In this document: positions 1-37,695 of the stretch, piece by piece | Numbering within the stretch: position 1 is the stretch's first letter | Layout: each line of letters opens with the position of its first letter | From: Bacillota bacterium | GTDB lineage: Bacteria; Bacillota; UBA4882; UBA10575 | Assembly (NCBI GenBank): GCA_012839115.1 | Contig: DUNX01000044.1 | Location: forward strand, 1-37,695 | Length of the DNA: 37,695 nt | Direction of reading: 5' to 3' | The notes under the pieces: generated by a model | What the model was told of the DNA's origin: nothing | The model's input: only the letters and a program-made list of their open reading frames with translations | Database searches by the model: none | Translations under genes and position numbers: made by a program

Positions 1-1
1 A

Positions 2-262
2 CGCGCTTATGAACCGCATTTGCAGGCGGAGGCTTTTAGGGTTTGGGAACTTTATAAATCAGGAATATTTCGTGAGATATATTTTGATCAACACAAGCAT
101 ACAGCAGTAATTATTATGGAATGTGAAGACGTTGAAGAGGCCGAAGACCATTTGAAAACATTGCCTTTGGTTAAAGAAGGGTTGATCGATTTTCAAATCA
201 TTGCTTTGGAACCTTATCCGGGTTTTTCAAGATTGTTTGCAAAAGATTGGGAAAGGATATAG
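2..262 (+). CDS. Ferredoxin-fold protein, muconolactone isomerase-like (5' partial)
   Basis: The reading frame is open to the left edge, so the gene starts outside the window; 86 codons remain. The visible part contains an AEAFRVWELYKSG segment, then a REIYF strand, an IIMECEDVEEAEDHL stretch, and an LPLVKEGLIDF to LEPYPGFSRLF ending. This pattern is typical of small dimeric alpha/beta ferredoxin-fold proteins annotated as muconolactone isomerase-like or YCII-like. The specific activity is not predictable: several such proteins are annotated as superoxide dismutase or isomerase only by transfer. The gene ends at a TAG followed closely by a bidirectional terminator hairpin. A TTG at 20 could be read as a start, but the family pattern continues upstream of it. 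Confidence 0.7.
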   Translation, partial: RAYEPHLQAEAFRVWELYKSGIFREIYFDQHKHTAVIIMECEDVEEAEDHLKTLPLVKEGLIDFQIIALEPYPGFSRLFAKDWERI

Positions 263-278
263 ATGCGGATGGAAAAAA

Positions 279-320
279 GAAAGACCTTCTCTTTTCCATA
301 GAGAGGTCTTTCTTTTCTTC
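279..320. terminator. Bidirectional intrinsic terminator
   Basis: The arms GAAAGACCTTCTC (279-291) and GAGAGGTCTTTC (301-312) form a 12-bp stem with one bulge and a 9-nt loop. A T-rich run follows on the plus strand, and an A run precedes the stem, so it also works on the minus strand. It separates the convergent genes ending at 262 and 343. Confidence 0.85.
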
Positions 321-327
321 TTCTCTC

Positions 328-342
328 TGCGCACGCGCGCAC
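328..342. repeat. Alternating purine-pyrimidine GC-rich tract, site 1
   Basis: TGCGCACGCGCGCAC is 15 nt of strict purine/pyrimidine alternation, directly beside the convergent terminator and ending just before the stop of the 343-573 gene. It is a member of the window-wide tract family. Confidence 0.8.
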
Positions 343-573
343 TCAACCAGATTTTTTTCGGATAGAAGCTCTCCAATTCAGTGGGTTGGTAAAGCTTTTA
401 TAGGAGCGGGTCAGTTTTGCGACGACCGCCGGGTCGAGACCGGCTTGCTGCAGTTGCTTGCGGAAGAGCTTCACTGCTCTCCTCCTTTGGATGAAGCCCG
501 CAAGGAAAGTAAAACCGACCTTCCCCAATAACCGGGGGATACCGAAGATCAGTCCGCCAATTGATTTCAGCAT
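343..573 (-). CDS. Small basic hypothetical protein, last gene of the ECF sigma operon
   Basis: This is a 76-residue protein that I do not recognise. I start it at the ATG at 573 (MLKSIGGLIFGIPRLL), which has a weak AGAGG ribosome site, rather than upstream at 648, because that would overlap the preceding gene by about 50 bases. It has a hydrophobic N-terminal third (about residues 4-28), which may be one membrane or membrane-associated segment. A strongly basic part follows (QRRRAVKLFRKQL, then ASIRKKSG at the end). It lies about 25 bases after the 91-codon gene on the same strand and is probably cotranscribed with the sigma factor. It could be a small membrane partner of the sigma system, but that is only inferred from position. 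Confidence 0.55.
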   Translation of the reverse strand: MLKSIGGLIFGIPRLLGKVGFTFLAGFIQRRRAVKLFRKQLQQAGLDPAVVAKLTRSYKSFTNPLNWRASIRKKSG

Positions 574-598
574 GGGAAACCTCTGCGAACTTGCATAA

Positions 599-868
599 TC
601 AGGAGTCTTTCCCTTTTTGCTCGAAGTTGCCCTGGAATTTTGCCACATCTTTGAAGGTATTCAGATAATCTTGGGTCATCCTCATGGCATCCTCTTGACT
701 GATCCCGGAATCCAGCAGCTTTTTGTAGAAAGCGCCGACTGCCGCTCCTATGTTGGTGGCTGCTTCCACCGAATAAAAGGCGGCCATAATCTCCCTAAGC
801 AGATGCGGGACTTTTGAAGCCAACTCATCCATTAACTCGCCAATTTCTTTAACGGGGATATCACTCAT
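599..868 (-). CDS. Small hypothetical protein coupled to the ECF sigma operon
   Basis: This is an 89-residue protein of unknown function that is mainly predicted helix, without cysteines or an obvious membrane span. Visible features are an acidic, amphipathic N-terminal helix (VKEIGELMDELASKVPHLL), an alanine/glycine-rich central stretch (AATNIGAAVGAFYKKLL), and a polar C-terminus with several charged residues. The ATG at 868 is chosen over the TTG at 874 because GGAGGG lies 9 bases before it. The start overlaps the end of the preceding gene by 8 bases, so the two are probably translationally coupled. Its place directly behind an ECF sigma factor and a putative regulator suggests a role in that signalling module; the sequence alone does not show one. 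Confidence 0.6.
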   Translation of the reverse strand: MSDIPVKEIGELMDELASKVPHLLREIMAAFYSVEAATNIGAAVGAFYKKLLDSGISQEDAMRMTQDYLNTFKDVAKFQGNFEQKGKDS

Positions 869-1199
869 AAGCAAACACCCTCCTTTGCCATGGTTGATAA
901 ACAGCCCAAGCTATTTGCGGGAGTGTCCCCTTAAGGATATAGTGGATGACCTGCCCGGCAATGACTTTGCCAGGGTTTTGTGTGGCGGCGGTGATTCTCT
1001 CCTGAACCCGTTTCCGTAAACCGGCAGGCGCCGTGGTTTTTAACTGTTCAAACTGGCGCAAGAGTGTTGCTTCAAAGGAAAGGACCTGAAGAAATTCGGC
1101 GTCCACTTCGATCAGCCGGAATACCTTGGCTTTTTCTTCGGTTGTCAGCCGCTTTTGCAGGTAGTCTAAGGCCAGTTCATGCATTTCCTGGCGGGTCAT
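861..1199 (-). CDS. Putative anti-sigma or sigma-associated protein without zinc motif
   Basis: This 112-residue protein starts with an ATG that overlaps the sigma-factor stop (ATGA), a classic coupling arrangement for a sigma/anti-sigma pair. The N-terminal half is helical (MTRQEMHELALDYLQKRLTTEEKAKVFRLIE, then an AEFLQVLSFEATLLRQFEQL helix). This resembles the N-terminal 'ASD-like' helical part of anti-sigma factors, in which a short LxxYLxxxLxxEE segment is common. The HxxxCxxC zinc-binding motif of ZAS anti-sigma factors is absent. Around residues 85-100 there is only a weakly hydrophobic stretch, so a transmembrane anchor is doubtful. The role is inferred from gene order and this weak resemblance; an unrelated regulatory protein is possible. 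Confidence 0.6.
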   Translation of the reverse strand: MTRQEMHELALDYLQKRLTTEEKAKVFRLIEVDAEFLQVLSFEATLLRQFEQLKTTAPAGLRKRVQERITAATQNPGKVIAGQVIHYILKGTLPQIAWAVYQPWQRRVFAYE

Positions 1200-1654
1200 A
1201 CACTCTCCTCCTTCAGCTTGTTCTGTAAGATGGCTCGAGCGGCATGAGCTTTGCTTTTTACCGTTCCCACCGGAATCCCCAGGATCTCCGCTAATTCGCT
1301 GCAAGTCAGCTGCTCGACGTATAGACCGTAAAGAATGGTACGGGCTGTCTCATCCAAATGACTCAGTAGTTGGTGGATAAAGAGGCGATCGGGCCCGGGA
1401 TCAACCTCTATCCCTTCATTAAGCTCCACTTCGACCAGGCGTTTTTTCCGCAGGTGGTCGACGAGCTTATGGCGGGCGATGGCGAGAATCCAGGCTTTAG
1501 GTGAGCTGACTTCCCCGATCTTCTGGAAATTCTTGTAGACGGCCAGGAAGGTCTCTTGGAGAACATCTTCGACCAGGTGTTCATCGCCCAGTTTGAACTT
1601 GAGAAAGCGGTAGACCGCATCCACATACTTGGAATAGATCTCCTCAAAACTCAT
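1196..1654 (-). CDS. ECF-type RNA polymerase sigma factor
   Basis: This is a 152-residue group IV sigma factor. Region 2 is seen as FEEIYSKYVDAVYRFLKFKL followed by DVLQETFLAVYKNF and the KAWILAIARHKLVDHLRKKR core-binding and -10 segment. Region 4 is seen as LDETARTILYGLYVEQLTCSELAEILGIPVGTVKSKAHAARAIL with a clear helix-turn-helix. I chose the ATG at 1654 because GAGAGGG lies 7-10 bases upstream; a TTG at 1705 in frame lacks a good ribosome site. The gene follows the glycosylase on the same strand and is coupled by a 4-base overlap to the next small gene. It probably directs transcription of a small stress or envelope regulon. The signal is unknown and no target promoter can be assigned from this window. 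Confidence 0.92.
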   Translation of the reverse strand: MSFEEIYSKYVDAVYRFLKFKLGDEHLVEDVLQETFLAVYKNFQKIGEVSSPKAWILAIARHKLVDHLRKKRLVEVELNEGIEVDPGPDRLFIHQLLSHLDETARTILYGLYVEQLTCSELAEILGIPVGTVKSKAHAARAILQNKLKEESV

Positions 1655-1727
1655 CCCCTCAACCCTCTCACTTATATAGTCGCGGATTTTGGGGTTCCGG
1701 TTCAATTTTTTCTGGAATTTTTCAGGT

Positions 1728-2558
1728 TCATCTCAGCTTCTGGCACTCCGGGCAGAAATAGATGCTGCCGCCCAAATACGCCGCTTTTTGGATTGCGGTC
1801 CCACAGGCTGGGCAGGGCCCGCCAACCGTCTTTTTACTGAGAATGGTCTGGTATCCTCCCGGATGCCCGTATAGATCCCGCTCGGTATCCCGGCCGCCGC
1901 CGGCGACCATTTCCACAAGAACGGATTTTACCGCGCTAAACAGTATATGAAGTTCTTCCTGGGATAAGGTGGCCATCTTCCGTTTCGGGTGGATCCGGGC
2001 TCTCCATAAGATATCTTGTAACGCCCCGTTCCCCAGTCCCGGGATCCGCTGCCCGGTGGCGAGAAAGGCTTTGGCCGGTAATGACGGAACTTTTTCACCC
2101 ATTAACAGTGTTTTGAAATAGGGATAATCAAACTCCTCCGTCAGGGGTGAAGGTTTTTCCCTGGCTACCGCATAGTACGGGTTGGTAAACGCCCCGTCCG
2201 GAAAGGCCCATAAGCCGCCGTACATCTGTACGGAACCAATCAGGGAAGACCCGTCGGTAAATTCCAGGTGCAGTTGGTGCTTTGCCGGCAGTTTTTCCCC
2301 GGCGGCAAAATAGCGCAGGTTTATTCCTTCGCTAAAAACAATCTTGGCGCCGCCGGCTGTGATCTCCACCATGCCCCCGTACGGCGCCGCCTGCTCAACC
2401 GTTTCTCCAGCCAACAGGTCATCATAAATCTCCGGGTCGCCGAAAAACCAGGCGAACTTGTGGGGTGAATGGTTGGCAGTGACCCTCGCAATCTTCTTGC
2501 CTTTGAGCGTTGCATTGATTTGCTCCGTCATAACCACGGCTTCGGGCAATTCCATCAT
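1728..2558 (-). CDS. Fpg/Nei-family DNA glycosylase-like protein lacking the catalytic proline
   Basis: This 276-residue protein has the Fpg/Nei layout: an N-terminal beta-sandwich starting ELPEAVVM, a helix-two-turn-helix region (IPGLGNGALQDILWRARIHP) near residue 175, and a C-terminal zinc finger with CPACG and FCPECQ pairs. In classical Fpg and Nei enzymes the protein begins with a proline that forms the Schiff base with damaged DNA, followed by Glu. Here the start reads M-M-E-L-P-E, so the glutamate is kept but the N-terminal proline is missing. Other Bacillota proteins of this type also begin MxELPEA, so this is probably a divergent subfamily and not a sequencing error. It may be a base-excision glycosylase using a different nucleophile, or a DNA-binding protein without lyase activity. 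It lies 22-70 bases ahead of the sigma gene. Confidence 0.88.
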   Translation of the reverse strand: MMELPEAVVMTEQINATLKGKKIARVTANHSPHKFAWFFGDPEIYDDLLAGETVEQAAPYGGMVEITAGGAKIVFSEGINLRYFAAGEKLPAKHQLHLEFTDGSSLIGSVQMYGGLWAFPDGAFTNPYYAVAREKPSPLTEEFDYPYFKTLLMGEKVPSLPAKAFLATGQRIPGLGNGALQDILWRARIHPKRKMATLSQEELHILFSAVKSVLVEMVAGGGRDTERDLYGHPGGYQTILSKKTVGGPCPACGTAIQKAAYLGGSIYFCPECQKLR

Positions 2559-2604
2559 TTTCTGATCCCTCTTTCCATTTAATATCCATTTTATTCTCTA
2601 CCAA

Positions 2605-2722
2605 CCGGGAATTTCCTGCACATAACGGGTGACCCAGGATGCGCGTGCACGTTTTGCCGGAGGTTGGAAGCCCGGAATGGGCTGGCTAAGGCACCGGAAA
2701 TTTCCTGCGATTTATGGGTGAC
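2605..2722 (+). repeat. Pair of 29-nt direct repeats flanking the stem-loop repeat
   Basis: Bases 2605-2633 and 2694-2722 match at 23 of 29 positions. Both begin CCGG, share AATTTCCTGC, and end GGGTGAC. They are 89 bases apart start to start and bracket an alternating tract and a GC stem-loop. A partial relative (CCGGAAACTCCTG) lies at 11923, also just before an alternating tract. Confidence 0.7.
2636..2692 (+). repeat. Stem-loop repeat, copy A, with alternating tract
   Basis: It begins AGGAT, followed by the alternating tract ATGCGCGTGCACGT (2639-2652), then TTTGCC, a short purine-rich segment with GTT, the hairpin AGCCC-GGAAT-GGGCT, GGC, TAA and GGC. The same order of elements recurs at 10612-10669. 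The outer GCC/GGC pair can close the hairpin into a two-level stem. Confidence 0.75.
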
Positions 2723-2754
2723 AGGGGTGGCTGGTACAAACCAAATCGTCAGAA

Positions 2755-2788
2755 AGGCTTTCTCTCAACCACAGAGAAGGCTTTTTTT
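2755..2788 (+). terminator. Intrinsic terminator without an upstream gene
   Basis: The arms 2755-2765 and 2773-2783 form an 11-bp stem with two G-U pairs and a 7-nt loop; seven T residues run from 2782 to 2788. No plus-strand reading frame lies in front of it. Confidence 0.7.
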
Positions 2789-2887
2789 ATTTCCCCCCTT
2801 TTTCTTTCCCGGAAGATTTTTGCTGGATGGAAGCGGAAAGGGATATGAAAAATCAAGATCAACTGCTCAATTCAACCAAAATTGCTA

Positions 2888-2916
2888 TTGACAACTAAAT
2901 CATCCAGTGCTATGAT
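2888..2916 (+). promoter_or_regulatory. Sigma-A promoter of the GntR-ABC-lactonase operon
   Basis: TTGACA (2888-2893) is spaced exactly 17 bases from TATGAT (2911-2916). This is close to ideal for the main vegetative sigma factor. Transcription would begin near 2923, at the edge of the operator palindrome. Confidence 0.88.
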
Positions 2917-2923
2917 GGTATTG

Positions 2924-2949
2924 TGGTATTATGGTATACCATAATACCA
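2924..2949. promoter_or_regulatory. 26-bp perfect palindromic operator, FadR/GntR type
   Basis: The palindrome is centred at 2936/2937 with core TGGTATACCA, extended on both sides by a further TGGTAT/ATACCA repeat. Another TGGTAT half-site lies upstream, overlapping the end of the -10 hexamer region. TGGTATACCA is known from operators of FadR-subfamily regulators such as UxuR, ExuR and PdhR. It lies directly downstream of the -10 box, so binding by the regulator encoded next should block transcription and give autoregulation. Confidence 0.85.
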
Positions 2950-2982
2950 TCTGTCCATAATACATAACTAGGGGGTTTTGTT

Positions 2983-3696
2983 TTGTTTGAGCCCATTAAG
3001 ACTGTGCAGACCAGGAATTATCAGTTGATTATTGATCAATTCCGCAGGCTTATTGAGCAAGGGGTGTTACGGATCGGGGATAAGCTCGAGAGTGAAAGGA
3101 ATCTCTGCCAGCAACTTAATGTTAGCCGCACTTCTGTGAGGGAAGCGCTCATCGCTTTGGAACTGGCGGGGGTGATTGAACGGCGCCCGGAAGGGAAATT
3201 TATTGTGAATACGGATCGAATTTTCTTCGAAAAAACACAGGAAATTTTGTTAGAAGAAGTGAGTGCCTCCGAGTTATTAGAGGCCAGGATGGCTATTGAA
3301 AGAGAAATCGCAGCAATTGCCTCTACAAACCGGACAGAAGAAGATTTGCGCAACCTGGAAAAAATTCTATTAAGGCTGGAACGAATAACCGACTATAGGA
3401 GATACTGGATTGATAAGGATTTGGATTATCACATGGCAATTGCGGAAGCAACAAACAACCGGGTTTTATTACAGACCATGGAGGTTGTTGTTGCTCCCAT
3501 CAAGCGAAAGCTTTGGCAATCGATGAATGAGGAAATCCTTGAGACACCAACTCTGGTCAAAAAGCTAACAAGAGAACACTGGGCAATTTTTGAGGCGATA
3601 AAAAATAAAGATCCCCAGCAGGCAATGAAGGCCGTTGAGATACACCTGCAAAATATAAGCAAAAACCTGTTGTCTTCCCCCCCGAACAAAAACTGA
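2983..3696 (+). CDS. GntR-family (FadR subfamily) transcriptional regulator
   Basis: This is a 237-residue repressor with an N-terminal winged helix-turn-helix (about residues 12-75: LIEQGVLRIGDKLESERNLCQQLNVSRTSVREALIALELAGVIERR) and a C-terminal all-helical FCD ligand domain. The latter carries the usual ARMAIEREIAAIA and DKDLDYHMAIAEATNNRVL segments, and the D..H pattern suggests a metal-assisted effector pocket. The TTG start follows AGGGGG by 7 bases. The gene is the first of a seven-gene operon. A consensus promoter and a perfect palindromic operator lie immediately in front of it, so it very likely represses the whole operon until its effector, probably the imported compound or a metabolite of it, is present. 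The effector cannot be read from the sequence. Confidence 0.93.
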   Translation: MFEPIKTVQTRNYQLIIDQFRRLIEQGVLRIGDKLESERNLCQQLNVSRTSVREALIALELAGVIERRPEGKFIVNTDRIFFEKTQEILLEEVSASELLEARMAIEREIAAIASTNRTEEDLRNLEKILLRLERITDYRRYWIDKDLDYHMAIAEATNNRVLLQTMEVVVAPIKRKLWQSMNEEILETPTLVKKLTREHWAIFEAIKNKDPQQAMKAVEIHLQNISKNLLSSPPNKN

Positions 3697-3735
3697 CTGG
3701 CTCTTTAAAACAAATGCGTTGGGAGGTTTTTAAGG

Positions 3736-5241
3736 ATGGCAGATGGCTTCGCAGATAGCTTCTTAGAAATGTCTGGAATAAGCAAAAGATTTGGAGGGGT
3801 TCATGCACTAAACAATGTATCTTTTTCATTACGCAAAGGAGAAGTTCAAGCCATGATTGGCGAAAACGGTGCCGGGAAGAGCACCTTAATAAAGGTGCTG
3901 AGCGGCGCCGTTAAGCCCGACGAGGGGGAGGTTTTTCTGGAAGGGCGCCAACTAAAACTTGGCGACCCGAAAGAATCTATGAAAGCGGGTATTAGAACGG
4001 TTTACCAGGAAATGAGCCTCATCCCCCAGCTTGATGTCGCCAGGAATATCTTCTTAGGTAACGAGCCAGTTTTGAAAGGGGCTTTTATCGACCGTAAGTC
4101 TCTATACGAAAAGGCAGATTCTTTACTTGCTGAACTGGGCATTGAGATTGATCCAAAATGTCCCGTAGGGAAATTGTCAATTGCGGAACGGCAATTAATC
4201 GAAGTTGCGAAAGCGCTATCGATGGACGCCAAAATTATCATTTTTGATGAGCCTACTGCTACCTTGAGCCGGAGAGAAACTGAGGTCTTGTTCGATTTGA
4301 TCTTTAGTTTGAAAAACCGGGGTATCAGTAGTATTTTTATTTCCCACCGGTTAGGGGAGATTTTACCGATTGCCGATCGCGTCACCGTTTTAAAAGACGG
4401 GAGAGTCGTCGCCACCAAGGACAAGAACGAACTGGATATCCCGGAAATGATCCGGCTGATGGTGGGACGCACTGTGAAGTCGCAATTTCCATTACACAAA
4501 AAGACCGGGGAAATTGTACTTTCTGTAAAAGGGATGTCAAGAAAAGGTCTTTTCCAGGATATAAGCTTCGATTTACAGCAGGGCGAGGTTCTTGGGATTG
4601 CCGGTTTGGTAGGTTCCTACCGGACAGAGGTCCTCAAAAGTATCTTCGGCGCTGAACTGCCCGATAAAGGAGAATTTCAGCTTTTTGGCAAGCCTTTCTC
4701 CCCCAAATCACCGATGGATAGCCTTCGCCGGGGAATCGGCTTTGTTCCTGAAAACCGTAAAGAGGAGGGGATCATCCTTCACTTGCCGGTGAGGAATAAC
4801 ATTGTTATTTCCTCCTTGAATCAAGTGTCAAATATGGGTTTTTTGCGTTTGAAAAAAATAGCGGAACTGGCTTCCCGTATGATCAAGGCATTAAGGATCT
4901 CAACCCCCGGTATGAATGGCAAAGGAGAACAGCTTAGCGGGGGTAACCAGCAAAAAGTAGTAATGGCAAAATGGATGGCGGCAAACACCTCGATTCTATT
5001 ATTGGATGAGCCGACACGCGGTATAGATGTGGGGTCAAAAGCCGAACTCCTCAGATTGGTTCATGAATATGCGGAACAAGGTAACTCCGTAATTCTTGTC
5101 TCTTCGGATCTTCAGGAGTTATTCTCGTTGAGTGATCGTATTTTACTGCTGCAAAACGGGCGGGTTATTGGTATCTACAATAGGGAGGAGACTAGCCAGG
5201 AACAGGTCCTGAAAATCTTGATGGAGGGTGAAAAACATTGA
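3736..5241 (+). CDS. Sugar ABC transporter ATP-binding protein (RbsA/MglA type)
   Basis: This 501-residue protein has two fused nucleotide-binding domains and energises uptake by the permease encoded next. The first domain has a good Walker A (GENGAGKST, residues 42-50), a family-typical signature LSIAERQ near 147, and Walker B IIIFDEPTA near 166-174. The second domain has a degenerate P-loop (GLVGSYRTE), as is normal for this family, but an intact LSGGNQQ signature near 399 and LLLDEPTRG near 421. Length and layout match RbsA/MglA/XylG proteins. The ATG is preceded by GGGAGG. The stop overlaps the TTG start of the permease gene, so production of both is likely coupled. Family membership points to a monosaccharide or similar small polyol/lactone substrate. 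Confidence 0.96.
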   Translation: MADGFADSFLEMSGISKRFGGVHALNNVSFSLRKGEVQAMIGENGAGKSTLIKVLSGAVKPDEGEVFLEGRQLKLGDPKESMKAGIRTVYQEMSLIPQLDVARNIFLGNEPVLKGAFIDRKSLYEKADSLLAELGIEIDPKCPVGKLSIAERQLIEVAKALSMDAKIIIFDEPTATLSRRETEVLFDLIFSLKNRGISSIFISHRLGEILPIADRVTVLKDGRVVATKDKNELDIPEMIRLMVGRTVKSQFPLHKKTGEIVLSVKGMSRKGLFQDISFDLQQGEVLGIAGLVGSYRTEVLKSIFGAELPDKGEFQLFGKPFSPKSPMDSLRRGIGFVPENRKEEGIILHLPVRNNIVISSLNQVSNMGFLRLKKIAELASRMIKALRISTPGMNGKGEQLSGGNQQKVVMAKWMAANTSILLLDEPTRGIDVGSKAELLRLVHEYAEQGNSVILVSSDLQELFSLSDRILLLQNGRVIGIYNREETSQEQVLKILMEGEKH

Positions 5242-6203
5242 AATTGAGCAGTAAACGCATTTTCCAAAACAGAAAACTTGTGCAAAATCTACTCCTAGTC
5301 CTGGTCATCCTAGGTTTAACCGTACTTTTCACTGCATTTAACCGGCGGTATTTATCTGTAAACAACTTTTTCAACATAATGACGCAAATGTCCATTAATC
5401 TCATTGTCGCGACTGGAGTTACCTTTGTGGTCATCGCCCGTGGGATCGATCTGTCCATCGGATCTGTTATGGCTATGTCCGGATGTATTGCCGCAGTAAT
5501 GATGGCTAAAGGGGTAAGCATTTTCCCCTCCATCTGTGCCGGCGTCCTCAGCGGCATCTTAGCTGGTATTCTTATCGGCGTTTTGGTGGCCAAAGGGAAA
5601 GTCCCGCCATTTGTGACAACACTCGGTATGATGTCAATTGCACGGGGAATTGCATTAATCATAACCCGCGGCAGAGTAATAATCGGGCTGCCTGATAGAT
5701 TCAACGCAATTGGGCTCGGTTTTATAAAGAAGGTATTCCCAATCCCGGTCCTGATTTCACTGGTGATCTTTGGAATATGTTGGGTTGTGCTTAACCGGAC
5801 TAAATTCGGCTTTTCTGTATTTGCCGCCGGAGGTAATCCTGAGGTTACCCGGTTGTCGGGGATAAATACCGACCGGGTATTGATCAAGGTCTATACGATC
5901 TCCGCCATGTTGGCGGCAGTGGCGGGAATAGTTTTAACGGCACGGGTCTCTTCGGGCCAGCCTAACTTGGCCACCGGCTATGAGTTACAGGCGGTCGCTG
6001 CCGTTGTTATCGGCGGCGCCTCTTTACTTGGAGGAGAGGGAAGTCTTAGTGGAACGTTTTTAGGGGCCAGCCTAATGGCGATGTTGTCGACGGGTTTGAA
6101 TATGCTTAATGTCCATTATTTTTACCAACAAGTTATTATCGGGTGTATCATCATTGGCGCGGTGTTGTTGGATTCTATCCGTAGTAAGGCCAGACTCACA
6201 TAG
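5238..6203 (+). CDS. Sugar ABC transporter permease (RbsC type)
   Basis: This is a 321-residue inner-membrane permease of the BPD_transp_2 (branched-chain/ribose) family, with about eight to ten hydrophobic segments. Visible family marks are VTFVVIARGIDLSIGSVMAMSG near residue 60, a long glycine-rich GVLSGILAGILIGVLVAKGKVPPFVTTLGMM stretch, GGNPEVTRLSGI near 202, and GYELQAVAAVVIGGASLLGGEGSLSGTFLGA near 252. These contact the ATPase and form the channel. Translation starts at a TTG that overlaps the ATPase stop (TTGA), with GGAGGG about 8 bases upstream. It probably works as a homodimer with the fused ATPase and the binding protein downstream. Confidence 0.95.
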   Translation: MKLSSKRIFQNRKLVQNLLLVLVILGLTVLFTAFNRRYLSVNNFFNIMTQMSINLIVATGVTFVVIARGIDLSIGSVMAMSGCIAAVMMAKGVSIFPSICAGVLSGILAGILIGVLVAKGKVPPFVTTLGMMSIARGIALIITRGRVIIGLPDRFNAIGLGFIKKVFPIPVLISLVIFGICWVVLNRTKFGFSVFAAGGNPEVTRLSGINTDRVLIKVYTISAMLAAVAGIVLTARVSSGQPNLATGYELQAVAAVVIGGASLLGGEGSLSGTFLGASLMAMLSTGLNMLNVHYFYQQVIIGCIIIGAVLLDSIRSKARLT

Positions 6204-6247
6204 TTGTTTGGGGAGAGCAACAAAAACAACAAAAAGGGGCGAAAAAC

Positions 6248-7201
6248 GTGAAAACAAGAGGAAGAGTCAGGGTAATAATCTGGTCTTTCATGGCAATCGT
6301 GATGGTAGTAAGTGGAATAGTCTGCAGTAGCGCTCCGAAAAAATGGAAAGTTGGGGTCTCATTACCTGCGGCCGACATACCTTTTTATGTAAATGTTGAG
6401 TATGGAATTAAAGAAGCTGCTAAAGAAATTGGCTCTGATAAGATTGACGTCAAGATTCTTTTCGCAGGTGAAGACCCGGTCAAACAAATGAGGGATCTCG
6501 AGGATTTTGTTCAGTCGGGCGTTGATATCCTGCTGGTTTCCCCGGTGGACGCCGTAGGTTCTGTCGGCCCAATCGAACAGGCGGTCCGGGCAGGTGTTCC
6601 CGTTATAACCCTCGGCCGGAGATCCGAGTCGAAAGCGACCTTGTTTTGGGTAGGCCAGGATGACTATGAGATCGGTGTCAGGATTGCCGAATACATTGTC
6701 AAACGGTTAGGCCGTAAAGGCGGAAAGGTCGCTTTGCTCAGGGGTCCGGAAGGGACTACTTACCCGCAATACCAAGAAGATGGCGTTATGTCCGTCTTCA
6801 AAAAGAACCGGCAGATCAAAGTCGTTACCCGCCTGTCGGGAAGAGATACGATTGAGAGCGGACTTCAGCTTATGCAGGATGTTCTCCAGTCCCATCCGGA
6901 TGTAGATGCAGTATATTGCTGCGCCGACGAAATTGCCTTAGGCGCAATAAATGCGGCTAAAGCTGCTGGGGTTAAAGGTATCATCTTTGCCGGCGGCGGC
7001 GGTGAAAAACCGGGAATGACCGCCATTGAAAAAGGCGAATACGATTATACTTGCATGAAGCAACCGGGTATGATTGGGTATCTGGGCCTGATGAAAGCCT
7101 ACGAGTTCCTGGAGAAATTCCCCAAAATGACCTATACGCCGCTCATCGATGTTACAAAAGAAAATGTTCACAAAGTTGATCGGAAGTGGAATCAGTTCTA
7201 G
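6248..7201 (+). CDS. Sugar ABC transporter periplasmic-type substrate-binding protein
   Basis: This 317-residue member of the RbsB/peripla_BP_4 family has an N-terminal hydrophobic export segment (about residues 8-27, IIWSFMAIVMVVSG) followed by a cysteine at about 26. The residues before that Cys (GIV) do not match a normal lipobox, so lipid anchoring is uncertain. The mature part shows the alternating Rossmann halves: KVGVSLPAADIPFYVNVEYGIKEAAKEIG, then DFVQSGVDILLVSPVDAVGSVGPIEQAVRAGVPVITLGR. The C-terminal lobe has AVYCCADEIALGAINAAKAAG and an FAGGGGEKPGMTAIEKGEYDYT segment. The GTG start follows AAAGGGG. The protein captures the operon's substrate outside the cell; pocket residues do not let me name it. 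Confidence 0.94.
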   Translation: MKTRGRVRVIIWSFMAIVMVVSGIVCSSAPKKWKVGVSLPAADIPFYVNVEYGIKEAAKEIGSDKIDVKILFAGEDPVKQMRDLEDFVQSGVDILLVSPVDAVGSVGPIEQAVRAGVPVITLGRRSESKATLFWVGQDDYEIGVRIAEYIVKRLGRKGGKVALLRGPEGTTYPQYQEDGVMSVFKKNRQIKVVTRLSGRDTIESGLQLMQDVLQSHPDVDAVYCCADEIALGAINAAKAAGVKGIIFAGGGGEKPGMTAIEKGEYDYTCMKQPGMIGYLGLMKAYEFLEKFPKMTYTPLIDVTKENVHKVDRKWNQF

Positions 7202-7314
7202 TTTTGATGCCTGCCTGTTGCTGTTGATCTGAACAAGTACTGCTCTCCCCAAACCTTTTTCCATAAAGAAACACAGGTTCCAGAAAAACTTGACAGACTG
7301 GAGGAATATACACA

Positions 7315-8301
7315 GTGAGCAAATACGATAATGTCGAAGAATTGTCCCTTACGGAGAAGTGGTCGGCTGATGCCCGGCGCGCCTATTGCACCCTGGAAAG
7401 TATGGGGGAAGAATGGTCGGTAACCAATAAAGATGTGGATGAACTGATGAAGGGGGCAATCGATGCCCATGTTCATGGCGCCCCCGACCCGTTGATTGAT
7501 GTCGGATGGGACATGGCGGAAATTGCTAAATATGCCTGTGACGCTGAAATGGGGGCATTGGTTTTTAAAGCCCATACCATCCCGACAGCAGCAACCACTC
7601 TTTTTGTGCAAAATATCGTTGATGAATACGCGGAACAAAACGAGAAAAAAGCGCCCTTAATAATCGGCGGGGTTACTCTTAACAGCTATGTAGGCGGGCT
7701 CAATCCCAAAGCCGTGGAGATGTGTATCAAATTGGGAGGTAGGGTCGTTTGGCTGCCCAGCCACGACGGGGCCCATCACAACAGGGTAATCGGGGAACCC
7801 GGCGGCATCGAACTCCTGACTCCCGCGGGGAAACCCCTGCCGGAACTTGTGGAAATCCTCCATATGGTCAAAGAAGCCGATTTGGTTCTTGATCTTTGCC
7901 ATTCAGGAACAAGGGAAAGGTTTATCATCCTTGAGGAAGCAAACAAAATCGGGCTGAAGAGAATCATGCTCACCCACCCCAACTGGAATGTTAATAAAGC
8001 TTCAGCCGATCAGCAGGCGGAAATGGCCAAAATGGGCGCCTACGTGTTACTCCATTTCTATACCAGCGTACCCCATTTCAATAATCCAAACTGCGACCCC
8101 TGGGAGATGCTGGAGATCATAGAAAAAGTCGGCGTCGACAAAGTAATAGTGGCTACCGACGGGGGTTCGGTCATCAACACCAACCCCGTGGAAATAATGA
8201 AGATTTTTATAAAAATACTGCTGGCAATGAAAGTCTCTCCCGAGGATATAAAACGCATGATTAAGACTAATCCAGCCAAACTGCTGGGACTTGAAGAGTA
8301 G
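7315..8301 (+). CDS. DUF6282-family putative metal-dependent hydrolase
   Basis: This 328-residue protein carries a leader of about 48 residues and then IDAHVHGAPDP (49-59), an HxH metal-binding pair as in amidohydrolase-fold enzymes. Further family marks are FKAHTIPTAATT, GGVTLNSYVGGLNPKAVEMCIKLGG, VVWLPSHDGAHH and, near the end, MLTHPNW, a VIVATDGG strand with Asp, and TNPAKLLGL. Together these resemble DUF6282 proteins, whose reaction is uncharacterised. The GTG start has GGAGGA 8 bases upstream, and the gene follows the binding protein after 113 bases on the same strand. It probably hydrolyses a ring or amide-type bond in the imported substrate. Which bond is unknown, and I would not extend any characterised activity to it. 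Confidence 0.85.
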   Translation: MSKYDNVEELSLTEKWSADARRAYCTLESMGEEWSVTNKDVDELMKGAIDAHVHGAPDPLIDVGWDMAEIAKYACDAEMGALVFKAHTIPTAATTLFVQNIVDEYAEQNEKKAPLIIGGVTLNSYVGGLNPKAVEMCIKLGGRVVWLPSHDGAHHNRVIGEPGGIELLTPAGKPLPELVEILHMVKEADLVLDLCHSGTRERFIILEEANKIGLKRIMLTHPNWNVNKASADQQAEMAKMGAYVLLHFYTSVPHFNNPNCDPWEMLEIIEKVGVDKVIVATDGGSVINTNPVEIMKIFIKILLAMKVSPEDIKRMIKTNPAKLLGLEE

Positions 8302-8315
8302 ACGATTTTCCTTCG

Positions 8316-8330
8316 GCGCGTATGCGCGTG
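8316..8330. repeat. Alternating purine-pyrimidine GC-rich tract, site 3
   Basis: GCGCGTATGCGCGTG is 15 nt of strict alternation, 15 bases after the stop of the DUF6282 gene, inside the operon. It is close to a palindrome (CGCGTATGCGCG). Confidence 0.8.
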
Positions 8331-8345
8331 ATTTATCTTCAATTT

Positions 8346-8412
8346 GGCCGGCATCAGACGTGATACAAATCCAGCTTATTGAAACTTAGAAACCCGCCAA
8401 CAGATGCCGGCC
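8346..8412 (+). other. Intercistronic long-loop stem in the lactone operon
   Basis: GGCCGGCATC (8346-8355) pairs perfectly with GATGCCGGCC (8403-8412) across a 47-nt loop; one more T-A pair extends it. No T run follows, so it is not a normal terminator. It may be an mRNA-processing or stability element that adjusts expression of the last two genes against the transporter genes. Confidence 0.6.
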
Positions 8413-8459
8413 ATTATATACCATAACATGACATCAATTAGAAGAAATGGGAGACGAAA

Positions 8460-9293
8460 ATGCAAAAAAGTAAAGTTAGTTGTTTACCCCTTCTTTTCTT
8501 CGATGAGTTAGTAAAGACAAAAACAATGACTATGGAAGACTGGTTTGCGAGAGCAGTCTCTCTGGGCCTTGGTGGAGTAGAAATGCACCGCAGTTTCCTG
8601 GGGGATGATGACCCCTTTGCCGAAGCCAAAAAAATTGCAAAACTGGCGGAGGGCTATGGGTTGTCAATTTCCATGCTTACCGGTGCTTCTGATTTCACCC
8701 ACCCGCAAAGGGAAGAGAGGGAGCGGCAGGTGGTTCTTTGCTGCGAAAGTATCCAGTTGGCCGAGGTTTTAGGTGCGCCTTATTATCGTTTAACTGCGGG
8801 ACAAGAGCATAAGGGAGTACCCAGAGAGCAGCTCTTTACTTGGGTTGAAGAGGGTTTTGCAAAGTCTCTGAAATATGCGGATAAATTAGGTATTGTCCTT
8901 GCTTATGAGAATCATTACAAGGACTATTACTGGACTTATCCCGATCTTTCCCGTCACATGGAGGATTATTTGCGCATTTTGGCAATGTTTGAGGGTTCGA
9001 ACCTGCGTGTGAATTTTGATACTTCCAATTTGATTGTTGTTGGCGAGGACCCCCTTGCACTGCTGGAGAAAGTCCTCCCGCTCGTGGTTTATGTACACGC
9101 CAGCGACCGGTTGGGCGAAAATATTTACCAACATGGTGTTCCCGGGACCGGTTTGGTGGAATTCAACCGTATTTTTGCGTTGTTGCAGAAAAACAACTAT
9201 ACTGGTTGGATTTCAGTGGAATATAATGGAACAGGTGGCGTTGAAGCTCTCCGTACTGCCATTGATTTTATTCGCAATAATTACAAAGGCTGA
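8460..9293 (+). CDS. Sugar phosphate isomerase/epimerase family TIM-barrel protein
   Basis: This is a 277-residue AP-endonuclease-2-type TIM barrel, the fold of xylulose/hexulose epimerases such as UlaE and IolE/IolI. Signature stretches are FARAVSLGLGGVEMHRSF, AKLAEGYGLSISMLTGASDF, YADKLGIVLAYENHYKDYY (metal ligand Glu), LRVNFDTSNLI (Asp), VVYVHASDR (His) and GWISVEYNGTGG (Glu). This is the usual set for one divalent metal. The ATG has GGGAG about 7 bases upstream. The stop lies in an alternating purine-pyrimidine tract. In the ula pathway a 3-epimerase of this fold acts downstream of the lactonase, so a similar role on the opened lactone is a reasonable guess; isomerase or dehydratase activity is also possible in this fold. 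Confidence 0.9.
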   Translation: MQKSKVSCLPLLFFDELVKTKTMTMEDWFARAVSLGLGGVEMHRSFLGDDDPFAEAKKIAKLAEGYGLSISMLTGASDFTHPQREERERQVVLCCESIQLAEVLGAPYYRLTAGQEHKGVPREQLFTWVEEGFAKSLKYADKLGIVLAYENHYKDYYWTYPDLSRHMEDYLRILAMFEGSNLRVNFDTSNLIVVGEDPLALLEKVLPLVVYVHASDRLGENIYQHGVPGTGLVEFNRIFALLQKNNYTGWISVEYNGTGGVEALRTAIDFIRNNYKG

Positions 9294-9308
9294 TATGCGC
9301 ACGCATGC
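9293..9308. repeat. Alternating purine-pyrimidine GC-rich tract, site 4
   Basis: ATATGCGCACGCATGC is 16 nt of strict alternation; its first base is the last base of the epimerase stop codon. It is followed by ATTTTGCAGCAAG (from 9312), a sequence also found after sites 9 and 10 (25238, and with small changes 35460). Confidence 0.8.
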
Positions 9309-9387
9309 TACCATTTTGCAGCAAGGGATAAAGAAAGTGATAAAGAAAGATTGATTCATTGCTATTTTTGCAGAAGGAGGAGTATTT

Positions 9388-10464
9388 GTGAAAAAGCCAA
9401 ACAAAAACGAGGTTGTAAAATCCGATGGCAGAGGTGTTCCATCCGCTAAATGGCTGGATCAAGATCGAGAAATCACCCGTTCAATTTGGCTTCAAGAGGC
9501 TTTTCCCGAATGGGGAACATTTTTAAACCAACAGATCAATGCGACCGTTGTCGAACCCAAAACGGTAGCCCTTTGGTGGTTTGGTGGGGCCTCTTTCGGG
9601 CTAAGAACACCCAAATCCTTTTTTCTCATTGATAATTACGCAGGCCCGTCAGATTACACAACCTATGACCATTGCGGAGTCTGTAGAACAAGCGGAGCTC
9701 CATCCCTTGAATGGTTGCGACTACACCCGCAAGTAGTGGATCCCTGGGCTTTTGAGCAGATCGATGCGGTTTTATGCACCCATCACCATCAAGATCATTG
9801 CGATATCTACAGCATTAAAGCAGCCCTGCAAACTACGAATGCTTTGTTTATCGGACCGGAAGTAACTTGTCGCAAGTTTCGGGCTTTTGGGGTGCCGGAG
9901 GAACGGATCAGGCAGGTTAAACCGGGTGACACCATCCAATATAAGGATGTCGAGTTGGCAATCGTCCCTAATTATGACCGCATGGCTTGTTTAACCGGTG
10001 AAGAGGTCCAGGATGGCAAGTTGGATTATGGGAAATATGCAGTCAGCTTCTTATTTAAAACAGATGCCGGTGGAATTATTCACTTGGGAGATACTTTATA
10101 CCATAATGGCTACCGGGCGATTGGCGAAAACCACCAGGTGGACCTTTGCCTGACCAATATGGGACATAACGCACCGGGAGTCACAGACAAACTCAATCCA
10201 TATGAGGTCTACCGGATCGCAGAAGCACTAAAAGCTGAAGTTGTAATTCCATATCATTATGATAACTGGGCCAGTTCAGCTCTGGATCCGCAACAACTTG
10301 AAATGGTGGTAAAGGCTAATAGTTCAAAACTTAAAGTCGTCATCCTCAAACACGGGGCAAAATTTGTCTTTCCCAAGGATAATGATATCGGGCACTATCA
10401 ATATCCGGATCTACGGGAGAGGTTCTCTCCGGAAAAATCCTGGGAATACGGGAACAAATCCTAG
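9388..10464 (+). CDS. UlaG-like metallo-beta-lactamase-fold lactonase
   Basis: This 358-residue protein resembles L-ascorbate-6-phosphate lactonase (UlaG) over its whole length: ITRSIWLQEAFPEWGTFLNQQI at the start, LWWFGGASFGLRT, then the metal-binding THHHQDHCDIY near 130-138 (HxHxDH), FIGPEVTCRKFRAFGVPEERI, IHLGDTLYHNGYRAIG, VVIPYHYDNWASS (His), and a C-terminal HYQYPDLRERF matching the UlaG tail. The fold opens lactones using one or two divalent metals. In Escherichia coli UlaG acts on a phosphorylated lactone made by the PTS; this operon has no PTS and no kinase. The substrate may therefore be an unphosphorylated lactone or already carry a phosphate. The GTG start follows AGAAGGAGGAG. It is the last gene before a terminator. 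Confidence 0.9.
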   Translation: MKKPNKNEVVKSDGRGVPSAKWLDQDREITRSIWLQEAFPEWGTFLNQQINATVVEPKTVALWWFGGASFGLRTPKSFFLIDNYAGPSDYTTYDHCGVCRTSGAPSLEWLRLHPQVVDPWAFEQIDAVLCTHHHQDHCDIYSIKAALQTTNALFIGPEVTCRKFRAFGVPEERIRQVKPGDTIQYKDVELAIVPNYDRMACLTGEEVQDGKLDYGKYAVSFLFKTDAGGIIHLGDTLYHNGYRAIGENHQVDLCLTNMGHNAPGVTDKLNPYEVYRIAEALKAEVVIPYHYDNWASSALDPQQLEMVVKANSSKLKVVILKHGAKFVFPKDNDIGHYQYPDLRERFSPEKSWEYGNKS

Positions 10465-10485
10465 CAATCCCCGTTTATTTCCGAT

Positions 10486-10497
10486 CCGCGCGCGCGG
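10486..10497. repeat. Alternating purine-pyrimidine palindrome, site 5
   Basis: CCGCGCGCGCGG is a perfect 12-bp palindrome with 10 alternating bases, 22 bases after the lactonase stop and just before the terminator hairpin. Confidence 0.8.
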
Positions 10498-10501
10498 AAT
10501 C

Positions 10502-10556
10502 AGCCGCCCTGCCCACCGTCGCCCGTCTTGCGGGAAAAAGGTGCCGCAGGGCGGCT
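10502..10556 (+). terminator. Terminator-like hairpin ending the lactone operon
   Basis: AGCCGCCCTGC (10502-10512) pairs perfectly with GCAGGGCGGCT (10546-10556), and a small CCCG/CGGG hairpin lies in the loop. The following sequence GCTTGTTGTTCT is only moderately T-rich, so efficiency is uncertain. Confidence 0.7.
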
Positions 10557-10611
10557 GCTTGTTGTTCTCCCAATACCCATCCCATGTTAGTGGCTGCCTT
10601 TTCCAATAACA

Positions 10612-10669
10612 CAGGATATGCGTGCGCGTTTTGCCCGATGTTAAGCCCGGTATGGGCTGGTAAAGGCAG
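10612..10669 (+). repeat. Stem-loop repeat, copy B, with alternating tract
   Basis: It contains CAGGAT, the alternating tract ATATGCGTGCGCGT (10616-10629), TTTGCC, a purine-rich segment with GTT, the hairpin AGCCC-GGTAT-GGGCT, GGTAAA and GGCA. Order, spacing and both stems match copy A at 2636-2692. The sequence between stems differs, while the stem bases are identical. Confidence 0.75.
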
Positions 10670-10820
10670 GATAAAACAATATAAGACAGTATGATATATT
10701 GTAATATTTCAATCTTATAGTAAAATAGGGGAGAGAGACGGGAAAAGAGATTACATTTCCGGGTTTATACGAAATTATAAATATAGCCCTAGATACTGTT
10801 TGGAAGATCTGTAAGAAGGG

Positions 10821-10831
10821 GCATATGCGTG
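10821..10831. repeat. Short alternating purine-pyrimidine tract, site 7
   Basis: GCATATGCGTG is 11 nt of strict alternation in the leader of the exchanger gene. It is weaker and less GC-rich than the others and could be chance. Confidence 0.45.
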
Positions 10832-10914
10832 GCGGCGGATGACGCAACAGATGATTTAAAGATTAAAAACTGCAGAAAACGGGATAATTTTAACAGAATA
10901 AGGAGGGCTTTTTT

Positions 10915-11922
10915 TTGGAAGAAATCGTACAAATCTATTTGCAATCCTTTCCCACTCTAGCTTTGTTTATGGTGATAGCAGCCATGCTCTATACTCTGAG
11001 CAAAGGCGCGGATATCTTGGTGGACGAGGCGGTCGGCCTCTCTCTGCAACTGGGGATCTCCAAAGCGATCATCGGGGCGACAATTGTTTCCTTGGGCACT
11101 ACGCTTCCGGAGGCTTCCGTATCAGTTTTAGCGGCCCTTAGGGGAAACCCGGATTTGGCATTGGGCAATGCCATTGGGTCAATTATTGTTGATACCGGCT
11201 TAATTATCGGCTTGGCTGTATTTTTTGGCCGGCTGCCGGTAAATCCGCATATTGTGAAGAGGCAGGGAAAGATTCAGGTGTGGGCCGGCGTTTTATTGGC
11301 CTTTGTCAGCCTTCCCTTCTTGGGCGGAGACGGGAGGATCAGCCAGTGGATGGGCTGGTTGTTCCTGGCCCTGCTGGTTATATATATTTATACCTCTATG
11401 AAATGGTCAAAAAATCCGGAGTTTCAAGAAGCCGCTACTTTTGACGAAGAAGGGAAGATCTCGATTTTTCTCCGGTTTTTAAAGCTGTTTGCCGGGATTC
11501 TTCTGGTTATAGTTTCATCAAGAATTCTCATTCCCACGGTTGAGATTACCGCCGTGCGGATAGGTGTTCCCCAGAGCATTATCGCTGCGACTCTGGTTGC
11601 TTTCGGGACCAGCTTGCCCGAACTGGTTACCGCCATAACCGCTGCCCGCAAAGGCCACGGTGAACTGGCCGTCGGCAATATCGTCGGCGCCGATATCTTA
11701 AATGTCCTCTTTGTGGTTGGCAGCGCGGCCGCGGTAACAAAAGGCGGACTGAGTGTTCCAGTGACCTTTTATAAGTTACAGATCCCGGCCATGCTTCTGA
11801 TCCTCTTCGTTTTTCGTTTTTTCAGCAAAAGCATGAAACAAGAAGAGATCACGAAAGCCGAAGGCCTGGTGCTTCTTTGCTTATACTTTGTCTACCTGGG
11901 TATGAACTACGCGTTTATTTAA
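10915..11922 (+). CDS. CaCA-family sodium/calcium exchanger (YrbG type)
   Basis: This is a 335-residue membrane exchanger with ten or so hydrophobic segments in two homologous halves. The two alpha-repeats are clear: GATIVSLGTTLPEASVSVLAA with GNAIGSIIVDTGLIIGL near residues 54-100, and AATLVAFGTSLPELVTAITAA with GNIVGADILNVLFVVG near 224-265. The acidic Glu in each LPE motif is the cation ligand. A cytoplasmic loop with charged residues (SKNPEFQEAATFDEEGK) separates the halves. Such proteins exchange calcium or other cations for sodium or protons. The TTG start is preceded by AGGAGGG with good spacing. The gene stands alone and converges on the xylosidase gene, with an alternating tract in the short gap. 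Confidence 0.93.
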   Translation: MEEIVQIYLQSFPTLALFMVIAAMLYTLSKGADILVDEAVGLSLQLGISKAIIGATIVSLGTTLPEASVSVLAALRGNPDLALGNAIGSIIVDTGLIIGLAVFFGRLPVNPHIVKRQGKIQVWAGVLLAFVSLPFLGGDGRISQWMGWLFLALLVIYIYTSMKWSKNPEFQEAATFDEEGKISIFLRFLKLFAGILLVIVSSRILIPTVEITAVRIGVPQSIIAATLVAFGTSLPELVTAITAARKGHGELAVGNIVGADILNVLFVVGSAAAVTKGGLSVPVTFYKLQIPAMLLILFVFRFFSKSMKQEEITKAEGLVLLCLYFVYLGMNYAFI

Positions 11923-11936
11923 CCGGAAACTCCTGT

Positions 11937-11948
11937 CACGCGCGCACG
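11937..11948. repeat. Alternating purine-pyrimidine GC-rich tract, site 8
   Basis: CACGCGCGCACG is 12 nt of strict alternation in the 70-bp convergent gap between the exchanger and xylosidase genes. CACG/CGTG arms can fold around it, and CCGGAAACTCCTG precedes it, as in the direct repeats at 2605 and 2694. Confidence 0.75.
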
Positions 11949-11992
11949 GCGTGCCCTATTAATAGTTTCTGCCCAAATCTGTTTAAACGGTT

Positions 11993-13519
11993 TCAGTAGC
12001 CAATCATCCTGTCATCCAAACCAATGTAAGTACCGGTTTCGTCATTGATCGCCATGATTTCGATGAATGTCACCTCATTTTTCCCCAGTGACAGGTGGAG
12101 ACGGAGGTTCCCGTCGCCGGTCTGCAGCCGGTCGGTGGAAAAATGGGGGCGGGCGGCCTCTCGCACCGTTTCCACCATGGCTTTACTTGGGAATCTAGGC
12201 CGGCCCATCTGCATCCAGGTTTTCAGCGGGTTACCGTACTCTTCGTTGATTGTTTGTTTTTTGAGAAAAACCTCCTCTTTAGGGAAGGGAATCAGGATCT
12301 CTAACTCTCTTGGCACGACAGGGGGTTCGGCCGTCGCGGCGGTAGGCCCAAAATAAACAGGATTCCAGGCGACCAGGGCAATACTTCCATCCTTTCTCCT
12401 GGTGACCAGGAGGTTTTTGTCGCGGTAGAGTTGTTCGCTACCCATTTTGGCAAAGAAAGAGAACAAGTGGAAAGTGGGTTTAGGGATATTGTTCAGGGCC
12501 ACCAGCCCAAAGCCGCCGTGGAACAAAGACCTTGGCACATCATTTTCTTCAAAGACATCACTGAAGGTCCAATAGGATAAGGTATCTACATAATCCGGTC
12601 CTTCGCTGAGGATCCGCGCCAGGTAGGCGGCGTTAAAGACCGTATCGTGAATGGGGTTCCACGGGCTCCATGAGGTATTGAATTCAGTGATGTGAAAAGG
12701 CAAACCGGAGAAAGGCGAGTCGTCAATTATCTCCCTGACCGTCTTGAGTTCATTGAGCATATGGTCGTTTTCATAGATATCCTGATAAATCAGGTGCGGG
12801 AAAAATTTAACCGGCCGGGATGAGGTGTAGGCATGCCTGGTGATAAAGTCCACGGGTACCTGATCTCTGTGGCAAAAATCAAAAAATGCCGTCAGCCAAT
12901 GGTCTGCCCCACCACAAATTGCGGGGCCGCCGACCTTTAACCCGCTGTCCACTTCCTTAATGGCATGGGCCGTCACCTTATAGAGCTTAAAATACTCCTT
13001 CATATCCGCGTCTTTCCAGAAACCTCTCAAATTCGGCTCATTCCAGATCTCAAAAGGCCACTGCCGTACTTCTTCCAACCCGTAACTGGAGATGAAATGC
13101 TTGACAACAGCTTTAATCAACTCCGCCCATTTGTTGTAATCCTTGGGCGGAGTAGTATTTGCCTGCCAATAGAAGAGGGTTTGGTCGCCGGAGGCCAGTT
13201 TTTTCGGCATAAACCCTAGTTCGACGAAGGGCCGGATCTTCAATTCAAGAAAAGAATCGAAGATCCGGTCAAGATATGTAAAGTTGTAAAAGGGCCTTAC
13301 TTCATCCTCTATTTTGTCTTCCCGGTAGATACCAACATCATCGGAGAGGAGCCCGTGCCCCCGGATATAGGAGAAGCCGATTTCTTTCTGGACAAACTCC
13401 AGTGCTTCCAGGTATTCTTTTTGCAGTGCCAGACCGATTCTCCCGGTGCCAACACATTGCTTCCAAGCGGCTTTATAGAGTTTTCCCTTTGCAGTGGCGG
13501 GGATACGGATGGTTTCCAT
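11993..13519 (-). CDS. xynB: GH39 beta-xylosidase
   Basis: This 508-residue intracellular enzyme (no signal peptide) releases xylose from xylooligosaccharides with retention of configuration. It matches Geobacillus-type GH39 beta-xylosidases from end to end. It shares [17 protein letters not shown] and [17 protein letters not shown] near the start, FEIWNEPN with the acid/base Glu near residue 160, and [19 protein letters not shown] with the nucleophile Glu near 279. It also shares [24 protein letters not shown] and a C-terminal beta-sandwich ending GTYIGLDD. I start at the ATG at 13519 because AAAGGAG lies 8 bases upstream; the longer frame from 13540 would place that site inside the gene. 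It has its own consensus promoter and is a single-gene unit. Confidence 0.96.
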
Positions 13520-13626
13520 AGTTTTTTCTCCTTTCATCAAGTAGATTTAAGCACAAGGCAGTTTCAAGCGCCCGTGGAAAATATTTTATGGTGGGCATTT
13601 GCCCGCTGTTTATATGGTTTTTTGTC

Positions 13627-13655
13627 ATTATACAAGCTGCCAAGGGAAGTGTCAA
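13627..13655 (-). promoter_or_regulatory. Consensus sigma-A promoter of the xylosidase gene
   Basis: Read on the minus strand, TTGACA (13655-13650) is followed after exactly 17 bases by TATAAT (13632-13627), both perfect hexamers. The leader to the ATG is about 100 bases and has a GGGCA/TGCCC inverted repeat, which could bind a repressor. Confidence 0.88.
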
Positions 13656-13704
13656 CCCACCCTATAAAATATAGCCCCAATGGCCTCATACCTATGGGGC
13701 GCTG

Positions 13705-13713
13705 TGGTATAAT
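13705..13713 (+). promoter_or_regulatory. Extended -10 promoter element for the DUF2520 gene
   Basis: TGGTATAAT is a perfect extended -10 (TGn plus TATAAT). No good -35 hexamer lies 17 bases upstream, which is usual for extended -10 promoters. It is about 135 bases ahead of the start codon. Confidence 0.6.
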
Positions 13714-13848
13714 GGTGAAAAGGCGGCGCCGTGCGCAGGCGGTGATCCTTTACCGACCGGGAGATTGTTGAGGGGAAAGCAAGGGCAAACCAAAGGAACC
13801 TAAAAGCGGAAGGAAACCGGAGAAAAGGTTAGGATGGAGGTGGCAGTA

Positions 13849-14688
13849 ATGAACGTCCTGATCCTTGGCAGCGGCCGGGTGGGCACGGCCTTTGGCTATA
13901 TTTTAAGAAAAAAAGGTTACCGGATCCTCGGGGTGTATAACCGTCACCGCGAAACGGGTTTACGGGCCCTGGAAAGAATCGGTGAAGGCACTGTTTACGA
14001 CAGGGAATCCCTGCCGGCAGCGGTCCCGGTCGCGGACCTGATCATTATTACCACCCCGGACAGGGTAATCAAAGAAACCGCCGGGCTTGCCGGCAGCGGT
14101 GGTCCGCACAGTGATGCGTACCTTATGCATATGAGCGGTCTGCTTGATTCGGAGATCCTGAAAATTCCCGGTTGGGAGGGGGGAGTTTTTTCTTTCCATC
14201 CCTTACAGGCAATTGCCGGCTTTACGGAAGGGATTAAGCTGTTGCCGGAAGCCCTCTTTACTATTGAAGGCAATGAAAAGGGCGAGAGGTTTGCCGGAGA
14301 GTTGGCCCGGTCTTTGGGCCTGAAGTACCTGGTGATTAAGAAAGAGTATAAACCGCTTTATCATGCGGCCGCGGTTATTGCCTCCAACTACCTGGTGACC
14401 CTTGTCGGCAATAGCTTCCGGTTGCTAAGGAAGGCCGGAATGGACAGGGAAGAGGTGAGAAAGGGCCTTCTCCGGTTGGTCAAGGGGACCCTGGAAAACC
14501 TTGAGCAGATGGCCCCGGACGAGGCCCTGACCGGGCCGATCGCCCGGGGAGATCTGGAAACCATCGGCAAGCACCGGCAGGCCTTGACGGACTATGCCCC
14601 TGAACTTGGGGAACTGTACCGGCTTTTGGGCTGGTATACGGCGGAGATGATTAATAACGAAGAGATAAAGCAATACTTTGAGAGCTAA
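13849..14688 (+). CDS. Rossmann-like plus DUF2520 domain protein
   Basis: This is a 279-residue protein with an N-terminal NAD(P)-binding Rossmann domain (MNVLILGSGRVGTAFGYILRKKGY, the GxGxxG loop at about residues 7-12, then VADLIIITTPDRVI). The C-terminal helical DUF2520 domain is recognisable by FSFHPLQAIAGF, the ASNYLVTLVGNSFRLL helix and LTGPIARGDLETI. The layout is that of 6-phosphogluconate-dehydrogenase-like oxidoreductases; in some bacteria such proteins lie beside pantothenate genes, but no such neighbour is here. The substrate is unknown. ATG 13849 is preferred to 13834 because GGAGGTGG lies 5-7 bases upstream. The last codons lie in a 20-bp tandem repeat that continues past the stop. 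Confidence 0.88.
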   Translation: MNVLILGSGRVGTAFGYILRKKGYRILGVYNRHRETGLRALERIGEGTVYDRESLPAAVPVADLIIITTPDRVIKETAGLAGSGGPHSDAYLMHMSGLLDSEILKIPGWEGGVFSFHPLQAIAGFTEGIKLLPEALFTIEGNEKGERFAGELARSLGLKYLVIKKEYKPLYHAAAVIASNYLVTLVGNSFRLLRKAGMDREEVRKGLLRLVKGTLENLEQMAPDEALTGPIARGDLETIGKHRQALTDYAPELGELYRLLGWYTAEMINNEEIKQYFES

Positions 14689-14721
14689 AACGGTTCTTTG
14701 AGAGATAAAACAATTCTTTGA
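14676..14721 (+). repeat. 20-bp tandem duplication across the DUF2520 gene stop codon
   Basis: Units 14676-14695 and 14696-14715 share CTTTGAGAG, TAAAAC and TT and differ at only 3 positions. A third partial unit (CTTTGA) follows. The first unit contains the end and stop codon of the gene, so the repeat probably arose by local slippage. Confidence 0.75.
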
Positions 14722-14740
14722 CTGGAGCTGATCCGTTGCG

Positions 14741-15286
14741 TCAGATGAGTGCCCTTCCGGGAATTGTGGCCGTATTCAAAACCGTTCCGTCGTTATATTT
14801 ACCCCGTATCACCTCGGCAAAGAGATCTTCGGCGACGTAATGGGCGTAACCGTAATAACCAGAGAGATCATCACTCCATAACCGGATGACTTTCGGGTAA
14901 AAGACAGCCGTCAATACCTGATCCGCCTCCCCCGGCTGCCGGTCGGGGATTATTTCGTGAAAGTATGGGTTGGCGAAGAGGGCGGTTTCAATCATTTGCT
15001 TGAGAGAGAAACCCGGCTCTGTCACATCAGGAGGAATAACCGGTTTTCCCGCCGGACCAATCACGTGGACTCTAATACGGATACTTCCGGAATTATATTC
15101 CTCTTTCAAAACACCGGCAACGGCCGGAGCCCGGTAGCCATCTTCCACAACCACCTCAATAAAGGTGGTGTTGTTTTTTTCGTAGGGATTACGAATAGAG
15201 ATTTCCGGGTCGGTTCCGATGGAGTAGGCAATTTTACGCCACACAGTGTACTGGGCTAGGCTGAGCATGGCATGGGGCCTATTCAT
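14741..15286 (-). CDS. Hypothetical protein
   Basis: This 181-residue protein is one I do not recognise. There is no signal peptide or membrane segment. The sequence is rich in short strands and aromatic residues: PHAMLSLAQYTVWRKIAYSIG, TTFIEVVVEDGYRAPAVAGVLKEEY, IRIRVHVIGPAGKPVIPP, LKQMIETALFANPYFHEIIP and a central VIRLWSDDLSGYYGYAHYVAEDLFAEVIRGKY. The ATG at 15286 is favoured over 15295 because AAGGAG lies 9 bases upstream. A TATAAT-like -10 lies about 40 bases ahead on the same strand. The gene is alone and convergent with the DUF2520 gene. Codon use and composition look like those of its neighbours, so it is probably a real host gene with a soluble beta-rich product. Confidence 0.65.
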   Translation of the reverse strand: MNRPHAMLSLAQYTVWRKIAYSIGTDPEISIRNPYEKNNTTFIEVVVEDGYRAPAVAGVLKEEYNSGSIRIRVHVIGPAGKPVIPPDVTEPGFSLKQMIETALFANPYFHEIIPDRQPGEADQVLTAVFYPKVIRLWSDDLSGYYGYAHYVAEDLFAEVIRGKYNDGTVLNTATIPGRALI

Positions 15287-15375
15287 CTCTACCATCTCCT
15301 TTTGGCCTGTTTTGTTATATTATATGTCATTGCCGGTAAAAAAATACAATATAAAACTAAACTAAAGTGAATCAA

Positions 15376-15466
15376 ATCAAACCTAGGAAAGAGGGAGACC
15401 AAACCCAGGGAAAGGCAGGACTAAACTAAGGGAAGAGGGAGGACCAAACCTGGGAAAGAGGGAGGG
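15376..15466 (+). repeat. Imperfect 22-23-bp tandem repeat, four units
   Basis: Units start at 15376, 15399, 15421 and 15444 and follow the pattern xCAAACCxxGGGAAAGAGGGAGG, a strongly purine-biased (GA-rich) unit. They occupy the leader between the divergent hypothetical gene and the ZIP transporter gene. Copies differ by a few bases each, with no spacer, so this is not a CRISPR array. Confidence 0.8.
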
Positions 15467-15562
15467 AAAGAAACAAACCGTCAAATGCAGGAAGAACGGG
15501 GGTTATGGGGAATAATATTAAGGACCCGCAACCGGATGAAGAGATAAGGAGGAGGATCAGAT

Positions 15563-16390
15563 ATGGAGGTTGCAACGGACACCCTGTGGTTTGCTTTCGG
15601 ACTGACTTTATTGGCCGGTTTATCGACGGGGATTGGCAGCCTGATGGCCCTTTATGTTAAGACAACAAATCCAAGATTTCTCTCCGCGACTTTAGGTTTT
15701 TCAGCGGGTGTTATGATTTACGTCTCCATGATTGAGATTATTGCCGAGGCCCGGGCTTCATTGGGGGCGGCCCTTGGGCCGGTCAAGGGCAATTATGTCA
15801 CCACCATCGCTTTTTTTGCCGGGATCGCCGTGGTTGCTTTGATTGATAAACTTGTCCCCTCTGCGGAAAACCCCCACGCTTTGCGGGATGTCCGGGAGAT
15901 GGAGAAGAGGGTGGAGCCGGAGACGGGAAAGGAAGATCTTAACTTGTTGCGGTTGGGTCTGCTTTCTGCTTTGGTGATTGCCATTCACAACTTCCCTGAG
16001 GGTTTGGCGACCTTTATGAGCGCGCTTCAGGACCCGGCCTTGGGGATCAGTATTGCGGTGGCGGTTGCCATTCATAATATCCCGGAAGGGATCGCAGTTT
16101 CTGTACCGGTTTATTACGCAACCGGCGACCGGAAACGGGCTTTTTGCTATTCCTTTCTTTCCGGCCTCTCCGAGCCGCTGGGCGCGATGATCGGGTATTT
16201 CCTGCTCATCCAGTTCTTTAGTGAGGCCATGTTCGGCGTGATCTTTGCGGGAGTGGCCGGGATTATGGTCTATATTTCCCTTGATGAATTGCTGCCGGCT
16301 GCTGAGAAATACGGAGAGCACCATGTGGCGATTTACGGCCTGATCGCAGGGATGGCGGTTATGGCCGTCAGCCTGCTCCTGTTGGGATAA
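15563..16390 (+). CDS. ZIP-family metal ion transporter (ZupT type)
   Basis: This is a 275-residue membrane transporter for zinc, iron or manganese uptake, with eight hydrophobic segments. The metal-pathway motifs of the ZIP family are intact: IAIHNFPEGLATFMSA near residues 138-153 and AVAIHNIPEGIAVSVPVYYATGDRKRAF near 169-196, each containing the HNxPEG signature. Other marks are an N-terminal SLMALYVKTTNPRFLSATLGFSAGVMIYVS and a SLDELLPAAEKYGEHH segment near the end. The cytoplasmic loop around 95-128 is charged rather than His-rich. The ATG has AAGGAGGAGG a short distance upstream. The gene is single; its leader contains the purine tandem repeat. Confidence 0.94.
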   Translation: MEVATDTLWFAFGLTLLAGLSTGIGSLMALYVKTTNPRFLSATLGFSAGVMIYVSMIEIIAEARASLGAALGPVKGNYVTTIAFFAGIAVVALIDKLVPSAENPHALRDVREMEKRVEPETGKEDLNLLRLGLLSALVIAIHNFPEGLATFMSALQDPALGISIAVAVAIHNIPEGIAVSVPVYYATGDRKRAFCYSFLSGLSEPLGAMIGYFLLIQFFSEAMFGVIFAGVAGIMVYISLDELLPAAEKYGEHHVAIYGLIAGMAVMAVSLLLLG

Positions 16391-16471
16391 TTCCGTAGCC
16401 TGGACATGGAGATTAAGGTGTGACCATTTTGCTCTGTATTTGAGTTACATAATGAAGGGGTGTTAGAAGCA

Positions 16472-18172
16472 GTGAAAAAACATTACCGGAATTTTTCCGC
16501 CGCTGTCTATTTTACCATCGGGGATCTGGAAAGATATGCGGATCCGGAGTTGCTCGCGGAAAGGGTCGAGTTTCTGCAGAAACACATCAGATGCAATAAG
16601 GTCTATCTGGAGACATTCCGTGGAGGCCACATAATTGAGAGGGAGACAATCCTGAACGCAAAAGAGTTCTTTGCCGGCAGGGGATTTGAAACTGCCGGGG
16701 GGATTACGCCCTTTGCCGGTGTAGGCTGGCGGTTTCAATCATTTTGTTATACCAACCAAGAGCACCTGGCAAAACTGAAGAAGGTGGTGGAATTCACCGC
16801 CGGGATTTTTGACGAGATTATCCTGGACGACTTCTTTTTCACCAATTGCAAATGTGAATCGTGTATCAAAGCCAAGGGAGAGAAAACCTGGTCGCAGTTT
16901 AGAACCGGATTAATGGCGGAGATCTCCCGGGAGGTTGTGGTCAAGACCGCCAAGAAGGTGAATCCTGGGGTCAAGATGGTTATTAAATATCCCAACTGGT
17001 ACGAGTATTACCAAAACACCGGTTACAACCTGGAGGCGGAGCCGGAGATCTTTGATCTGGTTTACACGGGGACAGAGACCAGGAACCCCATGTACACCCA
17101 GCAAAGCCTGCCGAGGTATAACGGGTATTTTCTCATGCGGTACTTGGAAAACATCGCGCCGGGAAAGAACAATGGCGGTTGGTTCGACAGTTTTGACTGT
17201 CTCTATAATCTCGGTTCCTATGCGGAACAGGCCTACCTGACCTTATTCGCCAAAGCGCGGGAGGTCACCCTCTTCTGTGCGGGACTGCTCTTTTCGCGGG
17301 GCAGTATCTTCCTTCCCCTGGCCGGCCATGTCTTTGACCAGGTGGACGGTTTTTTGGGGAAAACCGGCGCCCCTGTGGGCGTCCGTTGTTACAAACCATA
17401 CCACTCGTCAGGAGAGGACTATCTCCATGGGTACCTGGGGATGCTGGGGATTCCCCTGGAACCGGCGGCCAAATTCCCCGCCGGCAGCGAACTGGTGCTT
17501 TTAACTGCCAGCGCCGCCGGGGACAGCGGGATCATCGCCAAGATCAAAGAACACTTGCGGAGCGGGAAAAAGGTGGCAATCACCTCCGGGCTTTTACGAG
17601 CTTTGCAGGAGAAAGGCTTCGCGGAGATCGCGGAGATCAGGGATACCGGAAACAAAGTCTTGGTGCAGGAGTTTGCCTACCCGCCATACGAGTGTTCCTT
17701 CGGGAATTATTATCAAGCGGCAAGAGAGATTCTCATCCCGCAGATCGCGTTTGCCACCAATGACACCTGCCAGCAGATTGTGGGCTTTGGCCCGCAGAAT
17801 AATTTCCCCATTTTGCTGGAGGCGGATTATGGCCCCGGCATGCTGTATGTTTTGACCATCCCGGAAAACCCCGGGGATCTATATGCCTTGCCGGCGGAGG
17901 TTTTGGACGAGATACGCCGGGTCTTAACGGCGGATCTGGACGTCCGGCTGGAAGGCCCGGCCAATGTGGGGCTCTTCCTTTATGATAATAACACCCTGAT
18001 TGTCGAGTCGTTCCTGCCGTACTTTTCCGATCTCAAGATCGTGGTGGAGAAGAAGAATGCCAACCTTGTCGACCTGGTCTCCGGGGAAGAAATCCGCGGG
18101 CAAACAGTGGGTGAGAGAAGTGTTTTCACCATAAAAATGGAACCCACAACCTACCGGGTTTTTCAATACTAA
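16472..18172 (+). CDS. Putative glycoside-hydrolase-like TIM-barrel protein of unknown specificity
   Basis: This 566-residue protein matches no family I can name firmly. The N-terminal half looks like a (beta/alpha)8 barrel: VEFLQKHIRCNKVYLETFRGGHI, a FDEIILDDFFFTNCKCESC strand with paired Asp and a cysteine pair, VKMVIKYPNWYEYYQ, and DLVYTGTETRNP. The paired acidic residues and Glu positions resemble retaining glycosidases. The middle (about 300-450) resembles a flavodoxin-like or trimerisation domain of GH42-type enzymes (GSELVLLTASAAGDSGIIAKIKEHLRSGKKVAITSG), and the C-terminus is a beta-sandwich. No signal peptide is seen. The GTG at 16472 is chosen because it lies about 11 bases after GAAGGGG; the GTG at 16460 touches that site. 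Confidence 0.75.
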   Translation: MKKHYRNFSAAVYFTIGDLERYADPELLAERVEFLQKHIRCNKVYLETFRGGHIIERETILNAKEFFAGRGFETAGGITPFAGVGWRFQSFCYTNQEHLAKLKKVVEFTAGIFDEIILDDFFFTNCKCESCIKAKGEKTWSQFRTGLMAEISREVVVKTAKKVNPGVKMVIKYPNWYEYYQNTGYNLEAEPEIFDLVYTGTETRNPMYTQQSLPRYNGYFLMRYLENIAPGKNNGGWFDSFDCLYNLGSYAEQAYLTLFAKAREVTLFCAGLLFSRGSIFLPLAGHVFDQVDGFLGKTGAPVGVRCYKPYHSSGEDYLHGYLGMLGIPLEPAAKFPAGSELVLLTASAAGDSGIIAKIKEHLRSGKKVAITSGLLRALQEKGFAEIAEIRDTGNKVLVQEFAYPPYECSFGNYYQAAREILIPQIAFATNDTCQQIVGFGPQNNFPILLEADYGPGMLYVLTIPENPGDLYALPAEVLDEIRRVLTADLDVRLEGPANVGLFLYDNNTLIVESFLPYFSDLKIVVEKKNANLVDLVSGEEIRGQTVGERSVFTIKMEPTTYRVFQY

Positions 18173-18196
18173 ACAAAGATATTCGGCCTAACATCT

Positions 18197-18230
18197 GCCC
18201 GGCTTTCAAAGCAAAGCCGGGCGGCGTTGT
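18197..18230. terminator. Convergent terminator between the glycosidase-like and MATE genes
   Basis: GCCCGGCTTT (18197-18206) and AAAGCCGGGC (18213-18222) form a perfect 10-bp stem with a 6-nt loop, followed by GGCGTTGTTT. It lies between two convergent genes and could serve both; the T run is weak. Confidence 0.75.
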
Positions 18231-19598
18231 TTAAGGGGTGTGTTTCTCCCCGTCTTTGAGCTTTTTCTTTATGGTCAGCAGCATGGTGGCAAAACAGGCG
18301 ATGCCGCCGATGACTTCGGATATGGGTTCCGCCAGGAAGACGCCACTACTGCCAAGGCCCCAGAGCCTGGGAAGGATGACTACCAGCGGTGTGACGATAA
18401 CCACCTTGCGGAGGGTGGAGAAGAAGATCGCCTGTTTAGACAGGCCTAAAGCAAGGAAGGTTGACTGGCCGGCGTATTGCAATGCCATGATGAAAAAGGC
18501 GGCGTAAAAGAGGCGCATTAACCGTACCCCGGCTGCCAACACCTCCGCCTCGGTGCTGAAAATCCGGATAAAGAAGCCGGGGAAAGCCTGGAGCAGCAGC
18601 CACATGATGGCGGTGTAGAGAACGGAAAGGCCGGCCGTGAATTTAATACAGCTTTTTACCCTTTTGTAAGCCCGGGCGCCGTAGTTGAACCCCATAACCG
18701 GCCGTGCGCCGCTGTTCAACCCGAAGACGGGCAGGGAGATGAGTTCCCGGATGGTATTGATAATCGTCATAACCCCCACATATAAATCGCCGCCGAATTG
18801 CTGAAGGGTGGCGTTGAAGAGGATCAGTACCAGGGAGTTGGTAATGTGTATTATGAACCCGGATGTTCCCAGCCCGGTGATTCTTTTTACCCGTTCCCAT
18901 AAGAGGGTGAAATTTTCTTTTTTCAGGCGCAGGATTGCCTTTTTACCCCTTAAAAACGAAAAGACCCACAAGGCGGAGAGAAACTGGGAGATGATTGTGG
19001 CCAGGGCGGCGCCCCGTACGCCTAACTTGAAGAGGAATATGAAGACCGGATCGAGGATGATGTTTACGACAGCGCCCAGGACTACGGTGATCATGCCGAT
19101 TTTGCCGAACCCTTGGGCATTGATGAAATGGTTCATCCCCAGACTGATCATGACAAAAATGGTCCCCAATAGATAGATGGTTATATACTGATTGGCATAG
19201 GTGAACGTCAGATCACTGGCGCCAAAGAAATATAACACCGGCCTTTTCAGCAGCAAGCCGGCTATGGTCAGAATAACCCCGCTGGTAATGAGCATAACAA
19301 AGGAATTGCCCATGATTTTTTCAGCTTCCTGATAGTTGGCGCGCCCGCGCTCAATGGCACATAGGGGAGCGCCGCCCATGCCGAAAAGGTTGGCAAAAGC
19401 CGTTACCATCGAGATGATAGGAAGGCAGACTCCGACTCCGGTTAAGGCCGGGAAGGCATTCTCCGGCATCCGGCCGATGAAGATCCGGTCCACAATGTTA
19501 TAAAGGACATTGACCAGTTGCGCCAAGATCATCGGTACAGCCATACCCATAATATTCTTAACAATACTGCCTTTGGAGAAGTCGTTTTTTACTTCCAT
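18231..19598 (-). CDS. MATE-family efflux transporter
   Basis: This 455-residue membrane pump of the MATE family has twelve hydrophobic segments in two halves. Family marks are IVKNIMGMAVPMILAQLVNVLYNIVDRIFIGRMP at the start, FPALTGVGVCLPIISMVTAFANLFGMGGAPLCAIERGR, and the second-half GLNSGARPVMGFNYGARAYKRVKSC. The last is typical of the DinF/NorM-like branch of Bacillota. Such pumps expel cationic drugs or other toxic compounds in exchange for sodium or protons; the natural substrate is not predictable. The ATG at 19598 follows GCGGGG by about 10 bases; the ATG at 19607 is too close to that site. It is a single gene with its own promoter and a convergent terminator. Confidence 0.94.
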   Translation of the reverse strand: MEVKNDFSKGSIVKNIMGMAVPMILAQLVNVLYNIVDRIFIGRMPENAFPALTGVGVCLPIISMVTAFANLFGMGGAPLCAIERGRANYQEAEKIMGNSFVMLITSGVILTIAGLLLKRPVLYFFGASDLTFTYANQYITIYLLGTIFVMISLGMNHFINAQGFGKIGMITVVLGAVVNIILDPVFIFLFKLGVRGAALATIISQFLSALWVFSFLRGKKAILRLKKENFTLLWERVKRITGLGTSGFIIHITNSLVLILFNATLQQFGGDLYVGVMTIINTIRELISLPVFGLNSGARPVMGFNYGARAYKRVKSCIKFTAGLSVLYTAIMWLLLQAFPGFFIRIFSTEAEVLAAGVRLMRLFYAAFFIMALQYAGQSTFLALGLSKQAIFFSTLRKVVIVTPLVVILPRLWGLGSSGVFLAEPISEVIGGIACFATMLLTIKKKLKDGEKHTP

Positions 19599-19687
19599 AA
19601 AACACATACCCCGCTTGGATCCCCCGGCTTTTAAGGGCGAAGAGATGCGCCCGTACAGAAAAAACCGGGATTTAGCTGCATATCTGC

Positions 19688-19716
19688 ATTTTAGTACTTG
19701 TCAGGGATAAAGTCAA
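19688..19716 (-). promoter_or_regulatory. Sigma-A promoter of the MATE gene
   Basis: On the minus strand, TTGACT (19716-19711) is followed after 17 bases by TAAAAT (19693-19688). It lies about 90 bases ahead of the start codon. Confidence 0.8.
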
Positions 19717-19717
19717 G

Positions 19718-19741
19718 GTTTACCTGGGGTTCCCCGTAAAC
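19718..19741. other. Hairpin in the divergent MATE/germination promoter region
   Basis: GTTTAC (19718-19723) and GTAAAC (19736-19741) flank a GGGG/CCCC stem with a small bulge. It abuts the MATE -35 hexamer and could be an operator. There is no T run, so it is not a terminator. Confidence 0.45.
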
Positions 19742-19760
19742 AATCGAGGTAAGGCAGAGG

Positions 19761-19791
19761 TGAATAATCAGGCTGGCAGCAGGTTAGATTA
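19761..19791 (+). promoter_or_regulatory. Possible sigma-G-like promoter of the germination operon
   Basis: TGAATA (19761-19766) and TAGATTA (19785-19791) are separated by 18 bases, the usual sigma-G spacing. The -35 fits the forespore consensus well; the -10 matches it only partly. Germinant receptor operons are normally transcribed by sigma-G, which supports the reading. Confidence 0.4.
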
Positions 19792-19873
19792 GGGGATAAA
19801 GACCGGATTTTTTGGCTTCGGGCAGAATTTTGCAAAAGGCCAAGTACAAAAAGGAAAACGCTGGCGAAAAAAG

Positions 19874-21259
19874 ATGAAAATAATTGATGAGCTGATGGAG
19901 TCATTTCGGGACTGTCCGGATTTTATTGCAAAAAAAGTAGTCTTAACCCGTGGTAAAACCGGTTATTTACTATTCTTGGAAACACTAATAGATCCCGAAT
20001 GGGTACAGCAACGTTTTCTGGAACCCCTTTTGACACTGGATTTTTCAGCAATTTCCGCGTCAACGCTTCCGGAAAGCAATTTTGTGTATATACGCACAAT
20101 CAGCAGTCCTGATGCGGGTTCTTTAAGAAACGCCATTTTATCCGGTTTTGTGATCCTAATGACAGCAGAGGAAGGACTGGCATTAACCGGTTATCCGGCA
20201 GAAAAAAACCGCTACGGCCTTCATGATTCTTTTGTTAAGGATCTCCATGTAAACCTGGGGCTGTTAAGAAGAGGGATCGCCTCGTACAACCTTAAGCTCA
20301 GGGTATTGAAGATCGGGGAATTGTCTCCCGGTAAAGTAGGCGTTGCCTATCTGGAAGGAGCGGTACAGCCGGAGTTATTGGCGGAATTGACCTGCAGAAT
20401 TGAAAGGTTGAAGGTTGACGGGGTTGTTGGAACGGGCCAACTGGAGAGGTTGGTCAGGGATTTCCCCTGGTCACCTTTTCCACAGTTTCAGGCGACGGAA
20501 AGGCTGGATAAAGCAATAGCTGCGTTGCTCGCGGGGAAACTGCTGATCATGTTGGACGGCGATCCGGTAACGATGATCGCGCCCGTTACTTTCTTTGATT
20601 TTTTTCAAGAACCGGATGACCTGAATGGCAACGGGTTTATTGGAGCTTTCATCCATTGGCTGCGGCTTCTGGCGGCGGGGTTGGCGATTTTTTTCCCCGC
20701 CATGTATGTGGCGGTAATGGCTTACCACTACTATATCGTCCCTGTGCATTTTCTGTCGGTGTTGGCTGAATCCCGGGTACGAGTCCCCTTCCCGCCGGTG
20801 ATTGAGGTTTTAATAATCGAAACCGTTGTAGAACTGCTCCGGGAATTAGCTTTGAGGTTGCCGCATTATATTGGTGTAATAGTCGGCGTTGTTGCCGGTG
20901 TTTTGCTGGGTTTGGCGGCGGTTTTCACCGGGGCGATCAGCGGTTTTTTGCTTATAGTCAGTATGGTGGCCCTGATTGCTTCCCTGGTCCTGCCCGCGCA
21001 TGATCTGAATTTCTCTCTCCGGGTATTGAAATTCGTCGCTATTTTTGCGACCGCCCTCTTTGGTGTGCTTGGATTCGTAGTTACCGCCTCAGTAATCTTT
21101 GCCCATCTGGTGACCATGGAATCCTTGGGCCGGCCATATTTCCAACCGGTGATACCCTTTCAACCATCCGGATTTAAGGATATATTCATCAGGACGCCTT
21201 GTAGCCATTTGCGAAAAATGATGCCAGGACTCAGTCGAAACAAGAAAGGAGAGGGGTAA
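19874..21259 (+). CDS. Spore germination protein, GerA-type A subunit
   Basis: This is a 461-residue A subunit of a germinant receptor in the spore inner membrane. A soluble N-terminal region of about 240 residues (with IDPEWVQQRFLEPLL and the KVDGVVGTGQLERLVRDFPWSPFPQFQATERLDKAIAALLAGKLLIMLDGDP segment) precedes four or five membrane segments from about residue 265. Between these lies the conserved FPAMYVAVMAYHYYIVPVHFLSVLAESRVRVPFPPVIEVLIIE stretch. A short basic tail ends the protein. The receptor senses germinants together with the B and C subunits encoded next. The ATG follows a weak AAAGGA site some distance upstream. The next gene starts immediately after the stop. Confidence 0.95.
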   Translation: MKIIDELMESFRDCPDFIAKKVVLTRGKTGYLLFLETLIDPEWVQQRFLEPLLTLDFSAISASTLPESNFVYIRTISSPDAGSLRNAILSGFVILMTAEEGLALTGYPAEKNRYGLHDSFVKDLHVNLGLLRRGIASYNLKLRVLKIGELSPGKVGVAYLEGAVQPELLAELTCRIERLKVDGVVGTGQLERLVRDFPWSPFPQFQATERLDKAIAALLAGKLLIMLDGDPVTMIAPVTFFDFFQEPDDLNGNGFIGAFIHWLRLLAAGLAIFFPAMYVAVMAYHYYIVPVHFLSVLAESRVRVPFPPVIEVLIIETVVELLRELALRLPHYIGVIVGVVAGVLLGLAAVFTGAISGFLLIVSMVALIASLVLPAHDLNFSLRVLKFVAIFATALFGVLGFVVTASVIFAHLVTMESLGRPYFQPVIPFQPSGFKDIFIRTPCSHLRKMMPGLSRNKKGEG

Positions 21260-22333
21260 TTGACGGAGCGGAATAAAATCACCAGTAAACAGCTGGGGAT
21301 TTTTATTTTGACCGCGCAAATAGGCTTTGGTTTTCTGACTTTACCGGCAGCCTTGGCCCGGGATGTCGGGCATGACGGATGGATCTCAATTTTGGCGGCG
21401 GGGCTCATTAGTTCGCTGGCCATTATCGCCATTGTCCTGCTTTTACAGAAATACGCCGGCAAATCCATTTTTGAGCTCAGCCCGCGTCTCTTTGGAAAAC
21501 TCCCCGGAAAAGCCATCAACCTCTTTTTGCTTCTTTATTTAAGCTACTCAATGGTATTGAGTTTTCGCATCTTCACCGAGTTTATTACCTTATACACACT
21601 GAATTTAACTCCGGGCCTGATCGTTGCTGTACTGATCATAACACCTACAGCCTATTTACTCCAGTACGGGCTAAAACCGCTTACCCGGTTTTCTTATTTT
21701 ATCTTTCTGATCCTCTTTTTCATCCTGGTCTTGGCTTTTTTGGTTGCCGCCAAGATCCGCTGGACTTTCCTGATGCCGGTGGGTGCGGCTGGAATTACTT
21801 CTCTCGGGAAAAGCCTGGGGACAACGTTTATTGCCTATATCGGCTTTGAACTGGTGGCCTTTGTTTATCCCTATGTTGTGGACAGGGAAAACACGCTGAA
21901 ATGGGTGCTTGGCGCCAACCTTGTCTCCATGGCCGTTTTTATCCTGGTTTTCCTGGTTACTACCGGTCTTTTCGGGGAGAATTTATTGAAAACTCAATTA
22001 ATCCCTTTGTTTGAATTAGCCAGATATTACCGGATGCCGTTTGTAGAACGAACGGACTTGCTCTTTGTTCTCCTCTGGTTCCCCCTGGTCGAAAGTGTTT
22101 TCCTTACCTATTCCTTTGCTGTTCACGACGGCCTGCGCCGGGTATTCGCCATTAAAAACCGGCGCTTGTTTTTCCCGTTTTTCATCGCCGCCATTATTCT
22201 TTTAAGCAGAATACCTACGGATTTAGTACAAACATTAGCAGCGGCAAATCTGGTTACCATCGGCGGGATTATCGTTGTTGGTTTTTTGATTTTTTGCTAT
22301 CTCTTTTCCTTTGCCAAACAAAAAAATCGATAG
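21260..22333 (+). CDS. Spore germination protein, GerA-type B subunit (endospore permease family)
   Basis: This 357-residue integral membrane protein of the amino acid/polyamine/organocation superfamily has ten hydrophobic segments. Characteristic B-subunit stretches are KITSKQLGIFILTAQIGFGFLTLPAALARDVGHDGWISILAAGLISSL at the start, LLYLSYSMVLSFRIFTEFI, TPTAYLLQYGLKPLTRFSYF and SLGKSLGTTFIAYIGFELVAFVYPYV. It is thought to bind the germinant. The TTG start directly follows the stop of the A subunit (TAA-TTG), with AGGAGAGG upstream, so translation is coupled. The C-terminus overlaps the leader of the C subunit by a few codons. Confidence 0.95.
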   Translation: MTERNKITSKQLGIFILTAQIGFGFLTLPAALARDVGHDGWISILAAGLISSLAIIAIVLLLQKYAGKSIFELSPRLFGKLPGKAINLFLLLYLSYSMVLSFRIFTEFITLYTLNLTPGLIVAVLIITPTAYLLQYGLKPLTRFSYFIFLILFFILVLAFLVAAKIRWTFLMPVGAAGITSLGKSLGTTFIAYIGFELVAFVYPYVVDRENTLKWVLGANLVSMAVFILVFLVTTGLFGENLLKTQLIPLFELARYYRMPFVERTDLLFVLLWFPLVESVFLTYSFAVHDGLRRVFAIKNRRLFFPFFIAAIILLSRIPTDLVQTLAAANLVTIGGIIVVGFLIFCYLFSFAKQKNR

Positions 22334-22358
22334 GTTTCAGGCGAGGAGTAAAATCCGG

Positions 22359-23471
22359 ATGAAAAGGCTCACGGCTACGCAAATTCTCATTCTCATACCC
22401 GTATTGCTCTTTTCGGGCTGCTGGGATCAGAGGGTCATTGAGGAAACAGGGATCCTGTTCCAGGTCGGTATTGAACCGGCGTCCGGGGATAAAATCCTTG
22501 TTACCAGTGTTTTTCCGGCTTTCGATAGCAGACTTCCGAACCAAGACGAGGTTATTACCACGGAAGCAAATTTGTTACAGGAAGCAATCGAAGAAGCGAA
22601 AACCATTACCGACAAAAGGGTGGAAGGTGGAAAAGTACAGCAAATTTTATTTGCCAAGGAAATCGCCGGCCAGGGAATCCAAGAGTTGTTGGAGTTTTTC
22701 AAAAGGGATCCCCTCATTTCGCCGTTGGCACAGGTCGTGATTGTCGACGGGAGCCCCAAAGAACTGTTGGAAAAGGCGCGGACCTTTGCCAGTAAAGCAA
22801 GAACCGTCTTTTATATCAACCGGCTTTTAGCGAAAAATGTCAACTATTTACACGTACCGGAAACCAGTATCTATGATTTTAGCATTTATTCTCTGGCGCC
22901 GGGTCTGGATCCCATCACTCCCCTGCTCAAACTGGAACCGGACGGAATACGGGTTTTAGGGTCGGCGCTGTTCAGTGCCGGTCGCATGGTGGGTCAGCTC
23001 GATACACAACAAACCGCCTTGTTACTGGCGATGATGGGGCGGGCGCCAAAGACGGAGTTTGTTTTTATTGCTTCCGGGTTGGAAAGAGACTCGCCGCTTA
23101 AAAGAGGGGCGGCCTTTACCATCAGGGAAAGCCATAGAAAAATCCGCCTCGACCTACAGGGCCGGCGTTTGGCAATAGATATTCTCCTGGATTTACGGGG
23201 AGTCTTGGATGAGTATGACCAGGATATGCTGGATCAGGCGGGCCCCCAAGAGGTGTTGGAGGAACGCCTCTCCAGGGAGGTTCAGGAGAACTGTTTGGGA
23301 ATCCTCGGGTATACCCAGCGGTTGGGGAGCGACCCCATTGGCTTTGGGGACCTGGTGCGGGCGAAGTACTATTCTGCTTGGAAAACCATGGATTGGGAAG
23401 AGGTCTACAGGGACGCCACTGTGAACGTGGAGGTCAAAATGGAGATCCGGCAGTTCGGGTTAATCAAATAA
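22359..23471 (+). CDS. Spore germination lipoprotein, Ger(x)C family
   Basis: This 370-residue C subunit of the germinant receptor has an N-terminal lipoprotein signal: basic start, hydrophobic stretch, then LFSGC with the lipidated Cys and the family-typical CWDQRVIEETG. Later segments include QILFAKEIAGQGIQELLEFFKRDPLISPLAQVVIVDG, the IDILLDLRGVLDEYDQDML strand, and a C-terminal FGDLVRAKYYSAWKTMDWEEVYRDATVNVEVKMEIRQFG close to the usual end of the family. The ATG at 22359 is chosen because a signal peptide begins there and GAGGAG lies about 10 bases upstream; the open frame from 22311 would place an unrelated leader before it. Last gene of the operon. Confidence 0.95.
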   Translation: MKRLTATQILILIPVLLFSGCWDQRVIEETGILFQVGIEPASGDKILVTSVFPAFDSRLPNQDEVITTEANLLQEAIEEAKTITDKRVEGGKVQQILFAKEIAGQGIQELLEFFKRDPLISPLAQVVIVDGSPKELLEKARTFASKARTVFYINRLLAKNVNYLHVPETSIYDFSIYSLAPGLDPITPLLKLEPDGIRVLGSALFSAGRMVGQLDTQQTALLLAMMGRAPKTEFVFIASGLERDSPLKRGAAFTIRESHRKIRLDLQGRRLAIDILLDLRGVLDEYDQDMLDQAGPQEVLEERLSREVQENCLGILGYTQRLGSDPIGFGDLVRAKYYSAWKTMDWEEVYRDATVNVEVKMEIRQFGLIK

Positions 23472-23733
23472 GGTTAGCCTTGTTTCCGTTAGAGCACGGC
23501 TACGGAAGTTCTGGTTACCGGGCGGTACCTGCAAAATAGCTATTGGTAAGGAACGGCGGCACTTTCAAAATAGTTCTTGGCAAGAAAACAGAGAAAAATC
23601 GGGGAGAATTTTTCGCAAAAGGCAGGAGTCAAGAGGGAGCTTGGCGAAGTTTATCCCGGATTTTTATTTGCGGCTATTTTTTTGTTAGTAATATGCCATC
23701 AAATATATCATCATTTTATAGGGAGGTTTTTTT
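23472..23733. other. Leader region of the TAXI-TRAP operon with 22-nt direct repeats
   Basis: There is no gene. Two imperfect direct repeats, 23532-23553 and 23566-23587 (CAAAATAG, then TTGG, AAG and AA shared), lie in the first half. A TTCCGT/ACGGAA hairpin near 23485-23510 could act as a weak terminator for the germination operon. I see no clear -35/-10 pair for the downstream genes; the repeats are candidate operator sites. Confidence 0.45.
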
Positions 23734-24684
23734 ATGAAAAGGAAACTTTTGTTTGTCTTGTCCATGTTGCTCCTCGTTTTTTTGGTCTTGGCCGGTTGTG
23801 GAGGGAAAAAAACCACATTGAAGATGGCCACAGGCGGTACCACCGGTACGTATTACGCCTACTGCGGGACTGTGTCGCAGATCCTCAGCCAAAAAATTGA
23901 CAATTTAAGCTTTGATCTGCAGTCAACAGGGGCTTCCAAAGCCAACATCTACTTGCTCGCCGATAAGGAAGCCGATATCGCCATTGTTCAGAATGATGTC
24001 ATGTACTATGCCTATAATGGCACCGACCTTTTTGCCGGAGACAAAGTTGGCGGGTTCTCCGCGATGGCCGGGGCTTATGCCGAGGTTTGCCAGGTGGTGG
24101 CGAAGGGTGGTATTAGTTCCATTGCCGACCTCAGGGGGAAAAGGGTTTCTGTGGGCGATATCGGTTCCGGTGTGGAGTTTAATGCCCGTCAGATCCTGGA
24201 GGCCTATGGCATGACCTTTGATGATATTATCGTTAACAACCTCAGCTTCGGTGATAGCGCCGCGGCCTTCAAAGACGATAAGATCGATGCGTTTTTCTGT
24301 GTTGCCGGCGCACCCACCACCGCCGTCGTAGAACTGGCGACCACCAACCCGATCAATCTTTTGGAGATTGACGATGAGCATGCCGCCAAACTGATCGATA
24401 AATATCCTTTCTATACCAAATTTGCTGTTCCGGCCGGGACTTACAAGGGCGTTGACGCCGATGCCCAGACCGTGGCTGTTGTCGCCTCTTTCATTGTCTC
24501 CGACGACCTCAGTGAAGACCTGGTGTACAAGATGACCAAGGCGCTCTTTGAGAATGCAGAAGAGATCACAGTTGGCCATCCGAAAGGCGCCGAACTCGAT
24601 CCGGAGTATTCCTTGGCCAGTATCTCCATACCCATGCATCCCGGTGCGGAAAAATACTATAAGGAGATCGGCTTATTGAAATAA
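23734..24684 (+). CDS. TAXI-family TRAP transporter solute-binding lipoprotein
   Basis: This 316-residue extracytoplasmic receptor is anchored by lipid at the Cys of VLAGC (about residue 22). The mature sequence starts with the TAXI hallmark LKMATGGTTGTYYAYCGTVSQIL. It continues with the family segments TGASKANIYLLADKEADIAIVQNDVMYYAYNG, LRGKRVSVGDIGSGVEFNARQILEAYGM and DDKIDAFFCVAGAPTTAVVELATT, and ends ISIPMHPGAEKYYKEIGLLK. TAXI receptors deliver organic acids to the TRAP permease, energised by an ion gradient. The ligand here is unknown. The ATG follows GGGAGG. Its stop overlaps the start of the DUF1850 gene (TAATG), and the fused permease follows, which is the standard TAXI-DUF1850-permease order. 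Confidence 0.95.
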   Translation: MKRKLLFVLSMLLLVFLVLAGCGGKKTTLKMATGGTTGTYYAYCGTVSQILSQKIDNLSFDLQSTGASKANIYLLADKEADIAIVQNDVMYYAYNGTDLFAGDKVGGFSAMAGAYAEVCQVVAKGGISSIADLRGKRVSVGDIGSGVEFNARQILEAYGMTFDDIIVNNLSFGDSAAAFKDDKIDAFFCVAGAPTTAVVELATTNPINLLEIDDEHAAKLIDKYPFYTKFAVPAGTYKGVDADAQTVAVVASFIVSDDLSEDLVYKMTKALFENAEEITVGHPKGAELDPEYSLASISIPMHPGAEKYYKEIGLLK

Positions 24685-25220
24685 TGCCGGGGAAATGGTT
24701 GCTGGCGGGGACCGCGATAGTGGTCACAGTCACGGTCTCCGTTTTTTTATTTTTCACCCTTTCCTCGCCTTGTCTAGTCCTGAAAAACGGCGAAACGGGC
24801 GAAGTGATTGCCTCTTTTCCTGTTAGCGACGGCGAAGAGTTTTCCGTTACCTTCATCCATTCGGTGAACCAAACACCGGTGACTGATGTATACCAGATCA
24901 AAAAAGGCAGGATCTATGTTGTCCGCACGATTTACTATTCCTTTGGCGCCGGTGTCCAGACCGAGATCGGGGAAGGCCAGTCTTTAGAGTACGGCCGGGA
25001 CGGTGCAATGATTGTCAGCGGCTTTAACCGGGTTATGGACCGCCTTTCGTATATTGTCGGCACAGTTTCCGATCACACTTTGCAGATTGGCGAGGAAATA
25101 ATCAGCCTGCGGGAACTCTGCGGCAGAAACAGAAGAGTCCGGTTTGAGTGTGGGCGAAGGTGCGCACGTGCGCGTACCCCGCGCCCACCTGCCGTACGTT
25201 GCCTGGAGTCCGGTTCTTGA
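24684..25220 (+). CDS. DUF1850 TRAP-associated protein with unusual C-terminal tail
   Basis: This is a 178-residue protein of the DUF1850 family that accompanies TAXI-TRAP systems. An N-terminal membrane segment (residues 5-27, LLAGTAIVVTVTVSVFLFFTL) is followed by an exposed beta domain with FSVTFIHSVNQTPVTDVYQI and SFGAGVQTEIGEGQSLEY, the typical core. The core ends near residue 155 (ISLRELCGRNRRVRFEC). The last 20 or so residues (from GRRCARARTP) are arginine- and proline-rich and unlike the family. They are encoded by an alternating GC-rich tract (25160-25177) and its flank. The tail therefore looks like a late addition from the repeat, with loss of the original stop. The start overlaps the previous stop. 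Confidence 0.85.
   Translation: MPGKWLLAGTAIVVTVTVSVFLFFTLSSPCLVLKNGETGEVIASFPVSDGEEFSVTFIHSVNQTPVTDVYQIKKGRIYVVRTIYYSFGAGVQTEIGEGQSLEYGRDGAMIVSGFNRVMDRLSYIVGTVSDHTLQIGEEIISLRELCGRNRRVRFECGRRCARARTPRPPAVRCLESGS
25160..25177. repeat. Alternating purine-pyrimidine GC-rich tract, site 9
   Basis: GTGCGCACGTGCGCGTAC is 18 nt of strict alternation, the longest here, with a perfect 12-bp palindrome GCGCACGTGCGC inside. It lies in the 3' end of the DUF1850 reading frame. GATTTTGCAGCAAG follows about 60 bases later at 25237. Confidence 0.85.
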
Positions 25221-25262
25221 TTTGCGGCAGGTGTGTTGATTTTGCAGCAAGGAGGAGGAGTC

Positions 25263-27212
25263 ATGTCTGAACTGAAAAAACACCCCCAATCCTCAATGGG
25301 CGAAACAGAACAAGTCGATGTCGATGCCCTGATGGCCGAGTATGACCGGGAGGCAAATACGAGACGTTTTTCCGGCCTCCCCAGGGTGGTCGTGCGCATG
25401 ATGCTGGTGGCGTTTTCCCTTTATGTCTTCTACATGAACCTGATCAGCGTCTGGCCGGAGCAAATCCGGAGGGCATCCTTTGTCGGCCTGGTTGTTTTTA
25501 TGGCTTTCACGCTCTATCCCTCCAGAAAAAAAGGGGCCAAGCGGGAGAATTTTGTGCCATGGTATGATCTTTTGCTGGGCCTGGTTGGAGCGGCCGCTTA
25601 CTTCTACTATGTGGCGAACTTCGCCGATCTGGCGGTGAAAGCCACCCGTATCTCCCAATTCGATGTGTTTGTGGGTGTTGTAGGGGTACTGGTCACTGCC
25701 GAGGTCTGCCGGAGGGTGGTGGGCCTCCCCATTCTGGTGGTGGCCAGCGCTTTTGTGGGTTATGCTTTTTATGCCGGATATTCACTGAAACGTATTATCT
25801 ACACTTTGTTTTACACCCTTGACGGCGTCATTGGTACCCCGATCGGGGTTTGTTCCACGTTTATTGTATTGTTTATTATCCTGGCTTCGTTTCTGGAAAA
25901 GACGAATATCGGCGCGTTTTTTATTGATATCGCGAATGCCATTGCCGGCCGGACCACGGGAGGGCCGGCGAAAGTGGCTGTTATCGCCAGCGCCATGGAA
26001 GGAATGTACTCCGGCAGTTCAGTGGCAAACACCGTTGGTTCGGGCAGTATCACAATTCCGATGATGAAAAAGACCGGGTATGACAAGGACTTTGCCGCAG
26101 CGGTTGAGGCTGCCGCCTCCACCGGGGGACAGATCATGCCGCCAATCATGGGCGCCGCCGCCTTCCTGATGGCGGAGATGACCGGGACGCCCTATCTTAC
26201 TATTGCCACAGCCGCTATTTTCCCAGCCATCCTTTATTTTGCCGGGATCTTTTTCATGGTCCATCTGGAGGCGAAGAAAACCGGCCTTAAAGGACTGCCC
26301 AAGGAAGCGATCCCCGAATTTTTTAAACTGCTCCTGAAAAGAGGTTATTTACTGCTCCCCATTGTGGTGCTGGTTACCACCATGTCTGTTGGCTACACCC
26401 CGTCCCGCGCGGCCTGCCTGGCCATTTTGACAGCGATTGTTGTTAGTATGTTCCACAGGGATACCCGGTTAACACCGAAGAGCTTTACTGCTGCCTTGGA
26501 AAACGGGGCGAAAAACACCATTGGCGTTGCTGCCGCCTGTTCCATTGCCGGGATTATTGTCGGTGTTGTTTCCCTTACCGGCATAGGTCTGAAACTCGCC
26601 GAAGGCCTCCTCTTTCTCTCGGGAGGGATTGACCTTATTGCGCTTTTCCTGACGATGATTGCCTGTCTTATTCTGGGGATGGGCGTACCGACAACTGCCA
26701 ATTATGTAATCATGGCGACCATCACAGCGCCGATCATATTAAAGTTGATCCCGGCAACACCAATGCTGGCCGCCCATTTCTTTGTGTTTTACTTTGGGGT
26801 GGTGGCGGATATTACCCCACCGGTAGCGCTGGCGGCCTACGCCGGGTCGGCCATTTCCGGTGGGAACCCGTTGCGTACGGGGGTAATCGCCACAAAACTG
26901 GCTATTGCGGCCTTCCTTATCCCCTATATGTTTGTGTTAAACCCGGCGATGCTCTTGGTAAATGCCTCGTTCGGGCAGATTATTCAGTTTTCGGTCACAT
27001 CAATGGTGGGGATGTTCGCTGTTGCCAGCGGTTTAGAGGGCTTTATCAATACAAAGCTTTCCATCTGGGAGCGGGTCTTGGCGGCCGGCGCCGGTTTGCT
27101 GATGATTCATCCGGGACTGCTCACGGATATCATTGGTATTCTCGTGATCGGCTTTATTCTGTTTGATCAATATGTGATTAAGAGGAATAAATTCAGGCCG
27201 GCTGCGGCTTGA
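25263..27212 (+). CDS. TRAP transporter fused permease (DctQM, 4TM/12TM)
   Basis: This 649-residue permease is formed from a small DctQ-like part and a large DctM-like part. After a soluble N-terminus of about 45 residues, the small part holds four hydrophobic segments up to about residue 200. The large part contains the DctM hallmarks: FIDIANAIAGRTTGGPAKVAVIASAMEGMYSGSSVANTVGSGSITIPMMKKTGYDKDFAAAVEAAASTGGQIMPPIMGAAAFLMAE, then MIACLILGMGVPTTANYVIMATITAPIIL and PVALAAYAGSAISGGNPLRTG. It uses a sodium or proton gradient to import the compound bound by the TAXI receptor. The ATG at 25263 is preferred over the in-frame TTG at 25233 because it follows AAGGAGGAGG. It closes the operon. Confidence 0.96.
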   Translation: MSELKKHPQSSMGETEQVDVDALMAEYDREANTRRFSGLPRVVVRMMLVAFSLYVFYMNLISVWPEQIRRASFVGLVVFMAFTLYPSRKKGAKRENFVPWYDLLLGLVGAAAYFYYVANFADLAVKATRISQFDVFVGVVGVLVTAEVCRRVVGLPILVVASAFVGYAFYAGYSLKRIIYTLFYTLDGVIGTPIGVCSTFIVLFIILASFLEKTNIGAFFIDIANAIAGRTTGGPAKVAVIASAMEGMYSGSSVANTVGSGSITIPMMKKTGYDKDFAAAVEAAASTGGQIMPPIMGAAAFLMAEMTGTPYLTIATAAIFPAILYFAGIFFMVHLEAKKTGLKGLPKEAIPEFFKLLLKRGYLLLPIVVLVTTMSVGYTPSRAACLAILTAIVVSMFHRDTRLTPKSFTAALENGAKNTIGVAAACSIAGIIVGVVSLTGIGLKLAEGLLFLSGGIDLIALFLTMIACLILGMGVPTTANYVIMATITAPIILKLIPATPMLAAHFFVFYFGVVADITPPVALAAYAGSAISGGNPLRTGVIATKLAIAAFLIPYMFVLNPAMLLVNASFGQIIQFSVTSMVGMFAVASGLEGFINTKLSIWERVLAAGAGLLMIHPGLLTDIIGILVIGFILFDQYVIKRNKFRPAAA

Positions 27213-27333
27213 GCGGGCAGCCTATTTTAAGGCAGCCTGTTGTGGTAAACTATTTTGGGGTGGGCTATTGTGGCAGACTATTCTCTGGGATCAAGGTGGT
27301 AAGTAAGGACAAGAAGATGCCGGGGGGTAGGGA
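27213..27333. other. Short intergenic region with duplicated segments
   Basis: Two pairs of direct repeats are seen: GGCAGCCT at 27216 and 27231, and TTGTGG..A.ACTATT at 27240-27254 and 27268-27282 (13 of 15 identical). They may be operator-like or slippage products. There is no clear terminator after the permease gene. Confidence 0.4.
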
Positions 27334-28578
27334 GTGAGAAAACGCATAATTGTAGTGGGGGGTGGCGCCGCCGGAATGATAGCCGCTGTTGTTGCCGGGC
27401 GATTGGGCGCCGCCGTCACCATCCTGGAGAAGAACCCGCGGGTGGGCAAGAAAATTCTGGCCACCGGCAACGGGCGGTGCAACTTCACCAATATCAAGAT
27501 TAAAGGCGAGGGGGCATGTGCCTATTATCACGGCGCCAACCCGGAATTTACCCGCAGCGCCTTGGCGTGTTTTTCCGCCGACGATACCCTCAGGTTCTTT
27601 GAGAAACTGGGGATCGCCCATAAGGTGGAGGGCGAGGGAAAGGTCTTCCCCCGGTCCGACCAGGCCTCAAGTATCCTTGATGTCTTTCTGTACGAACTGA
27701 ATGAAATGGGCGTGAATATCCTTTGTGACGCCCGGGTTACAGAGATCAGGAAAGACAGGGAATTCCGGGTAGAGCTGGAAAACGGCGAAATCCACCGGGG
27801 GGATGCGGTCATCATTGCCACCGGCGGTAAAGCCGCACCGGCCACCGGTTCAGACGGGGACGGTTTTTTACTCGCGAAAAAACTGGGCCATACCGTCACG
27901 GAACCCTTTCCCGCCTTGGTCCAGTTGATGCTGGAAGGGGATTTTTTCCCCCGGATCACCGGGGTGAAACTGGTGGGGACCGCGGAGATCCTTTACAATA
28001 ATGAGTCTTTAGCCAGGGACCGGGGGGATATCCTCTTTGCCGACTACGGGGTTTCCGGCCCGCCCATCCTTCAGATCAGCAGGAAAGCCGGGGAACTGCT
28101 TAATGCGGGGAAAGAGGCATATCTACAGATAAATATTATGGATACCTTTACCAAAGAAGAACTGCGGCAACTCCTGAAAAAGCGCTTTCAGACCGGAAAA
28201 CCCGTTGACTTCAGCCTGGTCGGGCTGATCAATAAACGGTTGATCCCAGTGCTCTTGATGGAGGCGGGGCTCGGCCGCAAGCCCAAGGATTGGCAGTTCC
28301 CGGCCGCCGCGTTGTCCGCCGGGGAACAGGAGCGGATCCTCCAAATCTTAACCGGTTGGCGGTTCAAAATCAGAAGGACCAGGAGCTGGCCGAGTGCGCA
28401 GGTGACAGCGGGCGGGGTTGACACCGGGGAAATAGATGAAAAGACCATGGAATCGAAACTGGTTAAAGGCTTGTTCTTTGCCGGCGAGGTAATAGATATC
28501 GACGGTGATTGTGGCGGTTTTAATCTCCAGTGGGCCTGGTCTTCCGGGTATACCGCCGGGCAGAATGCGGCTATCTGA
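27334..28578 (+). CDS. NAD(P)/FAD-dependent oxidoreductase, HI0933/BaiN-like family
   Basis: This is a 414-residue flavoprotein. The N-terminus has the dinucleotide-binding fold VVGGGAAGMIAAVVAGRLGAAVTILEKNPRVGKKILATGNGRCNFTN (GxGxxG at about 8-13), the distinctive start of this family. Later come a GDAVIIATGGKAAPATGSDGDGFLLAKKLGH segment, the ITGVKLVGTAEILYN domain, and the C-terminal FFAGEVIDIDGDCGGFNLQWAWSSGYTAGQNAA with FAD-binding glycines. Relatives include BaiN, proposed to reduce bile-acid intermediates, but most family members are of unknown substrate. The GTG start lies 6 bases after a G-rich ribosome site. The gene is a single unit whose end is followed by a terminator shared with the convergent beta-helix gene. 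Confidence 0.92.
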   Translation: MRKRIIVVGGGAAGMIAAVVAGRLGAAVTILEKNPRVGKKILATGNGRCNFTNIKIKGEGACAYYHGANPEFTRSALACFSADDTLRFFEKLGIAHKVEGEGKVFPRSDQASSILDVFLYELNEMGVNILCDARVTEIRKDREFRVELENGEIHRGDAVIIATGGKAAPATGSDGDGFLLAKKLGHTVTEPFPALVQLMLEGDFFPRITGVKLVGTAEILYNNESLARDRGDILFADYGVSGPPILQISRKAGELLNAGKEAYLQINIMDTFTKEELRQLLKKRFQTGKPVDFSLVGLINKRLIPVLLMEAGLGRKPKDWQFPAAALSAGEQERILQILTGWRFKIRRTRSWPSAQVTAGGVDTGEIDEKTMESKLVKGLFFAGEVIDIDGDCGGFNLQWAWSSGYTAGQNAAI

Positions 28579-28704
28579 AGGCATGACCCATCAAGGCACA
28601 GACCGGCGTGTGCTAAGCATGTTGGTCTGTACCGAGGCCAGGATGTACGGCGAAAAAAGAAAATAAAAGAAAAAATGAGAGACAAAAAAACAGTAGAACA
28701 AAAG

Positions 28705-28733
28705 ACAGCCCTTTTCCTGAAGGGCTGTTCTTT
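28705..28733. terminator. Convergent intrinsic terminator
   Basis: ACAGCCCTT (28705-28713) and AAGGGCTGT (28720-28728) form a 9-bp stem with a 6-nt loop, followed by TCTTTATTT. An A-rich run precedes the left arm, giving a T run for the minus-strand gene too. Confidence 0.85.
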
Positions 28734-28835
28734 ATTTGGTGACCGGGGAAAGGCGACAGCTTACAGAACCGGCGGTTTATTGCCGGGCGCCTGCTACGAA
28801 CTGCGGATCCGGAAGAGCCTTTCGTGGCTTTTTCC

Positions 28836-31800
28836 CTATTCCCGGTGCACCTGCCTGTCGCCGGAGGATACTCTGTCTGTGGCGTTCGCGCATTTGCACA
28901 CTTGCAGTTCATGCTCATAAAGGCCGATCTCCTCCACCGGCAGCGGGCGGAAGGCAACGGACCTGAACAAAGGAGCATCCGGCCGGAGCCGGAAGAGCCT
29001 GGCAGGCAGAGAACTTTCTGCGCCGGGAGAGCTTCCTGCGCCATCCGCGGTCGCGCCGGTAGCGGAGCCTGTACCGGAAGCAGCGAAGACAGCCAAACCG
29101 CCGGCAAACCCGGGGTCCTCACCGGCGAGAAATTCGGTGTTGGCTATGAGATCAAAGACTTGCCGGTTTGACCGTTCACTCAGCATTTCCCCGCAGGCGT
29201 AAAAGAGGTTGCGCCACAGGTAGTTGCGGCCGTTATCATCCAGCATATATTTGATCTCTGGATAACGGGAAAGGTACAACTGGGTGTTATGGTAATCATT
29301 TTTGGCGAGGTGGTGGGTTCCGTCTTTAAGTCCTTGCCAGATGTAGTTATGAGGGCTCCAGCCACCGGAAACCCCGGTATTACAGGCGTAAAAGATGTTG
29401 TTGTCAAAGATATTATCCCGGCCGGCGTGGATCTGCACACCGCCAAAAACCCCCCGGGAGCAATGGGCGAAGACATTACCGTAGATGATCTGGCCACTGA
29501 TGGTATCATCCAGGCGAAGGCCCGCCTGACCCCAGACGAAGTGTTCGTCGCCGGTTCTGCCGATATGATGGAAGTAGTTGTACCGGAAGGTATTGCCGCG
29601 GTAGGCCGGGTTGCCCCACATATCCACAGCGCCCTGGTCGTCGGATTCGGTGACCGCGTTGTAGGCCTCGTTGAACTCGATGAGATGGTCGTTGCCTCCG
29701 ATCCGCATGACACTGCTGGGGCCGTCATGCATCAAGTTGTGGGCAATCCGGTTGCCCACCCCCACCAGCAGGACGGCAGGGGTGTAAGTGCGGTCAATAC
29801 GGCCGAAGTGGTGGAGGTGGCAGTTTTCAATAAAATGCCTGCCCGGGGTCAAGGTTTTCCGGTCCCCGCCATAGATCTCGGTGGCACTGCGCCCGATAGT
29901 ATGGATCTCACAACCGAAGATGCCGTTGGCGCGGCCGCCGTGAATGACCACGCCCCTGCCGGCGATGCGCCGGATAACACAACCCGCCAGGAGGACATCC
30001 CGGCAGTTGTTGATCTGGATCCCGTCCCAGCGGGCCAGGTCAAAAACCACCCCCTCAAAGCGCAGGTGGGAAAGGTTTTCCATCAACACCAGCGGTTCGG
30101 AGAGCATGCTGATTTCGATTACAGCCGCTTCCGGGTCCGACGGCGGATAGAAGTAAAGGATGCCGCTGGTCCGGTCCAGATACCATTCGCCGGGAATGTC
30201 GATCTCTTCCAGCAGGTTGAAGGCGTAATAAATGATCCCCTGCTCGTTGTCCATGGACTGAAGTTCGTGGGAATACCGGTAGGGGGTGGCGGTGGTAAGG
30301 GTCTTTTCCCCCGGGTCGATGGCGCCGATTTTGATGGTGGAGTCCGCCCAGAGGTAATGGAAATAACCAAAGAGCCACCCATCAGGCGCGTTTACCCAGC
30401 GTTCATGGCGGTCGGCTTCATACCGCAGGACAGCCGGGCGTCCCTTGGCGCCCGGGTCCACCAGTTCCCGGGGGCTGACAAAACCCCGGTTCGGCCAGCG
30501 GGCCAGGGTCATCGGCTCCCCGTTGCAATATAGTTCCAAGGTGGGCGGTGACGGCGGCTGGTTAAAACCGCGGGTCTGTAACTTGCCGTAATCATAAATC
30601 CCCAGTTGCTTAAGGTCGCATTGGTAGACCTTTCCGCGGGCTTCTGCCGGCAGCCGTTGCAGTATGGCCGGGTTGGTAACGGGCGTAAAACCGGATAGAC
30701 GCGTCCCGCCGTACAGGACTGCTTTCCCTTTTTCTTTCGCCCGGAAGACAACGGGGGCGCCCTCAAACCCGGAATCCCCGGCATCCAGTACCAGGCTGGC
30801 AGAGAGGGGGTATTCGCCCGGGGCCAGCAGGATGCCGACAGGGCCGTCGCCGGTCTTTGCCCGCCGTGCTTCGTCACGGGCCCTGGCCAGGGTGGCAAAG
30901 GGGTTTGCCGCCGAACCGTCGCCTTGCTGGTCGTCGCCATCAGGGGCGACATGGATTTCCACAGCAAAGGAATCGATCAGGGTGATCGGTGTTTTGTGGG
31001 CGCCGGTGCGGCCGGCTTCCCGGTCATAGCCGGGCGTTTCCCCAAGACGGTTCCGGATTTCGTCACAGAACTCCCGGGCCTCGTCGCGATGAATTGCCGG
31101 GTATTCGTCATTGGCAACGATCTCCTCATAGACGCCGAGGGCTGCCGGGAAGTTCTCTTCCACCATATAGCTTTGAGCCAGGCGCAGCATGACATAGCTC
31201 CGGTAATGGCCGGGAAGGTTGCTACGGTTCGCCAGATCCCTGCAGATCTCCTGGACAGCGGGAAAATTACCGGCCGCCCAGGCGGCATTGACCTGCTTCA
31301 GGCCTTCATTGGCCGTAATTTGCCAAGGGAGGGAAACCCCGAAAACCTCCTGCAGGCTTTCAAATTCCGCCCGTACCTCGGCAGCGGAAAGGGCCCGCCG
31401 GTAGATTTTTACCTCATCCATTTCCCCAATGTAGTTCTGCCAGGAACTGCCCACGGTCAGCGTGCCGTTGAGCAAAAAGTCCCCGGCAAACCCGGGGGGG
31501 ATTGCGGCCGGGGCGCCGCCCAGGGCGTTCAAGAAAAACTCCATGGTCCCGTTTTCCCTGTCCACCACCAAGACCAGGTAGGCCCATTCGTCGATCCGCA
31601 AAGGCGCCGCGCCAGTGGCGCCGGTGTCGATATTCTTACCCTGTTGGTCCTGGTAACACAAATAGCAACTGGGACGTCCGTCCTCCAGGATATTAATGAC
31701 CAGTGTGGCCGCGGGGTATTCCCCAAAAGAAAAGATCCGCCGGTGCTTCAGTTCGGCATTGATTGAGAATTGCCGGGGCTTGAGCCAGGCTGAAAAAGTC

Positions 31801-32084
31801 CACGAACCGGTCCCGAATCGCCGGTCTTCAGGTAAAACCACCCGCACGACCGAATCAGAACGGCCGTTAAAATAAAGGGCGCTGCCGGAGGGGGCCTTTT
31901 TTCGCCAGCGGGCCCCGACCTCTCCACGCAGGCCGTTGCCAGAGTAATCCCGGGTAGAAGTCCCTCTTCCCTCGTCAAACCGCCAATGGATCAAGAGGCC
32001 GTTTTCTTGGGCAAGGGTCCGGGGGAGTGCTGTTGGTAAGATGAAACAAAGGAGCAATAATATTGGTAAGAACCGTCGCCGCAT
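28836..32084 (-). CDS. Secreted LamG plus right-handed parallel beta-helix protein
   Basis: This is a 1,082-residue exported protein. The start at 32084 is chosen for its ACGGAGG ribosome site and because a signal peptide begins there (RRRFLPILLLLCFILPTALP, cleavage probably after TLA). Residues about 30-245 form a LamG/concanavalin-like domain (LLIHWRFDEGRGTSTRDYSGNG, WTFSAWLKP, YIGEMDEVKIYRRALSAAEV). A helical, TPR-like region follows (about 250-350), then a parallel beta-helix from about 375 on (IHVAPDGDDQQGDGSAANPFATLARARDEAR, then the CRDVLLAGCVIRRIAGRGVVIHG, NRIAHNLMHDGPSSVMRIGGNDHLIEFNEAY and RYNYFHHIGR rungs). Such proteins bind or cleave polysaccharides. The natural end is probably IGLYEHE; about 25 odd residues (CKCANATDRVSSG) follow. 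Confidence 0.9.
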   Translation of the reverse strand: MRRRFLPILLLLCFILPTALPRTLAQENGLLIHWRFDEGRGTSTRDYSGNGLRGEVGARWRKKAPSGSALYFNGRSDSVVRVVLPEDRRFGTGSWTFSAWLKPRQFSINAELKHRRIFSFGEYPAATLVINILEDGRPSCYLCYQDQQGKNIDTGATGAAPLRIDEWAYLVLVVDRENGTMEFFLNALGGAPAAIPPGFAGDFLLNGTLTVGSSWQNYIGEMDEVKIYRRALSAAEVRAEFESLQEVFGVSLPWQITANEGLKQVNAAWAAGNFPAVQEICRDLANRSNLPGHYRSYVMLRLAQSYMVEENFPAALGVYEEIVANDEYPAIHRDEAREFCDEIRNRLGETPGYDREAGRTGAHKTPITLIDSFAVEIHVAPDGDDQQGDGSAANPFATLARARDEARRAKTGDGPVGILLAPGEYPLSASLVLDAGDSGFEGAPVVFRAKEKGKAVLYGGTRLSGFTPVTNPAILQRLPAEARGKVYQCDLKQLGIYDYGKLQTRGFNQPPSPPTLELYCNGEPMTLARWPNRGFVSPRELVDPGAKGRPAVLRYEADRHERWVNAPDGWLFGYFHYLWADSTIKIGAIDPGEKTLTTATPYRYSHELQSMDNEQGIIYYAFNLLEEIDIPGEWYLDRTSGILYFYPPSDPEAAVIEISMLSEPLVLMENLSHLRFEGVVFDLARWDGIQINNCRDVLLAGCVIRRIAGRGVVIHGGRANGIFGCEIHTIGRSATEIYGGDRKTLTPGRHFIENCHLHHFGRIDRTYTPAVLLVGVGNRIAHNLMHDGPSSVMRIGGNDHLIEFNEAYNAVTESDDQGAVDMWGNPAYRGNTFRYNYFHHIGRTGDEHFVWGQAGLRLDDTISGQIIYGNVFAHCSRGVFGGVQIHAGRDNIFDNNIFYACNTGVSGGWSPHNYIWQGLKDGTHHLAKNDYHNTQLYLSRYPEIKYMLDDNGRNYLWRNLFYACGEMLSERSNRQVFDLIANTEFLAGEDPGFAGGLAVFAASGTGSATGATADGAGSSPGAESSLPARLFRLRPDAPLFRSVAFRPLPVEEIGLYEHELQVCKCANATDRVSSGDRQVHRE

Positions 32085-32279
32085 CTTTTTTACCTCCGTT
32101 GCAAGTTTCATTATTGACGACCTTGACCTGACCTTTCTTTATTTCCTGAATCGTGCTGATATAAATATTATCGGTAGAAATATTTATATTTTGAGGACGC
32201 TGCGGTATATAATTTATAGTGTAGATGCCAGTTTCAATCAGAAGCTCGCTGAGATCAAAGGGTATATTAATGAAAATCC

Positions 32280-32309
32280 TTGACAAACGGGAACCGGTAT
32301 TGATATAAT
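32280..32309 (+). promoter_or_regulatory. Sigma-A promoter of the perR-rubrerythrin unit
   Basis: TTGACA (32280-32285) and TATAAT (32304-32309) are both perfect, with 18 bases between. The -10 lies inside the A/T-rich palindrome that is probably the regulator's binding site. Confidence 0.85.
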
Positions 32310-32327
32310 TATTAATAATAATTATCA
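32301..32327. promoter_or_regulatory. PerR/Fur-type operator overlapping the -10 box
   Basis: An A/T-rich near-palindrome runs from TGATA to TATCA with the perfect 12-bp centre ATTATTAATAAT. It resembles the 7-1-7 PerR/Fur box. It covers the -10 and start region, so binding by the regulator would give autorepression. Confidence 0.7.
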
Positions 32328-32354
32328 TTCCCATTTTAGAAAAGGTGGAGCGCC

Positions 32355-32774
32355 TTGACTGAACGAAAGCTCTCCATGACCCGTCAGCGCCGGGTAATCC
32401 TGCGGGAATTGCAGAAAGTCACAACTCATCCCACGGCCGACCAGGTTTACGCCATGGTCCGGAAGGAAATTCCCCACGTTAGCCTGGCTACTGTTTACCG
32501 GAATCTAGACCTGTTGGCCCGGGCCGGTTTGATCCTTAAACTGGAGACCGCCGGCGCGCAGATGCGGTTTGACGGTAACCCGGCCAACCACTACCATATC
32601 AGGTGTATTCACTGTCACCGGGTGGATGATTTACCGGCGGGAGCGGTCATGGTAAAGGAGAAGGAGGTGGAAGCAAGAACCGGATACCGGATTGCCGGTC
32701 ATCATCTGGAGTATAAAGGGTTGTGCCCGGAATGCCAGGAAAAAAGGGAAAAAAACAAGAACATGAAACTTTGA
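32355..32774 (+). CDS. perR: Fur-family regulator, PerR-like
   Basis: This is a 139-residue peroxide-type Fur regulator. The N-terminal DNA-binding domain has MTRQRRVILRELQ and the recognition helix region VSLATVYRNLDLLARAGLI. The dimer domain has the PerR-like regulatory site (RFDGNPANHYHIRC, His and Asp ligands) and the structural zinc site with CIHC and CPEC pairs. PerR senses peroxide by oxidation of a histidine and then leaves the DNA. Fur or Zur identity is less likely because the operon partner is rubrerythrin, an oxidative-stress enzyme. The TTG start follows AAAGGTGGAG. A probable PerR box overlaps the -10, so the gene is probably self-regulated and the unit is induced by peroxide. 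Confidence 0.85.
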   Translation: MTERKLSMTRQRRVILRELQKVTTHPTADQVYAMVRKEIPHVSLATVYRNLDLLARAGLILKLETAGAQMRFDGNPANHYHIRCIHCHRVDDLPAGAVMVKEKEVEARTGYRIAGHHLEYKGLCPECQEKREKNKNMKL

Positions 32775-32852
32775 AGCACGTTTACGGACGTCATACGGAT
32801 TTGAAGGAGCGTGTGACCCGTTTAAAACTGGAAAGAAGAAAGGAGTTCGGGA

Positions 32853-33428
32853 ATGGCGAACATCAAAGGAACAAAAACTGAAAAAAACCTGTTGACGGCT
32901 TTTGCCGGAGAGGCACAGGCCAGGAATAGGTATGACTACTATGCCAGTGTGGCCCGGAAAGAGGGTTATGTCCAGATTTCCGCTATATTTGCGGAAACCG
33001 CCAACCAGGAAAAGGAACACGCCAAAAGGCTTTTTAAATTTTTGGAAGGCGGCGAAGTTGAGATACAGGCTGATTTTCCCGCCGGTGTCATCGGGACCAC
33101 CGCAGAGAATTTGCAGGCCGCAGCTGCGGGAGAGAACTATGAATGGACGGATATGTACCCGGCTTTTGCCAGAGTAGCCCGGGAGGAAGGTTTCACGGAA
33201 ATCGCCGGTGTTTTCGAGGCGATTGCGGTCGCGGAGAAACAGCACGAAAAGAGATACAAGGAACTCCTGGCCAATGTGGAGGCGGGGAAGGTTTTCAAGA
33301 AAGACCAGGTCGTAACCTGGCGCTGCCGCAACTGCGGTTATCTCCACGAGGGGGAGGAAGCGCCGGAATTATGTCCGGCCTGCGCTCACCCGCAAGCCCA
33401 CTTTGAGTTGCTCGCCGAAAACTGGTAA
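32853..33428 (+). CDS. rbr: Rubrerythrin
   Basis: This 191-residue non-haem iron peroxidase reduces hydrogen peroxide in anaerobes. The N-terminal four-helix ferritin-like domain supplies the di-iron ligands: [11 protein letters not shown] (Glu), [17 protein letters not shown] (ExxH), [15 protein letters not shown] (Glu) and [13 protein letters not shown] (ExxH). The C-terminal rubredoxin domain has the four-cysteine iron site [29 protein letters not shown]. Length and layout are those of the classical enzyme. Its ATG follows AGAAAGGAG, and it lies 78 bases after the perR stop on the same strand, without a terminator between. It is therefore probably co-regulated with perR and followed by a strong terminator. 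Confidence 0.96.
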
Positions 33429-33461
33429 GGGAGAGCTTAAGCCAGTATCTTGTCAAGGAGA

Positions 33462-33497
33462 GGGAGCCTTTAGCATTTTGTTGAAGGCTCCCTTTTT
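33462..33497 (+). terminator. Intrinsic terminator after rubrerythrin
   Basis: GGGAGCCTT (33462-33470) and AAGGCTCCC (33484-33492) form a perfect 9-bp stem with a 13-nt loop, followed by TTTTT. Confidence 0.9.
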
Positions 33498-33586
33498 GCC
33501 TGGGACGTATTTGTAGAATGTATTTACAGAAGGTTAAAGTTCTGCGGGAAGGAGGATTTGGAAGGCAAACGGAACAATTAATTAGG

Positions 33587-33614
33587 CAATATACCGGGCT
33601 GTTCAATATACCGG
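33587..33614 (+). repeat. Direct repeat CAATATACCGG in the kdgK leader
   Basis: Identical 11-mers at 33587-33597 and 33604-33614 are 17 bases apart, about 105 bases ahead of kdgK. They are candidate regulator sites for the kdgK-eda unit. AATTAATTA also occurs twice in this leader (33575 and 33693 regions). Confidence 0.5.
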
Positions 33615-33719
33615 CCCTTAATACATGGTATTGAGCCTTGAGATGATGCGGTGCAAAGGATGACATCAGAATAACCAGGATAGTATAAGAATAATTAATT
33701 ATAAAGGGGTTATCAAGAA

Positions 33720-34745
33720 ATGGGCAAGAAAGTAGTCACCTTTGGTGAAATTATGTTGCGCCTGTCTCCCCCCGGGCATCTCCGCTTTGTCCAGGCCGAT
33801 ACCTTTTCCGCGGTCTACGGCGGGGGAGAGGCCAATGTCGCCGTTTCTCTCAGTAATTATGGTTTGGACTCATATTTTGTGACCAAACTGCCGGCCCATG
33901 AGATCGGGCAGGCCGCTGTGAATCATTTGCGCCGTTACGGGGTGAAGACGGAATATATCAAACGGGGAGGGGAAAGGGTAGGCATCTACTTCCTGGAGAT
34001 CGGCGCTTCCCAGCGGCCGTCAAAGGTCGTGTACGACCGGAGCCATTCCGCCATTTCCCAGGTTACGCCCGGGGGATTCAACTGGAAAGAGATATTTTCC
34101 GGCGCCACCTGGTTTCATTTTACCGGGATTACGCCGGCCTTAAGCGACGGGGCCGCCGCCGTTACCCTGGAGGCGGTAAAGGCCGCAAAAAAACTCGGTG
34201 TAAAAGTGAGTGCCGATTTAAACTACCGGAAAAAGCTTTGGACACCGGATAAGGCCAACCGGGTCATGAGTGAATTAATGAGTTATGTCGATGTGGCCAT
34301 CGGCAATGAAGAGGACGTAGAGAAGGTCTTTGGGATCAAGGCCGCGGATTCGGAGATCACCGCCGGGAAGTTAAGTGAGGAGGGTTACCGGGCGGTCGCC
34401 AAGGAGTTGGCGGATAGGTTTAACCTGGAAAAAGTGGCGATCACATTAAGGGAGAGTCTCTCCGCTTCGGATAATAACTGGTCGGCCCTGCTCTATGACG
34501 GTAAGGATTTTTACCGCTCCCGGGTTTACAAGATCCATATCGTCGACCGGGTCGGTGGCGGCGATTCCTTTGCTGCCGGGTTAATCTACTCCTTGCTAAA
34601 AGGCGAAACGAGCCGGGATGCTGTTGAGTTCGCTGTTGCCGCTTCCTGTTTGAAACATACGATATTTGGCGACTTTAACCTTGTTACTGAGGAAGAGGTC
34701 AGGAATTTGGCGGCCGGCGACGCCTCCGGGCGGGTGCAAAGATAA
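33720..34745 (+). CDS. kdgK: 2-dehydro-3-deoxygluconokinase (PfkB family)
   Basis: This 341-residue sugar kinase phosphorylates 2-keto-3-deoxygluconate at C6. Family marks are the start VVTFGEIMLRLSPPGHLRFVQADTF with the following YGGGEANVAVSLSNYG (sugar-binding region), then GVYFLEIGASQRPSKVVYDRSHSAI-like sequence. Near residue 278 is the catalytic IVDRVGGGDSFAAGLIYSLL, where the Asp of the anion-hole motif is the base. The GGGD form instead of GAGD is usual for this KdgK branch. The ATG follows AAAGGGG. The aldolase gene follows within 41 bases, so together the two form the end of hexuronate or pectin breakdown, giving pyruvate and glyceraldehyde-3-phosphate. Confidence 0.93.
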   Translation: MGKKVVTFGEIMLRLSPPGHLRFVQADTFSAVYGGGEANVAVSLSNYGLDSYFVTKLPAHEIGQAAVNHLRRYGVKTEYIKRGGERVGIYFLEIGASQRPSKVVYDRSHSAISQVTPGGFNWKEIFSGATWFHFTGITPALSDGAAAVTLEAVKAAKKLGVKVSADLNYRKKLWTPDKANRVMSELMSYVDVAIGNEEDVEKVFGIKAADSEITAGKLSEEGYRAVAKELADRFNLEKVAITLRESLSASDNNWSALLYDGKDFYRSRVYKIHIVDRVGGGDSFAAGLIYSLLKGETSRDAVEFAVAASCLKHTIFGDFNLVTEEEVRNLAAGDASGRVQR

Positions 34746-34786
34746 AGACGGGCTTAAGGGAAAACCAGTTTTTTTGGGGGGGTTCG

Positions 34787-35431
34787 ATGGATAAAGAGAG
34801 GACACTGCAGATTCTGGAGGAGACCGGAGTTGTTGCCGTCATAAGGGTAGACAGCCGCGCCGTGCTTATGGATACGACTTTAGCCTTGGCTGAAGGCGGA
34901 ATAAAAGGCTTGGAGATCACCATGACTTCCCCGGGCGCCCTGGGGGCGATCGAGGAAGCTGTTGAAAAATTAGGCGACCGGGTGATCATCGGCGTGGGCA
35001 GTGTTCTTGATGCCGTGACGGCACGCTTGGCGATTCTGGCCGGCGCCGGGTTTGTCGTGAGTCCGGTCTTGAAACCGGAAATTATTGAAGTCTGTCAAAG
35101 ATACAGTATTCCCTGTATCCCCGGGGCCTTTACCCCCACCGAAATCCTTGCCGCCTGGGAAACCGGGGCGGACGTGGTCAAGATCTTCCCCGCAACGAAA
35201 TTGGGGCCGTCCTTTATCAAGGATATCCGGGGTCCCCTCCCACAGGTGAAGCTGACCCCCACCGGCGGGGTGAACCTGGAGAACACCGGGGAGTTCATCA
35301 AGGCCGGTGCGGTTTTTGCCGGGGTGGGCGGCGCTTTGGTCGACAAAAAGCTGGTGGCGGAGAAAAAATGGGCGGACCTTGCCCAGCGGGCGGCACAGTT
35401 CATCGCGGCGGTAAAAGAAGCCCGGAAATAG
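34787..35431 (+). CDS. eda: Bifunctional KDPG/KHG aldolase
   Basis: This is a 214-residue class I aldolase that cleaves 2-keto-3-deoxy-6-phosphogluconate. The (beta/alpha)8 barrel shows VVAVIRVDSRAVLMDTTLALAEGGIKGLEITMTSPGA (Glu of LEIT helps catalysis), IIGVGSVLDAVTARLAILAGAGFVVSPVL, CIPGAFTPTEILAAWETGADVVKIFPA (Schiff-base Lys in VKIFPA, near residue 131) and the phosphate-binding LTPTGGVNLENTGEFIKAGAVFAGVGG. The ATG has a G-rich ribosome site. It lies 41 bases after kdgK and is certainly in the same unit. The 94-base gap to the transporter gene contains an alternating tract but no clear terminator. Confidence 0.95.
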   Translation: MDKERTLQILEETGVVAVIRVDSRAVLMDTTLALAEGGIKGLEITMTSPGALGAIEEAVEKLGDRVIIGVGSVLDAVTARLAILAGAGFVVSPVLKPEIIEVCQRYSIPCIPGAFTPTEILAAWETGADVVKIFPATKLGPSFIKDIRGPLPQVKLTPTGGVNLENTGEFIKAGAVFAGVGGALVDKKLVAEKKWADLAQRAAQFIAAVKEARK

Positions 35432-35440
35432 CCTTTGCCG

Positions 35441-35452
35441 GGCACGCGTGCC
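35441..35452. repeat. Alternating purine-pyrimidine palindrome, site 10
   Basis: GGCACGCGTGCC is a perfect 12-bp palindrome with ten alternating bases, 10 bases after the eda stop. It is followed by AATTTTGCAGAGCAAG, similar to the sequence after sites 4 and 9. Confidence 0.75.
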
Positions 35453-35525
35453 GCAGGGACAATTTTGCAGAGCAAGAAAGATTATTTGTTTTGGAAGGAT
35501 CATTATTTTGTTAGGAAGGGACATT

Positions 35526-36410
35526 GTGGAGAGTAAAAAAGCAATCCATGGACACTTGCTGTCATTTGTTACGGTTTTTATTTGGGGGACAACCTTTATC
35601 TCTACCAAGATCCTGTTAAGATCCTTTTCACCAGTGGCGATCCTGTTCTTGCGGTTTATCACCGGCTTCCTCGCTTTGCTCCTTATTTACCCACACCAGC
35701 TCCGGGTGGAGGAGAGAAGACAGGAGCTCTATTTTGCCGGGGCCGGTTTATGCGGGATCACCCTCTATTACCTTTTGGAAAACATGGCCCTCATCTATTC
35801 TTTCGCCTCCAATGTGGGGGTGATCATTTCCACGGCGCCGTTTTTTACAGCCATTCTTGCCCATTTCTTCCCGGGCGGCGAGAAGCTGCGGCTGCGGTTT
35901 TTTGCCGGTTTTGTCGTTGCCCTGACCGGGATCTTCCTCATCTCCGTGAACGGGATGAGCAATTTTCAGCTCAACCCCTTGGGCGATCTCTTCGCTGTTT
36001 TCGCCGCCATGCTGTGGGCTGTCTATTCGGTCCTGACAAGGAAGATCGGCGAGTTTGGCTACAACAACATCCTGGTAACACGGAGGATCTTTTTTTATGG
36101 GTTGGTCTTGTCGTTCCCTGCGTTATTCTTCTTCCCGTTGGATTTGGGGATCGACCGGATTATACAACCGGTTAACCTCTTTAATATCCTCTTTTTGGGG
36201 TTGGGGGCTTCCGCCCTCTGCTTTGCCACATGGAACGCGGCCCTGAAAATATTGGGCGCGGTAAAAACCAGCGCCTATATTTACATGGTCCCGGTAATAA
36301 CCGCTGCCGCCTCCTTTGTTGTCCTTCATGAAAGAATCACCGGCCTTGCTTTACTGGGGATTATCCTGACGCTGGCCGGGTTGTTTATTTCCCAGGGCAA
36401 GACCGGGTAG
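35526..36410 (+). CDS. EamA/DMT-family transporter
   Basis: This is a 294-residue membrane protein of the drug/metabolite superfamily, with ten hydrophobic segments in two EamA repeats. The first repeat begins GHLLSFVTVFIWGTTFISTKILLRSFSPVAILFLRF, the second LNPLGDLFAVFAAMLWAVYSVLTRKIG. The AYIYMVPVITAAASFVVLHERITGLALLGIILTLAGLFIS end is typical. Such proteins export amino acids, nucleosides or other metabolites; the substrate is not predictable. I chose GTG 35526, which has GGAAGGG 5 bases upstream and gives a normal N-terminus; a TTG at 35508 is also possible. It may be cotranscribed with kdgK-eda. Confidence 0.9.
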   Translation: MESKKAIHGHLLSFVTVFIWGTTFISTKILLRSFSPVAILFLRFITGFLALLLIYPHQLRVEERRQELYFAGAGLCGITLYYLLENMALIYSFASNVGVIISTAPFFTAILAHFFPGGEKLRLRFFAGFVVALTGIFLISVNGMSNFQLNPLGDLFAVFAAMLWAVYSVLTRKIGEFGYNNILVTRRIFFYGLVLSFPALFFFPLDLGIDRIIQPVNLFNILFLGLGASALCFATWNAALKILGAVKTSAYIYMVPVITAAASFVVLHERITGLALLGIILTLAGLFISQGKTG

Positions 36411-36448
36411 AGGCAAGGGAAGGAGAAAGGCCTTCTTAAAGGCATGGG

Positions 36449-36488
36449 CGGGTCCAGCGGTCCTGGGCACACACGCGCGCGCGGACCC
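36449..36488. repeat. Alternating tract, site 11, inside an inverted repeat
   Basis: GCACACACGCGCGCGCG (36467-36483) is 17 nt of strict alternation. It lies between GGGTCC (36450-36455) and GGACCC (36483-36488), so the tract sits in the loop or arm of a possible hairpin, in the gap between two convergent genes. Confidence 0.75.
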
Positions 36489-36508
36489 TGATTTGAAGAG
36501 AACATACT

Positions 36509-36539
36509 TGGAGGCGCCCCTGCCCTGGTGGCGCCTCCA
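36509..36539. terminator. Convergent hairpin between EamA and GH10 genes
   Basis: TGGAGGCGCC (36509-36518) and GGCGCCTCCA (36530-36539) form a perfect 10-bp stem with an 11-nt loop. There is no real T run on either strand, so its action as a terminator is uncertain. Confidence 0.6.
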
Positions 36540-36555
36540 GTCTGAACCGTAAAGG

Positions 36556-37695
36556 TCAAAGATTGATTTCAATGGCGGTTTCCCCTTTTTCCGTCAAGGC
36601 AAAGGGGATTTTCTTTCCGGCATAGGTCAGTTCGTATTCGCCTAAAAAACCACGGAAGGTAAGTTTACCGTTTTCATCCGTGACGAAGCGGGTGGGTTTC
36701 AGCCACCATTCGCCTTTGATCAGCCGCAACAGCTCTTCATAAGCGGGCTTGATGGAGAGATCCTTGCGCAACAGACCGCCGGGGGCTTTGAGCCATAGCC
36801 CGTCCAAAAAACTCCACCAGGTAATCCCGGTCACTAAAGGATGGGCCAGGAGGGTTTTGTAGTGCAAGACGGTCTCCCGGGCCTGCCGCTTTTCCCCTCT
36901 TCTCGTGGTCGGCCAGTTTTTCACCTGATAGTCATTGAGGTCTTCAATCTCCGGGGGCATCAGGCGCCCGGAGATCAGGGTGGTTTCGGTGAAATGTACC
37001 GGCAGGTTGTATCTTTCATATAACGACAAGATCTGCCGGGTTTTTTCCACCCCCCAATACCCCTGATGCATATGGGATTGGAGCCCGATGACGTCGATTT
37101 TAACGCCGGCCTCCAGCACGCCTTCGATGAGAACATCAAAGGGAAACGAAACGATGTAATCATTAAGAACCAGGACCGCATTGGGGTTGACACTGCGCGC
37201 CGCCTCGAACATGGTACGGATCAGTTTTATCCGCCCCATCTCTTTGCAAATGCGGGTAATCCCGTTATCATACTTGGAAAAGACCGGCATAATCACGGCT
37301 TCATTGACCACATCCCAGATATCGATGAGCCCGGCGAAATCAGTCACTTCTCTTTTGACCCTCTCCACCTGCGCCGCCAAGATCTCTTCATTGCTGAGTT
37401 CCAGTAGCCAGGGAGCGGTCACCGTATGCCAGCACAAGGGATGCCCTTTCACGGCAATTCCCTGCTCCGCACACCATTTTGCCGCTTTCAGCAGGCGTTG
37501 GGTATCGGGCCGCCCCCGTTGCGGCTCAAAACGCCCCCAGTAAAAGGGTAAAGTCACATAATTGAAGAGGGCGAAAAACTTCTCCCTGATCTCTTCTAAC
37601 TTTTCCTTCCCTTTCCCGGTCAATTCATCATCGACCAGGGGGATCAGAAAGAAGCCGCTGCCGCCAAAGAGAAACTGGTGCTTTTTTTGGGCGAT
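36556..37695 (-). CDS. GH10 endo-xylanase-like enzyme (5' partial)
   Basis: The frame is open to the right edge, so the start lies outside; 379 residues remain. The GH10 barrel is clear: FFALFNYVTLPFYWGRFEPQRG, KGHPLCWHTVTAPWL, IDIWDVVNEAV (acid/base Glu), LVLNDYIVSFPFD, IDVIGLQSHMHQGYW, LPVHFTETTLISG (nucleophile Glu) and GITWWSFLDGLW. A C-terminal beta domain of about 60 residues (WLKPTRFVTDENGKLTFRGFLGEYELTYAGKKIPF) resembles a small carbohydrate-related module. The GH10 family cleaves xylan internally with retention. The ~30 residues before FFALFNY read KKHQFLFGGSGFFLIP, which fits the first strand of the barrel. Together with the GH39 xylosidase it points to use of xylan. Whether it is exported cannot be seen. 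Confidence 0.9.
   Translation of the reverse strand: MAQKKHQFLFGGSGFFLIPLVDDELTGKGKEKLEEIREKFFALFNYVTLPFYWGRFEPQRGRPDTQRLLKAAKWCAEQGIAVKGHPLCWHTVTAPWLLELSNEEILAAQVERVKREVTDFAGLIDIWDVVNEAVIMPVFSKYDNGITRICKEMGRIKLIRTMFEAARSVNPNAVLVLNDYIVSFPFDVLIEGVLEAGVKIDVIGLQSHMHQGYWGVEKTRQILSLYERYNLPVHFTETTLISGRLMPPEIEDLNDYQVKNWPTTRRGEKRQARETVLHYKTLLAHPLVTGITWWSFLDGLWLKAPGGLLRKDLSIKPAYEELLRLIKGEWWLKPTRFVTDENGKLTFRGFLGEYELTYAGKKIPFALTEKGETAIEINL

What the first reader, a model, noticed from the sequence alone, without database searches (positions are those of the whole stretch)
16472..18172. Unassigned glycosidase-like protein with barrel, middle and sandwich domains
The protein has a barrel-type start with a DDFFFTNCKCESC segment, and its later domains resemble GH42-type accessory domains, yet I cannot place it in a known glycoside-hydrolase family. 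A cysteine pair beside the acidic residues is unusual and may bind a metal. In a window with GH39 and GH10 genes, it may be a new carbohydrate-active enzyme.
Basis: inference. Interest (0 to 1): 0.5.

Follow-up and report, generated by a model that had tools for sequence, protein, structure and literature searches.

The report
Unclassified GH42-like sugar-cleaving enzyme family
This gene very probably makes a sugar-cleaving enzyme that looks like the galactosidase and fucosidase enzymes bacteria use on plant fibre, but it belongs to a family of its own that has no entry in the curated libraries searched and whose sugar target is still unknown.

Summary
The ORF is real: 16472-18172 (+), 566 aa, Ka/Ks about 0.1. 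It belongs to a conserved family; 40 members were aligned. None of the 40 has a significant Pfam or NCBIfam match, and no PDB chain matches by sequence. An AlphaFold model (pLDDT 92) shows a TIM barrel, a Rossmann-like domain and a beta-sandwich; its full-length structural neighbours are GH42, GH164 and GH151. The 'cysteine pair' is a quartet, C92 plus C126-x-C128-xx-C131, invariant in 40 of 40, in the register of the GH42 zinc site. Asp119 lies in the register of the GH151 nucleophile; invariant Glu202 follows strand 6, where GH151 has its acid/base. At least 8 of 41 loci have plant-glycan genes close by; 9 of 41 carry an AraC regulator and a MATE pump. Verdict: an unclassified glycoside-hydrolase family of known fold. 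Substrate, metal and catalytic pair are inferred.

The parts
16472..18172 (+). Gene of the unclassified GH42/GH151-like family, 566 aa plus stop, GTG start; no signal peptide seen by eye
16472..17371 (+). Domain A: (beta/alpha)8 barrel, residues 1-300 (strands 9-14, 43-50, 73-78, 115-118, 168-173, 196-200, 233-239, 264-268)
   Evidence: model and DSSP, (boundary set by me); 38 of the 47 invariant columns lie in residues 1-300
16745..16747 (+). Cys92, proposed fourth zinc ligand
   Evidence: invariant 40 of 40; hhalign places it on the upstream Cys of GH42 and of GH151
16826..16831 (+). Asp119-Asp120 just after strand 4. Asp119 is in the register of the GH151 nucleophile D154; Asp120 is near that of the GH42 acid/base
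   Evidence: invariant 40 of 40; PMC10154630 (passages)
16847..16864 (+). Cys126-x-Cys128-x-x-Cys131, CxCxxC motif, proposed zinc site
   Evidence: invariant 40 of 40; same spacing as Gal42 C153/C155/C158 and 6tvk C161/C163/C166
17075..17083 (+). Glu202-Thr-Arg204 just after strand 6 (YTGTETR); proposed acid/base
   Evidence: Glu202 and Arg204 invariant 40 of 40; strand 6 ends at residue 200
17180..17188 (+). Trp237-x-Asp239 at the end of strand 7; Asp239 is the rival nucleophile in a clan GH-A type scheme
   Evidence: W237 and D239 invariant 40 of 40; strand 233-239
17372..17929 (+). Domain B: Rossmann-like domain of the GH42 trimerisation type, about residues 301-486
   Evidence: boundary set by me; C-terminal half against GH42 87.7%; 5 of 40 members touch Glyco_hydro_42M, best E 0.021
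17930..18169 (+). Domain C: beta-sandwich, about residues 487-566
   Evidence: boundary set by me
18231..19607 (-). MATE-family transporter, convergent neighbour. It did not cluster, at the threshold used, with the MATE genes of the AraC-enzyme-MATE modules, so the link here may be chance
   Evidence: Pfam MatE E 1.6e-35; clustering

Best explanation
A cytoplasmic exo-glycosidase of an unclassified glycoside-hydrolase family in the GH42/GH151/GHL6 superfamily. Shown: the conserved ORF, the predicted three-domain fold, invariant acidic residues at barrel strand ends, the invariant C / CxCxxC quartet, and the gene neighbourhoods. Inferred: (1) the four cysteines hold a structural zinc beside strand 4, as in GH42; (2) the middle domain makes a trimer and may help close the active site of a neighbouring subunit; (3) cleavage is retaining, with Asp119 (strand 4) as nucleophile and Glu202 (strand 6) as acid/base, as proposed for GH151; (4) substrates are short plant-cell-wall oligosaccharides or plant glycosides brought into the cell.
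For: Model pLDDT 92.0, pTM 0.92. Foldseek: GH42 5dfa E 3.6e-22, GH164 6t7g 1.7e-20, alpha-L-fucosidase 6tvk 3.5e-20. VIA-align: GH42 1kwg Z 22.6 over 490 residues, GH164 6t7g Z 22.6 over 522, 6tvk Z 19.8 over 523. Local hhalign of the 40-row profile: 89.6% to 8 GHL6 proteins and 71.8% to 18 GH42 proteins, at most 1.2% to 8 control sets; 85.7% to 9 GH151-like proteins. In 6tvk the nucleophile D154 is followed by Cys at +7, +9 and +12; Asp119 of the target is followed by Cys at +7, +9 and +12. D119, D120, E202, D239, C92, C126, C128 and C131 are invariant in 40 of 40. Glycan genes close by in at least 8 of 41 loci.
Against: Asp120 and Asp239 are equally invariant and fit a GH42-like pair. hhalign placed Glu202 on a Glu two residues before the GH151 acid/base, with low confidence. 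A GH151 profile of only two rows gave 6.8%, and six GHL6 proteins without the two GH151 members gave 31.6%. Most of the 41 loci show no glycan genes next to the gene. Metal and activity are untested. The retaining mechanism of GH151 itself is described as probable, not demonstrated.
Confidence: 0.55

Rival explanations
1. The same unclassified glycosidase, but with a clan GH-A type pair: Asp120 (strand 4) as acid and Asp239 (strand 7) as nucleophile or base, where GH42 and GH164 use Glu. The shorter Asp side chains would widen the gap and might make it inverting.
For: Asp120 and Asp239 are invariant in 40 of 40. Strand 7 ends exactly at Asp239. GH42 and GH164 are the top full-length fold matches. 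In Cwp19 the exposed acidic residue Asp196 matches the GH42 acid/base Glu161, while Asp195 is buried (PMC5765458, passages).
Against: GH42 has Asn-Glu at strand 4 and Glu at strand 7; here they are Asp-Asp and Asp. It leaves invariant Glu202 without a role. Cwp19 itself lacks the strand-7 acid (Gly328).
Confidence: 0.25
2. A glycoside phosphorylase or transglycosylase with a GH42-like fold, needing only one acidic catalytic residue.
For: Two loci place it near GH94 proteins (L086, L094), and the GH112 phosphorylases resemble GH42 (recalled). The beta-1,2-glucosyltransferase of Ignavibacterium album matches the fold at Z 20.2 over 500 residues.
Against: Several acidic residues are invariant. 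No phosphate site was identified (not searched for beyond the family scans). The GH94 neighbours probably do that step themselves.
Confidence: 0.1
3. A catalytically dead, structural or sugar-sensing relative of glycosidases.
For: Small modules with an AraC regulator (9 of 41 loci) could suit a sensor.
Against: 38 of 47 invariant columns fall in the barrel, among them Asp119, Asp120, Glu202, Arg204, Trp237 and Asp239 at strand ends, which is how an active enzyme is conserved.
Confidence: 0.07

Closest known systems
GH151 alpha-L-fucosidases / Pfam GHL6 (PF14871), e.g. ALfuk2, PDB 6tvk
   Same: Barrel, Rossmann-like domain and sandwich; Asp at strand 4 followed by CxCxxC at +7; an upstream Cys; Glu at or near the end of strand 6; profile match 85.7% (GH151-like rows) and 89.6% (GHL6 rows, two genes shared)
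   Different: Not recognised by the GHL6 model (0 of 40). Further from GH151 than GH42 is (GH42 against GH151 99.8% in the same test). Second Asp at strand 4; about 570-600 aa against 639-693 for the GH151-like rows
GH42 beta-galactosidases (1kwg, 5dfa, 3tts)
   Same: Whole three-domain architecture; C / CxCxxC cluster beside strand 4; middle domain
   Different: Asp-Asp instead of Asn-Glu at strand 4; Asp instead of Glu at strand 7; 9 to 12% identity in the GH42 rows
GH164 beta-mannosidase Bs164 (6t7g)
   Same: Three domains with a trimerisation-type middle domain; Z 22.6 over 522 residues
   Different: GH164 uses Glu160 (strand 4) and Glu297 (strand 7); the target has Asp at both places
GHL10 / Cwp19 and GH153 / PgaB
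   Same: Barrel Z 23.7 (Cwp19) and 20.9 (PgaB); Cwp19 has Asp195-Asp196 in the register of GH42 Asn160-Glu161; PgaB has D474 as probable catalytic acid, at the same place by my inference
   Different: Barrel only aligned (272-277 residues); GHL10 profile match only 16.2%

Membership tests
GH42 | Pfam Glyco_hydro_42 / 42M match over the curated cut-off | tested here: not met
   Glyco_hydro_42: 0 of 40 at E up to 0.1; 42M: 5 of 40 touch it, best E 0.021
GH42 | Asn-Glu at strand 4 (acid/base) and Glu at the end of strand 7 (nucleophile) | tested here: not met
   Asp119-Asp120 and Asp239 instead, invariant 40 of 40; GH42 residues from PMC8573354 and PMC7105311 (passages)
GH42 | Barrel / Rossmann-like / sandwich architecture | tested here: met
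   (predicted model)
GH42 | Cys4 cluster (upstream C plus CxCxxC), present in many but not all GH42 | tested here: met
   Four invariant Cys in 40 of 40; metal itself not tested
GH151 / GHL6 (PF14871) | Pfam GHL6 match over the cut-off | tested here: not met
   0 of 40 at E up to 0.1
GH151 / GHL6 (PF14871) | Asp (nucleophile) at the end of strand 4 | tested here: met
   Position only: Asp119 aligns without a gap, Cys at +7/+9/+12 as in 6tvk; 7 of 9 GH151-like rows keep the +7 spacing
GH151 / GHL6 (PF14871) | Glu (acid/base) at the end of strand 6 | tested here: inconclusive
   Invariant Glu202 two residues after strand 6, but hhalign sets it two residues off with low confidence
GH151 / GHL6 (PF14871) | alpha-L-fucosidase activity | not testable with these tools
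   needs an assay
GH164 | Glu at strand 4 and Glu at strand 7 | tested here: not met
   Asp119-Asp120 and Asp239, invariant; GH164 residues from PMC7105311 (passages)
GHL10 (PF02638) | Pfam match over the cut-off | tested here: not met
   0 of 40 at E up to 0.1; hhalign 16.2%
CAZy families without a Pfam, NCBIfam or PDB record | CAZy sequence assignment | not testable with these tools

The most novel reading that the evidence does not exclude
The founding member of a new glycoside-hydrolase family with a di-aspartate strand-4 active site. In several lineages it works with an AraC regulator and a MATE pump as a small module that splits imported plant glycosides in the cytoplasm and pumps the freed aglycone or by-product back out.
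Probability: 0.2. Interest if true: 0.6.

Novelty: new variant of a known kind. Interest (0 to 1): 0.42.

Why it matters
New enzyme activities on plant fibre are found through families of this kind. This one occurs in many families of anaerobic bacteria of one phylum and has no curated record in the libraries searched. It has a readable active-site signature (FDExxxDDFxFTxCxCxxC with few exceptions, GTETR, GWxD or variants), so one biochemical study would annotate the whole family. The AraC and MATE neighbours raise a testable question: why would a sugar-cleaving enzyme travel with an export pump?

Tried and rejected
The first AlphaFold job, on 6 rows, gave a poor model (pLDDT 54.2) and was not used; the 40-row alignment gave pLDDT 92.0.

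The ZIP zinc transporter gene just upstream (15563-16390) was considered as a zinc partner. It is also upstream in L001 of the same genus. I did not search the other loci for ZIP genes, so nothing is built on it.

The MATE gene in the window is convergent and did not cluster with the module MATE genes, so I do not claim the module for the window.

No relative was found in viral contigs or plasmids. The viral fold library gave only weak, partial matches (best TM-score over the query 0.36). The genome-contig scan uses exact peptide patterns from one protein and found two loci, both near relatives; so other phyla were not properly searched.

Rows left out of A3: fragments (L002/L009, L008/L025, L011), the deletion remnant (L029/L032), two weak partial hits (L074, L075), four close copies from genus g141 (L017, L018, L019, L021), and loci that repeat a row already present. 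Kept in spite of flaws: L006 (masked C-terminus) and L001 (frame shifted in its last stretch).

hhalign: the 8 control sets had 1 to 3 rows each, so they are weaker than the test profiles. On the two halves alone the controls reached at most 2.1%. A global run against GH42 gave 98.3% but I rely on the local 71.8%. A global run of the barrel against GH151 aligned only 16 residues (0.1%). An alignment of the strand-7 motif to GH151 by eye disagreed with hhalign and was dropped.

Neighbourhood labels come from phmmer against a few reference genes, from clustering, from Pfam on chosen genes or, where said, by eye. Several loci end near the gene (L001, L083, L086, L087, L105), so neighbours can be missed there. 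Beyond the 9 module loci, a MATE label lies within two ORFs in the window and in L102 (weak, 29 bits), three ORFs away in L096, and a weak AraC label in L088 and L092.

Papers: nine searches. Passages were seen of PMC8573354, PMC5765458, PMC5933820, PMC10154630, PMC8395109 and PMC7105311; of the other papers only listings. No description of this family turned up; the library is open-access PMC only, so this is weak evidence of absence.

Full report
What was checked. A GTG at 16460 is in frame, but the ORFs of L001, L005, L006 and L010 begin at or within two residues of the one encoded at 16472 and GAAGGGG precedes it. Selection is purifying: Ka/Ks 0.12 against L001 and 0.08 against L005 (synonymous sites nearly saturated in the second; infinite Ks against L007). 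DDFFFTNCKCESC is residues 119-131.

A family of its own. The protein has no Pfam match, no NCBIfam match and no meaningful PDB sequence match (best E 0.58). For the 40 aligned members the best Pfam E-value is 0.014, to an unrelated DUF in 1 of 40, and 5 of 40 touch Glyco_hydro_42M at best E 0.021; the best NCBIfam E is 0.0081, an unrelated family in 4 of 40; the 40-row profile against the PDB gives best E 0.37, unrelated. Homologues were found in 7 of 41 relatives, 7 of 29 genomes of the class, 19 of 398 of the phylum, 28 of 392 of the order of G166 (2 of the 28 are weak partial hits), 2 of 59 of the class of G358 and 2 of 19 of the order of G122. These sets overlap. The nearest named relative is a Bacillota MAG (L001, 87% identical). 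Other phyla were not properly searched.

Fold. With the 40-row alignment AlphaFold2 gave pLDDT 92.0 and pTM 0.92: a TIM barrel (residues 1-300), a Rossmann-like domain (about 301-486) and a beta-sandwich (about 487-566); the boundaries are mine. Foldseek ranks GH42 beta-galactosidases first (5dfa, E 3.6e-22), with GH164 beta-mannosidase (1.7e-20) and the alpha-L-fucosidase 6tvk (3.5e-20) next. VIA-align gives Cwp19 Z 23.7 (barrel only, 276 residues), GH42 1kwg Z 22.6 over 490, GH164 Z 22.6 over 522 and 6tvk Z 19.8 over 523. Identities are 7 to 13%, so this shows fold, not activity.

Where it sits among the families. Local hhalign of the 40-row profile gave 89.6% to 8 GHL6 proteins, 71.8% to 18 GH42 proteins, 16.2% to 15 GHL10 proteins and at most 1.2% to 8 control sets. 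To 9 GH151-like proteins it gave 85.7%, but only 6.8% when just two GH151 rows were used, and 31.6% to the six GHL6 proteins without those two. The GHL6 and GH151-like sets share two genes (L136 and L137, refetched as L191 and L192), so they are not independent. In the same kind of test GH42 against GH151 gave 99.8%, GH151 against GHL10 98.9%, GH151 against GH29 94.8% and GH42 against GHL10 76.2%. By this measure the new family is further from GH42 and GH151 than those two CAZy families are from each other. The C-terminal half alone matches GH42 at 87.7% and the barrel alone at 81.5%. L136 is a close GH151 relative: phmmer to 6tvk E 9.9e-134.

Active site. Of 47 invariant columns, 38 lie in residues 1-300. 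At or near strand ends are Glu47 and Arg50 (strand 2), Asp119-Asp120 (strand 4), Lys172 (strand 5), Glu202 and Arg204 (strand 6), Trp237 and Asp239 (strand 7). GH151 ALfuk2 is assigned nucleophile D154 at the end of strand 4 and acid/base E235 at the end of strand 6, from mutagenesis, docking and QM/MM; its retaining mechanism is called probable (PMC10154630, passages). In the 6tvk sequence printed, D154 is followed by cysteines at +7, +9 and +12; Asp119 of the target is followed by Cys126, 128 and 131 at +7, +9 and +12, and the printed hhalign match has no gap there. Seven of the nine GH151-like rows keep the +7 spacing; L196 and L200 have insertions. Glu202 lies just after strand 6, but hhalign put it on the Glu two residues before E235, at low confidence, so this half is weaker. 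The rival pair is Asp120 with Asp239, the GH42/GH164 strands (GH164 Glu160 and Glu297: PMC7105311, passages). In Cwp19 Asp196 matches the GH42 acid/base and Asp195 is buried (PMC5765458, passages); PgaB has D474 as probable catalytic acid (PMC5933820, passages). I could not measure distances, as the model's coordinates were not given.

Cysteines. Cys92, 126, 128 and 131 are invariant in 40 of 40. The GH42 enzyme Gal42 is modelled to bind zinc through Cys113, 153, 155 and 158 beside its acid/base Glu148. Its authors cite earlier work that the zinc is structural, while their own abstract claims a role in stability and catalysis, and they note that the cluster is not universal in GH42 (PMC8573354, passages). 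The target most likely has the same kind of zinc site; metal binding is untested.

Genome context. In L035 and L036 (genus g96) the order is LacI-like regulator, two permease-like genes, binding protein (these four named by eye), target, GH29, GH42, GH31 (Pfam on L035) and a GH51-like gene (by eye). L083 has two permeases, a binding protein and GH113; L086 a LacI-like gene, a permease and GH94; L094 permeases, a binding protein, GH94 and GH10; L097 GH3 and GH31. L033 and L034 have GH28 two genes away. That makes at least 8 of 41 loci; many of the others sit among housekeeping genes. In 9 of 41 loci (four families, six genera) an AraC regulator and a MATE pump lie within three ORFs, in two gene orders. 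In L082 and L084 the MATE and enzyme frames overlap by 17 and about 14 bp (my count). Ten genomes, nine of them holding a module or its source, have 9 to 40 MatE matches each, and one protein often gives two matches, so adjacency in 9 of 41 loci is unlikely to be chance, though close relatives are not independent. On the tree the module label needs three changes, and well-supported branches force at least two; 5 of 500 label shuffles were as low. The window gene nests in a clade with three module members, but it has no AraC label within three ORFs and its MATE neighbour is of another cluster.

Mechanism: shown and inferred. Shown: family, predicted fold, invariant residues, contexts. Inferred: structural zinc, trimer, retaining cleavage with Asp119 and Glu202, and substrates that are short plant oligosaccharides or glycosides inside the cell (no signal peptide seen by eye). 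I hold 0.55 for the whole scheme, and about 0.85 that it is a glycoside hydrolase at all.

Novelty. An unclassified family inside a known superfamily, hence 'new variant of a known kind'. CAZy itself could not be consulted, so a family number may already exist. Searches of open-access papers found no description.

Noticed in passing
L045 9218-9860 (G202, contig of 2,919,718 bp): Only about the first 148 and last 61 codons of the family gene remain, an internal deletion, while six other genomes of the same genus hold a full-length copy. The contig size equals that recalled for Caldicellulosiruptor bescii.
   Followed up: partly
L082 5690-9772, L084 8034-12118, L040 6604-10800, L041 3659-7831: AraC regulator, MATE pump and this glycosidase form a compact module in two gene orders, with overlapping MATE and enzyme frames in L082 and L084.
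   Followed up: partly
window 15563-16390: ZIP-family zinc transporter directly upstream on the same strand.
   Followed up: partly
window 3736-10464: Sugar-type ABC importer (ATPase, permease, binding protein) followed by a DUF6282 protein, a xylose-isomerase-like barrel and a beta-lactamase-fold protein.
   Followed up: no
window 28836-32111: 1091-aa protein on the - strand with a LamG-like domain and a right-handed beta-helix; looks secreted by eye.
   Followed up: no
window 14741-15295: 184-aa ORF without a Pfam match at E up to 0.001, with a relative in L001.
   Followed up: no
window 33720-35431: PfkB-type sugar kinase next to a KDPG/KHG aldolase, a possible sugar-acid pathway.
   Followed up: no
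L041 4615-6342 and L042 8978-10783: Genome G020 holds two paralogues of the family (62% and about 42% identical to the window protein).
   Followed up: no
L001 9650-9734: The orthologue of the nearest named relative reads out of frame in its last stretch; a real frameshift or an assembly error.
   Followed up: no
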